This document shows, piece after piece, positions 1 through 49,640 of a stretch of DNA of 49,640 nucleotides. The notes beneath the pieces were generated by a model that was not told where the DNA came from, made no database searches, and worked only from the letters and a program-made list of their open reading frames with translations. Each line of letters begins with the position of its first letter. Positions within the stretch are counted from its first letter, which is position 1. This stretch comes from a virus: the IMG/VR virus record IMGVR_UViG_3300033151_000217, positions 1 through 49,640 of that record. One strand, 5' to 3'. Both the position numbers and the translations under genes were made by a program.

Positions 1-343
1 AATCGTCAGTCGTTTCCACGTTGCCATCGTGGTTCAATGCTTCCTTGATCACCCCCAGCCGTGATTCCAGCCCTTCAACAACTTCATCACCAAAACGAAT
101 ACGCTCCAGCTTCTCTTGGCAACCGGGGCAGGCGAAGGATGGGGAGAGAATTTCATTGATTTTGTCAGCGGCGTTGAGTTCGCCAAGTTGCATAACGTAT
201 TCTCGCTGATTCGCCTTGCGTGGTTGATTGATGATCTCATATGTCTTGCCCTCCACTCCCGTCAGCCGTGATTGGCAGTCGGCAAGGGCAATCTCCAGCT
301 CTTCAATGGTATCCAACAACTCCAGCTTCTCATCACTTGTCAT
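1..343 (-). CDS. Hypothetical phage protein, 3' end cut by window start
   Basis: The frame opens with ATG at 343 behind an AAGGAG site (spacing about 6) and stays open for 114 codons to base 1, so the C-terminus is missing. The product is charged and helix-rich, beginning MTSDEKLELLDTIEELEIAL, which looks like a short coiled coil. There is a single CPGC pair near residue 75, which could be half of a zinc site whose partner lies beyond the edge. I do not recognise the family. It is the last visible gene of the leftward cluster that starts at 2169 and probably continues past the window. Confidence 0.7.
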   Translation of the reverse strand, partial: MTSDEKLELLDTIEELEIALADCQSRLTGVEGKTYEIINQPRKANQREYVMQLGELNAADKINEILSPSFACPGCQEKLERIRFGDEVVEGLESRLGVIKEALNHDGNVETTDD

Positions 344-393
344 GGTAACTCCTTGTAAATAAACAGAGAGGCTTCAGGTTCCAACACATCACG

Positions 394-451
394 CCTTGCC
401 CGGACTGTGACAGTTGTAGTACCTTCCACCCCTCTATTTTCTCCGGCAAGG
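394..451. repeat. Inverted repeat between two leftward genes
   Basis: CCTTGCC at 394-400 pairs with GGCAAGG at 445-451, with two further G:C pairs across a one-base bulge, enclosing a loop of roughly 40 bases. It lies in the 113-bp gap between the stop at 457 and the start at 343. No T-run follows on either strand, so it is not a standard terminator. It may be a cis-acting RNA element or chance. Confidence 0.3.
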
Positions 452-456
452 GAGAT

Positions 457-681
457 CTAGAGGCAGATGATGTCCTTGAGAGCATCGGTGTTGTCCACGA
501 TCTTGCGAATCATGATGCGGTTCTCCATGTTGCCAGTTCTTTCCCGTTCGACCTCAAGCATTCGCAGGAATACCACGAAAGCCTGTTCAAAGCCCTGTTC
601 ACGACCCTTTCTAAAGCCGTAATCCTCACCGTTCTTGAATGATACGTTCTCTGCCTTCTGCAAATGCGACTGATTAACCAT
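457..681 (-). CDS. Small hypothetical phage protein (74 aa)
   Basis: I chose ATG at 681 over an ATG 15 codons upstream because AAGGAAAGG sits just before 681. The 74-residue product has a positively charged middle (FRKGREQGFEQAF) followed by an amphipathic helix with several Glu/Arg residues and ends in ICL. No domain is recognised. A candidate terminator at 701-741 lies between it and the preceding gene in the same leftward cluster, so it may be expressed at a reduced level. Confidence 0.65.
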   Translation of the reverse strand: MVNQSHLQKAENVSFKNGEDYGFRKGREQGFEQAFVVFLRMLEVERERTGNMENRIMIRKIVDNTDALKDIICL

Positions 682-700
682 GTGTAAAACCTTTCCTTGC

Positions 701-741
701 CAGATAAAGAAAGGGTGGAGCAACAACTAGCTACCCCACCC
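701..741 (-). terminator. Candidate rho-independent terminator or attenuator (leftward)
   Basis: Read on the minus strand, GGGTGG (741-736) pairs with CCACCC (718-713), and an inner AGC/GCT pairing is possible with a 3-base bulge. The stem is followed by TTTCTTTAT. It sits just after the stop codon at 748 and before the ribosome binding site of the gene at 681. The stem is short, so efficiency is uncertain. Confidence 0.45.
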
Positions 742-747
742 CAACGA

Positions 748-1329
748 CTAAACCTTGTCCTGAAGACGAGTAAACTGACGCTTGCTCATGCCAGTAAGAT
801 CACTCAAGACATTGCGAACCAGCTTCAAACCCTCAGTCATGTCAGGATCACTCGACTCATAACCATGCTGTACCGCTACATCAAATGCATTGGTAATAGC
901 CTGATGGGCAACATGGATCAAAGCATGGACAGTACCATTAGCCTCACCATATTTCAGACCCATCTTGAAGGATCTTGACCTTGCCCTCAAGCTCCTCTGA
1001 CGCTCCAGTATGACATCCTTACGGGACATCGAACCATCATGGCGATTGATAGCTTCAGGGTTGATATCGCTGTTACGAGGGCGACTCAGGCGATTGGCCA
1101 TTACCTCCATACCGGGAGGGATATCACTATCCTTGGGGCGAGGCATACCATCACTCTGCTCTGAGAGTGGGCTTTGGTCTCCAATGGAGAACGGAGCATC
1201 ACGATCTTCACAGTCCTCTACACTGCAAGTAGAGCAATCAGCATCACCATTGGGAACACCAAGAGCCTTCAACATCCTAACCAAAGGGTGCTCATCAGAC
1301 TCAATAGACCCATCTTTGAACTCATTCAT
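748..1329 (-). CDS. Hypothetical phage protein (193 aa)
   Basis: The start ATG at 1329 follows AAGGAGTGAAC, a strong ribosome binding site; a start nine codons further up has none. The N-terminal half is acidic and probably disordered, with a Cys cluster (CSTCSVEDC, residues about 32-40). A basic stretch near residue 110 (RSLRARSRSFKMG) precedes a helical C-terminal half that ends with MSKRQFTRLQDKV. No family is recognised. The acidic then basic layout and operon position suggest an early accessory protein, which is inference only. Confidence 0.7.
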   Translation of the reverse strand: MNEFKDGSIESDEHPLVRMLKALGVPNGDADCSTCSVEDCEDRDAPFSIGDQSPLSEQSDGMPRPKDSDIPPGMEVMANRLSRPRNSDINPEAINRHDGSMSRKDVILERQRSLRARSRSFKMGLKYGEANGTVHALIHVAHQAITNAFDVAVQHGYESSDPDMTEGLKLVRNVLSDLTGMSKRQFTRLQDKV

Positions 1330-1396
1330 GTTCACTCCTTGCCGAATTGTAAACAAATAGGGTCCAAGATGTCTTAGACCCCAACCATAGACTAGC

Positions 1397-1561
1397 CTAG
1401 AACGGACTATCTATCTCAACACTCTCATCCTCAAACTCATCCTCTTTAGCCAACTCCTCAGGGGTAGCATCGCAACACTCATAATTGCACGACAAATACC
1501 CATCAGTGGCCTCCTCAACAAACTCACGACGAGTCTGACATAAACAGTAGATGTAAGGCAT
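1397..1561 (-). CDS. Small cysteine-rich acidic protein (54 aa)
   Basis: This short frame starts at ATG 1561 with AAGGAGTGAGTC directly upstream; the binding site lies in the last codons of the neighbouring gene, so the two are translationally close. The product begins MPYIYCLCQTRREFVEEA and holds five cysteines in the first 30 residues (CLC, C, CC), then a very acidic tail with two D/E runs. The cysteines could bind metal. No family is recognised. The strong site and tight packing are the reasons to call it a gene. Confidence 0.6.
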   Translation of the reverse strand: MPYIYCLCQTRREFVEEATDGYLSCNYECCDATPEELAKEDEFEDESVEIDSPF

Positions 1562-1564
1562 GAC

Positions 1565-1690
1565 TCACTCCTTGTCGGACTTATTGCCAAGATCCTTGTC
1601 GTTTATCATTATGAGAGCAATGACAAACAAGACACTCAGTATTCCAAGCAACCATCCGAAGAATATATCCAATATGAACTGTGCATCCAT
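1565..1690 (-). CDS. Small single-pass membrane protein (41 aa)
   Basis: ATG at 1690 follows CAAGGAG with 8 bases between. The 41-residue product is almost entirely one hydrophobic segment (about residues 5-29, FILDIFFGWLLGILSVLFVI within it) followed by a charged tail, KDLGNKSDKE. It would insert once in the inner membrane. Its stop is 3 bases before the next start at 1561. The function is unknown; small phage membrane proteins of this kind can be holin-like, superinfection-exclusion or host-takeover factors. Confidence 0.6.
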   Translation of the reverse strand: MDAQFILDIFFGWLLGILSVLFVIALIMINDKDLGNKSDKE

Positions 1691-1750
1691 CACAATTGCT
1701 CCTTGTTATGTCTTCCAGAACTGTCCTTCAGAGAGTATGTACAAGTATTA

Positions 1751-1762
1751 ACTATTAATAGT
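1751..1762. repeat. 12-bp perfect palindrome ACTATTAATAGT
   Basis: ACTATTAATAGT reads the same on both strands. It lies in the 104-bp gap between genes ending at 1795 and starting at 1690. It may be a protein-binding site or part of a processing hairpin; the short AT-rich stem makes chance possible. Confidence 0.3.
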
Positions 1763-1768
1763 AGTGTA

Positions 1769-1790
1769 AGGGGATTTGCAGTCTCCCCCT
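1769..1790 (-). terminator. Weak stem-loop after the 124-aa gene
   Basis: GGGGA (1770-1774) pairs with TCCCC (1784-1788) around a 9-base loop, just past the stop at 1795 of the leftward gene. The sequence that follows on the minus strand is T-containing but not a clean T-run, so this may be a weak terminator or an mRNA end-protecting hairpin. Confidence 0.3.
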
Positions 1791-1794
1791 ACGA

Positions 1795-2169
1795 CTAGAG
1801 CGTATCTAACTTCTTCATGATGGCTTCGTTGATCTTAGCCTGAGCTTTGATCTGCTCCATCATCACGTTGAGCGCTTCGTCAGTCTTGCCGGTATCAGTA
1901 GGCTCAGGGGCCTCAGCGGTCTTCATCGCGCTCAACCCGATCTTGGCCGCAACAGCCTGTATCTTCGCTCCATCACCAGTTGCCACAGCGTCTTCGTATT
2001 CCTTCTGCAACGCTCCAGCCTCCGCATCTTGGAACCTGAGATTACCAACCTCAGGCCGCATCATCCTTCCACCTTGACGAGCCACTTGCTCACGAGCCAG
2101 CAGTGCCAGTTGTATCTGACCAGCCGTTGTCTGCGTGTATTTGTCCAGTGCCATGCCGAAGATATTCAT
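1795..2169 (-). CDS. Hypothetical helical protein (124 aa), first gene of leftward cluster
   Basis: ATG at 2169 sits behind AGGAGG. The product starts MNIFGMALDKYTQTTAGQIQ and is Ala/Gln/Glu-rich and predicted helical. A Pro/Asp/Thr-rich linker near residue 87 precedes a C-terminal amphipathic helix that ends IMKKLDTL. No family is recognised. It is the promoter-proximal gene of the leftward cluster and faces the 2170-2608 regulatory region, so it may be among the first genes expressed leftward. Confidence 0.7.
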   Translation of the reverse strand: MNIFGMALDKYTQTTAGQIQLALLAREQVARQGGRMMRPEVGNLRFQDAEAGALQKEYEDAVATGDGAKIQAVAAKIGLSAMKTAEAPEPTDTGKTDEALNVMMEQIKAQAKINEAIMKKLDTL

Positions 2170-2254
2170 TCCATCCTCCTGATTAGAAAACCCGAATTTA
2201 AACGAATCCGATAAATAACAACTAAAACCGAACCGAACACCTTTCTACAAAAGG

Positions 2255-2266
2255 GATATATATATC
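2255..2266. repeat. 12-bp palindrome GATATATATATC
   Basis: A perfect palindrome about 90 bp upstream of the first leftward start codon. It could be an operator or an easily melted element. An alternating TA tract is also palindromic by nature, so confidence is low. Confidence 0.35.
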
Positions 2267-2447
2267 ATTTGGTGCATCCACAAACTGCTGATGTTTTCAC
2301 AGGGTTATTTGATAACGAGTTGTCTATATGCGGTATGTGTAGATGATCTTCTTGAGGCGGTGGTGTCGATGATCCGCTTGCATAATTGGGGATACTGGGA
2401 ATTTTTTGTAGTTTTTTTCATAAGTGTTTATTTTTCTGAGGGTCTGA

Positions 2448-2497
2448 AGTGTATACAGCTTTCCTGAAAAGTATAGGTTTGGTGAGAGTGTATACAG
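2448..2497. repeat. Two direct copies of AGTGTATACAG
   Basis: Identical 11-mers at 2448-2458 and 2487-2497, start to start 39 bp (close to four helical turns), each centred on the palindrome GTATAC. They lie 40-90 bp upstream of the candidate promoter for the rightward module. This suggests paired operator sites or promoter recognition elements, which is inference. Confidence 0.45.
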
Positions 2498-2536
2498 TTG
2501 GTGTAAGTTGTTTGTTTATGGGGGGTATATTTAGGG

Positions 2537-2565
2537 TTGACTTACACTACTGATTTGGATATTCT
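2537..2565 (+). promoter_or_regulatory. Candidate sigma70-type promoter for the late module
   Basis: TTGACT (2537-2542) and TATTCT (2560-2565) are separated by 17 bases, matching 5 of 6 and 4 of 6 consensus positions. The first rightward start codon is 43 bases downstream. This would let host RNA polymerase read the rightward module. Confidence 0.5.
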
Positions 2566-2608
2566 GGAGTTGGTGTTGGAATGGTCTTTAACGTGGGAGT
2601 GAGTAACC

Positions 2609-2899
2609 ATGAATGGGAACCAGAGTATGCCGATGGAAGTATCTGTAGCTTCCCCGAATGCTGAGATCCCCCGGCTTGCAGATGAATTGGAGAATAGGTG
2701 TTCGGCACTGGAGGAGATAACCCAGTTGTTGCAGGGCAAGTTGACCAGAGTGACTCGTGACCCCGAGCAGGACGATCAACCGGCCCTTGCTAACCCTCCT
2801 GGTATGACGGGGTTAGGGGTGGATCTGGGAAGAACTGCCGACCGGACGGCCGAGGTTATCAAGCAACTCCATGACTTGTATGAGAGGTTGGAGCTATGA
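2609..2899 (+). CDS. Small coiled-coil phage protein (96 aa)
   Basis: ATG at 2609 follows GGGAG. The product has two helical segments joined by a Pro/Asp-rich linker (residues about 50-65): the first around LADELENRCSALEEITQLLQ, the second ending the protein at LHDLYERLEL. Short two-helix proteins of this look are common in phages near packaging genes, but no function is known. Its stop overlaps the next start by 4 bases (ATGA), so the two are translationally coupled. It is the first gene of the rightward module. Confidence 0.7.
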   Translation: MNGNQSMPMEVSVASPNAEIPRLADELENRCSALEEITQLLQGKLTRVTRDPEQDDQPALANPPGMTGLGVDLGRTADRTAEVIKQLHDLYERLEL

Positions 2900-3276
2900 G
2901 TAAGGAATACAGCCCCGAGCATGATGTGATGAAGGGTTCTGGTGAGCAGAGGTCCAGCGAGAAAGAGCGTCCTTGGCGTGGAGACAACGAGGGCGTTATG
3001 ACGGGGAAGGCGACTGAAGCCCTTATCCTTGATGACCAAGCCGCCGCTGAGGCTGTCCACAGGATGCAACTTGGCCGGGAACTCATAACGAGGTTCACCC
3101 ACCATCCTCCGGACGGTATCAAGGTGCAAGTCCACAAGGCCATTAGAGATGACGGGAAGGAGTTTGCAGTCCGGATAGCGGCTGTGACCCCGATCTGTTA
3201 CGAGCAGACAGAAGCCCTGAAGGCTATCGAGTTGGCTGTGTTCTGGGCCAATGCGGCGATTGCGAGGAGAACTTGA
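2896..3276 (+). CDS. Acb2/Tad1-like cyclic-nucleotide sponge (anti-CBASS/anti-Thoeris)
   Basis: The C-terminal part matches the helical-hairpin signature of the Acb2/Tad1 family: RFTHHPP at residues 66-72, a central charged helix, then the closing helix with ELAVFWANAAIAR (residues 112-124) after a P-x(3)-EQ segment. Known members bind and sequester the cyclic-nucleotide or gcADPR signals of CBASS and Thoeris immunity, acting early in the infected cytoplasm. The first 50 residues are a charged, probably flexible extension. The gene overlaps its upstream neighbour by ATGA, and its stop is overlapped by the next TTG start. The family call rests on motif memory, and the ligand is not predictable from this. 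Confidence 0.75.
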   Translation: MSKEYSPEHDVMKGSGEQRSSEKERPWRGDNEGVMTGKATEALILDDQAAAEAVHRMQLGRELITRFTHHPPDGIKVQVHKAIRDDGKEFAVRIAAVTPICYEQTEALKAIELAVFWANAAIARRT

Positions 3277-3542
3277 ACGGCGGCGAAGCTCCTACTTCAA
3301 GAGCATCCGGCTCCGAAGTCCGGTGGAAGTGCCCTGCCTGTGGGTATGATCGGTTTGCGGTGGCCGGAGGAGAGGACCAGCATCGCAGGTGCCAGAACCC
3401 TGACTGTGGAGCCTTGTTCAGCCTTGTCCCTGCTCATTGGGTGCGGAGAGGGCATCCAGCGATCAGTACCGAAGGTGCTGACGAGGAAGAGGCCAAATTT
3501 TACGATGGCATCCAGTGGTTCCCGCCCGATGGCTACAAATGA
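3273..3542 (+). CDS. Zinc-ribbon protein (89 aa), TTG start
   Basis: I take TTG at 3273 because GAGGAG lies 5 bases upstream and the codon overlaps the previous stop. The product has a CPACG at 20-24 and CQNPDCG at 40-46, giving a C-x2-C ... C-x4-C metal-binding knuckle pair of zinc-ribbon type. The tail is acidic then aromatic (FYDGIQWFPPDGYK). Small zinc ribbons beside terminase genes may bind DNA or RNA; a specific role is not assigned. The stop overlaps the terminase small subunit start (ATGA). Confidence 0.7.
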   Translation: MNGGEAPTSRASGSEVRWKCPACGYDRFAVAGGEDQHRRCQNPDCGALFSLVPAHWVRRGHPAISTEGADEEEAKFYDGIQWFPPDGYK

Positions 3543-4330
3543 GAACTGTACGGTACAAGACCCGCAAGGGATACGAAGCTCACGAGATACTCACGCCACA
3601 AGAGGCTGATGATCGTGGGCTTCACTATTTGAAGGACTATAAGGAAACTGAAGCGAAAGGCGATTATATTCTGACAGATGACGATGCGGTTCTTGAAGTC
3701 TTGGCATTTGGCCAATCCCCCAGAAATGGTAAGAGATGGATTCGAACTTGCATCGGAACCTTTGCGATTGACAGTCCGGTTCCATATGTGGACACTGAGC
3801 ATCGTGAGTCGAGATTTACCTTCTCAGGCAAGATTCGAAAGAAGACCCATGTAAAATTTACTATTGAATGGGAAGCCTTCGCAGAGTATCTTGTCAGAGG
3901 ATACAAGCCGATGGATGCCTACAAGATGGTCTATCCAAAGGCGAACAGCGATAGATACGCCAGTGAGAAGGCCTTGCTGTTGATGCAGAGGAAAGAGGTC
4001 AAGGTAATCGTGGCCAAGAAGATTTCTGATACACTGGCTGAACTTGAGATAGATGACAGGTATCTGCTGAACAGATACAAGGAGCTTGCGAACAACGCAG
4101 ACAGCGATTCAGTTTCGATACAGGCACTCAACGCATTGTCGGAGATCAAGGGTATCAAGGGAAACAAACAGGTGAGCTTGACTACCAAGGTCTTCGCTGG
4201 AATACCGCAGACGGAACTCGACCAGATTCAGAACGGGGTCAACCGTGTATACCCTGAAGATGAAACCAAAGAGCTAACTGATGGAGTCAAGGATGACGAA
4301 GAAGTTACGCTTGAGGACGAAATCTACTGA
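3539..4330 (+). CDS. terS: Probable terminase small subunit (263 aa)
   Basis: I choose ATG at 3539, which overlaps the upstream stop as ATGA, over a GTG 8 codons earlier. Residues about 110-210 resemble the helix-turn-helix and oligomerisation part of small terminases: FAEYLVRGYKPMDAYKMVYP, then SEKALLLMQRKEVK and a long helix with LLNRYKELAN. The C-terminal 40 residues are acidic. The N-terminal 100 residues are an extra domain of unknown fold. Such proteins recognise the packaging site and load DNA to the large subunit, encoded 9 kb downstream at 13476. The separation by fibre genes is unusual. Confidence 0.6.
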   Translation: MRTVRYKTRKGYEAHEILTPQEADDRGLHYLKDYKETEAKGDYILTDDDAVLEVLAFGQSPRNGKRWIRTCIGTFAIDSPVPYVDTEHRESRFTFSGKIRKKTHVKFTIEWEAFAEYLVRGYKPMDAYKMVYPKANSDRYASEKALLLMQRKEVKVIVAKKISDTLAELEIDDRYLLNRYKELANNADSDSVSIQALNALSEIKGIKGNKQVSLTTKVFAGIPQTELDQIQNGVNRVYPEDETKELTDGVKDDEEVTLEDEIY

Positions 4331-4619
4331 TCCCGCCTATGGGGGTGGTGCCGAGATGCTCACCCCTTCTGTGGACTCGTCCCATGAGGGTTCGCCACCA
4401 CTCCCCCCAAGAAATGAATCAAACATGGAAAACGTCGTTTGGGTGAACCAAGACGGTTCCCAAGAACTATGGGTATGTGATGATGGAATGATGAAAGGTA
4501 TCCTGAAGACCAACATCCTGCTTATCGGCCTTTGGAGTCGGGTAATGGCAGGAAGCGTTGAGCATCAGGGATACTGGCATAAATTGCCTTGGAAGAGGCA
4601 GAACCGAATGGAGCAGTGA
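4293..4619 (+). CDS. Hypothetical protein (108 aa)
   Basis: ATG at 4293 has GGAG six bases upstream and overlaps the end of terS by 38 bp. The first 45 residues are basic and Pro/Ser-rich; the rest holds ENVVWVNQDGSQELWVCDDG and a hydrophobic stretch (ILLIGLWSRVMAG). A later ATG at 4425 would give 64 residues but lacks a clear ribosome binding site. No family is recognised. The stop is overlapped by the next start (TGATG). Confidence 0.5.
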   Translation: MTKKLRLRTKSTDPAYGGGAEMLTPSVDSSHEGSPPLPPRNESNMENVVWVNQDGSQELWVCDDGMMKGILKTNILLIGLWSRVMAGSVEHQGYWHKLPWKRQNRMEQ

Positions 4620-5167
4620 TGAAGGTCGAAATCAAGAAGGATGAGCTGGTCAAGTATCTGGTGAAGTCGATGAAGACATCAGAACTCAGCAAGGCGATGA
4701 AGGGGTTGAAGGAGATCGACTGGAACCCTTTCGATGACGATGGTGACGAATACGACAGTGCGTGGAAAGAGATCGTGCATAACAAGGATCTCGTTTTCGA
4801 TGCCGCTGTAGCCTTGTCTGTCACAGCAGAGAGGCTCGTTGTCGAGGGGATGTCCCTGTCGGCCCCCCAGAAGCACAAGGCTGTGGTCAGTGCCTTGGAT
4901 AAAGCCATTGCCCTGCCGTTCTTCATGGAACCGTTCGATGGCAAGGTGATTGATCTGATCGTCACCGGAGCTGTCAAATTCATGAACCTGTTACGGAAGT
5001 CTCCCGCCAAAGCGGCTCCTGTGGCAACATCGGTTCCCAAGTACATCGCTGGCACCCTGAATCCCAAGTACGGCAAGCCCGCCACTAGTGCGCCCAAGGC
5101 TGTCATCGGGGATGCCCCCATCAAGATCTCCCTGACCAAAAAGGGTGCATTCAAGGAAGTTGGCTGA
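4619..5167 (+). CDS. Hypothetical phage protein (182 aa)
   Basis: The start ATG at 4619 overlaps the previous stop (TGATG) with GGAG upstream. The protein has a charged helical N-terminus, an acidic DDDGDEYD patch near residue 44, a hydrophobic helix (VIDLIVTGAVKFMNLL) around residues 105-120, and a Lys/Pro/Ala-rich C-terminal third. No domain is recognised. The hydrophobic helix and cationic tail could mean membrane association or a virion accessory role. Its stop overlaps the next start. Confidence 0.65.
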   Translation: MKVEIKKDELVKYLVKSMKTSELSKAMKGLKEIDWNPFDDDGDEYDSAWKEIVHNKDLVFDAAVALSVTAERLVVEGMSLSAPQKHKAVVSALDKAIALPFFMEPFDGKVIDLIVTGAVKFMNLLRKSPAKAAPVATSVPKYIAGTLNPKYGKPATSAPKAVIGDAPIKISLTKKGAFKEVG

Positions 5168-6489
5168 TGAAGAGATTCGTCATTGCCGGAAGCGGCCTTG
5201 TGGCTGGAGTAGTGGCCTTGGGGGTTTTCCTTGCTGGGCCACCTACTCTTGAACTGAGTCTCCCGATATATGGAGACAACATCTGGGAGAAGTTCTCAGA
5301 TGGCTATACCTCCGAGGACTACGATGAGCTGGCCAAGTTCGACTTCACCATCATGGGTCACGAGACTCTCATCGGTGAGAGGCATATCGGTCTTGTAGAT
5401 TCAGTAAGGGCGAGGAATCCTGATTGGATCTACATGGTCTACATCAACATCTTCGGATGCAGGAATGGCCATGAGGACGATGGAGGGTACTACGGAGAGT
5501 TCTTTGATCTGATGGACAGGAATGACTACTGGCTTCGCGACTACAAGGGTAATGTTGTCCATGGTCCCTGTACCAACCAAGCTATTCCTGACTGCTCTGT
5601 GAGGTTCCTGAATTGCGGTGCTGAGGGGATGGCTGATTCGCTGGCTTGGTTCTTCTCAAAGTATATCAGATCCAAGGACAACCTTCGACATCATACCGGA
5701 GTCTTCATGGATTGGATCAATCTTCCATGGCCTCAGTGGCCAGCATGGACAGACGTTGGAGATCTCGACTTCAACAGAAACGGGATACCGTCCAGAGATG
5801 ATCCCGGCGACTTCGAACAAGAAAAGAAATATCCAGCCCAGATTGCAGAAGCGTTCCGTAAGGCTTTCGATGACGAGCCAACATTCCTATTGATGCCAAA
5901 CGGCAATGTTCATTACTACAATGATAATGAATATGCGGGCTTGTTTGACGGCGGGATGTACGAGCTGATGAATCTTTACTATCCCAAAACTCAAGATCAG
6001 TGGGAAAAAGCAGTAGTGCATTCAGAAGCGTTTGATAATTCAAGGGTCAACCCTCCATTGCTGATGTTCCAAGGTGGAGAGAACGACAGCATCGGATACC
6101 CAACCGAAGCTCTGGCCAGTATAGCAAACGGAGCCTGTAATTTTCAATTCAGGAAAATGGGTCGAAGGATAAGCTTGGGCAAGAGAGTGACCGATCCGGT
6201 ATGGTCAGGTGATACCGTATCTGCTGTGTTTGTCAGTGGAGGCGAACAACTGATAGCACGAGCCGTATCAGATCCTTTCATCTGGCCATACCTCATCACT
6301 TCCTTTGACGGTGCTGATACGTTGAGCAGAGGTGGTGGATGGACCGCACAGGTGCCGCCAAGCGACCTTGAGGAAGTCCTGATCGAATACGAGAAGTATC
6401 TCTCTGACAGTTATGGTCAGCCAGTTAATCTTGACAGCATAACGAAATGGGCTGAGACAAGCTCTGCGATCACTGAGATCTGCAAGTAA
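5167..6489 (+). CDS. Membrane-anchored or secreted glycoside-hydrolase-like TIM-barrel protein (440 aa)
   Basis: The N-terminus is a signal peptide or anchor: MKRF, then a Gly/Val/Leu core to about residue 24. The rest looks like a TIM-barrel of the GH114 or putative-glycosidase (GHL15-like) type: an aspartate at the end of a beta strand in VFMDWIN (D182), and a glutamate in GGMYELMN (E266) suitable as acid/base. The family otherwise cleaves polysaccharides such as galactosaminogalactan, but no substrate can be named. It lies between terS and the fibre genes, suggesting a virion or envelope-directed glycan-acting protein. It could also be a catalytically dead glycan binder. Confidence 0.55.
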   Translation: MKRFVIAGSGLVAGVVALGVFLAGPPTLELSLPIYGDNIWEKFSDGYTSEDYDELAKFDFTIMGHETLIGERHIGLVDSVRARNPDWIYMVYINIFGCRNGHEDDGGYYGEFFDLMDRNDYWLRDYKGNVVHGPCTNQAIPDCSVRFLNCGAEGMADSLAWFFSKYIRSKDNLRHHTGVFMDWINLPWPQWPAWTDVGDLDFNRNGIPSRDDPGDFEQEKKYPAQIAEAFRKAFDDEPTFLLMPNGNVHYYNDNEYAGLFDGGMYELMNLYYPKTQDQWEKAVVHSEAFDNSRVNPPLLMFQGGENDSIGYPTEALASIANGACNFQFRKMGRRISLGKRVTDPVWSGDTVSAVFVSGGEQLIARAVSDPFIWPYLITSFDGADTLSRGGGWTAQVPPSDLEEVLIEYEKYLSDSYGQPVNLDSITKWAETSSAITEICK

Positions 6490-6500
6490 AGGAGAAGCCC

Positions 6501-6869
6501 GTGGCTGAGAACATAGATTTTGAATTCGACATAGTAGTAACCCGTGGAGATGCGAGAGAGCTTCCACTTGAGTTCTATGACGATGACGAGAGCGATCTTG
6601 ATGTTACTACATGGTCGTTCTTCTATACGGCCAAGGAATCAAACAGTGATACAGACGCCGATGCTGTTGTAACGAAAGACCCGCTTGATCTTGTTGTCTA
6701 TGATACGAACAAGGTGAAGCTGATGCTTTCGGAAACTGACACGGACATCAATCCACAGGATTACATCCACGATCTTCAGGTTATCAACTCTGCTGGAACT
6801 TTGACAATCGGCAAAGGGAAACTGGTGATTGAGGAACAGACTACAGTCAGGGTTGCGGCAATGCCATGA
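6501..6869 (+). CDS. Baseplate/fibre-associated BppU-N-like beta protein (122 aa)
   Basis: GTG at 6501 follows AAGGAGAAG. The sequence has the pattern of the N-terminal beta domain of phage upper-baseplate or fibre adaptor proteins: a short lead strand, a D-D-x-E-S-D-L-D turn followed by WSFFYTAK, an LMLSETDTDINPQDYIHDLQ segment, and a final G-K-G-x-L-V-I-E strand. Its stop overlaps the start of the giant fibre (ATGA), which fits a fibre-attachment role. The assignment is by pattern, without residue-level proof. Confidence 0.5.
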   Translation: MAENIDFEFDIVVTRGDARELPLEFYDDDESDLDVTTWSFFYTAKESNSDTDADAVVTKDPLDLVVYDTNKVKLMLSETDTDINPQDYIHDLQVINSAGTLTIGKGKLVIEEQTTVRVAAMP

Positions 6870-9800
6870 TAGAAAAACACATATTTACAAAGAGCACTAC
6901 GCTGAAGATCTCTGTCAAGGGAGATACGATCTTCAAGATCCGTCAGCGTGTCCCTGAGATTATCAAGGTCAAGATTGGCGGGATAGCGATCAGCGGTGGA
7001 GGCAGTGACCTTCCCGTTGGTGGTGCTACTGGTGCAGTGCTTACCAAGACGAGTCCCGCTGATTTCGCAATGGCATGGATCATGCCTCTTGTCCCTGTGG
7101 ATTGGACCAACACAACCCTGAACCTTTACACCACTGGGAATGGTGAGTTTGATGGTGATTTGACTGTTGGTGGATATCTTGATGTTGGTCGTCAGGCCAT
7201 GATAGGGGATTACCTGACAGTAGGTAGCTATGCAACTGTAGGTGGCTATCTGACTGCCGAGGGAACCTTAACATCCACAGCAGGAACTCTGGTTCTTGAC
7301 CAAGGAAGCATTCTCTACTCAGGTGGAGAGTTCATCTTCAGTCACCCCATTCAGGGTGTAGCTGTATTCCCTGATACTACTGGCAAGTACCCAGATTATT
7401 ACCTGAGTCCCACTAACCTTGGTGGGGTTATATGGCAACTGCTTAATCATGCAAGCGGAGTATCAACACAGCATTGGGATACGCAGTCTCAAGATCAATA
7501 CGAAGCGTTCACTGGTGAAGAAACAATCAGGTTCATTTCGACTGACAACGGTGTTCAGTTCGACTTGTCTAATGTTCTTGGTGGTGTTCTTGTCGATATC
7601 ACTGGTGCTGGAGTCGGGAGTCTTCCTGATCCGCTCCACCGTGACCAGTTCATTGCTGATGGTGGCTTATCGAATGACATTACGTTCAGTGCCGCAAATG
7701 GTGGTATCAGCTTCCCGCTTGAGTCGAATAAACTGACCTTTGTTTCTGGAGAGCTTGGATACGATACAGCAAATTCGATGATGGGTGGATCTCTTCTCTA
7801 TTCTGGAAGCTTCGAAGTAGAAGAGAACCTAGGGATCGGTTCTGGAAATACAATCGGCGGTAGCGGTGTTGGCTTCCTCTATATGCGTGGCAATGGAGTG
7901 ACACAGAGCTTGGGTTACGATGGAACGAAGTTCATTTTCAGTGACCTTCTGGTTGCGCCTGAGCTGTCCATTAGCGGCACTGGAGAATTCGGCAATCACC
8001 TGACGCTCCAGCAGAGCTTACTCTACATGGACGCTTCTCAGTCGGCATTCATCTACTATTCGCCAGCAGATACATTCGTTTTTAGTCACCCGATTGAAGG
8101 CGTTGCTTATTTCCCAGACCAGACAGGAAAGATAGACGAAGAGTGGTTCTTGAGTACAGACGGGACAGATCCTCTTTGGCATCAACTCAAATACATATAT
8201 GGACTCTCTGTTTACAACCCTGCTTTTTCTGTGGAAGAGGAAAGCATTGTCTTTGGTGAGAGTTCAAGACTCGCTTTTTATTCAAGCGATGATAGCGTTA
8301 CATTTTCTCTTGCTGGTGGTGGCACATCTCTTACAAGAATAGATATTAAAAACAATTCAATATTGACAAGTACCTTTGAGAATATTGATATTACAGACAG
8401 CCTAAATGACGCTTTGGATATGAAGGCAGGCGGGATAATGCTGAGGTCGCCAAGTGACCACAGCGCAACTGGTCGCATATCGTTCCAGCATGACTTTGAT
8501 CTGCCGGGAACTGCTTCGTGGATACACTATGATGCCACTGTCACTACGGGAAGCCGCCTGATGACAGGACAGGACTTTGGGATCGGTCGTGAACTCTCGG
8601 TAAATACCTATCGAAACCAAATAGCAGGGACCATAACGCTGTACGAGGGTTCGCCAAGCTCAAACTATGGCGAGATAAGATTCGCGAACAACGGATTCTC
8701 GCTATTTCCGACCCACTCTCTTGATCTCAATAGCATCACTGCTGGAAGCACTGACGAGGTTCTCACTACCGACTCTGGTGGCAACGTAGTCTGGGCTATC
8801 GCTCCCGGTGCTCCCGGTGGAGACATCTCTCCCGGCAACATCCACATCAACCCTACGTTCGATGAAGGCGACCAAGTACCGAGCTGGGTTAGATTCGGAA
8901 ACGACAACAAAGGCACTTATCCACACATATACTTTGATGCGGAAATCGCAGGGTCATTCATACTCAACAGGAACGTCAGTCTTCCGAGTCTGTCTATCAG
9001 CGGGAATATAATAACAGTTGGGAATGTAACATCAACACATACCATCGGAGCCGCTGACAGGCTCAAGGCTGTGAATGGTGTGAACCTTAACCCAGATTCC
9101 GGGAACTTGCAGACCTATGGATATCTCTACTCATCTGGATATATACTTACCAATCACAAAGAAGACTCAGCGTGGATCAGATGCAAGTATCAGTCTCCGC
9201 ATCGTTGGGAAACAAATCAGCCTTGGTTCTTTGAAAGCACTGTTGAAATTGACAGCGCACTGACCGTCAATGGATCAATTGAAAATACTGTTGGAAACAT
9301 TACGGCATCTGAAAAAAGTGCCAAGATCATTGCCTCAAATGGTCCTGTAGAGGCTCAGTTTGCTGTTGGGGATGAGGGATCATTCGCTGGTAAGATATTT
9401 GCACATGATGGCGTGTACTCCAACATGCAGGGGCAGAGGACCGACTCTGGTTTCTACTTCTACACTGAAGGCGACCTGAACGCAGGCTGGATCAAGAAAG
9501 GTCAAGTCTCAACAGACCTCTTCAAGTTTTCGCATGGTATAGACCTTCCTTCGGCATTCGGAGTTACTGGCGATGGCAACGCAGGGCAGGTTCTCGGAAC
9601 AGATACAGCGGGCGGGTTATACTGGGTTGATAATGCTAGTGGTGGTGGTGGAAGCCCGGTAGATACATTCGTTATCCAATCTGTTCTTGATACTGCGCTG
9701 AAATTTGAGAATGCGGCGGGCGATGACAGCGGCGGCATCAGCTTCTCATATGATGGCCTCATTGTGTTTGACGACCTTGGACTTAACCCTGCTACGATAG

Positions 9801-12235
9801 ATGCATCGCAGACAGCGTACATCGACTTCATCAGTGGGAATAGGGAGTGGAGATTCCCTGAAGGCTTACAGGTTGGTGATTCAACATCATCAGAACCCAC
9901 GATGGCAGAGATCTGGTTGAAGGGCACACAGGACCATAAGATCGAATCACACTCCAGCGGGTATCTCCAGTTCACCGGATCAGTAAAGATGCTTGGTTCT
10001 CTTGCTGTCGATGGCATAACCACAATGAACAGCAAACTGGTCATGGTCGGTTCATCCATTGAAACAGACAAGAGCCTGTGGATCTATCCTGCTGGACAAG
10101 AAGGTTCCGGCACTGCTGAGAACTATGACGAGATAAAGTTTGGCCTTCCCAACCTTAGTGCTGATACGCCATCACTGAGATGGTATCCGAACCCTGATGC
10201 CGGGGATTGGGGCCACTTCGTATTCAATAGAGATCTCATCACTGGAGCCGCTCTTGGTGGTGGAAGCATAAACATCACAGATCCTCTGGTCCCTTCGTCA
10301 AGTGCCAGCCTTACGTTTGAGGACGGGGTTGGTATTGACATAAGTGACGATACAGTTATAACAGGCGACCTTGATGTAACCGGAGTTTTAACATTTGGCT
10401 CAATGGTAGCATCGTTTGATAGCATCGCTACTGATGCGATAAACGAGAAGACTGCCGCTCATGGAATCGAGTTTGATAACGGAAGTACAAGAATTAAGGA
10501 CGGCGCATTATATCTGAATTATGACAACTCAGCGAATGCTGTTCTTTATGCTTACGAGGGTAGCCCGACAGGGGCCTCTATTTCATATGACTCTGGGAAC
10601 AACCAATGGAACTTCTCTCATGCGTTCAATGCTGGTGGAAACTACATGAGCATGAGCGGTTGGGATCTCCACATCAACGTGGATGGCGTAGCCCAAATTC
10701 CAAGGATACTGTTTGGGCATTCGGGTGATCCCTATGCCGATAGCTTACAATATGTCCTTGCTAGTACAAGATTCGAATTCTCAGATGATGTTCATATCAT
10801 TGGCGACTTGTCGCTTACTGGAAGCCTCCCCTCTCATGGCCATGTAGCCGCTGATGTGTCTGATTTTGACACAGAGGTTGAAAACAATACTGATGTTGCG
10901 GCGAACACTACTCATCGTGGTCTGACCAACGAGCACATCAACTGGACAACAGAGACGGTTCTTGGCCTTAGTGCTGGCATTGTCACTAGCGAAAACGACA
11001 TAACAGCAAAGGCGAATCTCAAGGGCGAGAGCATGTATCTCAACCCCGGCGGTACAAGTCCAGGTATCACCAACTTCTACTTCCGTGGTGCAGGATCAGA
11101 CTCAGATGGATTAATCTATTTCCTGCATGGCACTGCTGAGTTCACTGTCAGCAAACCATGGAATGTCACTGGTGCTCTTGGGGCCACCTCAGTCAAGACA
11201 GACACCATCAACGAGAAGACCGCATCGGCTGGCGTGACGGTAGACGGCCTGCTCATCAAGGATGGCGGCTTCCCCGGTAGTGGTCTTGGCGGGCTGACTG
11301 ATTACGATGTGACAATAGGCGATGTTGTTACTCCCGATTACGGCATCATGAGAATCGGTAACTCTGTCTGGGGCAGGACAAGCAACACTGCTGGCTACAA
11401 CATGAATGGCGCAACAGTCATCCAGAATATTGGTGGGCCTGTAACTGGTGACATCGAGTTTGCTATTATCGACAGTGCTGGGTTTATCAGATTCGCAACG
11501 CCCAAGAGTGGTGTTGGCAATGCTACCTACAATCCCCGGTCCATGCTGATTGCTGGTCCTGCGATTCAGGACAGTGATATCGTTACTGTAGATTATTGGA
11601 AGAGCCAGGGCATTTTTGATAATCTCTTGTGCGATACAAGCGGAGCCGGTGCTGACCTTGGCGTACAGAACAACCTTGAGGTTGAGGGTCAGATATTCAT
11701 TGATAACATTGACGAGTCAACCACTGGTGCTGGCGTAACCATTGACGGAATGCTAATCAAGGACAGCGTGATAGGCTGGAGTGCAGTAAACAAGCAGGGT
11801 TCTGATCTTGCTGATCTTGAGAGTGCTTTCCATGGCGATCTTTCCAATGCTGGAACAAACTCACATGCGACCATAGACACGCACCTTGCTGATGATGCGA
11901 AGCACAGCATAGATGAGGCAATTGAGATCAGCCTTGAGGGCACTGTTGATGAGCGGCAACCATATGTCGTTCCTTTCGACATGACGATCACAGGCTGGAC
12001 GATGTTCCTTGATGTTAGCGGCAGTATGGCCATAGGTGTTTGGAAAGACAGTTATGCGAATTACCCCCCGACTGTTGCTGATGTCATTGTTACTCCCTCT
12101 GTCACTACTGCGGTCAAGAATCAGGCAACTGGACTTAGTATCTCGTTGACCAAGGGTGACATTCTGATGTTCAACGTGAACTCGGTCACTACTTCTGGTG
12201 TCGGTACACTGGCACTTACCGGGGTCAGGGCATGA
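6866..12235 (+). CDS. Giant tail fibre protein (1789 aa)
   Basis: The product is a very long, Gly/Ser/Asp-rich, beta-repetitive fibre. The N-terminal 45 residues (TLKISVKGDTIFKIRQRVPE) are distinct and may attach to the virion. The shaft holds repeated units FIFSHPIQGVAVFPDTTGK and FVFSHPIEGVAYFPDQTGK (near nt 7331 and 8074) with similar flanks. Further along are three copies of an INEKTA-x-x-G-V-x-x-DG element (near 10440, 11205 and 11705), and SNAGTNSHATIDTHLADDAKH near the C-terminus. The last 100 residues look like a compact beta receptor-binding head. It is followed without a gap by accessory beta proteins. It probably forms trimers and binds the host surface. Confidence 0.85.
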   Translation: MIEKHIFTKSTTLKISVKGDTIFKIRQRVPEIIKVKIGGIAISGGGSDLPVGGATGAVLTKTSPADFAMAWIMPLVPVDWTNTTLNLYTTGNGEFDGDLTVGGYLDVGRQAMIGDYLTVGSYATVGGYLTAEGTLTSTAGTLVLDQGSILYSGGEFIFSHPIQGVAVFPDTTGKYPDYYLSPTNLGGVIWQLLNHASGVSTQHWDTQSQDQYEAFTGEETIRFISTDNGVQFDLSNVLGGVLVDITGAGVGSLPDPLHRDQFIADGGLSNDITFSAANGGISFPLESNKLTFVSGELGYDTANSMMGGSLLYSGSFEVEENLGIGSGNTIGGSGVGFLYMRGNGVTQSLGYDGTKFIFSDLLVAPELSISGTGEFGNHLTLQQSLLYMDASQSAFIYYSPADTFVFSHPIEGVAYFPDQTGKIDEEWFLSTDGTDPLWHQLKYIYGLSVYNPAFSVEEESIVFGESSRLAFYSSDDSVTFSLAGGGTSLTRIDIKNNSILTSTFENIDITDSLNDALDMKAGGIMLRSPSDHSATGRISFQHDFDLPGTASWIHYDATVTTGSRLMTGQDFGIGRELSVNTYRNQIAGTITLYEGSPSSNYGEIRFANNGFSLFPTHSLDLNSITAGSTDEVLTTDSGGNVVWAIAPGAPGGDISPGNIHINPTFDEGDQVPSWVRFGNDNKGTYPHIYFDAEIAGSFILNRNVSLPSLSISGNIITVGNVTSTHTIGAADRLKAVNGVNLNPDSGNLQTYGYLYSSGYILTNHKEDSAWIRCKYQSPHRWETNQPWFFESTVEIDSALTVNGSIENTVGNITASEKSAKIIASNGPVEAQFAVGDEGSFAGKIFAHDGVYSNMQGQRTDSGFYFYTEGDLNAGWIKKGQVSTDLFKFSHGIDLPSAFGVTGDGNAGQVLGTDTAGGLYWVDNASGGGGSPVDTFVIQSVLDTALKFENAAGDDSGGISFSYDGLIVFDDLGLNPATIDASQTAYIDFISGNREWRFPEGLQVGDSTSSEPTMAEIWLKGTQDHKIESHSSGYLQFTGSVKMLGSLAVDGITTMNSKLVMVGSSIETDKSLWIYPAGQEGSGTAENYDEIKFGLPNLSADTPSLRWYPNPDAGDWGHFVFNRDLITGAALGGGSINITDPLVPSSSASLTFEDGVGIDISDDTVITGDLDVTGVLTFGSMVASFDSIATDAINEKTAAHGIEFDNGSTRIKDGALYLNYDNSANAVLYAYEGSPTGASISYDSGNNQWNFSHAFNAGGNYMSMSGWDLHINVDGVAQIPRILFGHSGDPYADSLQYVLASTRFEFSDDVHIIGDLSLTGSLPSHGHVAADVSDFDTEVENNTDVAANTTHRGLTNEHINWTTETVLGLSAGIVTSENDITAKANLKGESMYLNPGGTSPGITNFYFRGAGSDSDGLIYFLHGTAEFTVSKPWNVTGALGATSVKTDTINEKTASAGVTVDGLLIKDGGFPGSGLGGLTDYDVTIGDVVTPDYGIMRIGNSVWGRTSNTAGYNMNGATVIQNIGGPVTGDIEFAIIDSAGFIRFATPKSGVGNATYNPRSMLIAGPAIQDSDIVTVDYWKSQGIFDNLLCDTSGAGADLGVQNNLEVEGQIFIDNIDESTTGAGVTIDGMLIKDSVIGWSAVNKQGSDLADLESAFHGDLSNAGTNSHATIDTHLADDAKHSIDEAIEISLEGTVDERQPYVVPFDMTITGWTMFLDVSGSMAIGVWKDSYANYPPTVADVIVTPSVTTAVKNQATGLSISLTKGDILMFNVNSVTTSGVGTLALTGVRA
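7310..7575 (+). repeat. Fibre internal repeat, copy 1
   Basis: This stretch encodes an FIFSHPIQGVAVFPDTTGK core and a following segment ending IRFISTDNGVQFDL. It is paralogous at the protein level to copy 2 at 8040-8310. The divergence suggests an old duplication in the fibre shaft. Confidence 0.6.
8040..8310 (+). repeat. Fibre internal repeat, copy 2
   Basis: This stretch encodes FVFSHPIEGVAYFPDQTGK and then a segment ending LAFYSSDDSVTFSL, aligned in order with copy 1 about 735 bp upstream. A weaker third relative may lie near 9520-9770. Confidence 0.6.
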
Positions 12236-12756
12236 GCCAGCTAGATCAGTACGTAAATGCCAGTGCTGATGATTGGACAGAGGGCAACCCTGCATCAACT
12301 ACAGGCAATACGCTGACTGTCAGGTATCTGAGCAACACAGCTACGGTATCGGCTGGATATTGCCTGATAGACACCAGCAGTATTCCCGATGATGCCACCA
12401 TTACCGGGGCAACATTCTATTGGTATGATCATGCATACCTTCAGCCGAAAGGTGCTGGGGTTAATAGCTCTGTTGCAATCTGGGATAATTCATCATCATA
12501 TATCCTTCTGCACAATTTCACAGAATTTACAGCCGGTCAAAAAAGCCATGCCCTTGAATCAGGCGAACTGGTGAACGTCAATAAAACAGGGGATACGAAA
12601 TTCAGATTCAGTACAGCAGAGCGGTCAGGCAAGGACAGGACATGGGATATCAGAGCTTACGATGGGTACAGTGGATCAAACGAACAGCCAAGACTTGTTG
12701 TAAATTATACAGAAGCAAGCGCAGGGGGACGAAGCAAGACGAGGATCTTGAGATGA
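12232..12756 (+). CDS. Fibre-accessory DNRLRE-like beta protein (174 aa)
   Basis: It starts ATGA-overlapped with the fibre stop. The pattern (early TLTVRYL, then LIDTSSIPDDATITGATFYW, and a terminal EQPRLVVNYTEAS) matches the DNRLRE/disaggregatase-related beta-sandwich found in secreted carbohydrate-binding proteins. It is likely a virion surface module or fibre tip partner binding host glycans. The C-terminal SKTRILR is basic. The family call is by pattern; the location beside the fibre supports it. Confidence 0.55.
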   Translation: MSQLDQYVNASADDWTEGNPASTTGNTLTVRYLSNTATVSAGYCLIDTSSIPDDATITGATFYWYDHAYLQPKGAGVNSSVAIWDNSSSYILLHNFTEFTAGQKSHALESGELVNVNKTGDTKFRFSTAERSGKDRTWDIRAYDGYSGSNEQPRLVVNYTEASAGGRSKTRILR

Positions 12757-13163
12757 CCGGGGGGATTGCAATGGAAGAAAAGAGCTACATACCGCTTCTG
12801 GTTGAGCTAACAAAGAAGCTGTCGCCAGCTCCAGCCGACAACCAACCGAACGAAATCATCATTGGTGATGGGAAGACTCCACCGATGATAGGAAGGGGAC
12901 TTTACAAGACTGACGAAATCGCAATCCTACAGGTGTTTCTCCCAAAGGGAAATATCCTGCCAGTACACAAACATGATCAGAAGGAATGGTTGATATGCTT
13001 TCATGGGAAGATAGAACTCAGGCTTGATGGCGAAATCATGATCCTGAGTCCCGGCTCCTGTAAATATCTGCCAGAGGGAACAGCGCATGAATCTGTTGCG
13101 CTTGAAGACAGCAAGACAATCGTAGTGACAATACCAGCAGATCCGGGGTTTCCCAATGTCTGA
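12753..13163 (+). CDS. Cupin-fold protein (136 aa)
   Basis: I choose ATG at 12753, overlapping the previous stop as ATGA; ATG at 12771 is an alternative. The conserved single-cupin pattern is clear: LPVHKHDQKEWLICFHGKIE gives the H-x-H ... E metal-ligand motif 1. Motif 2 is PGSCKYLPEGTAHES, with the second-motif His. The fold binds a metal or sugar; small cupins can be enzymes, epimerase-like or purely structural. Its place after fibre proteins suggests modification or binding of a glycan, which is inference. Confidence 0.7.
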   Translation: MTGGIAMEEKSYIPLLVELTKKLSPAPADNQPNEIIIGDGKTPPMIGRGLYKTDEIAILQVFLPKGNILPVHKHDQKEWLICFHGKIELRLDGEIMILSPGSCKYLPEGTAHESVALEDSKTIVVTIPADPGFPNV

Positions 13164-13476
13164 TTCGCCCAACGGTTGGGGAGAGTGGAGTCGGCACGTT
13201 CTTTTGGAACTAAAACGACTTAACACTGCAATAGAGAACATGGTCAGCAAAACGACTGATAACGAGAACGACATTATTGCTTTGGGTACGAGACTTAAAG
13301 GCAAAAACGATCTTTGTGTCCAGCACCATGACGAGATCAAAGAGATCAAGCGTTCAGTGCAGAAGAACAGGGATATGGTTATGAGCCACAGGTTGATTGC
13401 CGCAATGATCAGTGCTGTTACTGCATTGGCTACTGCTGTAATTGTAGCCTACTTCTCCATGAAGGGTGGGGCTTGA
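13156..13476 (+). CDS. Coiled-coil protein with C-terminal membrane helix, holin/XhlA-like (106 aa)
   Basis: It overlaps the cupin gene by 8 bases. A heptad-rich helix fills residues about 15-75 (VLLELKRLNTAIENM and EIKEIKRSVQKNRDM). A single hydrophobic segment near the C-terminus, LIAAMISAVTALATAVIVAY (about 80-99), ends in MKGGA. This layout is that of XhlA-type and some type-III holin accessory proteins, placing it in the host inner membrane. No endolysin gene lies nearby, so lysis function is unproven. Confidence 0.5.
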   Translation: MSDSPNGWGEWSRHVLLELKRLNTAIENMVSKTTDNENDIIALGTRLKGKNDLCVQHHDEIKEIKRSVQKNRDMVMSHRLIAAMISAVTALATAVIVAYFSMKGGA

Positions 13477-14960
13477 TGGAGGAAGTGGTCTACAGGGCAT
13501 CTCAGAGCATAGAGTATTTTGCCAGAACCTTTATGGGCAAGGCTCTGAGTGCCGCTGTCCCTCATTTCCACAAGAAGATCTACTCCGACCTTGAGGACAA
13601 TTCGATAGACAGACTTGGTATCGTAGCTCCACGAGGCCACTCCAAGAGCACCGTTGTCAGCGTCATCTATCCCATGTGGAGAATCCTGTTCAAGCCCAAG
13701 GAGGATGATCTGCTGATCCTGCTGATATCGGAATCTCTCACGCAGAGTTCAAACTTCGTTGGGATCATCAAGACCAATTTCATCGAGAATCCCCGCATCC
13801 TTCATTACTTCGGATCTCTGGAGGGACCAAAATGGACAGAGGACGAGATTGTTACATCGAACGGTGCGAAGCTGATCGCTCGTGGCACTGGCCAGCGCAT
13901 CAGGGGTACTCTCACTGGTCGGCAGTCGATCACTCGGCCCAATGTCATAATCTTGGACGATTTCGAATCGGAAACCAACAGCGGGACTCCGGAGGCAATC
14001 GACAAGAACAAGAAGTGGCTGACAAAGGCAGTTGAACCCTCCCTTGCTGATGATGGAAGACTGATTGCCATTGGAACGATTGTCTCAGAGAGGGCCTACC
14101 TCAAGGACATCGAAAAGGATGAGAGCTGGGTCACTCACTTCTATCAGGCGATCATGAACGATAAGCCTCTGTGGCCTGAGCGATTCCCGATGAAGCGGCT
14201 CATGAAGATCAAGAAGTCCTACGAGGACCGTGGAGAAGGGGATGCGTTCTGGCAAGAGTACATGAACATGCCCATCAATCAGGAGACTCAAGCCTTCAAA
14301 AAGGAGTCTTTCCAGTATTGGACAGGAGAGTTCAAACTGATTGATAGAACTGGGCCTGCTGTGAGATTACAGGAACCCGCTGACAGTGGAGATGAGTTGC
14401 TATGGACTCCGCTTAACGTCTGTGTAGGGGTGGATCTGGCTATCTCAGAGAACCATAAGGCTGACTTCACCGTGATAGCTCCATTAGGCATGGATTCGAA
14501 GCAGAGGCGTTTCGTATTGCCATATACACGCATAAAGACGAAGGACATTGATGTAATTGTAGACGAGATGTTTAACGTATGCAGGACATATGGAGCATCT
14601 CTTATCAATATCGAGACAATCCAGTTCCAAGAGGCTGTTGCAGAGCAGTTTCGCAAGAGGATGGACGAGCAGAAAGACGGATTCTACGTCACTATCAGGA
14701 AGAGCAAACCACGAACAGGCAAAGATGCACGAATTAGAAGCCTACAACCTCTATTCAGGTCAGGAATGATGTACCATCAGTCTCATATGACTGAACTTGA
14801 AGCAGAATTTCTTGCTTGGCCAAGAGCCGCACACGATGATATACCCGATGCGTTGCATATGGCGAATATGCACCTGACTCCACCAGATGCAGAGCCATTT
14901 GTAGGCGAGTCTCAACCTGAGATTCTTTATCAAGAGGAAGATTCATGGCTAGTTACATAA
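13476..14960 (+). CDS. terL: Terminase large subunit (494 aa)
   Basis: ATG at 13476 overlaps the previous stop (TGATG). The ATPase domain shows Walker A APRGHSKST (K57) and Walker B NVIILDD (D161). The C-terminal RNase H-like nuclease shows VGVDLA (D320), an acidic residue in INIETIQF, and the last catalytic aspartate within HDDIPDALHMAN. This protein powers DNA translocation into the prohead and cuts the concatemer. The length is normal. It overlaps the portal gene by 16 bp, as expected for a packaging operon. Confidence 0.93.
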   Translation: MEEVVYRASQSIEYFARTFMGKALSAAVPHFHKKIYSDLEDNSIDRLGIVAPRGHSKSTVVSVIYPMWRILFKPKEDDLLILLISESLTQSSNFVGIIKTNFIENPRILHYFGSLEGPKWTEDEIVTSNGAKLIARGTGQRIRGTLTGRQSITRPNVIILDDFESETNSGTPEAIDKNKKWLTKAVEPSLADDGRLIAIGTIVSERAYLKDIEKDESWVTHFYQAIMNDKPLWPERFPMKRLMKIKKSYEDRGEGDAFWQEYMNMPINQETQAFKKESFQYWTGEFKLIDRTGPAVRLQEPADSGDELLWTPLNVCVGVDLAISENHKADFTVIAPLGMDSKQRRFVLPYTRIKTKDIDVIVDEMFNVCRTYGASLINIETIQFQEAVAEQFRKRMDEQKDGFYVTIRKSKPRTGKDARIRSLQPLFRSGMMYHQSHMTELEAEFLAWPRAAHDDIPDALHMANMHLTPPDAEPFVGESQPEILYQEEDSWLVT

Positions 14961-17029
14961 GTTACAGCAAGGCACAGAGAATCTGGAACACCTTCCTTGA
15001 TTATGAGTCTCAACGCTCTGAGTGGGCCTTGAATGCGGCCAATTGCGAAGACTTCTTCTACGGGAAGCAGTGGACAGACAGAGAACTGAAGATCATTCAG
15101 GATAGAGGAATGGCTCCTCTGGTGATCAACAGGACCATGCCTATTATCCAGCAGGAAATGACGATCTTTCTTTCAAAGCGTCCTACATTCAGGCCATTCC
15201 CGGCTGGAGATGGGGATGTAAAGACTGCCGCAGTATTTGGAGACGCAATCCAGCATGTGTGGCATATCAGCCAAGGTGACAACCAGTACCAGATAACCAT
15301 GAACGATTTCTTTGTTCTGGGTGCAGGCTATATGCTGGCTTATATCGACCCCTATGCCGATGAAGGCCGTGGCGAGGTGATGATCAAGTCTACCCCGCCA
15401 TGGGATGTCTATGCTGATCCAAATAGCCGTGAGATTGATCTGAGTGACGCTCAGTACATTCTCATTTCAAGGCGTATCTCTCGTGAGCAGTTGTTGATGA
15501 TGTATCCAAACAAGGATGGCGTTATCAACAAGGCCGAGATCGAAGAGGGTTCCAACATAGACAGACCTGAGGCCCAGTCCAGTACGAACATGAACAGTTC
15601 GATTGTGAATATCAATTATGTAGCCCATGACAGCGAAGGCAAGATCAGGGTTACTGAGTGTTACGAGAAGGTGAAGAAGTCGTATTGGAAAGTCATGGAT
15701 GCGATGACAGGAAGCATCCACAGATACGAGAAGTTGCCCAAGGAATACAAGAATGTTGTTAAAAACAAGAATTCAAGGATACGGGCAATCAAGATTTATG
15801 AGAAGCGTGTCAAGGTTACTGTAACAGCAGGAGCAAACACGGTCATTGACGAGTACGAACTTCGCACCCCGATCTACCCCATTGTCCCATTCTTCCTGCA
15901 TCATCGCCGCAATCCCTACCCCATGGGAGATGTCGATGCGATCAAGGGACTCCAGCAGGAAGTCAATAAACGCCGATCAATCATGATCCACAATGCTACG
16001 TTGAGTGGCAATTACCGATTCCTTGCAGAGAAGAACACGATCACGAACAAAGAAGAGTTCCAGAAGAAGGGTTCTCAGCCGGGATTCATCCTTGAGTATC
16101 AAGCGACAGGTGGGGAGCCACCGAGGGAACTACTCCCTCAGCCCTTGCCCCCTGCGTTCATTCAGCTTGAGGGTGAAGCCAAAGCGGATATGGAGTACAC
16201 CCTTTCAGTCTTCGCTCACATGATGGGTTCAAACCAAGACGCTCCTGAAACATATAGAGGCCTGCTTGCCCTTGAGGAACGTGGACAGCAGAAGATCCAG
16301 TACAAGGCCGCACATGCGAAGCAGGGACTTAGGAACCTTGGATTGGTTGTTATGCATCTGATCCAGCAGACCTATTCTCCGCAGAAGATGTTGAGGGTCG
16401 TTGGCGAAGACAATGAAGAAGTTCGTGAAGTGTTCGCAAACGAAATGCAGATTGATCCCCTCACTGGAGAGCCTAAAACCCTCAACGATCTTACCATTGG
16501 CAATTACGACTTGATTATCGTTGATGGAACGAGTATGCCTTCAAACAGGATGGCCCTGCTGAATCTCTATCTTGAAATGTACCAGCTTGGTATTATTGAC
16601 AAGCAAGAGGTTCTCAAGAAAACCGATATTGTTGACCGTGAAGGGGTACTGGAGCGTACTGGAGAAGTCCAGCAGGCCCAGCAACAGTCAGCACAGCTTG
16701 AGGAAGCCCTCAAGAACGAGCAGGGACTCAACCAGACGCTTCGTAGAGCACTTCAGCAAACTGAGGTCCAAATGGGTAGCCAGAAATATCTTGTCGGTAT
16801 GGAACGTGAGGCCATTAAGACAGTTGCTACCGAGGATCTCAAACGCAAGCGGATGGGCGATGAGCTTCAGATGATGCGTGAGCGAATCAAGCTGATGGAA
16901 CGTGAAGCTAAGTCAGCGTCCGGTGCTCTCGTTGAGAAAGTCGGTGGAAAACTTGCTCTCATTCAGATGAGGGCCGAACTGGAGGCAGACCTTGAACGCA
17001 AACGAGCAAAACAGTCACAGTCTTCCTGA
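14945..17029 (+). CDS. Portal protein (694 aa)
   Basis: The product has the P22-type portal layout: N-terminal FYGKQWTDREL and INRTMPIIQQEMT, the wing/clip region with LYAD-like ENDPY elements (WDVYADPNS), a stem region rich in helices, and a long Gln/Glu-rich helical barrel at the C-terminus (about residues 570-694). It forms the dodecameric DNA gate at one vertex and binds TerL. It overlaps terL at its start, and the scaffold gene at its end. Confidence 0.9.
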   Translation: MASYISYSKAQRIWNTFLDYESQRSEWALNAANCEDFFYGKQWTDRELKIIQDRGMAPLVINRTMPIIQQEMTIFLSKRPTFRPFPAGDGDVKTAAVFGDAIQHVWHISQGDNQYQITMNDFFVLGAGYMLAYIDPYADEGRGEVMIKSTPPWDVYADPNSREIDLSDAQYILISRRISREQLLMMYPNKDGVINKAEIEEGSNIDRPEAQSSTNMNSSIVNINYVAHDSEGKIRVTECYEKVKKSYWKVMDAMTGSIHRYEKLPKEYKNVVKNKNSRIRAIKIYEKRVKVTVTAGANTVIDEYELRTPIYPIVPFFLHHRRNPYPMGDVDAIKGLQQEVNKRRSIMIHNATLSGNYRFLAEKNTITNKEEFQKKGSQPGFILEYQATGGEPPRELLPQPLPPAFIQLEGEAKADMEYTLSVFAHMMGSNQDAPETYRGLLALEERGQQKIQYKAAHAKQGLRNLGLVVMHLIQQTYSPQKMLRVVGEDNEEVREVFANEMQIDPLTGEPKTLNDLTIGNYDLIIVDGTSMPSNRMALLNLYLEMYQLGIIDKQEVLKKTDIVDREGVLERTGEVQQAQQQSAQLEEALKNEQGLNQTLRRALQQTEVQMGSQKYLVGMEREAIKTVATEDLKRKRMGDELQMMRERIKLMEREAKSASGALVEKVGGKLALIQMRAELEADLERKRAKQSQSS

Positions 17030-17783
17030 TGGATGGACTGATGACATGAGGCCCTTGGCCGAACCGTTACAAAAACTCCCTGTGCTGGAGGTAATTGATT
17101 CCAATGCGGAACAAAACTCTGGCCAACCCGAGGTCAATGTTAACACTGAACAGGAAGAGAGAGATGCCCTCTACTGGCACGAGCAGTTCAAAGCGGCGCA
17201 AGCCCAGAACGATTCTTATGCCCCCTACAGAAGCATCCTTGAACACCTGAAGACAAGCGGAGATCTCGTTAGTGTCTTGGAACAGCACATCAAGGGCGAA
17301 ATCGTTGATCCTCCTGCTCATGCTGGAACGATCTTCGATGAATCCGAAGATGAGTACGGTAATCCTGTCCCGCAGAAAGCTAAACAAGAGGGAACTCGCA
17401 ACGTGGTCACACCCACAGAGGAAACTCCTGAACAGGCCGAACAGCGTGGCAGAATGAACGCACTTGCTGAGGTGGACTTAAAGCAGTTCTTGGGAAATCT
17501 TGCTGAAACAGGAGTTCCCGAGCACTTACAACACAAGTTCGTCAACACAATCAGCAATCCAACCGGGTTCAACATTGCTGATCTTTATGCGGCATTTGAG
17601 AACAAGGAAGTTCGTGAAGCCTCAGATCAGCAAAACACCCCTGTAGCTAAACAAGACAACATGCCTCTTGGTGCGCCTGTAACCTCCGCTGGTGGAGCAA
17701 CAGACAAACCAACTGGTGACAAATTCAAAGAAGCACCTGAATCAGATGGTCAGAACTTCGTGGTAAACCCGAATACTCTCTGA
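16992..17783 (+). CDS. Scaffolding protein (263 aa), TTG start
   Basis: I choose TTG at 16992 because GGAGG lies 7 bases upstream; ATG at 17046 has a weaker site. The protein is highly acidic and Gln/Pro-rich, mostly disordered, with short helical segments (LYWHEQFKAAQAQN, SILEHLKTSGDLVSVLEQHI, FLGNLAETGVPEHLQHKFVN). Placed between portal and capsid genes and lacking any enzyme motif, it fits a head scaffold that leaves the prohead before packaging. It overlaps the portal gene by 38 bp. Confidence 0.7.
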   Translation: MNANEQNSHSLPDGWTDDMRPLAEPLQKLPVLEVIDSNAEQNSGQPEVNVNTEQEERDALYWHEQFKAAQAQNDSYAPYRSILEHLKTSGDLVSVLEQHIKGEIVDPPAHAGTIFDESEDEYGNPVPQKAKQEGTRNVVTPTEETPEQAEQRGRMNALAEVDLKQFLGNLAETGVPEHLQHKFVNTISNPTGFNIADLYAAFENKEVREASDQQNTPVAKQDNMPLGAPVTSAGGATDKPTGDKFKEAPESDGQNFVVNPNTL

Positions 17784-17808
17784 CCGATAGCCATGAAAGG
17801 ATTCGGAA

Positions 17809-19371
17809 ATGGCTGCACCTATTATCAATCCAGCGACCTTTGTTAAGGACACTGGTTTCGATGTTGGGTCGAACAACAGTCAGGATGAGTTTGCAGGGTA
17901 TGGTACTGCATTCAACAACCCTGACCGCTTTGTTCTGGAGATGAAGAAGAACATTCATCTTATCTCCCCCAACGCTTCCCCCTTCCTGAGCTGGGCAACG
18001 ATGGTTCGCAAGAACCCCACGCCCCAGATCACCTACTCGTGGATGGAAGACGAGCTGTTCACCCATCGTGACACCACGATGATTCTGGAACGTGACTCTG
18101 ACGGCATGTTCATCCTCAAGGCCAAGCATGGTGGCGACTGGCAGGCATTCGAAGCCGCCGCTTTTGCTGATGTCTACAGTGAGACATTCAACGCCAACAA
18201 GCCCGTTATCTACATCAGCGTGACTGATGGAACTACCACGTTCAGTGTGGTTCCTCTTGCCGCTGGTTTGGCTGAAGGGCCGGGGACTTACACCTACAGC
18301 CCCGATGATGGTGGGTCTGACATCGACATGGCGAACTCGCTGATCATCATGGATTACTCCAGTGGTGCCGCCTCTGGTGTGATTGGTGGTTCTTATGGGA
18401 CCGACTACTACAAACAGCACTGCTACGGCATGACCAGTTTGCCTGACCTCGTTACTGAGGCCAAGCTGACTACCATGCTGGGTACTGCCGGTACTGTGGA
18501 AGTCACTGTCCATACCTTCACTCCTGATGAGCAGTTGCAGGGTTACGCTCAGGGTTCCGGCCTGCCGAACGAAACCCGCAAGCGGTCCCGCAGTGCTCAC
18601 AACGTCACCCAGATCTTCAAGACTCCCTATTCCATTGCCAACACGCTGAAGGCTGTTGAGCTGTACGGTGGACCTGAATTGGCCCGCCTGCGCCTCCGCA
18701 AGACCATCCAGCACAAGACGGAACTGGAACGGGCGATTCTCTTTCAGGGTGGTGGAGTGGAAGGAACCGATTGGGGAATGCTTCCCCTTGCTGGTTACGA
18801 GAACCCTCTGACTCGGTTCAAGGGCATTGGTGTAGGAGCCGCTAATCCCGGTTTCATTCGCACCAAGAATGCCGATCTTGACACTGGGTTTGAGTTGGAC
18901 GTTTCCAGCATGGCCACCTTCACCATGGCAGACTTCAATGCCCTGACGTACAGGATCTTCGATGACACTGTGGATGCTCCCAGTTCTGACAAGATCGTGT
19001 TCGCCTCTCCGTTGTGGTTGATGGCTCTGAGTGAACTTGCGCTGGCGCAGAGTGCTGGTGCGGCCTTCATCTTCGGAAACATTGATCAGACCCCCAACGC
19101 TCTTGGCGTTACCACTCGTAAGGTCATCACGCCCAATGGCAATTTGCACTTTGTGCCGATGCCGTTGTTCCGTGGTCAGTACGAGAAGTACGCCTTGGTC
19201 GTGGACTTCCAGAATGTCGAAATGCGTCCTCTCCGGAGCCGGGATACCCAGCTTCACGCCAATGTTGGCGGGATGGACATTGACGGCCAGTTGGATTTCC
19301 TGATCACTGAGATGGGATTCGAGATGCGTCACGAGTCCACTCACTGCATCCTGAAACTCAAGACCTCTTGA
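17809..19371 (+). CDS. Major capsid protein (520 aa)
   Basis: It follows AAAGGA and an ATG at 17809. The early segment SPFLSWATMVRKNPTPQITY followed by WMEDELFTHRD is typical of the DUF5309-like HK97-fold capsid proteins, where the E-loop and spine helix follow. Residues about 135-250 form an insertion with Gly/Thr-rich beta content, which could be a surface domain. The C-terminal region (YALVVDFQNVEMRPLRSRDT) fits the A domain. The codons use few rare triplets, as expected of the most abundant virion protein. Confidence 0.85.
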   Translation: MAAPIINPATFVKDTGFDVGSNNSQDEFAGYGTAFNNPDRFVLEMKKNIHLISPNASPFLSWATMVRKNPTPQITYSWMEDELFTHRDTTMILERDSDGMFILKAKHGGDWQAFEAAAFADVYSETFNANKPVIYISVTDGTTTFSVVPLAAGLAEGPGTYTYSPDDGGSDIDMANSLIIMDYSSGAASGVIGGSYGTDYYKQHCYGMTSLPDLVTEAKLTTMLGTAGTVEVTVHTFTPDEQLQGYAQGSGLPNETRKRSRSAHNVTQIFKTPYSIANTLKAVELYGGPELARLRLRKTIQHKTELERAILFQGGGVEGTDWGMLPLAGYENPLTRFKGIGVGAANPGFIRTKNADLDTGFELDVSSMATFTMADFNALTYRIFDDTVDAPSSDKIVFASPLWLMALSELALAQSAGAAFIFGNIDQTPNALGVTTRKVITPNGNLHFVPMPLFRGQYEKYALVVDFQNVEMRPLRSRDTQLHANVGGMDIDGQLDFLITEMGFEMRHESTHCILKLKTS

Positions 19372-19389
19372 GTCTAGGAATGTGAACTT

Positions 19390-19415
19390 GGGAGTGGGGT
19401 TAACGCCTCACTCCC
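19390..19415 (+). terminator. Strong hairpin after the capsid gene
   Basis: An 11-bp stem, GGGAGTGGGGT (19390-19400) with GCCTCACTCCC (19405-19415), closes a TAAC loop with two G-U pairs. It lies 18 bases after the capsid stop and 13 bases before the next start. No T-run follows, so it is more likely an mRNA-protecting or partial-readthrough element that sets capsid above neck expression. Confidence 0.55.
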
Positions 19416-19428
19416 ATTGGAGAACATC

Positions 19429-20058
19429 ATGTCAGTGATTTCAGATAAGCTTCGCAATAGAGTCGGTTCCTTGCTTGACGTAAGGATCACCGAAGCAACA
19501 ACCCCCTCAAAAGATCAGGTTGACGAGTGGATGTATGAAGGAGCCTTGATGCTATGCAAGATCCTTCCTATAGGTCTACTTGGAACCATGATGGATGTCG
19601 AGACAGCAACCGTTACCAAAGATTGGGATGTAGGTGGTCTTGATATTGTAAAGGCCGTATCGGTAGAAAAGAACGATGCAGGATGTACGATCTATCCATA
19701 TCCCGAGCTTGTCCATATCAGAGATAATATGTCTTCTTTGCATACGACATCTAACTTCGCTTGTGCATTTACTGGAGAGGTCGGTGGTGCAAGCATAATC
19801 AGGTTTTACCCAGAGACAAGTGCATCTGCAACTCTCACGTTCGTAACCTCCCCTGCTCCTGTATCCAAGTGGGCCAAGACAACCGCCCCTCACTTAATCC
19901 CGCCTGATACTTGGTCTGAGTTGATCGTTGAATATGCGGTCATGAAGGGCAAGATTCAGGACGAAGAAGAACAGGCCGCAACCATGTTATATCAGATGTG
20001 GATGCAGTCTATCCAAGCCTTCTCTGGCTCTGGAGTTCTCGGAACAGATGTGGAGTAG
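19429..20058 (+). CDS. Head-tail connector/adaptor-like protein (209 aa)
   Basis: ATG at 19429 follows GGAGAACATC. The N-terminal LRNRVGSLLDVRI and DQVDEWMYEGALMLCK helices, a middle beta region, and a C-terminal helix with SELIVEYAVMKGKIQDEEEQ resemble the helical adaptor (gp4/gp6-like) proteins of short-tailed phages. These dock to the portal bottom. The two genes that follow are of similar size and layout, suggesting a stack of neck proteins. Family assigned by order and pattern. Confidence 0.55.
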   Translation: MSVISDKLRNRVGSLLDVRITEATTPSKDQVDEWMYEGALMLCKILPIGLLGTMMDVETATVTKDWDVGGLDIVKAVSVEKNDAGCTIYPYPELVHIRDNMSSLHTTSNFACAFTGEVGGASIIRFYPETSASATLTFVTSPAPVSKWAKTTAPHLIPPDTWSELIVEYAVMKGKIQDEEEQAATMLYQMWMQSIQAFSGSGVLGTDVE

Positions 20059-20060
20059 CC

Positions 20061-20708
20061 ATGACTACAGAAGAATTAAAAACAATGGTATTTGCTGGAC
20101 TAGCGGAAAAGACAACTGAGACAACTCCGTTCGAAGTAATTCAAGCCCTCAACTCAGCACAGGTTTATCTCGTTAGGGTTCTCGATTGGAAAGCTGTTCC
20201 AGAGATGATTCAAAATCTTAAAGTGACTGACGATGCATCCAACGCTGGTCTTTATGGAGTTCCCGCATGTGCCACCAAATCAGACGATATGCTTGATCTT
20301 ATTGGCATGATGTGGGAGCCAAACGACAAGATCACCAGTTACTATGAAGATGTCATTTTACAAAGCGCACAAATTGTAAGTGTCCAAGCACTGATGACTT
20401 CTTTTGAGAACACTCAGGATCTCCTGTGTGCTGACGCTGGCAATTCAATAATGATGAGTTCAGCGATAGGTGCATCATGGGAAACGACAGACAAGACCTC
20501 AATCATTCGATATAAAAGAAACCCAACAGACCTTACGAACGACATAGACCCAGACATAAATCCAAAGTGGCATTTCCATATGGTTGATTATGCCCTTGCT
20601 GATATCTGGATGAAGTTCGGAGACAAGGAACGGTCTGTGCTCTACAACAAGCAACTTCTTGACCGCTTGAATGGGCCACAAGCGCAACAGCAACAAGGAG
20701 CACAGTGA
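20061..20708 (+). CDS. Neck/adaptor-like structural protein (215 aa)
   Basis: The start at 20061 follows GGAG, two bases after the previous stop. A helical N-terminus (MTTEELKTMVFAGLAEK and FEVIQALNSAQVYLVRVLDW) is followed by a beta-rich middle and a C-terminal helix pair ending in a Gln-rich tail. The helix-sheet-helix plan matches the preceding adaptor-like protein, so the two may be diverged paralogues. Located between capsid and nozzle genes, it probably builds the neck. Confidence 0.5.
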   Translation: MTTEELKTMVFAGLAEKTTETTPFEVIQALNSAQVYLVRVLDWKAVPEMIQNLKVTDDASNAGLYGVPACATKSDDMLDLIGMMWEPNDKITSYYEDVILQSAQIVSVQALMTSFENTQDLLCADAGNSIMMSSAIGASWETTDKTSIIRYKRNPTDLTNDIDPDINPKWHFHMVDYALADIWMKFGDKERSVLYNKQLLDRLNGPQAQQQQGAQ

Positions 20709-21349
20709 TGAAAGTACAGGAATTCTTGTACCAGATACGAAGACTTGCTGGCGACAAAGATGCGGATTCCTTGTCTACGGATATGCTCCTGACGTACCTC
20801 ACGGAAGAGATGGGAGTGGTGGCAAGTCTATTCCCGCGTCAGGAGTCTTTTGAAGAAGAGATCTCAACCAATGCTCTCGCTGGAAATGAACAGGATTGGG
20901 TTGATCCTCAATTTGTTTATCTGGACAACACCCTTTGTAACCGGATGTACGCAACAGAAGTCATGAGGATGCTTGAAATCGGTACGATGGATAACACGAA
21001 GATCTTCTGGGCATTGATCAACAACAGGCTCAATCTTTCTGTTGATACCGGGACTGTTCGTGTAGTCGGGAACTGGAAGCCTGATGAGTACCTCAGGGCG
21101 CACCTCTCGTTTACCATGCTTGAGGGCCTTGATCTAGACTTTGATGCCAAGCGGGTTCCTTCTCTTGTCGGCAGGAGGCTCTCTGCTGTTCGCTACAGGA
21201 TGCTGGCTAGATGTGCTGAAGAACTCGGTAGCTTCGATAGGGCGCAGTATTTTCTCGCCATGGGAGACAGGACAGAGCGTGATCTCAGGAACTCTCTGAA
21301 CTTTGAATCCACGGTTGATATGGGATTCATGCATGGATGTGATTTCTGA
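20708..21349 (+). CDS. Neck/tail-adaptor-like structural protein (213 aa)
   Basis: ATG at 20708 overlaps the previous stop (TGATG) behind AAGGAG. The N-terminal KVQEFLYQIRRLAGDKDAD and the following helix (MLLTYLTEEMGVVASLF) resemble neck adaptor helices. The C-terminal helices (RRLSAVRYRMLARCAEEL) are cationic. No enzyme motif. Its stop overlaps the next start (TGATG). Role by position only. Confidence 0.5.
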   Translation: MKVQEFLYQIRRLAGDKDADSLSTDMLLTYLTEEMGVVASLFPRQESFEEEISTNALAGNEQDWVDPQFVYLDNTLCNRMYATEVMRMLEIGTMDNTKIFWALINNRLNLSVDTGTVRVVGNWKPDEYLRAHLSFTMLEGLDLDFDAKRVPSLVGRRLSAVRYRMLARCAEELGSFDRAQYFLAMGDRTERDLRNSLNFESTVDMGFMHGCDF

Positions 21350-24009
21350 TGGGTAAAAAGGAACTCTGGCAGATAGGGTGGGCTGGAGGACAGACCGAGG
21401 GTGATCTGTCAAAGCAGACCGTCAAGGAAATCCTGAATAGCGAGATTAACATTCTTGGAACGCTTACCCCAAGGGATGAGCTTATCCATCAGGTTGTTGA
21501 TGATGAATCTATTACAAATGCAATTGACCTGAAGTTCATGACAAACCCATCTGACCCAAGTGAAACCCTCAGTGTTTATCTGACCTCAACTCATGTGTTG
21601 ATAAGGGGAGCTACAACTACCAAAGATGTAGCTCTCGATGTGACCATTGATGATGATAGTGAAATGATCATTGTTGAAGGAAACAACATTTACATTGCGG
21701 CAATTGTCAGTGGAGATCCCTATGGAATTATCTCGATAACATATACAGGAGCTGGAACAAGGTTTCGTGCTCCAGAGAATCTCTTTGGTCATCCCGGCAA
21801 TGCAGAACTTGTTGGGACACAGGATGAATGGATTAAGAACGAGCCAGAGGGTCTTGTACCTTTGCTGACAAGGATTGAACTTAGCGCAACACATATTGCA
21901 CAGACAAAGGTACTCCTTGATGCGGCTCCAGATCGTTCGATTGTTGTCGGGACTTATGCGAACAGGTCTTTCACCGCAACTGGTCTTGATGACTTCCCTA
22001 TTGCTGTATCACTTGGGATAGAGATTGCTGTTCAGTTTGAATTCCAAAATGGTGACTTGAGCCAACTATCTGATACGAAAACATTCTCATATACCACAGA
22101 GGCAGATGACAAAGAGAGGTCGCTCAGTATTGGACTGAGCCTTGCAGTATCAAGAAACATTTCAAAGACAGTGAAGCGGGTTCATCTCTATCGCAGGGTG
22201 AGGGAGCTTGATGGTGAACATTATTTCGATGTGAATCCACTTGGTCTTTTGTACTCAGCAAATATTTTGTCAGAGGATCTTGCAGATGAGGTCGTAGAAG
22301 TCTCAGACAGCACGATCTATCTTGGAGCCGTAGAAACAGGAGATGCCAATGCTCCACATGGACACACGCATTATGGTGAATTCACGACTCTTGATGGGGC
22401 AAGGGAAACATACCAGTACAGGTTCCTTGACTCAGGAGAGGTCAAAGAGACAACTGGCTGGTTGCAATACGATACCAATGCAATGTTCTATTGGCCAAGA
22501 TGTGTGATTTTTGATGGCAGATTGAATATCAATGTTGTGGATAAGAACGATCAGGACAACTGGTACACCATGGAGTACGCCATCAGCCAAGGCGTATTTA
22601 CATGGCCAAGCAATACCGGATCGTTTGTTTCTGTATTCCAGAATAACCACGTTAAAGATGGTGACTCTTATGGGCCATATGTTGATGTCGATGTAGCAAC
22701 AAAGACAGTTTTTCCATTGCAGGAAATCGGTAAGGTTGGAGAGCCGAATCTTGTGCATGGGTACGGACCAGACATCTGCCCTTACATGATCAACACCACA
22801 GCGTTCCCGGCTTATACTGTCCACAAGTCAGGCAGTGGTGCTCTCTATACTGGGACAGCTCCACAAGTGACCGACCTTGAGGCCCTCACTTGCTACGTTG
22901 ATATTGGAGATGCTCGCCTTGTCAGTGTAGATGACCTTACAGGTTTCTCTCAGAACGAAAGAAGCATAGTCAAGCCAAGGCATATTGCAGTGTCTTCAGG
23001 CCGGATGCTTATGCTCAATGTGATTCAGGATGACAAATACCGGGTCAGTAGACTTTGCTATAGCGAATTCAGAAAGTACCTCTCGGTAGCAGAGAGCAAT
23101 TACGTTGATTATGAGGCTCGTGACGATGGTATTGGTGTCGGAATAGCTGAGTTCAAAGGCCGGGTATTGATCCTGCATTCGACCAGTGCCTACATCATGG
23201 ACATCTCTGGTGGTGCCGGTATGTCTTGGCGTGAGCTTGGGGCTTACAACGAGATCAACGCTCTTGGCCGTCCTGCTATTGTAGAGACACCCTTCGGGGC
23301 CTTCTTCGGTGGTCAGGACTTTGCCTACTTGTTCGATGGGAACAGGGTCCAGAACATCAGCGAGACTCCGGAGCGAAGGATAAGCAAGGCCTACCGGAAG
23401 ATGGTAAGCAGAGGCACTCCGTCATTCGCATGGAGAAGCGACCTGAGACAGCTCTGGATCATCTCTCTTGCTGATGATGCCGAGACATCCCGCAGGCTTG
23501 ATGCGCTTGTCTATGACGCTGACACGGCTTCGTGGCACTACCATCTATTTGATGAGCTTGTTTCAACTACCACTACTCCTCTTGATTTCATGGCAATCTC
23601 AAATCAGGGTGGAGTTGAATACTTGTTTGCAAATGAAAACAATGCGACCATCCAGAAGTTCGGGTTGAACGATGCTACTATAGTCAGGCCGTTTAGCTGG
23701 GGTATCAATACTGGTCAAATAAACATGGGTAGCAGTGAGTTCCAGAAGAAACTCAAGCGTATCTATATTGACACAAAGGGCAAGATTGATGATGATGGAA
23801 ACAAGACATACGGGAAGCTCTTTGTTACAGTAGATGGATTCACGCAAGACTTTGAGCCTAAAACAGATAGGCACGTTACAAGAGTTAGCTCGTCAAACAA
23901 AAATTACTACATTGACTTCGGTGTGTATGCTGAGTCTGCTGGAGGTGAATCATGGACGGGGACGATAGAGAGCTTGGGCCTCTCGTACAAGCCCAAAAAA
24001 CTGAAATAG
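21349..24009 (+). CDS. Tail nozzle / stabilisation protein (886 aa)
   Basis: The length, position after neck genes and many beta-propeller-like strand pairs (GIGVGIAEFKGRVLILHSTS; GRPAIVETPFGAFFGGQDFA; YLFDGNRVQN) fit the nozzle/stabilisation proteins of podoviruses (P22 gp10 type). The C-terminal third includes SFAWRSDLRQLWIISLADDA and a final beta strand GTIESLGLSYKPKK. It would extend the portal channel towards the host envelope. The presence of this gene, and the lack of a tape measure, sheath or tube, argue for a short tail. Confidence 0.7.
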   Translation: MGKKELWQIGWAGGQTEGDLSKQTVKEILNSEINILGTLTPRDELIHQVVDDESITNAIDLKFMTNPSDPSETLSVYLTSTHVLIRGATTTKDVALDVTIDDDSEMIIVEGNNIYIAAIVSGDPYGIISITYTGAGTRFRAPENLFGHPGNAELVGTQDEWIKNEPEGLVPLLTRIELSATHIAQTKVLLDAAPDRSIVVGTYANRSFTATGLDDFPIAVSLGIEIAVQFEFQNGDLSQLSDTKTFSYTTEADDKERSLSIGLSLAVSRNISKTVKRVHLYRRVRELDGEHYFDVNPLGLLYSANILSEDLADEVVEVSDSTIYLGAVETGDANAPHGHTHYGEFTTLDGARETYQYRFLDSGEVKETTGWLQYDTNAMFYWPRCVIFDGRLNINVVDKNDQDNWYTMEYAISQGVFTWPSNTGSFVSVFQNNHVKDGDSYGPYVDVDVATKTVFPLQEIGKVGEPNLVHGYGPDICPYMINTTAFPAYTVHKSGSGALYTGTAPQVTDLEALTCYVDIGDARLVSVDDLTGFSQNERSIVKPRHIAVSSGRMLMLNVIQDDKYRVSRLCYSEFRKYLSVAESNYVDYEARDDGIGVGIAEFKGRVLILHSTSAYIMDISGGAGMSWRELGAYNEINALGRPAIVETPFGAFFGGQDFAYLFDGNRVQNISETPERRISKAYRKMVSRGTPSFAWRSDLRQLWIISLADDAETSRRLDALVYDADTASWHYHLFDELVSTTTTPLDFMAISNQGGVEYLFANENNATIQKFGLNDATIVRPFSWGINTGQINMGSSEFQKKLKRIYIDTKGKIDDDGNKTYGKLFVTVDGFTQDFEPKTDRHVTRVSSSNKNYYIDFGVYAESAGGESWTGTIESLGLSYKPKKLK

Positions 24010-24215
24010 ATGACCTGAAGATGCGATTAGAAGATCTTCAGATTGATTCTGACAAGAACAGGACAGTGACAAGAGAGCGTCCTGTAATGTCGAGGAAGCC
24101 GATAAAGGACGAGGGCAAGGACTCAGACCACAGGTTCTTTGAAGAAGAGGGCCTCAGGTATTATTCTGTCAAGGTTGGCGGCAAGTGGGTCAAGATGGAG
24201 GTTACTGATGTCTAG
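23952..24215 (+). CDS. Small charged coiled-coil protein (87 aa)
   Basis: ATG at 23952 has GGAGG upstream and overlaps the nozzle gene by 58 bp in another frame. The N-terminal half forms a short coiled coil (AQKTEIDDLKMRLEDLQIDS), the middle is basic, and the end is a beta hairpin (RYYSVKVGGKWVKMEV). Small proteins at this place often sit in the tail or head-tail junction. No family is recognised. It overlaps the next start by 8 bp. Confidence 0.6.
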   Translation: MDGDDRELGPLVQAQKTEIDDLKMRLEDLQIDSDKNRTVTRERPVMSRKPIKDEGKDSDHRFFEEEGLRYYSVKVGGKWVKMEVTDV

Positions 24216-25488
24216 CGATGAAGCATATCAGAAGAAATACAACATCCAGCCCAACCCCTACAAGGGCGCACAGGCCAGCGTCCTTGCACGATTCGGCAAA
24301 CAGGCCCAGAACCTTGCAGGAACCAGCGGGAAAGGCCCAGCGGTATCGGCAGTCTCCCAAGGCAAGGCAGGCGATACAGCCAAGGGTGCTGTTCGTGACT
24401 CTGCTGGGCAGAAAGCAATGATGGATTCTCAGTCTCGTTTGATGAGAATAAGCTCTGAGATGGACAGGGACAGCATCAGGGCAAAGAAAGAGATCTCAGA
24501 TGCTCAGTTCGAACAGCAGAACAATGTGCCTCTCATTGACCAGATTGCATCAGGATTGACCCTTGCTCAGAGCATGGCTGGACTTGCTCGTGGAATCGGT
24601 CATGCCGCTGGTGATGAATCGAATACCGAGCTTGATCAGGAACGCTACCAAGAGAACTACGACTTCAACATAGACAGGCTCATGAAGGTCGAGGGTGTTG
24701 AGACACCGGAAGAGCTTACGAGAGAGGCTCTACAAGAGGCTCACAACATCGGACTAGCCGCCGCAAAGCCTAAGACGGGTGGCATCTTCCGCAAGGCAGG
24801 CAGGGTCTTTGGAGACGTTGTAGGTGGAGGCATCGAGGCAATCCCTGTTGTTGGATCTGGTGTTAGGCGACTCAGGAACCAGAACCTTGCTGAAGCTGAG
24901 AAGATCAGGTCTGTTGAGAAGAAGACGATGACTCCTGACATGGCTGACAAATACTACGGAGAGATTGCTGAACATCTTTCGAACATGAAGGATGTCTACA
25001 ATCGTCCATTGCGTATCAACCCTGAATTTGAGAAGATCATGTTCGAAAGCTTCACTGATCTTGTCGAGATGATGGAGCTTGGGATGATCAATTACGACTT
25101 CTATTCTGCGGATTCATTGAACTTCCCAATTGATACAGGTGGATCACAAAACTTTCCGATTGATACAGGTGGATCACAAGAAGCGGTAACTGAACCAACT
25201 GAGCAATCCAATGACCTAACAAGGGCAGACGGTACAAAAAAGGGCGAAGGATGGCTTGGCCCAATTGAAATGACTGACGGTTCTGGGAAAACAATGTCAG
25301 AATACAGCATCGGTGTTGAGTTCGATGGTGTTGAAACTGAGATTCCAACTCTTGTACCAACGCTTACTAAAGCTGAGGTTGATCATTTGAGGTCAGGTGG
25401 AAAAGTTACGGACGAGATAGAACGCAAGGCTATTGAACATGCGAAGCTAATGAAGGCTCAAGGCAGAAACGTGTTCAAAGATGATTAA
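24208..25488 (+). CDS. Internal virion protein with EIPTLVPTL-type C-terminal domain (426 aa)
   Basis: ATG at 24208 follows GGAGG and overlaps the previous gene. The N-terminal part is Gln/Ala/Lys-rich and disordered; the middle is helical with a glycine-rich hydrophobic stretch (FGDVVGGGIEAIPVVGSGV) suitable for membrane contact. A tandem 10-residue repeat, NFPIDTGGSQ twice, links to a C-terminal domain with GWLGPIEM, then YSIGVEFDGVETEIPTLVPT, then KAIEHAKLM. This last domain recurs in internal proteins of many short-tailed phages; its biochemical role is unknown to me. Confidence 0.6.
   Translation: MSSDEAYQKKYNIQPNPYKGAQASVLARFGKQAQNLAGTSGKGPAVSAVSQGKAGDTAKGAVRDSAGQKAMMDSQSRLMRISSEMDRDSIRAKKEISDAQFEQQNNVPLIDQIASGLTLAQSMAGLARGIGHAAGDESNTELDQERYQENYDFNIDRLMKVEGVETPEELTREALQEAHNIGLAAAKPKTGGIFRKAGRVFGDVVGGGIEAIPVVGSGVRRLRNQNLAEAEKIRSVEKKTMTPDMADKYYGEIAEHLSNMKDVYNRPLRINPEFEKIMFESFTDLVEMMELGMINYDFYSADSLNFPIDTGGSQNFPIDTGGSQEAVTEPTEQSNDLTRADGTKKGEGWLGPIEMTDGSGKTMSEYSIGVEFDGVETEIPTLVPTLTKAEVDHLRSGGKVTDEIERKAIEHAKLMKAQGRNVFKDD
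25120..25179 (+). repeat. 30-bp tandem duplication
   Basis: Two adjacent 30-base copies, 25120-25149 and 25150-25179, differ by 2 synonymous bases and encode NFPIDTGGSQ twice. The close similarity points to a recent slippage or duplication in a linker region. Confidence 0.85.
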
Positions 25489-25508
25489 GAATAATCTGGA
25501 GGTCGGTA

Positions 25509-25997
25509 ATGGGCTACACTCTTGATACACCACCTACAGGTGCAAGTGACATGGCCGGTGATCTTGGATTGTCACAGATGGCAAAAGAGGGTCTTGGTTA
25601 TGGATGGCAACAGAACTTTGTCAGGTCTGCTCTTGCAAAGAACTTCGACTATGGCGGGATGATGGAATCCGGAGGGAACAGCTTGGCGAACCAAGGTCTA
25701 CTTTACAGTGGAGCTATGGATGCACAGCTTCCAGCAGAGGTCGCAAATGTTGGTCAGGGGATTGCTGGTGAAGCGTACAACTCAGCAGTTGCGAAGAGCG
25801 ATCAGGTTGCTACTGAGGCCCAGAGGACACAGCTCCAGATCAAGACCCACGAAGACCGTATGCAACTTGAATACGACATTGCAAGCGCAACTCTTGAGCA
25901 AAACGAAAGAAACTGGTGGGATGAGGTTATCGCTGGTGCAGGAGTCGCCGCAAACCTGACATCTACCGGGATAGGTGTTCGTAGCTTTTTTAGCTAG
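25509..25997 (+). CDS. Internal virion/tail-associated protein (162 aa)
   Basis: ATG at 25509 follows GGAGG. The sequence is Gly/Ala/Gln-rich and helical with a long central helix (YNSAVAKSDQVATEAQRTQL then KTHEDRMQLEYDIASATLEQ). A C-terminal small-residue hydrophobic segment (VIAGAGVAANLTSTGIGV) may be a membrane contact. This size and composition, and the place ahead of larger ejection proteins, match small pilot-like proteins of podoviruses. Function inferred from context. Confidence 0.5.
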   Translation: MGYTLDTPPTGASDMAGDLGLSQMAKEGLGYGWQQNFVRSALAKNFDYGGMMESGGNSLANQGLLYSGAMDAQLPAEVANVGQGIAGEAYNSAVAKSDQVATEAQRTQLQIKTHEDRMQLEYDIASATLEQNERNWWDEVIAGAGVAANLTSTGIGVRSFFS

Positions 25998-26006
25998 GAG
26001 ATAAAG

Positions 26007-27455
26007 ATGCCGAATGTATTCAGGAACAGCCCAATTGATTCCCTGACGATGGCAGTGAACTCACTGCAAGAGCGTCAGCAGGAAGCCCAGCGGGGACAGA
26101 TGCAAATGATGCAACTGGAATCTGACCTTGCCGACAAGGAGGCCGAGCGCAAGCTGATGCCACAGCGGTTGGAACTTGAAGAGGCGAAGCTCAACCATAC
26201 AACGATGATGGAAGAGCGTGGTATGAATATCGAAGTTGCCAAGGCAGGCATGGAGATCGGCACCCAGCGTTTGATGAACATGCTTCAGCTTGACGAGTTC
26301 ACCTACCAGAAGACGCTCAGGCCATACGAGAAGATGCAACGCAGGCTTGAGATCGAGATGATGGGCCTGAAGCGTTGGGCCTTACCCTTCCAGCTTCAGT
26401 CTGATATCAGGAAAGGTATCCAGACAAACGATGTCATGGGCTTGGTCAAGCTTGCCGCCGCACTGGATGGCACCCTGAACTCAATTGCCAAGAGCGAAGT
26501 CAGTGTTGGCAGTGCAATGGCGAAACAGGGAGAGGCCCAGCAGTGGTTTGCCGCAAGTGCCTATACCCAGAAGGAAGGGCATGGAGGAAAAATTCTTACG
26601 GACTTCCACAACAAGGGCCAAGAGCAGTTATTCAAGGGATCTCAAGAGCTGAACAAGGAAGTAACCGAAGAATCATTCATCTCAGATACGATGGCAGGAA
26701 TCGTACTGGAAGCGGAGCGTTCTGGAGACTTCATTGACAACAAGACAGGCAACTGGACAGACAAGGGAGATACGGTCCTTCTTGATAATCTGAAGTCGGC
26801 ATCTGCTATCGTCTATGCAGACAAGCTTTCTGATTGGGCATTTGCTGAAGGGAAATTCAAGAACGTCAAGGTTGAGGGCTACTCTGAGAAGATCAATGTG
26901 CCTCAGAGGATCAAGGCGATAAGGGAAGTCCCAGACGCTAAGATGACCAAAGAGATGTATGACGAACTCAGGGATCTTGAAGATGGGTTGATGCAGAGTA
27001 TCAAGTTTGACGGGAAAAGCTTCAAGGCCGAGGACTGGAGATCTGTTGAAGGAGCACCAGCGAATGAGATGGCTTGGGATGCTTTCCATGCGAACACTGA
27101 GGCGATGACAAACTTCAAGACGCTGATGATCTCAAATTCCAACATCTCTAGGCAGTCGAACATCTCAGGCAGTATCATGCAAGTGGTTGACTTGATCACT
27201 CAGAAGAGCCAAGATATTGCCGGTGGAGTTGCTGACCCAAAAGCTGAAGATGCAATCGGTCAGATGCAAGAGGGCTGGAGTATCCAGCGTGACGATTTCC
27301 TCAAGGGAATCAGGGATAGCGGCTGGGAGACAGAGGATGATACTCAGGAACTCAAAAGGATCATCTTGTTGAATCCTGAGAAGTTCGGGATCATTGGGCT
27401 TACTGGAGACGAAACGATTTCTAATTACTTCTACGGGAACTCTGAGGACAAGTAG
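26007..27455 (+). CDS. Internal virion protein, helical (482 aa)
   Basis: ATG at 26007 follows AGGAG. Residues about 15-115 form a long charged coiled coil (SLQERQQEAQRGQMQMMQLE; DKEAERKLMPQRLELEEAKL). The rest is helical and acidic with no enzyme signature. It resembles ejected core proteins that stack in the head above the portal. It is transcribed with the giant protein that follows, and together they probably enter the cell with DNA. Confidence 0.5.
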   Translation: MPNVFRNSPIDSLTMAVNSLQERQQEAQRGQMQMMQLESDLADKEAERKLMPQRLELEEAKLNHTTMMEERGMNIEVAKAGMEIGTQRLMNMLQLDEFTYQKTLRPYEKMQRRLEIEMMGLKRWALPFQLQSDIRKGIQTNDVMGLVKLAAALDGTLNSIAKSEVSVGSAMAKQGEAQQWFAASAYTQKEGHGGKILTDFHNKGQEQLFKGSQELNKEVTEESFISDTMAGIVLEAERSGDFIDNKTGNWTDKGDTVLLDNLKSASAIVYADKLSDWAFAEGKFKNVKVEGYSEKINVPQRIKAIREVPDAKMTKEMYDELRDLEDGLMQSIKFDGKSFKAEDWRSVEGAPANEMAWDAFHANTEAMTNFKTLMISNSNISRQSNISGSIMQVVDLITQKSQDIAGGVADPKAEDAIGQMQEGWSIQRDDFLKGIRDSGWETEDDTQELKRIILLNPEKFGIIGLTGDETISNYFYGNSEDK

Positions 27456-27517
27456 GAAGACCCTGCTTCATTCAGATACCGTGTCACACCCAAAGTTAAG
27501 GAACGGAGGTGCGTGTC

Positions 27518-30500
27518 ATGGCAGACAAATACAGTCTCACTGTTCAAGAACGACAAGCACTAATGCCTATTCTCTTAGGCAAGAACTACACCGAAGAGGA
27601 CGAATGGAGAGCTGAGTTTGCCTTGTCTAAGGCCAATGGCGATACATCAACGGCCAAGATTGCTCTTGAAGCGTTACCAAACAAGGGTGCAGAGAGTAAG
27701 GACTTCGGATTCAGGGCCGCAGAAACAGACGTAACAGGCCCACCGAGAAACAGACCAACCACAACGAATTACGGAACCAGACTTGGCGATATGCTGAAGT
27801 CTGCCGGGGAAACTGCTCTCGATTTTGTTCCAAGAGCAGGCGAGAAATATGGCACTCCTGCCAGTGCTAGGCCCTTTGGCGGGATAACCCAAAATGATAT
27901 TGCAAACATGTTGGCTGATCCGACCAAGGTTCTCCATGGCCAGAAGATGAGTCGTGAAGATCGCAAGAAGATGAATGCGTTCTATCGTAAAACTGGCAAC
28001 AAAGAATTCGTTATCGAAGACCTTGATGATGATTTCGCTTGGGCTGAACGTGAAGTAATGGTCAGCTCAGAGACTCCGTATATTGGTCCATCAGATGGGC
28101 TGAGTTTTCTCCAGAAGGTTCAAGGCAGTCGTGAAGCCGATCTCTGGAACGCTACCAAGGCTGGTGCATATGGCTTTGTCAATAGCGGTACAGTGGGTCT
28201 GCTACATGGCCTGAATGCACTGACGAGGACTGCTGGACTTGATTCAAATTGGTGGACAGACGCAAAGAACACATGGCTTAGTGTCGAAGAGGATCAATAC
28301 TCTCGCAGTGCTGGGATGATTGGTAATGTACTTGGCTTCTTTGCTCCTACCAAGTGGGCTGGACTCGGCATAAAGGGTACGGCCAAGGGTGTTGGGTATG
28401 TTGCTGGGAAGGTGGCGGCCACTCGTGGAGCAAAGGTCGTTGCTGAGGTTGCTGGGAAGACTGCTGTAGGTAGGGCTACTGGAGCCGCAGTTGCGGGTAC
28501 TGCAAAGGTGGTTGCAAAAGCCGTTGAGGTTCCTCTCAATCTGGCTACAAGGGTAACGAGCAAAACAATCTTTGAGCTTCCCAAGAAGCTTGTAGACAAG
28601 GCTGGAACGTGGAAGGTCACGAAGGCCATATCCGAGACAAGTTTCGTTAAGGCAAGTGGCAAGGCGATTGATGACCTTGGAGGCAAGGTTGGCAGTGGAT
28701 GGGTTCACAGTAAGATTGCGGCCAATCCGGTACTTGCAAAGATATGGGAGAAGAACGGCGCACATGCTGTCCAACGGGCATTGAGCAAGACGATTACCCA
28801 AGCATGGAACAAGAGCCGTAGAACAAGTGTCAAGACACTCATCGAAGCTGGAGAGAAGGATGCCATAGACGAAGCCGAAAAGATGTTCATTGTGAACATG
28901 GAGAAGGAGATCAGGCGACTATATGGCAACAAGGTATCCAATGAAGTAGTTGGCGAGATGGTAGAGAATGCTCTTGGACAGTTCCAAAAGCATGTATCGA
29001 GCAGTGCAGGAAAAGCTGGTGATACCTTCAGGCGAATGCTGATGAATCCGCTTGGTATCAAGGGCCAGTATGCCGCATCTCTTGGACACAACATCTTGAA
29101 TCAGGCTACTCATGGTGCTCAGTGGTCTGCACACAGGGCTGTGATGACGTTCAACCAGATGTTAGGGCTGTCTGCTATGACAGTTCAGGCACCCGAGAAC
29201 GATCCGTGGTACACAAAGGGACAACTCTACGTTGCAGGAGCAAAGGACTACTTCCTACAGAATGCGAAGGACGAGTCATACTGGAGAACCTTTGCTTCTG
29301 GAGCCTTCTTCGCTTCTCATGGTGGACTATCCTACATCCCGAGCAATGTCCCGTTCCTTGGTAAAGTGGCTGGTGCGGCTAATCCATTCAGCAGTCTCAG
29401 AAAGGCTGTCTTTGGACCGAAGATCAGTGCAAGCAAGGCAGGAGAGATACTGGCCAAAGAGTTCGGTCCAGCGCATCAGCAACTCATGGGCAACATCAAC
29501 AGGATGTTCGGGCGCAAGGCTACCGACACGATTGCAAGGTTCCTGAGCAACGCTCCGCAGACAAATAAGAAGCTTGCTGTTTCGATGCTGAAGAAAGCGT
29601 TCAAGAAAGATCCCGAGTCATTGTCCAATTCGTTCCTTGGCAGAGTTGCGGCAATGATGAAATCGGAACGAGCTACGTTTAGGAGTTCGAAGAAGGACTT
29701 CAGGCGTGGAGCAGTTGATGACGCAATAGATGATCTCCAGTTCGATACTCGCCATGTAGAAACGCTTCTCAATACGGCAGGAAAGACTCCAGCACAGATT
29801 CGACGAGCCAGAGAGCTTATAATTGGACAGCTCAAAAGCAACATGTCTACAGTTGTAAGCAATTACAGGAAGACTGCAATGAAGCAGTTCATGAGGGACG
29901 GCCTCTATGTCTTCGGTGGAAGGGTTCCTTGGACCTTCTTATCAACTGGTGGATACCACATGCTCAGTGAAACCAACTGGGGCAGGGATGCTGATGTTGA
30001 AGAGAAGACTGAAATGCTCTCACATCTTGGCTTTTCTTTATGGGCATCTTCCGAACCTGTTTTCTCCGAAGGTGGCATTCATCTTACCCCGAGAGGTTGG
30101 GGTCGTGGACGCAAGGAACCTGACAGCGATTACATGCCGGGATATTCCGATCTCGCAATAGAGATGAACCACATGGAACGGCAGATGTTTTATATGGGTC
30201 TTGGTACTGCTAGGCATAAGTCTGCTCCGCAGGACTTGAACCCGAAAGAAACCGCATTGACTCTCGCCAAGCCTCTTGGAAGTCAACGTGCTCTTGTCAA
30301 ATCTATTGGCAAGAACATAAGCAAGCAGATGAAAGACGGTGCTCTTCGTGGTCTTGGTATCGACAAGACTCCCGGTATGCACACCGCCTACACTGTTCAG
30401 TATCCCGGTCAGGCCCCGGTAGCACCGGGACAGCTCGGGCCTATGGTCAACGCTATAAGCCATACAAGTACAGAGATTGAACATGGTAAGGAGATCCTTT

Positions 30501-33500
30501 TCTCGTTGCTGAAGAATACTCCAGAGATGCATGATCTTTTCAACATCGGTGGACTTACCCCTGCCGATGGAACCGAGTGGGTCAAAGCTCTTGAGCGTGA
30601 TGAATCAACGAGGGACTTCATTCTTTCTGCGGCTGTCCATGCGATGAAGACTCAGTTCATCAGTGATGGGATCATGGAGCCGGGAGATGAACTCAGGATC
30701 AGTCATGCCCTCAAAGCAACTGCGGCCGAAGGCCAGAAGATCAATGGGCAGTTCCGAAAGGCGGCAGTAGAGGCTATCAATGCACTCCGCTTGGAGCAGA
30801 TGAACGTCAAGGGTACTGACAGAAGCTCCAGCGTGGTAGATTGGTTCAACTTCAGGGACAACGACAAGCTGAATACTCGCATTGATAACCAGCTTGATAT
30901 CGGGAAGCTCTTTGAGTTGAACGTCCATGGCAGGGTTCTTGATGACCTCAATGCTCCCGGTGAGACTCTTATCAGCAATGAGCAGTCCTACTATTCTGCA
31001 TCTGAAGGAATGCTTGAAGAAGAAGTTTCTGCAATCTTGGATCGCTTTGATCAACGGGTAAAGGAAATGGGTGTTGATGATACCCTGAATCTTTCTGATG
31101 GGACGCTGAGGAATCACGTTCTTAGAAGCCTTGAAAGCTACGGACAGAGCACTTGGGCTACGATGATGGAAGAGGATCATCCTGTCCCACTGGACACCAG
31201 ACCCGGTGTACTCACCAAGGAGCGTGTCTTCGAAGGCTTCCGCTTTGGCGGCTTGCTTGCCAAGGACAACACAACAAGCACGTATGTACTGAAACAGTTG
31301 CCAGAGCAGGTTCTCAGGGAGATGGAAGAGCCGCTGAAGACTGAAACAAAATCAGCGCACTACTTCCTGAAGAACGAGCCTGATGTCTTTGTGCCAAGTG
31401 AAAGCCTTTACGAGAAGAGTCCTGATTGGGTTATCAAGGGCAAGAGTGATGTTCGCATCAACAAGCCGATAACCTTTGGGCCAGTAACTCACCCCAAGTA
31501 CATGAATGGCCAGCAACAGGCCCCCGGCTTCCAGCACGAGAGCGGCATGGTTGGGGCAATGGCAGACATAGGGCTGTCCCTAAGTGGATACCATCAGGCA
31601 CAGAGGGGCATTGGCAGGCTCTTGCAGTACCGCAAGTCCGAGTTCAGTGACAGCGATGTTGCGGCTATTGCCGCCATTGATGATGCAGGGTTCTTCCATT
31701 ACGGGGAGAAGGGTCGTAGGGCGATCCCTGCGAACGAGCTGATCATGGCTGTTGGTGGACGGGTATTCACTGGCGATGAGCAGATGGCTGTTGATATCAG
31801 GGCGCACTTCGATGCTGTCCGTGAGGCATGGAAAGATCCTACCGCAACAGGTGATATCAATTATGAGATAATCACCCCGAAATCGTACCTCAAGAAGATC
31901 ATCGAATCTATTGAATCGTCAAGGGGAGCACCCATGACGAACTCAGAGATCAGCTCACTTGAGAACTGGATGGAAGGCTCAAGCCTTACTGCATATAACA
32001 ACGTGATAGAACGGTTGACGAAGAAAGGGTTCCTTGAGGGCTGGGCAACCAGTGACAATACGCTTGAAGGAAACCAAGAGGTCTTCAACAAGACAGGTGC
32101 AGACAACGAAGAGATCATGGAGCGTTTGAGCTTTGTGCTGAATCCTCTTGCCGAGGCAACTACTGACCTAGAGAGGCGTGAGCTTCTCCAGCAGTTGAGC
32201 AAGAAGGTGCTTGGCCTGAAGAGGAAAGCCGCACCAAAGACAGTGATACGGATTGACAAACTCCACAGAGACATCCAGCAGCTTTTGCTAAAGAACAATC
32301 CACGATCAATAGAGAAGCTTCACAGGATGCTTCAGGGGACCAAGGCTCTTGTTATCACACAGCAGGGTGGAAGACCCAGTATCCGCATGGACCTTGAACG
32401 TCTTGAGGGTGGCAACATCGAGCACATTATTGAGAAGCTTGACCTGATCAATCGTGGGATCACGGACTCTCAGGGAATGAGGGAAGAGTTCCTCAAGCGA
32501 ACGAATGAGGCTGGAGCAGATATAAGATCGTTGCTACCGGACATGGCACCTCCGAATCGTACCAATGGGGTCATGGATGTCATGACTGATGTTGGTATCG
32601 GTACAGGGTCAGCCCTTTCAGCAAAGACGCTGGAGGGTCTGGGCAACATCACAGCACAGCTTCTCACCCTTGGGATACCGGGGCAGGAGTTGACGATTGA
32701 CAACTTCAGGAGTGGGTACTCAGGCATCCTGAAGGCTTCCATTGCCGAGATAGTCAAAGATGATATCCCAACACCATCGGAATCTGGTGCTACTCCATTC
32801 AGGACTAGTGCTCAGATGAAGAACCGTGTTGACAACCTCAGCGATTTAGATGTCTACAGTATCCTTTTCGATACATCAGACATGCGTGAATACAGGATCA
32901 TAACTGCTGGGAAAGAGATCCATGCCGAATCTCAGTATTCATCTCTTCCGGTCAAGGATGCTGGACAACGAGATGAAGTAAGGGCCTCTGTAAAGGAACC
33001 GAAATTCACTGAAGGAGGATTCTCAGTAAAGACGGCGACAAGAAAGAGAACCATTGTTGATGACTTTGGAGATGACCTTGATACTCATGTCAGTTTGCTG
33101 AGGCACTTCAATTCCGAGACAAAGGAAGATCTGCTGACAAACAGCTCTGCACGAAGGAGAACCGGCGATACTGCATGGCATAATGGAGTAGATGCTATTG
33201 ATCCGTCAGAACGTGGTGCTCACATGTACCGCTTGGATGACAATGGACAAATAGCAGTAAACAGGATGCTCATTCTCGAAAAGACAGAGGATGAAAGCAT
33301 GTTCATCCCTGTTCCGTTTACTTCCGGTGAAACCACAACGTACATCGAGTGGCTTAACGGGATGGTTGGCAGGCTTGACGGACGGGTTGGAGAAGATACT
33401 GACCAGCAGGCGTTGGTTGACCTTGGGCGTAATCTTGCAAGCGATCTGACCGACTGGCAAGCAGAGCAGTACAACACCACACTGCCTGACCATGACATGT

Positions 33501-36500
33501 ATCGGTTCATCACAAGCAAAGACAATGATTATGTCAGGGGAGATCTCACCAACCTGTACCGGATGGGGTATCGTGAACGTATGTTCGGCTCTGCCCAGAT
33601 GATCAGCCATGCGGTGAAGGATGCTGGCTTGAAGGGTAGCAAGAGAATCAGGCAACTCTCAAGCGACAGTGTGCGAAGGCTTGAGCCTACAGCCCTCAAC
33701 ATGGCTATTCAAGACGTTCTGGATACATGGGGACCGGATGGTGAAGAGATCGTAAGAAACTTCAGTGAAGGTACTGGACGCAATACGAGATACAGGGTTC
33801 TTGCAGTCAACGAAGAAGAGCTTCAGTCAATGTTCGGTGTAGATGATCTTGACGGAGCCTTCATGCCTCACCCGATCCTCATTGCCGCAATGGCTAAGTC
33901 AATGGGATATGGTCCCGGCCATAATCTCATGAAGGCGTTTGTCCATGTTCCGGTTGGTGATTCCATGTTGGCAGATAAGGGCCTCATGGGTGTTCCGCTA
34001 CCGAGGGTTGTTCAGTTGATGGATCGCCTTGGTGTAGCCGCTATCGAACCCAGATCAACAGTGAAGATCGGTGCAAGCGCAATAGACTTCGTTGATGTAG
34101 AGGTCAATGGCAGGCCACGGCATGTGCATGTAGCGGCATGGGGGACTGCTGATGGAAGTGGACGGACAGCAAGGGCAGATCGAGGAGTCTATACGGTCGG
34201 TGCAGAGGACATCAAGTTCCAGAGTATGCCGCATCCAGAAGAATCGGGAACGGTGCTTTCTGGGCAGATGACACTTGATTGGCACCCTGACGCTGTTGCT
34301 GATTTCAATTCAATGCTTCCGGTACAGGATATTGCTCAACTTGCTGGTGCTGTTCTTGGGGACATCCAGCCAGAGAACCTTGCATTGGCCAGAGCCTTGA
34401 TGACAGACATAGAGCTGAACCCGATCATTGCAGAGGGTGATCTTCTGTCTGGTAAGGCGGCAATGTCGAGTCAGGTAATGGCATGGTCAACAGCCACGAG
34501 TCCTGCGATCTTCTTCAGGCGACAGGTACAGAACAGGCTTCTCTCAATCATGAGGGAAACACTCTTCAAGAGGTACTCTCGTCATGGTGGCAAGGGTTCT
34601 TTCATGCCTGATGCCACATACGCAAAGACAAGTGGAGAGGTTGACCTTGCAAATTACCTGAAGAATACGCCTGTAGAGATCAGTGGTGGAGCAATGGGCG
34701 TCAAAAGGACAATGACTCCTGTTCGTGGCAAGGATGGGGTTATTTCCCTGAACAATGACGGTACTCCAAGGACACGAGAATGGACTCCAGCAGATTCGGA
34801 TGATTTCGTTTCTGCAAATTGGCCACTGAAAATAAACAGTCCCGGTAGCAACCACTACAATGTGCCTTCAAATCAGGTTGAGGGCATTCCCGGTCGTGAG
34901 ATTCCTTGGAATCCTCATCGCTTGGATCAGGGACCAACTACCAATGCGGCTTACGGTGCGGCTGAAGAGATTTGGGCTGGTGGACATACTGGAGTAAGGA
35001 CACAGAACACAACTCCGTTCCAGCAAATCTTCGCTCCCGGCGTGATAACCGGATTGAGCAGGAGAGGTGTTACCAACTTTGAGGTTGCCGCTGAGGCCGC
35101 TGGTGCGATGTACCACGAGATCATGACCAATACTAACGTAGTAGACATGACTCGCTCGGGTGGATTGATAGACCAACATGCGGAAAGCCTCAGGGCTGTT
35201 GTCCCAAATGAAAACCATCACTCTATTGATGCACTTGCAGTGGAGGTCAAGGACTTCATCACTGAATTTCTGTATAACGGTACACCTGAAGGTGGACTGA
35301 ACTCAGGTGGTATCGAAGGGTCTATCTCTGCTGGGAATTCTCAAGCATTGATGACCATGCTCACAGGCAGGCGCACAGGGGACACTTGGGATGCAGAGCT
35401 TGATGCCTATGATTCAAATGAACGGATGGTTGACCCACGAACAGGCGAAGAGCTTGCTAATCACGACGGGAAGACTCCTGTAACTTATGGGCAGTTCATG
35501 TTTGACCAACGCTCTCCGAGTGGACAGCCAAACGACACCGTACCGAGCTTCACGTTGTCATTCCTGCCCGAAAGCATGGGCGCACAGATCATCATTAACA
35601 GGATTGATCAAGCAGGGATTCAGCAGGGAGATAATGATGGTGATAAATCCAACATCATCTTCAGTGCTCCTGCTGGAATGGTTGGTGAGATTCTACGTAT
35701 CAGGAATATCATGGGTGGCATTCCATCTCAGAAGACAAAGAAGATGGAGCATGGATTCTCGTATATCGTACCAAGAGATTCTGATGAGTACAGTACGAGC
35801 AAGACAAACGGGAACCAGTACCTCAGGTATCTTGCTGACCAGAAGATTGCCAAGGCGATGACAGGACAGTTGGTGAATGTAAGGACAGCGGCATCCAACA
35901 TCATTTCTAACAACATAGGCTTTGAGTATGATGTCATCGGAGGTGGTTCAGTCAACATCGAGCCAGTTGCAAGATACGATGAGTTCATGGAAGAACACAT
36001 GCCTATAATGATCGACCTGATCTCAAGGGTGCAGAAGGTTCTTGATGTTCCCGGTGAGTTCATGGAAGAAGATCTGAAGAACATGAATGTTGATCATGAA
36101 ATCTTCGGTAGACTAATGAGAAAGGGAACCAGAGGCAAGAACCAGACAGACTATGTGCCATCAATAGAAGACCCATCACGACAAGGAAGCAAGGGCCAGT
36201 TGAACGATATTGAGTACCATCTTCTTGGTGCAATACGTAGGCTTATCAGTCGCATCTCTTCGATATCTCGTGATGAGTTTGTTGGGGGAGAGTCTGTTTC
36301 GAAGAACATGGATGTCATGATCGACTTCGCTATTGATGTGAAGAAGATCTCAAGAAGCGATGTATCTGTTGAAACAGGATTGAAAGAGTTCTTGAAAGAG
36401 GATCTTGAGGCTCTTGGCTACAAGGACGAAGCACTGCAACATGCGATAAACACACTCAGGATTAGGACAAACAACAACGTACTGTTCTCTGACTTCATTG

Positions 36501-38098
36501 CAGATGCGATTGTCAGAGTAGGCACGATGCTTGAGGGTGATCTCATTGGTGTTGAAACCTATGACTCTGCTCAGGGAAGAGAAGCCCTGCTTACGATGAC
36601 TCACGAGACTGACAACATGAGGAAGCTCAGGAAGATCAGGGGTGAGTATTCGATGAGGCAGTATATCTCGTATGCGGAAAGGATGGCGGCTGAGGCTGGC
36701 CCTGCTGGTGGACACTGGGCAGACGAAGCGAAGATCCAGAAGGCAAAGCTCAGGACGCTCGATGCCGAAGCTACTGCGATGAAGCTTGAGGTCCAGAGGC
36801 CCAAGGACATACGAGAACTGAAGCGTTTCGAAGTATCCGCAATGGAAGGTGCGGCAATGCTGACAACGCTTATGAATACTCCACGAGAGATGGTCGGCAA
36901 CGAAGCGGCTGAGGCTGATGCCATGGCCACTGAGCTGATCCGAGCAAGAAACCAGCTTTGGGGAGCACAGATCGGGCAAGAGGGCGGCAAGTACCTAAGC
37001 AGTACAGGCATTGTCAAAGGAAGGACTCGTGAAGTTATCTTGAATGACATTACAAGGGTCTACTTTGAATCGTTCCTTGAGCCTGATGAAAGCAACTTCG
37101 AAGAGCTTCTTGGAAGACTGCTTGAGCTTGAGCGTCTTGCTACGTACAAGCACAAGGCTTCTGACTATATCGCATTCAAGCCAATGAAGAATGATCTAGT
37201 AGAAGCTGCTTATCAGTTCAGCCCTGTCAGGACGTTGCAGTTCATGACAAGGTTGATGGAGACTTCGATAATCTCTTCTACTCTTTGGAGGAAGGGAACA
37301 GTAAGGAACCTTAAAGAGCTTCAGGCAATGGCTGGAGACATGGATACATGGGATGCTCAGGTTGGTGAAGCAAGAAGCCTCATCAGACGTAACATGGATT
37401 GGAGCGTAGAGAACCCGGTAATGGATACGCTGGATCGCTTGGCTTTATCCAGACCAAGAGAGGTCACTCTGGGTATCTTCGGTGATGTTGTTGCTTCGGG
37501 TCGTGGAGGTGGCCAGATACAGCCAGAGAGCCAGCTACTAAGGGATGCTATGCAAATAGCCGCAGACCTTGAGATGAACCCTAAGGATGTCATCTACGCA
37601 ACGCTGAAGCCCAACAAGAATGTTGTGTTGGATATTGCATCGTTGAGGGCGTTCTATTCAAGAGACTTTGATGATCAAGGTATTATCGAGGTCAAGAAGA
37701 AGGCGTTCAACATGGGCGACATGGGATTTGCAAAGGACATCGAGCTTGAATACAGGAGAAGTGAGGCCAAGGCACAGAACGAAGCTACGGCACTGAAGAA
37801 CGAGGGTCGTGACAAGGACAGTCAGATACCATTCACAACTCCTGAGAGGGTCAAGCTTAATCCGAAGGACATTGCTGTGATAAATAGTAGAGCACTCAAG
37901 CGACTGGGTAATGTCAGCAAGATCATAAGCGGAGTGTCGTACCGCATGGAACAGATGAGGATAAAGACAGACTCAGAACTTCCCAAGGACTACGACAATG
38001 GACTTTCTGCTCCTGCAAGTCGATCTGCAAAGACACTCAGAAAGATGAGCGTCAATACTCAAATGAAGCGCAATCGTAAAATCTGTGGAGGCTCGTGA
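27518..38098 (+). CDS. Giant virion protein (3526 aa) with double-psi beta-barrel RNA polymerase-like core
   Basis: I choose ATG at 27518, behind GGAGG, over the GTG at 27509. Seen directly: DNDGD at residues 2705-2709; RSP at 2665-2667, 40 residues before it (the E. coli beta' RAPTLH-to-DFDGD distance is 35); then KIAKAMTGQLVN at about 2776-2787. These are the features of the Mg-binding barrel of multisubunit, QDE-1-like and crAss-like RNA polymerases. A possible partner barrel with lysines lies upstream: DGAFM at 2112, K2139, K2154 (ADKGLMG) and K2183 (STVKIG). Alternatively RHGGKG at 2355-2360 recalls the bacterial beta-subunit lysine motif. Residues about 265-350 are Gly/Ala/Val-rich and hydrophobic. 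No T7-type motifs are seen. Setting among internal virion genes suggests packaging and injection, as with N4 virion polymerase. The polymerase call is strong on motif and spacing, but untested. Confidence 0.7.
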   Translation: MADKYSLTVQERQALMPILLGKNYTEEDEWRAEFALSKANGDTSTAKIALEALPNKGAESKDFGFRAAETDVTGPPRNRPTTTNYGTRLGDMLKSAGETALDFVPRAGEKYGTPASARPFGGITQNDIANMLADPTKVLHGQKMSREDRKKMNAFYRKTGNKEFVIEDLDDDFAWAEREVMVSSETPYIGPSDGLSFLQKVQGSREADLWNATKAGAYGFVNSGTVGLLHGLNALTRTAGLDSNWWTDAKNTWLSVEEDQYSRSAGMIGNVLGFFAPTKWAGLGIKGTAKGVGYVAGKVAATRGAKVVAEVAGKTAVGRATGAAVAGTAKVVAKAVEVPLNLATRVTSKTIFELPKKLVDKAGTWKVTKAISETSFVKASGKAIDDLGGKVGSGWVHSKIAANPVLAKIWEKNGAHAVQRALSKTITQAWNKSRRTSVKTLIEAGEKDAIDEAEKMFIVNMEKEIRRLYGNKVSNEVVGEMVENALGQFQKHVSSSAGKAGDTFRRMLMNPLGIKGQYAASLGHNILNQATHGAQWSAHRAVMTFNQMLGLSAMTVQAPENDPWYTKGQLYVAGAKDYFLQNAKDESYWRTFASGAFFASHGGLSYIPSNVPFLGKVAGAANPFSSLRKAVFGPKISASKAGEILAKEFGPAHQQLMGNINRMFGRKATDTIARFLSNAPQTNKKLAVSMLKKAFKKDPESLSNSFLGRVAAMMKSERATFRSSKKDFRRGAVDDAIDDLQFDTRHVETLLNTAGKTPAQIRRARELIIGQLKSNMSTVVSNYRKTAMKQFMRDGLYVFGGRVPWTFLSTGGYHMLSETNWGRDADVEEKTEMLSHLGFSLWASSEPVFSEGGIHLTPRGWGRGRKEPDSDYMPGYSDLAIEMNHMERQMFYMGLGTARHKSAPQDLNPKETALTLAKPLGSQRALVKSIGKNISKQMKDGALRGLGIDKTPGMHTAYTVQYPGQAPVAPGQLGPMVNAISHTSTEIEHGKEILFSLLKNTPEMHDLFNIGGLTPADGTEWVKALERDESTRDFILSAAVHAMKTQFISDGIMEPGDELRISHALKATAAEGQKINGQFRKAAVEAINALRLEQMNVKGTDRSSSVVDWFNFRDNDKLNTRIDNQLDIGKLFELNVHGRVLDDLNAPGETLISNEQSYYSASEGMLEEEVSAILDRFDQRVKEMGVDDTLNLSDGTLRNHVLRSLESYGQSTWATMMEEDHPVPLDTRPGVLTKERVFEGFRFGGLLAKDNTTSTYVLKQLPEQVLREMEEPLKTETKSAHYFLKNEPDVFVPSESLYEKSPDWVIKGKSDVRINKPITFGPVTHPKYMNGQQQAPGFQHESGMVGAMADIGLSLSGYHQAQRGIGRLLQYRKSEFSDSDVAAIAAIDDAGFFHYGEKGRRAIPANELIMAVGGRVFTGDEQMAVDIRAHFDAVREAWKDPTATGDINYEIITPKSYLKKIIESIESSRGAPMTNSEISSLENWMEGSSLTAYNNVIERLTKKGFLEGWATSDNTLEGNQEVFNKTGADNEEIMERLSFVLNPLAEATTDLERRELLQQLSKKVLGLKRKAAPKTVIRIDKLHRDIQQLLLKNNPRSIEKLHRMLQGTKALVITQQGGRPSIRMDLERLEGGNIEHIIEKLDLINRGITDSQGMREEFLKRTNEAGADIRSLLPDMAPPNRTNGVMDVMTDVGIGTGSALSAKTLEGLGNITAQLLTLGIPGQELTIDNFRSGYSGILKASIAEIVKDDIPTPSESGATPFRTSAQMKNRVDNLSDLDVYSILFDTSDMREYRIITAGKEIHAESQYSSLPVKDAGQRDEVRASVKEPKFTEGGFSVKTATRKRTIVDDFGDDLDTHVSLLRHFNSETKEDLLTNSSARRRTGDTAWHNGVDAIDPSERGAHMYRLDDNGQIAVNRMLILEKTEDESMFIPVPFTSGETTTYIEWLNGMVGRLDGRVGEDTDQQALVDLGRNLASDLTDWQAEQYNTTLPDHDMYRFITSKDNDYVRGDLTNLYRMGYRERMFGSAQMISHAVKDAGLKGSKRIRQLSSDSVRRLEPTALNMAIQDVLDTWGPDGEEIVRNFSEGTGRNTRYRVLAVNEEELQSMFGVDDLDGAFMPHPILIAAMAKSMGYGPGHNLMKAFVHVPVGDSMLADKGLMGVPLPRVVQLMDRLGVAAIEPRSTVKIGASAIDFVDVEVNGRPRHVHVAAWGTADGSGRTARADRGVYTVGAEDIKFQSMPHPEESGTVLSGQMTLDWHPDAVADFNSMLPVQDIAQLAGAVLGDIQPENLALARALMTDIELNPIIAEGDLLSGKAAMSSQVMAWSTATSPAIFFRRQVQNRLLSIMRETLFKRYSRHGGKGSFMPDATYAKTSGEVDLANYLKNTPVEISGGAMGVKRTMTPVRGKDGVISLNNDGTPRTREWTPADSDDFVSANWPLKINSPGSNHYNVPSNQVEGIPGREIPWNPHRLDQGPTTNAAYGAAEEIWAGGHTGVRTQNTTPFQQIFAPGVITGLSRRGVTNFEVAAEAAGAMYHEIMTNTNVVDMTRSGGLIDQHAESLRAVVPNENHHSIDALAVEVKDFITEFLYNGTPEGGLNSGGIEGSISAGNSQALMTMLTGRRTGDTWDAELDAYDSNERMVDPRTGEELANHDGKTPVTYGQFMFDQRSPSGQPNDTVPSFTLSFLPESMGAQIIINRIDQAGIQQGDNDGDKSNIIFSAPAGMVGEILRIRNIMGGIPSQKTKKMEHGFSYIVPRDSDEYSTSKTNGNQYLRYLADQKIAKAMTGQLVNVRTAASNIISNNIGFEYDVIGGGSVNIEPVARYDEFMEEHMPIMIDLISRVQKVLDVPGEFMEEDLKNMNVDHEIFGRLMRKGTRGKNQTDYVPSIEDPSRQGSKGQLNDIEYHLLGAIRRLISRISSISRDEFVGGESVSKNMDVMIDFAIDVKKISRSDVSVETGLKEFLKEDLEALGYKDEALQHAINTLRIRTNNNVLFSDFIADAIVRVGTMLEGDLIGVETYDSAQGREALLTMTHETDNMRKLRKIRGEYSMRQYISYAERMAAEAGPAGGHWADEAKIQKAKLRTLDAEATAMKLEVQRPKDIRELKRFEVSAMEGAAMLTTLMNTPREMVGNEAAEADAMATELIRARNQLWGAQIGQEGGKYLSSTGIVKGRTREVILNDITRVYFESFLEPDESNFEELLGRLLELERLATYKHKASDYIAFKPMKNDLVEAAYQFSPVRTLQFMTRLMETSIISSTLWRKGTVRNLKELQAMAGDMDTWDAQVGEARSLIRRNMDWSVENPVMDTLDRLALSRPREVTLGIFGDVVASGRGGGQIQPESQLLRDAMQIAADLEMNPKDVIYATLKPNKNVVLDIASLRAFYSRDFDDQGIIEVKKKAFNMGDMGFAKDIELEYRRSEAKAQNEATALKNEGRDKDSQIPFTTPERVKLNPKDIAVINSRALKRLGNVSKIISGVSYRMEQMRIKTDSELPKDYDNGLSAPASRSAKTLRKMSVNTQMKRNRKICGGS

Positions 38099-41000
38099 TG
38101 GTTGACTGCATAGGTGATGGAAGAATCGAGATCGACAAGGACATCATTGAGCGTGAAAAGGAACTTGGCAAGATTGAACAAAGGTTCATGAAGGAGCAGA
38201 GTCCTGTTGCTGAGTTCATTAGGGCAGAACTTGGGATGCACTTCAGGGATATTGGCATCGGAGAGGACGGCCTCTTCGGTGTCTATCGTTCATGGGTGTT
38301 TGATGAAGTTGGCATTGAGATTGGCGAACATGAGTCATATAGCCTACCAACAAGGCAGGATACCGCAAGGTTGAAGATGTTGCTAGACGATGCAGAAAAT
38401 AAGTTCGACAACATGGTTAAGTATGTTGACAAGGTTCTTGCCAAGCATGACGGAGACTTTAATGATGCATTTGAAGCAGTCAAGGGTGGCAAGCATAAGC
38501 TGATCGGCATGGGTCAAAAAGTTGCGCCGCTGACAAAGCGATACAGCTTCAGGAAGCTCCCTCTTGGGCAGAGGTTGTACGATAATGTTCTACAGGCTAA
38601 GGGACAGCACGAGGCCAGAACAGAGACAATGCAAAGCGAACTGAACAACTTGATGAAGAGCATTATAGATATCTCTGGCGCAAGGAACGATGCAGAGATC
38701 AAGCGACTTGGTAAAATTGATGCAGAGATCAGCCGTCTTGAGATGAAGCAAGAAGGCATGAAACAAATGGCAGACAGAGGAACCCTACCTGAAGAATCAG
38801 GTGTTGAACTGGTAGAGGTTACAAACAAGCTCAGGGGCCTGAACGCTGAACGTGTTTCAAAACTGAACAACTATGAAGACAATCCTGCTACTGCATTCGC
38901 AAGCAAGCTCATTGATGTAATCGAACATAAGGACTTTGTAAAAAGGAAGAAGACTGCAACTGCGATTTCAAAAGAAATGGCAATAAAGCCTGCACATATC
39001 GAAAATCTTGCTGATGGATTTGAGAGGTTCTTCAAGAAGATGGTTGTCATCGGTGAAGAAACGGCAGTCAATTCGGCAGAGCTTATCGAGATGCATCTTG
39101 AGCGGCTCAGGGTAAGCCCAGAAGATCGTCAGCGAATCATCGACTCAACAGCAGGGCTGGACTTTGCGGCCATGGAGAAGGGCTACTTCCCACGCATGGA
39201 GATCGGGGCTGGAGATGGATTCGTACTAGAGCAGATAGTCAACATGCTTGATGATGCAAATATCGTAGAATCAAAGAGCATCACAGGAGATGTGACTAAG
39301 CTTGTTGAAAGCTACATGAAGCACAGGTCTGCTGAGGCACCATCATCTATGAGGCGAAGAAACAGGAACGCAATAGATGTTGCAGTGAAGTACACCACAC
39401 AGATGTTGCACACCAACTTGACAACCAAGATGCTACTTGAGATGGAACGTCCGGCAATGGTTCTTGGCGATATCCTTAGCAAGTTGGATGGGTTTCAAAA
39501 GGAAATCTACCTTGAAGCTTGGCAACAGCAGATTGAACGGCTCAGGGCTGATGTAATCGGTACTGCAAGCCATGGAGTAGCGGCAAGCCTCAGTCGCTCT
39601 GTATTGGCCACTACGACAGGGCTGAAGCTTGGTGGACTCAACATACCGGGGATCATCAGGAACACTGTTGACGGCATGTATATCGCATCTGCGGCGGCTG
39701 GATGGACTGCGGCATATAAGCTTGTTCCAGAGAAAAAGAAGAACAATCCTCAATTCAGGATTGATTTGGAAAGATATCAAAGTGATCAGCAAAGAGCACT
39801 TGCTATTGATAAGTTCTGGAATCCAGAAAAAGGTGCGATGCATGACAGGGAATCCCTGATCGGTACGTTTGGTGAAGAGCTTGCTGATGCAGGACTTGGG
39901 GTAAGACTACAGAACAGGAAGAAGGTCAGTGACTTTGCCGCAATACTGGAGAAGGGTACTGGAGCCGCCGCACAAGCATTGATGACATACACTGGATGGA
40001 AAAAGGGTGAGAACATACCAAGAAAATTTTCCAGTGACACAGGAGCCGCAATGGGCCTGATGATAGCAGAGGAAGACTACCTTCCGATGTTTATTGAAAG
40101 AAGATTAAGTAGCGCACATGCTAAGAAATTTGGACTGAACATAAAGAACGCCAATAGTGGTGATGAAGAGCTTTGGAGGCCAGAATACGAGAAGCTTGCC
40201 AAGAAGATGACAAACGACATGGGATTCGAAATCATGGCTGGTAGCCAGTGGATCTACGATGCTCAGGAAAGGCACTGGATCGAGAGCTTTGAACCCGGTG
40301 GAGTCAAGATCGGCAAAGCCATAGCCATGTTCCAGCACTATCCCGTATCGTGGAATACGGCAATGCTGTTGGCTACTCAGGATATCTACAAGCAGACTAA
40401 AGCTGGTGGATTCAGGGCTGGATTCGGTGCTACTACAAAAGAGAAGCGATGGGCAATGAACCAAGACTATGCGTTCAACCCAAAGCTGACGTTTATGCTG
40501 TCAATGGCGATGATGTTGACTGCTGGAATCATAGCTGAAAAAGAGAAAGCATATGGACGGAAGATCGGGTACAGGATGTACGGAATGGCCCAAAATCCTG
40601 TACTTGAAACAATACAGGGATTCGCTGAAGCAAAGAGGGAATATGGTGCGGCACAGAAAAGGGCCTTCTTTGGACAGGGAGTCGTTTCTCAATGGACAGG
40701 GCCTCATGTCCAGTATTTCATAGATGCAATGAATATTGCCGCAATTGAGCTTGGTCAAACAAACGAAGAGTGGCCAGAGTGGTTGTCATTCACACTCCAG
40801 CAGACAATAGGATTTGCTCCTAACGAAGAGAACGTAAATTGGGACCCAGACGACAGGATGGAAGGCATTCTCAGTCGGTTGCAGAAGGTCGTTCCATTCG
40901 TGAATCGTGGAGTGCCAATAATCGAAAATCAACGTGAACGTAAGGACGCTGATGTTCTCATGTGGGACTTACTTAGGGCTACGTTTAATGTAACTGGTGG

Positions 41001-41121
41001 AAGATATGCACCCATTCCAGAGGATGAAGAGGGTACTCTCACTCCAGAACAGTTGCTTAGGTCTGAGCAAATGGAAGCACAGAATAGGTTCGTTGAAGAA
41101 CAGGATATTGGAGCACAGTAA
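38098..41121 (+). CDS. Large internal virion (ejection) protein (1007 aa)
   Basis: ATG at 38098 overlaps the giant gene's stop (TGATG) with GGAGG upstream. The N-terminal 300 residues are helical coiled coil (IEREKELGKIEQRFMKEQ; EISRLEMKQEGMKQMADR). The middle has a hydrophobic segment near residues 515-550 (LNIPGIIRNTVDGMYIASAA), and a second lies near 800-820 (LTFMLSMAMMLTAGIIAE). These could insert in the host membrane to form a DNA/protein conduit. The final part is acidic. No enzyme motif is visible. Coupled translation suggests a fixed ratio with the giant protein. Confidence 0.6.
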   Translation: MVDCIGDGRIEIDKDIIEREKELGKIEQRFMKEQSPVAEFIRAELGMHFRDIGIGEDGLFGVYRSWVFDEVGIEIGEHESYSLPTRQDTARLKMLLDDAENKFDNMVKYVDKVLAKHDGDFNDAFEAVKGGKHKLIGMGQKVAPLTKRYSFRKLPLGQRLYDNVLQAKGQHEARTETMQSELNNLMKSIIDISGARNDAEIKRLGKIDAEISRLEMKQEGMKQMADRGTLPEESGVELVEVTNKLRGLNAERVSKLNNYEDNPATAFASKLIDVIEHKDFVKRKKTATAISKEMAIKPAHIENLADGFERFFKKMVVIGEETAVNSAELIEMHLERLRVSPEDRQRIIDSTAGLDFAAMEKGYFPRMEIGAGDGFVLEQIVNMLDDANIVESKSITGDVTKLVESYMKHRSAEAPSSMRRRNRNAIDVAVKYTTQMLHTNLTTKMLLEMERPAMVLGDILSKLDGFQKEIYLEAWQQQIERLRADVIGTASHGVAASLSRSVLATTTGLKLGGLNIPGIIRNTVDGMYIASAAAGWTAAYKLVPEKKKNNPQFRIDLERYQSDQQRALAIDKFWNPEKGAMHDRESLIGTFGEELADAGLGVRLQNRKKVSDFAAILEKGTGAAAQALMTYTGWKKGENIPRKFSSDTGAAMGLMIAEEDYLPMFIERRLSSAHAKKFGLNIKNANSGDEELWRPEYEKLAKKMTNDMGFEIMAGSQWIYDAQERHWIESFEPGGVKIGKAIAMFQHYPVSWNTAMLLATQDIYKQTKAGGFRAGFGATTKEKRWAMNQDYAFNPKLTFMLSMAMMLTAGIIAEKEKAYGRKIGYRMYGMAQNPVLETIQGFAEAKREYGAAQKRAFFGQGVVSQWTGPHVQYFIDAMNIAAIELGQTNEEWPEWLSFTLQQTIGFAPNEENVNWDPDDRMEGILSRLQKVVPFVNRGVPIIENQRERKDADVLMWDLLRATFNVTGGRYAPIPEDEEGTLTPEQLLRSEQMEAQNRFVEEQDIGAQ

Positions 41122-41125
41122 AAGA

Positions 41126-41146
41126 GGGAGGTCATTACAACCTCCC
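41126..41146. terminator. Bidirectional terminator between convergent modules
   Basis: GGGAGGT (41126-41132) pairs with ACCTCCC (41140-41146) around a 7-base loop. On the plus strand it is followed by a short T-containing tract (TATTTTCG); on the minus strand by CTCTTTTA. It sits 4 bases after the last late gene and 23 bases after the last gene of the leftward module, the expected place to stop both transcripts. Confidence 0.7.
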
Positions 41147-41169
41147 CCAGTATTTTCGCTTTCAGTTTA

Positions 41170-41868
41170 TCAGTCTTTTACTCTGATAATCAACATCCCT
41201 GACGGAACACCCGGCTGACCGGGAAACACATCAGACCAAGGCTCTGCCCATTCACTATACACACCGACACGGCCAGCGGCATCTCTACCCCTGACCCTGA
41301 TAGTCTGCATACTGTTGGGAGCATAGGGAACCTCTACAAAAGCGAACGTGGTATCTCCAACAGCGATACCGTCAATTATGATAACTGATCCGTTGACCAT
41401 CCATTCGGCTATGTACTCTACCACCTCACTACCAGTGGAAGGATGAGTCCAATGCCACTTAATGATAGGCAACTCTGGAGGCAGTGTACCCGGTGCATAA
41501 AACGTGTTTGCCTCAGGAACAAAATCGTACCCTTCATTGTTACCTTCGTTATCAGTAACAGTCGTACAAAATTCGTAACTGGTATTGGCAAACGGTGGAG
41601 TCCAGAACACTGGACTAGATATGGCACCTCCAATCTCTGAGATGTAAGCCCAATCAACCATGCTGGGTAATCTGTAATAGAACCCAACTCCACCAGCGGC
41701 TTCCCATGCGATATCAGAATCAACAGTGAAGTCGATCTTAATCTGGGAAGTGATAGTGGTATCAGGTAGAGCCAGCACAGTGCTCACGGGAGGGGTCTGA
41801 GCATAGACCCCCACCACGAACAGTGCCAACACTACCAGAAGCGTAGAGAGACACCAGAACAGCTTCAT
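41170..41868 (-). CDS. Secreted protein with Fn3/Ig-like domains (232 aa)
   Basis: The N-terminus is a clear signal peptide: MKLFW, a Leu/Val-rich core, and a likely cut after VYA. Two beta-sandwich domains follow: one with FYYRLPSMVDWAYI and TTVTDNEGNNEG, the second with VEYIAEWMVNG, IRVRGRDAAGRVGVYSEWAE, and a short C-terminal tail. The second looks Fn3-like. It ends the leftward module. A phage-encoded exported protein in a replication cluster could modify or mask the host surface or periplasm; that is inference. ATG overlaps the upstream stop (TGATG). Confidence 0.6.
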   Translation of the reverse strand: MKLFWCLSTLLVVLALFVVGVYAQTPPVSTVLALPDTTITSQIKIDFTVDSDIAWEAAGGVGFYYRLPSMVDWAYISEIGGAISSPVFWTPPFANTSYEFCTTVTDNEGNNEGYDFVPEANTFYAPGTLPPELPIIKWHWTHPSTGSEVVEYIAEWMVNGSVIIIDGIAVGDTTFAFVEVPYAPNSMQTIRVRGRDAAGRVGVYSEWAEPWSDVFPGQPGVPSGMLIIRVKD

Positions 41869-42212
41869 CAGTTCACTCCTCCATGAACAATCTTGTCAAC
41901 AGGGACATCATCTTCATCCTTGTCTTCTTCCTCATCAATCAACCTCAACTCTTCAGTCGTGATCGCATTCATCTTGTAGACAAGCCACTGTGCAATCTCA
42001 ATAGCATGGTCAACATCATGTTCAGCGATAGTGGAAGCACCCATGTACCGAGCACTCGCCTGCAACATGTTATTGGCAATGCTTCCCACCGAGTTCATGG
42101 TCTGCAAGATGTTGTTCTTGGCGATCTCATTAGCAGATGGTACTCGTGGAGGTACGTTCTGATTGGGATTGCCCTGTGGGATCTGCGGAATCGGCCTCTT
42201 GTTTTTGCTCAC
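41868..42212 (-). CDS. Hypothetical protein (114 aa), GTG start
   Basis: The GTG at 42212 follows AAAGGA at 7 bases. The first 30 residues are Pro/Asn-rich and basic (KNKRPIPQIPQGNPNQN), then an amphipathic helical core (ILQTMNSVGSIANNMLQASA) and an acidic C-terminal run (EEEDKDEDD). No domain is recognised. Its stop overlaps the start of the secreted protein gene. Confidence 0.6.
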   Translation of the reverse strand: MSKNKRPIPQIPQGNPNQNVPPRVPSANEIAKNNILQTMNSVGSIANNMLQASARYMGASTIAEHDVDHAIEIAQWLVYKMNAITTEELRLIDEEEDKDEDDVPVDKIVHGGVN

Positions 42213-42234
42213 TGTGAGTTCCTTTCGGGAATGG

Positions 42235-42591
42235 TTAATCTGTTACGGCGGTACACACAACAGTTATTCTCCATAAAGAAGAGTTGTAACTATAATGCAC
42301 TGCTTTGGGGTTATCAGGCAAGGACATTTCTATTTGTCTCATCTCGTCAATCTCAAGTTGCATCTGTGTGTAATTATTGATCCTCTTGAGCAGACCATTT
42401 ACAAATTCAAGTGACACGACATCTGGGGCAATGCTGATATAAACACTAGCTTGATAGTTGGTTAAGGTTACATCGACATTCACTTCTTCATGTGCGATTT
42501 TGCAATCATCAATCCATCCGTTGACTGCTAAACAAATCTCTCTCAACTTCTCCAGTTCTTCCACATACAGAAGTAAGTTTGTTGCCAACAT
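42235..42591 (-). CDS. Hypothetical protein (118 aa)
   Basis: ATG at 42591 follows GAGAGG and overlaps the RusA-like gene by 83 bp in a different frame. The product is a helix (LLLYVEELEKLREICLAVNG) followed by alternating beta strands (VDVTLTNYQASVYISIAPDV), then a helix with QMQLEIDEMRQIEM and a final strand. The alpha/beta plan recalls small regulatory domains, but no family is recognised. Confidence 0.5.
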   Translation of the reverse strand: MLATNLLLYVEELEKLREICLAVNGWIDDCKIAHEEVNVDVTLTNYQASVYISIAPDVVSLEFVNGLLKRINNYTQMQLEIDEMRQIEMSLPDNPKAVHYSYNSSLWRITVVCTAVTD

Positions 42592-43039
42592 CGGCAAACA
42601 CCTCTCTTATTCTGACTATCAGGACACCCTTAGGCCTCACTGGTGGGAACCTAACGAGCCTGATGTCGTTGATCTTGCTGTCATCAGTGATAATTCCAGC
42701 CTTGTCCAGAGCATCCATAGACGCTTTCTCAACATTGATTAGATCCCTTTTCCTGAGATCAGGGATATGCACCTCAATGAGAACGTCATATGGAGGCTCA
42801 AGGGTTTTGATTTTACCATGCAAGTCTCTGTAGACTCGTTCAAAGTAAGCACGACCCTTTGGGGCAGTAATCAATCTTGCTGTCCACTTGAGCTTGCCAT
42901 TAACCATGGTCTTCATGGCAACAGGCATCTTCATGTGATTAGCAGTAGGAGGATACTCAACTGTCAGTATCAGTTCCGTCTTCCCCAATGAGTCCTTGGA
43001 AATCTTCTCTATTCGACTCATGTTCGAAAACTCTGACAT
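42509..43039 (-). CDS. rusA-like: RusA-like Holliday junction resolvase with altered active site (176 aa)
   Basis: The family pattern is present: VEYPPTANH at 27-35, a Lys/Arg-rich strand-and-helix, then RKRDLINVEKASMDALDKAG and TDDSKINDIR near 96-126. In E. coli RusA the active site is D-L-D-N ... K ... D (D70, D72, K76, D91). Here D99, N102, K105 and D119/D120 are kept but position 101 is Ile where the second Asp is expected. The enzyme would normally resolve branched DNA from replication and recombination before packaging. Activity with this substitution is uncertain. Confidence 0.75.
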   Translation of the reverse strand: MSEFSNMSRIEKISKDSLGKTELILTVEYPPTANHMKMPVAMKTMVNGKLKWTARLITAPKGRAYFERVYRDLHGKIKTLEPPYDVLIEVHIPDLRKRDLINVEKASMDALDKAGIITDDSKINDIRLVRFPPVRPKGVLIVRIREVFADVGNKLTSVCGRTGEVERDLFSSQRMD

Positions 43040-43277
43040 GTTTGCCTACCTTTTCTGAAGCCTTGGTAATTGCTGTGGTGTAGAGGTATTCAAGATTGTC
43101 AATGCCATGACCCTTTAGGTCTACCCAACTACCGTCCTCAACCATACCAAGAAGAAGACGAACCTTCTTCAGTCGTTGGATATGGGCAGTGCAGTCGTTG
43201 GAGAACTCAGCCAAGTGGCCAATTGCTACATCAACAACCTTGATACCATGGGCAGGGTCTTTGAAAGGCTCATTCAT
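42957..43277 (-). CDS. Hypothetical protein (106 aa)
   Basis: ATG at 43277 follows AGGAATA. It overlaps the helicase end by 8 bp and the RusA-like gene by 83 bp. The product carries HGIKVVDVAIGHLAEFSND and QRLKKVRLLLGMVEDG, an alpha/beta composition with an acidic C-terminus. No domain is recognised. Being between helicase and resolvase suggests a replication or recombination accessory role. Confidence 0.55.
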   Translation of the reverse strand: MNEPFKDPAHGIKVVDVAIGHLAEFSNDCTAHIQRLKKVRLLLGMVEDGSWVDLKGHGIDNLEYLYTTAITKASEKVGKHVRVFEHESNREDFQGLIGEDGTDTDS

Positions 43278-44538
43278 TATTCCTGATTCCTTGCATTTCA
43301 GAATACCTCATGTGATCACCATCGAAGAAGAGATCAACCAAGGTAGTCTCTCCATACCGTGTCTTTGCCGCAATAACTTCGATACGGTTTTGATCATCGT
43401 CATAATCTACCTTGTAAGGATAGAAGACGAACATCACGGTAGCGGCCAGTTGTTCAAGAGCACCGGACTCCGACAGGTCGGACAGTCTTGGTCGCTTATC
43501 GTCACGACCCTCAATGCCTCTACTGAGCTGGCTAAGGACAAGGAACATGATGTTATATGTTTTTGCAATCTCTTTGTAATGCTTCATAAGCCTGAGGATC
43601 TCAAGCCTGATGTTGTTGTCATCGAATCTTGAGATCTGAATGAAGTCATCAACAACTACATCGACATCGTATTTGGCAACGAGAGTTTCAATCTTAGTCG
43701 AGTCATAAATGTCATCATGAATGAATAGAAGACCATCCCACTTCTCTTTCATCTTCTCAATAACCCTGGCAAGTTCTTCTTTATGCGCCTCTGTAAGTTC
43801 ACCACGTTTAAGTATATTGCTGGTAAGGATATCCGATTCATTTGCCATCATCTTGTGCAGTAGCCTACTTGTGGTCATTTCTTTACTGATAATCAATACT
43901 TTGAAGCCCATTTCCAACCAGTTTCTACATAGCTGTGCGGCAAGACTTGTCTTTCCATGTCCCGGCCTGCCTCCGAGGATCTCAACCTCTTTCCTATTCA
44001 ATCCAGCAAGCTTGTCATCAAGAGTTTTAATGCCGAAAGGTATCAGGGCATCTTTACCCATGATCGCATCCTCACCGGCCTGCAAGAGCTGTGCATGGAG
44101 GTCTGCTTCTGCCTCCGGTTGAAGTCCCTTAAGATTCCTGAGATTCTCAAGAGCCTCATCAAGACTACCGGGAGCATCCATTGTTGTAATCAAATTGGTT
44201 AGCGTCATTTTAGCTTCATTCATAATGAAGTGTCGGCTGACAGCACCATGGAGTTCTTTTACTTCAAGCTCTGTGACATTGCTTTCAATTGCCATTCCCA
44301 TGAATGCAAGGATCTTCTTCTCGGGAATCTCCAAATGTCTTGTATTCCTCACTAGACGTTCTGTTACCAACTCTGGTGTCATGCTCGACTTTTCTTTCCA
44401 CATTGCGTGAAGCTCTGCTAAGATCATCCGTGGAACTTGATCTTGTATCTGATTTGGTTTCAACCAGAACCTTGTCGTTGTTCCCTTGTTCTTTGCAAGG
44501 CCCATGAGGTATCTCATCAAAAGATTTTTGTAACTCAT
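43270..44538 (-). CDS. dnaB-like: DnaB-like replicative helicase (422 aa)
   Basis: I choose ATG at 44538, right after AGGAGG, over an ATG 14 codons upstream. The RecA-type ATPase has Walker A GGRPGHGKT (189-197), a KVLIISKEM strand/helix, Walker B VDVVVDDF, and the arginine-finger/DnaB motif region with LSQLSRGIEGRDDKRPRLSD and ESGALEQLAATV. The N-terminal 150 residues are the collar-like helical domain. It unwinds phage replication forks as a hexamer. It sits in the leftward replication operon with SSB and recombination genes. Confidence 0.85.
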   Translation of the reverse strand: MSYKNLLMRYLMGLAKNKGTTTRFWLKPNQIQDQVPRMILAELHAMWKEKSSMTPELVTERLVRNTRHLEIPEKKILAFMGMAIESNVTELEVKELHGAVSRHFIMNEAKMTLTNLITTMDAPGSLDEALENLRNLKGLQPEAEADLHAQLLQAGEDAIMGKDALIPFGIKTLDDKLAGLNRKEVEILGGRPGHGKTSLAAQLCRNWLEMGFKVLIISKEMTTSRLLHKMMANESDILTSNILKRGELTEAHKEELARVIEKMKEKWDGLLFIHDDIYDSTKIETLVAKYDVDVVVDDFIQISRFDDNNIRLEILRLMKHYKEIAKTYNIMFLVLSQLSRGIEGRDDKRPRLSDLSESGALEQLAATVMFVFYPYKVDYDDDQNRIEVIAAKTRYGETTLVDLFFDGDHMRYSEMQGIRNNE

Positions 44539-44776
44539 TTGCCCTCCTTTCTCGGGTACGTTCATTGCTTTGATCAACATGCTTTATCAACTCGGGATCT
44601 TCGTCTTCAACGAACTTCAATTCATACATGTTGACCACATCTGGATCAATGCCCAAGTTTCTCAACTCGGGTACACCTTCGCCTAACGTGAGGTAATTCC
44701 AGTAGGCTATGGCATTCCCGAATTCTCGAAAATATGCGAGAGCCATCTGCGGTCCCCCTACCAGAAAACACCTCAT
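44285..44776 (-). CDS. Hypothetical protein overlapping helicase start (163 aa)
   Basis: ATG at 44776 has an excellent AAGGAG site at 7 bases. Residues 1-80 (GGPQMALAYFREFGNAIAYW; GIDPDVVNMYELKFVEDEDP) lie outside other genes and look protein-like. The last 84 residues are read across the helicase N-terminus in another frame for 254 bp and are Ser/Arg/Asp-rich, perhaps little constrained. No family is recognised. Either the overlap is genuine or the natural product ends early by sequencing error; a +1 shift would join it to the helicase frame. Confidence 0.5.
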   Translation of the reverse strand: MRCFLVGGPQMALAYFREFGNAIAYWNYLTLGEGVPELRNLGIDPDVVNMYELKFVEDEDPELIKHVDQSNERTRERRANELQKSFDEIPHGPCKEQGNNDKVLVETKSDTRSSSTDDLSRASRNVERKVEHDTRVGNRTSSEEYKTFGDSREEDPCIHGNGN

Positions 44777-44778
44777 CT

Positions 44779-45051
44779 TTAGTCTCCTTTTTCAATCAGG
44801 AAAGGAACCATAACCTGATCGTTTCTGTCATGATTATGAACATACTTTCTCGCCTTGTTCAAAGCCTTCAACAAATTCTCATAGTCAGCTACTCTGACTT
44901 GGAATGCACCAAACGATAGGCGATCTGTCATATCATTAGATCCACTGGAATAACCAATTTGTATTTCAACTGTGTCTCCACCAAGACCCATGCTCAATGC
45001 TTTGCTGTCACCCACATAGGACTTCTCAAGATGTACTTCCATTCGCTTCAT
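44779..45051 (-). CDS. Hypothetical beta-rich protein (90 aa)
   Basis: ATG at 45051 overlaps the preceding stop as ATGA. The product is beta-rich (VEIQIGYSSGSNDMTDRL; FQVRVADYENLLKALNKARK) with a C-terminal VMVPFLIEKGD. No family is recognised. It lies directly ahead of the gene at 44776, with 2 bases between stop and start, in the leftward operon. Confidence 0.6.
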   Translation of the reverse strand: MKRMEVHLEKSYVGDSKALSMGLGGDTVEIQIGYSSGSNDMTDRLSFGAFQVRVADYENLLKALNKARKYVHNHDRNDQVMVPFLIEKGD

Positions 45052-45200
45052 AGTACCCCCAGTATGGCTCTAACAACGTACCAGACGAGTATGCCAATCG
45101 TAGTGCCTAACACAAGAATACCCCAAGGAGATTTAACCTCAGGGCTTATGAGTCCACCATTCTTTCCGAACAACCACTGTTGCCATTTTGGACGTAACAT
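45048..45200 (-). CDS. Small single-pass membrane protein (50 aa)
   Basis: ATG at 45200 follows AGGAGCGATA and overlaps the previous stop (TAATG); its own stop overlaps the next start (ATGA). The product starts MLRPKWQQWLFGKNGGLI and carries a hydrophobic helix, PWGILVLGTTIGILVWYVV (about 25-43). Perfect coupling on both sides supports a real gene. The function is unknown; possibilities include a holin-like, exclusion or membrane-anchoring role. Confidence 0.65.
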   Translation of the reverse strand: MLRPKWQQWLFGKNGGLISPEVKSPWGILVLGTTIGILVWYVVRAILGVL

Positions 45201-45508
45201 TATCGCTCCTTATCTATTTGTTTTTCACCATGACTGTAGCCCAAATCATATGCGTCTTTCTGGGTCTGATCAATAAGCTTTGCAGCTCTAATCGCATCTT
45301 CTTTTAATCGTTCATTCATTTTCAATACACTATCAAGATCATCAGCAAGAGCCTTGCCTGTTTTTATGACATCACTTGCATCAGATACTCCAGCCTCTAG
45401 TCCTCTGTTGTAGACACTTTGTAAGTATTCCTTTGTCACTAGCAACCATCCGAAAGGTAGGGGAACAGCATCCGTTCTGCTCCCCATCCTATTAGTCCTC
45501 CGTGACAT
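45200..45508 (-). CDS. Hypothetical protein (102 aa)
   Basis: ATG at 45508 follows GGAG at 6 bases; ATG at 45487 with GGAGG is an alternative giving 95 residues. The product has a hydrophobic patch (FGWLLVTKEYLQSVYNRGLE) and a long charged helix (LDSVLKMNERLKEDAIRAAK) with a C-terminal YDLGYSHGEKQ. It may be coiled coil. No family is recognised. Confidence 0.55.
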   Translation of the reverse strand: MSRRTNRMGSRTDAVPLPFGWLLVTKEYLQSVYNRGLEAGVSDASDVIKTGKALADDLDSVLKMNERLKEDAIRAAKLIDQTQKDAYDLGYSHGEKQIDKER

Positions 45509-45764
45509 CTTTAGCTCCGTCTATTTTGGCTTGTTCAATGCAATCCTCACAAGGTTCAACTGTAAGCCATAGATCATTGTCACTATCAACACGTCTGTTT
45601 TTGATTTCAAGATCAGAATGACATTCACTGCATTCAATACTGTAGGGTTGTTCTTCCATTTTTCCTCCATCAGCACTTACTCCATCAAAATGTTCTTCAA
45701 GTTCTGTTTCACGATCATGAAAGAAATGTTTCAAAGCTTCAACCATGTCTTCACCGATTGTCAT
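45492..45764 (-). CDS. Small zinc-ribbon-like protein (90 aa)
   Basis: ATG at 45764 follows AAAGGAATTCCACA and overlaps the preceding gene by 14 bp. Two C-x2-C pairs, C45/C48 (IECSEC) and C72/C75 (PCEDC), are 24 residues apart and would bind one zinc. The N-terminal half is acidic and helical. Small zinc proteins of this type may bind nucleic acid or partner proteins in transcription or replication; the specific role is unknown. Confidence 0.65.
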   Translation of the reverse strand: MTIGEDMVEALKHFFHDRETELEEHFDGVSADGGKMEEQPYSIECSECHSDLEIKNRRVDSDNDLWLTVEPCEDCIEQAKIDGAKDVTED

Positions 45765-46062
45765 TGTGGAATTCCTTTCTGAGATATGAAATCCACATCT
45801 CTCTGAGGTCTTCGAAGTTCAGAAGCATCCATGCAAAAGTACGAGGAGTGAACATGTCATTCGTATGTAACTGATCTCTCGATTCTGCTTTTCTTATGTA
45901 GAGATTCACTCGTGGAGGAACAAAGGTAAACTTGTCTACCTCTGTGAAAATGAAGTTGTGAAATGTCTCAAGGTTATGCCAATGCTCATCGACAAATGCT
46001 TCTTGAGCCGCTTCTGCCTCCAACATCTGATCATCCATTCTATCCTCTGGGGGGTAGTCCAT
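45751..46062 (-). CDS. Hypothetical acidic protein (103 aa)
   Basis: I choose ATG at 46062 behind AAGGAA, discarding 14 upstream codons. The sequence is acidic and aromatic (WHNLETFHNFIFTEVDKF; PRTFAWMLLNFEDLREMW), likely alpha/beta. No family is recognised. It overlaps its neighbours by a few bases, as is typical in this module. Confidence 0.55.
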   Translation of the reverse strand: MDYPPEDRMDDQMLEAEAAQEAFVDEHWHNLETFHNFIFTEVDKFTFVPPRVNLYIRKAESRDQLHTNDMFTPRTFAWMLLNFEDLREMWISYLRKEFHNDNR

Positions 46063-46402
46063 CGAGGTTCCTTTTCTGTGCTTGGGCTTTGTCCTCAACA
46101 CCACGGCAAATACCTAAGAGGTACATCTCACGAAAGCCACGGTTACGACAGTTTGTATTGTTCCATATGCTAATTGCTTCAAGAGCCTTCTTGTCTCCAC
46201 GTTCAGTGTTGCCTACGAATGTGCTCAGTTCGGTTATGAAACTATCGTACCTTCCTTGATTCAGCTTCATGGGTTTGAGCATTTTCGTAACTGCTTTATG
46301 AACATTTTCAGGGAGCTTAACAAGATTGCGAGTAGAGGGATCAGGTTTCATGACCCCTCCACACACAGGACACTTCCTCGGTCCTCTTTTCCTCTTAGGC
46401 AC
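46040..46402 (-). CDS. Hypothetical basic protein with CPVC motif (120 aa), GTG start
   Basis: The best start is GTG at 46402 (MPKRKRGPRKCPVCGG); the earlier ATG at 46435 has no ribosome binding site and would overlap the DUF932 gene more. The very basic N-terminus with one CPVC pair, followed by helices (LPENVHKAVTKMLKPMKLNQ; YDSFITELSTF), suggests nucleic acid contact. No family is recognised. The start choice is uncertain. Confidence 0.45.
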   Translation of the reverse strand: MPKRKRGPRKCPVCGGVMKPDPSTRNLVKLPENVHKAVTKMLKPMKLNQGRYDSFITELSTFVGNTERGDKKALEAISIWNNTNCRNRGFREMYLLGICRGVEDKAQAQKRNLDGLPPRG

Positions 46403-47333
46403 TCTTGGCCATACCCCTGAAATACTCAACAGCATCGTTGCTACTGTGGATGATTCCTGCGGGATTGGTGTTCTGTTGGATACCGAAAGTCACAGCATTC
46501 AACAAACTCCAAGCAGTCTTGTCAGCGAACACAGCAAACGGAGGAATCTTGTGATGCTTCACAGCCTGAACGAACTGACTCTTGTTGTTGCCAGAGGTCT
46601 TCAGGATGCCTTTCACAGCCATGTCACACAGGATCTTGTATCCCTGATTCTCCACCAGATCAATCGCCTTCAGACGCTTCTTCAATTCCTGATCCTTGAA
46701 GAACTGATCCGGACCCTGTTTGATCGTGTTCAGAATAAGTCCCGGCAGAACATTGTGGATGTTCTTGGTATGCCTATGAGAACTCATGAGCTGGCCTGAG
46801 AACGCCAAATTATCGCAGACGAACACCTGATGCCCGATGCAAACAGCGGCTCGTGTCGATCCATCCAGAGCATTCTTGATGCCAACGCATAACGAGAAGT
46901 CATCATCAGCATCTCCGGTACTCATGTCCATGATCAGCAGACCGAACATCCTTGCCCCAACCCGCATCCCAAACTCTTTCGTATTGGATGCACTCAAGGC
47001 GTAATATTCTTCCTTGATGGGAACATCGAAGAACCTTCTGACATTGTGCTTCACTTCATCAACGATCTCAGAGTGTGTCACAGGGACATATGTTTCCGAG
47101 TCAGGCAGAAACGGGTCCATCTCAATCGTCTTGAGAATGTTGTCATTGTGATACATTCTGCTACCAGTCATGTGCATCATGAGAGTAGCTCCCTTGTGTC
47201 CAATTGTTTGAGCACCTACTTCTCCACCATCCAAGAGATCGTCTTGACCCAGAGGATCAAAACCCTCTTCATCTTCTTCAGCAGGATCAATAACATCTTC
47301 ATCGACCATGCCTAAATCCAAGTTGTCATCCAT
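46395..47333 (-). CDS. DUF932-family phage protein (312 aa)
   Basis: ATG at 47333 sits behind AAAGGAATACTA; 30 upstream codons are discarded. The DUF932/phage-plasmid-like (TIGR03299-type) core is seen as FGMRVGARMFGLLIMDMS, then LCVGIKNALDGSTRAAVCIG and CDNLAFSG, SHRHTKNI. The first 50 residues are acidic and disordered. The family's function is not established; it is common in phage replication/recombination islands. It follows a terminator after the SSB gene, so it may be regulated separately. Confidence 0.75.
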   Translation of the reverse strand: MDDNLDLGMVDEDVIDPAEEDEEGFDPLGQDDLLDGGEVGAQTIGHKGATLMMHMTGSRMYHNDNILKTIEMDPFLPDSETYVPVTHSEIVDEVKHNVRRFFDVPIKEEYYALSASNTKEFGMRVGARMFGLLIMDMSTGDADDDFSLCVGIKNALDGSTRAAVCIGHQVFVCDNLAFSGQLMSSHRHTKNIHNVLPGLILNTIKQGPDQFFKDQELKKRLKAIDLVENQGYKILCDMAVKGILKTSGNNKSQFVQAVKHHKIPPFAVFADKTAWSLLNAVTFGIQQNTNPAGIIHSSNDAVEYFRGMAKSA

Positions 47334-47362
47334 TAGTATTCCTTTCCTTGTTACAGAGTTGC

Positions 47363-47396
47363 AAAAGGGAGGGAAGCGTTGGCTTCTCCCCTCCCC
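47363..47396 (-). terminator. Rho-independent terminator after the SSB gene
   Basis: Read leftward, a GC-rich stem with GAAGC/GCTTC next to the loop CAAC, then GGGGAGG/CCTCCC with a small bulge, ends in TTTTGC. It lies in the 92-bp gap between the SSB stop and the DUF932 start. Partial termination here would set SSB above downstream genes. Confidence 0.65.
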
Positions 47397-47425
47397 TGTT
47401 ACCATTCTAGTCTCACACTCCACAC

Positions 47426-48085
47426 CTAGAACGGCAAATCGTCATCCTCATCCATGCCACCAGATGCGGCAGTGTTAGCGGCGGCCTGTTCTTTCTCATA
47501 GCCCTTAGACCATGCATCGAAGTCAGGCTTCAGCAATTCAGCCACATTCTCATTGACATCACGGAAGTACCCGAAGGTAGTGAATGGTCCCTTCATCTCG
47601 CCAGTAGGCTCACCATTCTTCTTGGCTTCGTAAGGCTTGGTAGGCTTGCCACAAACCAACGTAACCAGCTTGCCAATCATACCACCTTCAGTATCTTCCC
47701 ACTCATCCTTGCCCATAACCATATTGGTCATATCAACAGGAGTAGTGGGCATGGGAACTTCAGTGAATTTGATTCCGAAAGGTGCCAGCTTGTGAAACAG
47801 GATGTCTCTGATCTGCTGAGTACCAAGGAAACGCTCACCATCAGTCGGAATCTGGATGGAATCACGAATATGATATCCACTCAATCCTTCATGATCAATC
47901 ACCCTGAAGACAAGGTTGGCCTTCAGATATGGAGTACCATTGTTCGCAGTGTAGACTTCGGTAGGCCGATAGTCACTGAAGCCAACGATAACACCATGAA
48001 CTTCTGTGTTCTTCTCCAGATAGTCAGGCCAATCGCCTCCGTAGGAATCCGGCTCACCTTCTGGAAATTCTACTTTCTCAGCCAT
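47426..48085 (-). CDS. ssb-like: Single-stranded DNA-binding protein (219 aa)
   Basis: The frame extends two codons above, but ATG at 48085 follows AAAGGAG. The C-terminus (GGMDEDDDLPF) has the acidic tip with D-D-L-P-F that SSBs use to contact partner proteins. The body has OB-like strands (EVHGVIVGFSDYRPTEVYTA; KANLVFRVIDHEGLSGYHIR) and a Gly/Lys-rich linker. It coats ssDNA during replication and annealing. It lies between the Rad52-like and DUF932 genes and its ribosome binding site is inside a small hairpin. Confidence 0.75.
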   Translation of the reverse strand: MAEKVEFPEGEPDSYGGDWPDYLEKNTEVHGVIVGFSDYRPTEVYTANNGTPYLKANLVFRVIDHEGLSGYHIRDSIQIPTDGERFLGTQQIRDILFHKLAPFGIKFTEVPMPTTPVDMTNMVMGKDEWEDTEGGMIGKLVTLVCGKPTKPYEAKKNGEPTGEMKGPFTTFGYFRDVNENVAELLKPDFDAWSKGYEKEQAAANTAASGGMDEDDDLPF

Positions 48086-48401
48086 TTGCAAAGCTCCTTT
48101 GCTTGTTCTTCCATTCGTTCCATGAATCGGTGCCGAAACGTATCAGCAACCACTCTCCTTCAGGACTTCTTCCAACCTCTGTTGCCAGCAAAGGTCCGTC
48201 TTCGTCCTTCAGCTCCCTAAATCTCCGAGAGATGTTGGAAGCACTTGCATACCTGTCGTACCGTGACATCAAAAAGCTCTTGAATGCTACCTCAAGATCA
48301 CTTGATTTCACATGTATGACATCATTGACGATCAGCCAGATCAGCAGTGCATCCTTGACTGACGGGTTCTTCTTCTTCAACAACGGGACTTGTGACTTCA
48401 T
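48078..48401 (-). CDS. Hypothetical protein, winged-helix-like (107 aa)
   Basis: ATG at 48401 follows GGAGAG; it overlaps its upstream neighbour by 80 bp and the SSB start by 8 bp. The pattern VKDALLIWLIVNDVIHVKSS, MSRYDRYASASNISRRFREL and LIRFGTDSWNEWKNKQRSF suggests a winged-helix DNA-binding domain. It could be a regulator of the leftward operon. The family is inferred from composition only. Confidence 0.5.
   Translation of the reverse strand: MKSQVPLLKKKNPSVKDALLIWLIVNDVIHVKSSDLEVAFKSFLMSRYDRYASASNISRRFRELKDEDGPLLATEVGRSPEGEWLLIRFGTDSWNEWKNKQRSFANG
48088..48102 (-). promoter_or_regulatory. Hairpin enclosing the SSB ribosome binding site
   Basis: On the minus strand, GCAAAG-GAG-CTTTGC forms a 6-bp stem with a 3-base loop and contains most of the AAAGGAG ribosome binding site; the SSB start ATG (48085) follows 2 bases later. 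Such sequestration can permit translational autoregulation by the bound protein, as in T4 gp32, but is short and may be chance. Confidence 0.4.
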
Positions 48402-48585
48402 CAATACTCTCCATGTAGCTAATGTTTGTGAATGAAGTTGGGTTGCTCAATTCAATGCAGTCTTTCATCCCGAGAGATTGAACTCCATCGAATATCCCAA
48501 CTTTTACTTGGCCACTACTTGTCACGAGAACAACCTTTTCTCCGATAAGTTTGACCAATGCACTTGCAGGCAGTTTTACAGCCAT
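48322..48585 (-). CDS. Small Sm/SH3-like beta-barrel protein (87 aa)
   Basis: ATG at 48585 follows AAAGGGTAGG. The N-terminal 50 residues look like a small beta barrel: ALVKLIGEKVVLVTSSGQVK, VGIFDGVQSLGMKDCIELSN. The second half is acidic and disordered. It overlaps its neighbour by 80 bp in another frame. No precise family; an RNA- or protein-binding accessory role is possible. Confidence 0.5.
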   Translation of the reverse strand: MAVKLPASALVKLIGEKVVLVTSSGQVKVGIFDGVQSLGMKDCIELSNPTSFTNISYMESIDEVTSPVVEEEEPVSQGCTADLADRQ

Positions 48586-48591
48586 AAGTAC

Positions 48592-49245
48592 CTACCCTTT
48601 CTTCTTCGGTGCATCTTTCTTGCTAAGATGTGACTCTATCTTCTTGATGATGCTATCAACAGCCAGATAGTTCCAACTCAAAGCATCAAGTTTTTCACTG
48701 AATGCCTTTGCTTCTTTTGGAGCAAGCTTCTTGAACAGCTCTTGTTCCAAGTAGTAGATTCTATCTGACTTTGCAGTTGGAACATCGTTCTTGTGATCGT
48801 GCCCAACATATGTCACACCATCAGCAGGATTGACTTGCGCCCAGAGGCCCTTGAATACATCAGAATCAACGCCAAGCTTGCTCAAGGCTTTGCTTATGGC
48901 ATCGGTCTGTGCCTTCTTCAGAACATCACTGTCGCCACTCTGGAAAGCCCATCCACTTGTCATCTCAAATTGACCACCGGGCATACCTTCGGACTCACAC
49001 CAGAAGAAATAGCAGTCAAGCTGGACATAAACAGGAGTTTCGTTGTCGTATATCCATGTCCATCTCAAATCCTGAAGTCCCCATTTCAATCCATACGGAC
49101 CCCAGATTTTCGTGCATTTCTCCATCTGATACTGAGCCTGAACCGTAGTATAACCACCACGAGTAGAGGCCCACTTCAAGGACTCAGGAACAGGTATCCT
49201 GTGTTTCTCGTAAAATGCATTACGAGCCTTTGTTGTTTCTGCCAT
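48592..49245 (-). CDS. Rad52/Sak-like single-strand annealing protein (217 aa)
   Basis: ATG follows directly after the preceding stop (TAAATG) with AAGGTGGTG upstream. The pattern YTTVQAQYQMEKCTKIWG ... GLKWGLQDLRWTW, then a beta strand, then QTDAISKALSKLGVDSDVFK is typical of Rad52/22-like phage annealing proteins, in which conserved basic and aromatic residues bind ssDNA. The C-terminus is Lys-rich. Together with SSB, RusA-like resolvase and a likely exonuclease next door, it would support recombination-dependent replication. Confidence 0.6.
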   Translation of the reverse strand: MAETTKARNAFYEKHRIPVPESLKWASTRGGYTTVQAQYQMEKCTKIWGPYGLKWGLQDLRWTWIYDNETPVYVQLDCYFFWCESEGMPGGQFEMTSGWAFQSGDSDVLKKAQTDAISKALSKLGVDSDVFKGLWAQVNPADGVTYVGHDHKNDVPTAKSDRIYYLEQELFKKLAPKEAKAFSEKLDALSWNYLAVDSIIKKIESHLSKKDAPKKKG

Positions 49246-49563
49246 TTACTTCACCACCTTATAGTCACTGACCATTTTGGGGATGAAGATCACATCACCA
49301 TTGTCAGAACAATTGGCACGATTCGTAACCCTCATATGAGCACGAGCATTTTTGATCGCAGTCTTGTTCTTGTAATGAATGGCAGGCAGGCCAGCAAATA
49401 GGTTACAATAACCACATTCCCAATCTTCTTCAGGCATAGCCAGTGGAATTGTACCAGTGTCCACATAGACCTTATCAACCTGTTGGACAAGTTCCCAATA
49501 GGCACGAGCATCTTCAACACATGAGCTATCAGCTATGCAAGTTGTATGATTTAGATTCTCTTT
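49246..49563 (-). CDS. Truncated PD-(D/E)XK/Cas4-like nuclease, C-terminal part
   Basis: A frame open from the window end reads ENLNHTTCIADSSCVEDARA, then YWELVQQVDK, VDTGTIPLAMPEEDWECGYC and an 'N'-rich tail ending SDYKVVK. The W-E-C-x-x-C element and following Cys resemble the C-terminal Fe-S or metal motif of Cas4/exonuclease-type PD-(D/E)XK nucleases. The catalytic N-terminal part is missing; upstream sequence is replaced by the inverted copy of 49394-49470. Such nucleases often pair with Rad52-like annealing proteins. Family confidence is modest. Confidence 0.45.
   Translation of the reverse strand, partial: KENLNHTTCIADSSCVEDARAYWELVQQVDKVYVDTGTIPLAMPEEDWECGYCNLFAGLPAIHYKNKTAIKNARAHMRVTNRANCSDNGDVIFIPKMVSDYKVVK
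49394..49470. repeat. 77-bp inverted repeat, left arm
   Basis: This 77-base segment, inside the nuclease gene, matches the reverse complement of 49564-49640 exactly. The 93-base spacer (49471-49563) is unique. The match stops immediately beyond each arm (the left continues CTTATC, the right differs). Confidence 0.95.
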
Positions 49564-49640
49564 GTCTATGTGGACACTGGTACAATTCCACTGGCTATGC
49601 CTGAAGAAGATTGGGAATGTGGTTATTGTAACCTATTTGC
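49564..49640. repeat. 77-bp inverted repeat, right arm at the window end
   Basis: Exact reverse complement of 49394-49470, running to the last base. Here the sequence adds no new coding sense; it merely repeats the nuclease 3' region in reverse, so the true 5' part of the nuclease gene is lost. Confidence 0.95.

Follow-up and report, generated by a model that had tools for sequence, protein, structure and literature searches.

A very probable single-chain, two-barrel RNA polymerase domain in the giant protein of a group of non-crAss-like phages with genomes of about 48-50 kb

The linear IMG/VR virus record analysed here, whose whole length of 49,640 bases we refer to as the window, contains one giant gene, and the question it raises is whether its protein of 3,526 residues carries an RNA polymerase. 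A reading made from the sequence alone had proposed this on the basis of a DNDGD motif, which it took for the catalytic motif of a single-chain, multisubunit-like enzyme of a possibly new family. The open reading frame (27509-38098, + strand) has 3,529 open codons counted from a GTG; its first ATG, at position 27518, is preceded at a distance of 8 nt by a GGAGG and starts the protein of 3,526 residues. Residue numbers used below follow the ORF numbering from the GTG at 27509 and are 3 lower when counted from the ATG. Sequence searches of the giant protein against Pfam, PHROGs and the PDB gave zero matches. Judging from the comparisons described below, residues ~2010-2965, about 57-84% of the way along the chain, very probably constitute a single-chain two-barrel RNA polymerase within a giant, probably injected protein of phages of ~48-50 kb that are not detectably crAss-like.

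The sequence-only reading was right in placing the gene among virion genes. On the + strand of the window, terminase, portal, capsid and other virion-type genes precede the giant gene, which is followed by a 1,008-aa ORF (Table 1). Beyond this ORF, the opposite strand (41170-49640) carries an early/replication cluster with matches to RusA, a DnaB-type helicase and an exonuclease; none of the ORFs scanned could be recognised as a DNA polymerase. The right end of the contig may be incomplete. Upstream of the terminase gene lies a 1,789-aa ORF (6866-12235), the C-terminus of which is matched by a PHROG of unknown function. Its counterpart in one relative (G002) has 2,144 aa and shares ~50% identity across only 347 aa, and a role as tail fibre or host-range protein is possible. 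The nearest named relatives of the portal protein include KPP25 and PEp14, and a short tail is plausible by analogy.

Table 1. Positions in the window of the giant gene, its context genes and its conserved segments
Feature	Position	Strand	Evidence
Giant gene, candidate virion protein with RNA polymerase domain at ~residues 2010-2965	27518..38098	+	
Terminase large subunit (context)	13473..14960	+	phrog_38, E 6e-93
Portal protein (context)	14945..17029	+	phrog_156, E 2e-80
Major capsid protein (context)	17809..19371	+	phrog_1328, E 2e-22
482-aa ORF directly upstream of the giant gene, candidate ejection/virion protein	26007..27455	+	Synteny in G002, G014, G019
1,008-aa ORF after the giant gene, candidate partner virion protein	38095..41121	+	Same order in five relatives
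DPBB-B-like block, aa 2095-2262: D2115-G2116, K2142, K2157, K2186-x-G2188	33791..34294	+	Invariant residues, six full sequences
K2157, candidate catalytic lysine (crAss K1027)	33977..33979	+	Conservation and gp66 alignment
K2186 of K-x-G, candidate catalytic lysine (crAss K1065)	34064..34066	+	Conservation and gp66 alignment
DPBB-A-like block, aa 2640-2780	35426..35848	+	Profile match to crAss gp66 catalytic block
R-S-P, aa 2668-2670, R-x-P conserved in two-barrel RNA polymerases	35510..35518	+	R and P invariant in the six full sequences and in nine crAss RNA polymerases
DNDGD, aa 2708-2712, DxDxD putative metal-binding motif	35630..35644	+	Aligned to gp66 D1361/D1363/D1365
D2922..G2926, tentatively a counterpart of the D..K segment that is conserved after the barrel	36272..36286	+	Invariant, six full sequences

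When the polymerase block was used as a single sequence or small profile, searches of IMG/VR, phages and GTDB contigs returned only G002, and a search for the DNA pattern R-x-P...P-x-D...DxDGD retrieved G002 together with L036, the latter by chance and out of frame. Since such direct searches with the block gave at most one contig, relatives were sought by walking outward from the portal protein, and the contigs reached in this way were then searched with profiles for the giant gene. This walk yielded, in IMG/VR, six syntenic giant homologues (G002, G007, G014, G017, G019 and G008) and the more distant G011; G008 is an N-terminal fragment only, and the other five homologues are full relatives. 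The giant ORF occupies the same position in all seven, and in the five full relatives it has the same neighbours on both sides. The giant proteins of the portal relatives PEp14, KPP25 and MW202615 contain no DxDGD and gave no profile match. Contig ends overlap in G011 and G017, and the genomes of the group are therefore about 48 kb.

In the case of G011, the portal protein is 51% identical and the giant gene, at the same position, spans the contig join. No blastp similarity exists between its giant protein and that of the window; the DPBB-B profile of the window matches it (iE 7.4e-7), and its DFDGDQ aligns with the DNDGD of the window. As G011 lacks both the R of R-x-P and K2142, it is regarded as a more divergent member. 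This genome (L035) is that of a complete phage of ~48.2 kb whose match to the family is through the DPBB-B profile only, and its giant ORF (6030-18425, - strand) contains DFDGDQTMAHNP, which is unusually near the bacterial beta' motif NADFDGDQMAVH.

On its own, the D.DGD motif is weak and just mildly unusual. When the giant protein was shuffled 2,000 times, it appeared in 131 of the resulting sequences (6.6%), and the longer pattern R.P.{33,40}D.D.D in 38; in the window itself, translated in all six frames, this longer pattern is found a single time. The motif is nevertheless more than chance, because it is invariant across giant proteins that are only 17-36% identical to the one in the window: its three aspartates are present in the window and in all six relatives covering the region (seven sequences). 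The variants DNDGD, DYDKD, DYDFD, DYDYD, DYDID and DFDGD show that the fourth position (G, K, F, Y or I) is not conserved, and hence the signature is DxDxD. Thus, the three aspartates of the DxDGD proposed by the sequence-only reading hold, but its glycine does not, the signature being the DxDxD of crAss gp66. The position it gave for DNDGD in the ORF was correct, as were both spacings, namely R-S-P 40 residues before the motif and KIAKAMTGQLVN (beginning at residue 2779, 35843) about 70 residues after it. In G007 (L030) the motif is DYDKD, with a lysine where G, I or V is usual and the rest of the block conserved, and this could possibly represent an altered or inactive catalytic loop.

Conservation extends well beyond the three aspartates. 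Only 58 of the 3,529 columns are invariant across the six full sequences, and they include K2142, K2157, K2186-x-G2188, R2668-x-P2670, N2675-D2676, D2708, D2710 and D2712. K2157 and K2186 are located ~520 residues upstream of DxDxD, outside the region considered previously. When the bridge helix and trigger loop were sought after the DPBB-A-like block, the alignment of the D2922/G2926 segment with the gp66 profile was below significance.

To compare this arrangement with crAss-type enzymes, we aligned nine gp66-type RNA polymerases, of which eight belong to Crassvirales, the ninth being that of Flavobacterium phage Fpv1; phi14:2 gp66 is among the nine. Their invariant residues include K1012, K1027, K1065-x-G1067, R1322-x-P1324 and D1361/1363/1365, an order that matches that of the window family. 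The spacing between the first two lysines is 15 in both groups, and the distance from R to D is 40 in the window and 39 in the crAss enzymes. The catalytic stretch reads RIPNQGQSSND...ILPEAMGDTIV...DFDIDK in gp66 and RSPSGQPND...FLPESMGAQII...DNDGDK in the window, the fourth motif residue of the crAss enzymes being I or V (DFDID/DFDVD). With hhalign, the catalytic block of six sequences matched with P 2.5e-4 and a score of 29.9 (best of 300 column-shuffled decoys, 19.8), and that of three sequences with P 4.7e-4, a real score that none of the 300 column-shuffled decoys reached. The lysine block, on the K1027/K1065-x-G1067 side, matched with P 6.4e-4 and a score of 30.0 (best of 200 decoys, 20.5). 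When long profiles were aligned, these two blocks were the top two matches (1 and 2), and they were colinear. Likewise, a three-sequence HMM of the window family placed three crAss polymerases as the top non-family targets, above all decoys and at the catalytic aspartates. The hhalign probabilities are just 28-43%, a six-sequence HMM ranked most crAss matches below decoys, and the reverse search with crAss-derived HMMs remained at noise level. Although each P value is modest, chance is unlikely because two independent, colinear blocks match with corresponding catalytic residues. The profile match to a known RNA polymerase family that the sequence-only reading looked for is therefore found, in both barrel blocks and to crAss gp66. 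This match, with the motifs near structural genes, upholds its single-chain, multisubunit-like polymerase, except that the closest enzymes found are of the gp66 type and not cellular beta' subunits. A direct relationship to cellular beta' was set aside, since the best matches are single-chain enzymes.

Some of the sequences compared merit comment in themselves. The protein of Flavobacterium phage Fpv1 (L052), a phage outside Crassvirales, has 4,401 aa, is annotated simply as 'virion structural protein' and contains the gp66-type catalytic block RTP...DYDID, which makes it a candidate for a further giant virion polymerase. Three crAss RNA polymerase genes (L049, L050 and L051) are publicly labelled 'DNA helicase', 'DprA-like' and 'nuclear pore complex-like protein', and these labels look wrong.

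AlphaFold models built with four and seven sequences had a pLDDT of 39 and 48, with the poorest values (about 30-40) in the barrels, and a Foldseek search with these low-confidence models returned nothing meaningful. Structure prediction was thus uninformative, and we counted it neither for nor against the polymerase.

Phi14:2 gp66, a virion RNA polymerase (PDB 6VR4), is like the window protein a single chain in which D, K, K, K-x-G, R-x-P and DxDxD follow in the same order, and its gene, g066, which lies in the run of structural or transcription genes, comes after the terminase, portal and capsid genes, as does the giant gene. In contrast, 482 residues separate K-x-G from R-x-P in the window and 257 in gp66, and blastp-level similarity between the two proteins is absent. 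Nor do the structural genes of the window group, with its genomes of ~48-50 kb, show detectable similarity to those of phi14:2: in blastp comparisons the terminase large subunits gave an E of 0.96, and the portal and major capsid proteins were unmatched. YonO of Bacillus phage SPbeta also has R-S-P ~40 residues before an identical DNDGDK; however, it is an 839-aa stand-alone protein encoded outside a structural gene run, and its profile match is not significant. Thermus phage P23-45 gp96 is a two-barrel polymerase in a giant virion protein, with R-N-P followed by DFDGD, but P23-45 is a long-tailed phage in which the polymerase forms the N-terminal part of the tape measure protein, and the sequence match is not significant. 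The N-terminal polymerase and membrane segments typical of gp96 were not found in the window protein: its domain lies at 2010-2965 of 3,526, and no stretch of 19 residues in it is strongly hydrophobic (maximum 1.23). In QDE-1 (PMC1750930), the active site is made up of three aspartates (1007-1011) and, from the other barrel, DPBB1, the lysines K743 and K767. QDE-1 and cellular RNA-dependent RNA polymerases are likewise single-chain two-barrel enzymes, with lysines 24 apart compared with 29 in the window; QDE-1, a eukaryotic silencing enzyme, is set beside the window by published positions only. Finally, coliphage N4 vRNAP (gp50) is an ejected RNA polymerase of about 3,500 residues with its catalytic domain within the giant chain (PMC12633501). 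It has a T7-type fold and is probably not homologous to the window protein, which would nevertheless work in a similar way. The T7-type domain PF00940 found no match in the seven genomes, in a search in which the controls were silent too, and the giant protein is Pfam-empty; homology to N4 vRNAP is unsupported.

Taken together, we consider it likely that residues ~2010-2965 of this giant, probably structural protein are a gp66-related, two-barrel, DNA-dependent RNA polymerase that is packed, ejected and used for early transcription. Polymerase homology and motif conservation are established at the level of sequence; packaging and ejection we infer by analogy, from the position of the gene and from gp66, gp96 and N4 vRNAP, and promoter use and polymerase activity would follow the example of gp66, P23-45 gp96 and N4. 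The barrel at ~2095-2262 would supply K2157 and K2186, and that at ~2640-2780 would hold the catalytic Mg on D2708/D2710/D2712. The protein would most likely be packed in the virion and ejected into the host with or ahead of the DNA, where the polymerase would transcribe early genes before the host polymerase is taken over.

Could the resemblance to polymerases be fortuitous, DxDxD being an unrelated calcium- or metal-binding loop of a structural protein? The frequency of D.DGD in shuffled sequences, and a fold predicted only at low confidence, would leave room for such a loop. Against it stand two independent blocks, colinear and each scoring above every decoy in the comparison with the crAss polymerase profile, and the conservation of the lysines, of R-x-P and of the aspartates; we regard such a loop as extremely unlikely. 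It is also very unlikely, if somewhat less so, that in some members the polymerase core inherited from an ancestor has degenerated, leaving a giant ejection protein with no more than a structural or DNA-binding role. The lysine at the fourth motif position of G007, and the residues missing from G011, could be taken as signs of decay; against this, all metal-binding aspartates and K2157/K2186 are invariant at 17-22% identity, and the crAss enzymes tolerate I or V at the fourth position.

A further alternative accepts the two-barrel polymerase but has it made after infection, as a non-virion protein, or acting in the infected cell only, despite the location of its gene among structural genes. 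There is a precedent in P23-45, which also encodes gp64, a non-virion two-barrel polymerase annotated as a head protein. We nevertheless consider this alternative improbable: in the relatives the gene lies inside the late structural run, the protein is of giant size, and the parallel gp66 and N4 vRNAP are virion proteins.

A packaged and ejected polymerase thus being our preferred reading, its novelty has to be qualified. Both crAss-like phages (PMC7886860) and P23-45, with gp96 (PMC10770324), are known to have two-barrel virion polymerases that are giant or fused to a tail protein, and because gp66 and gp96 have already been proven experimentally as virion polymerases of this fold, the new family suggested by the sequence-only reading holds only in the sense of a divergent lineage. 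From its sequences, this lineage looks new and very divergent, and of a kind already known. Whether it deserves to be treated as a family in its own right of two-barrel virion RNA polymerases, apart from crAss gp66, residing in giant ejected proteins of non-crAss phages of ~48-50 kb, with an enlarged inter-barrel segment of ~480 residues and, in some members (G011), a beta'-like DFDGDQ, is in our opinion an evenly balanced matter.

In the literature found, proof of injected single-chain two-barrel RNA polymerases exists for crAss-like phages and one Thermus phage only. An injected crAss-type polymerase now seems to be present in another group of phages as well, one that has short genomes and is unrelated to the first. 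The combination of K...K-x-G, R-x-P and DxDxD provides an annotation handle for giant phage proteins that family libraries miss, and the window phage group offers a compact system for a polymerase within a giant ejection protein. With a third lineage, in which genomes are small and crAss capsid genes are not detectable, it seems that the packaging of multisubunit-type polymerases has arisen or spread on more than one occasion.
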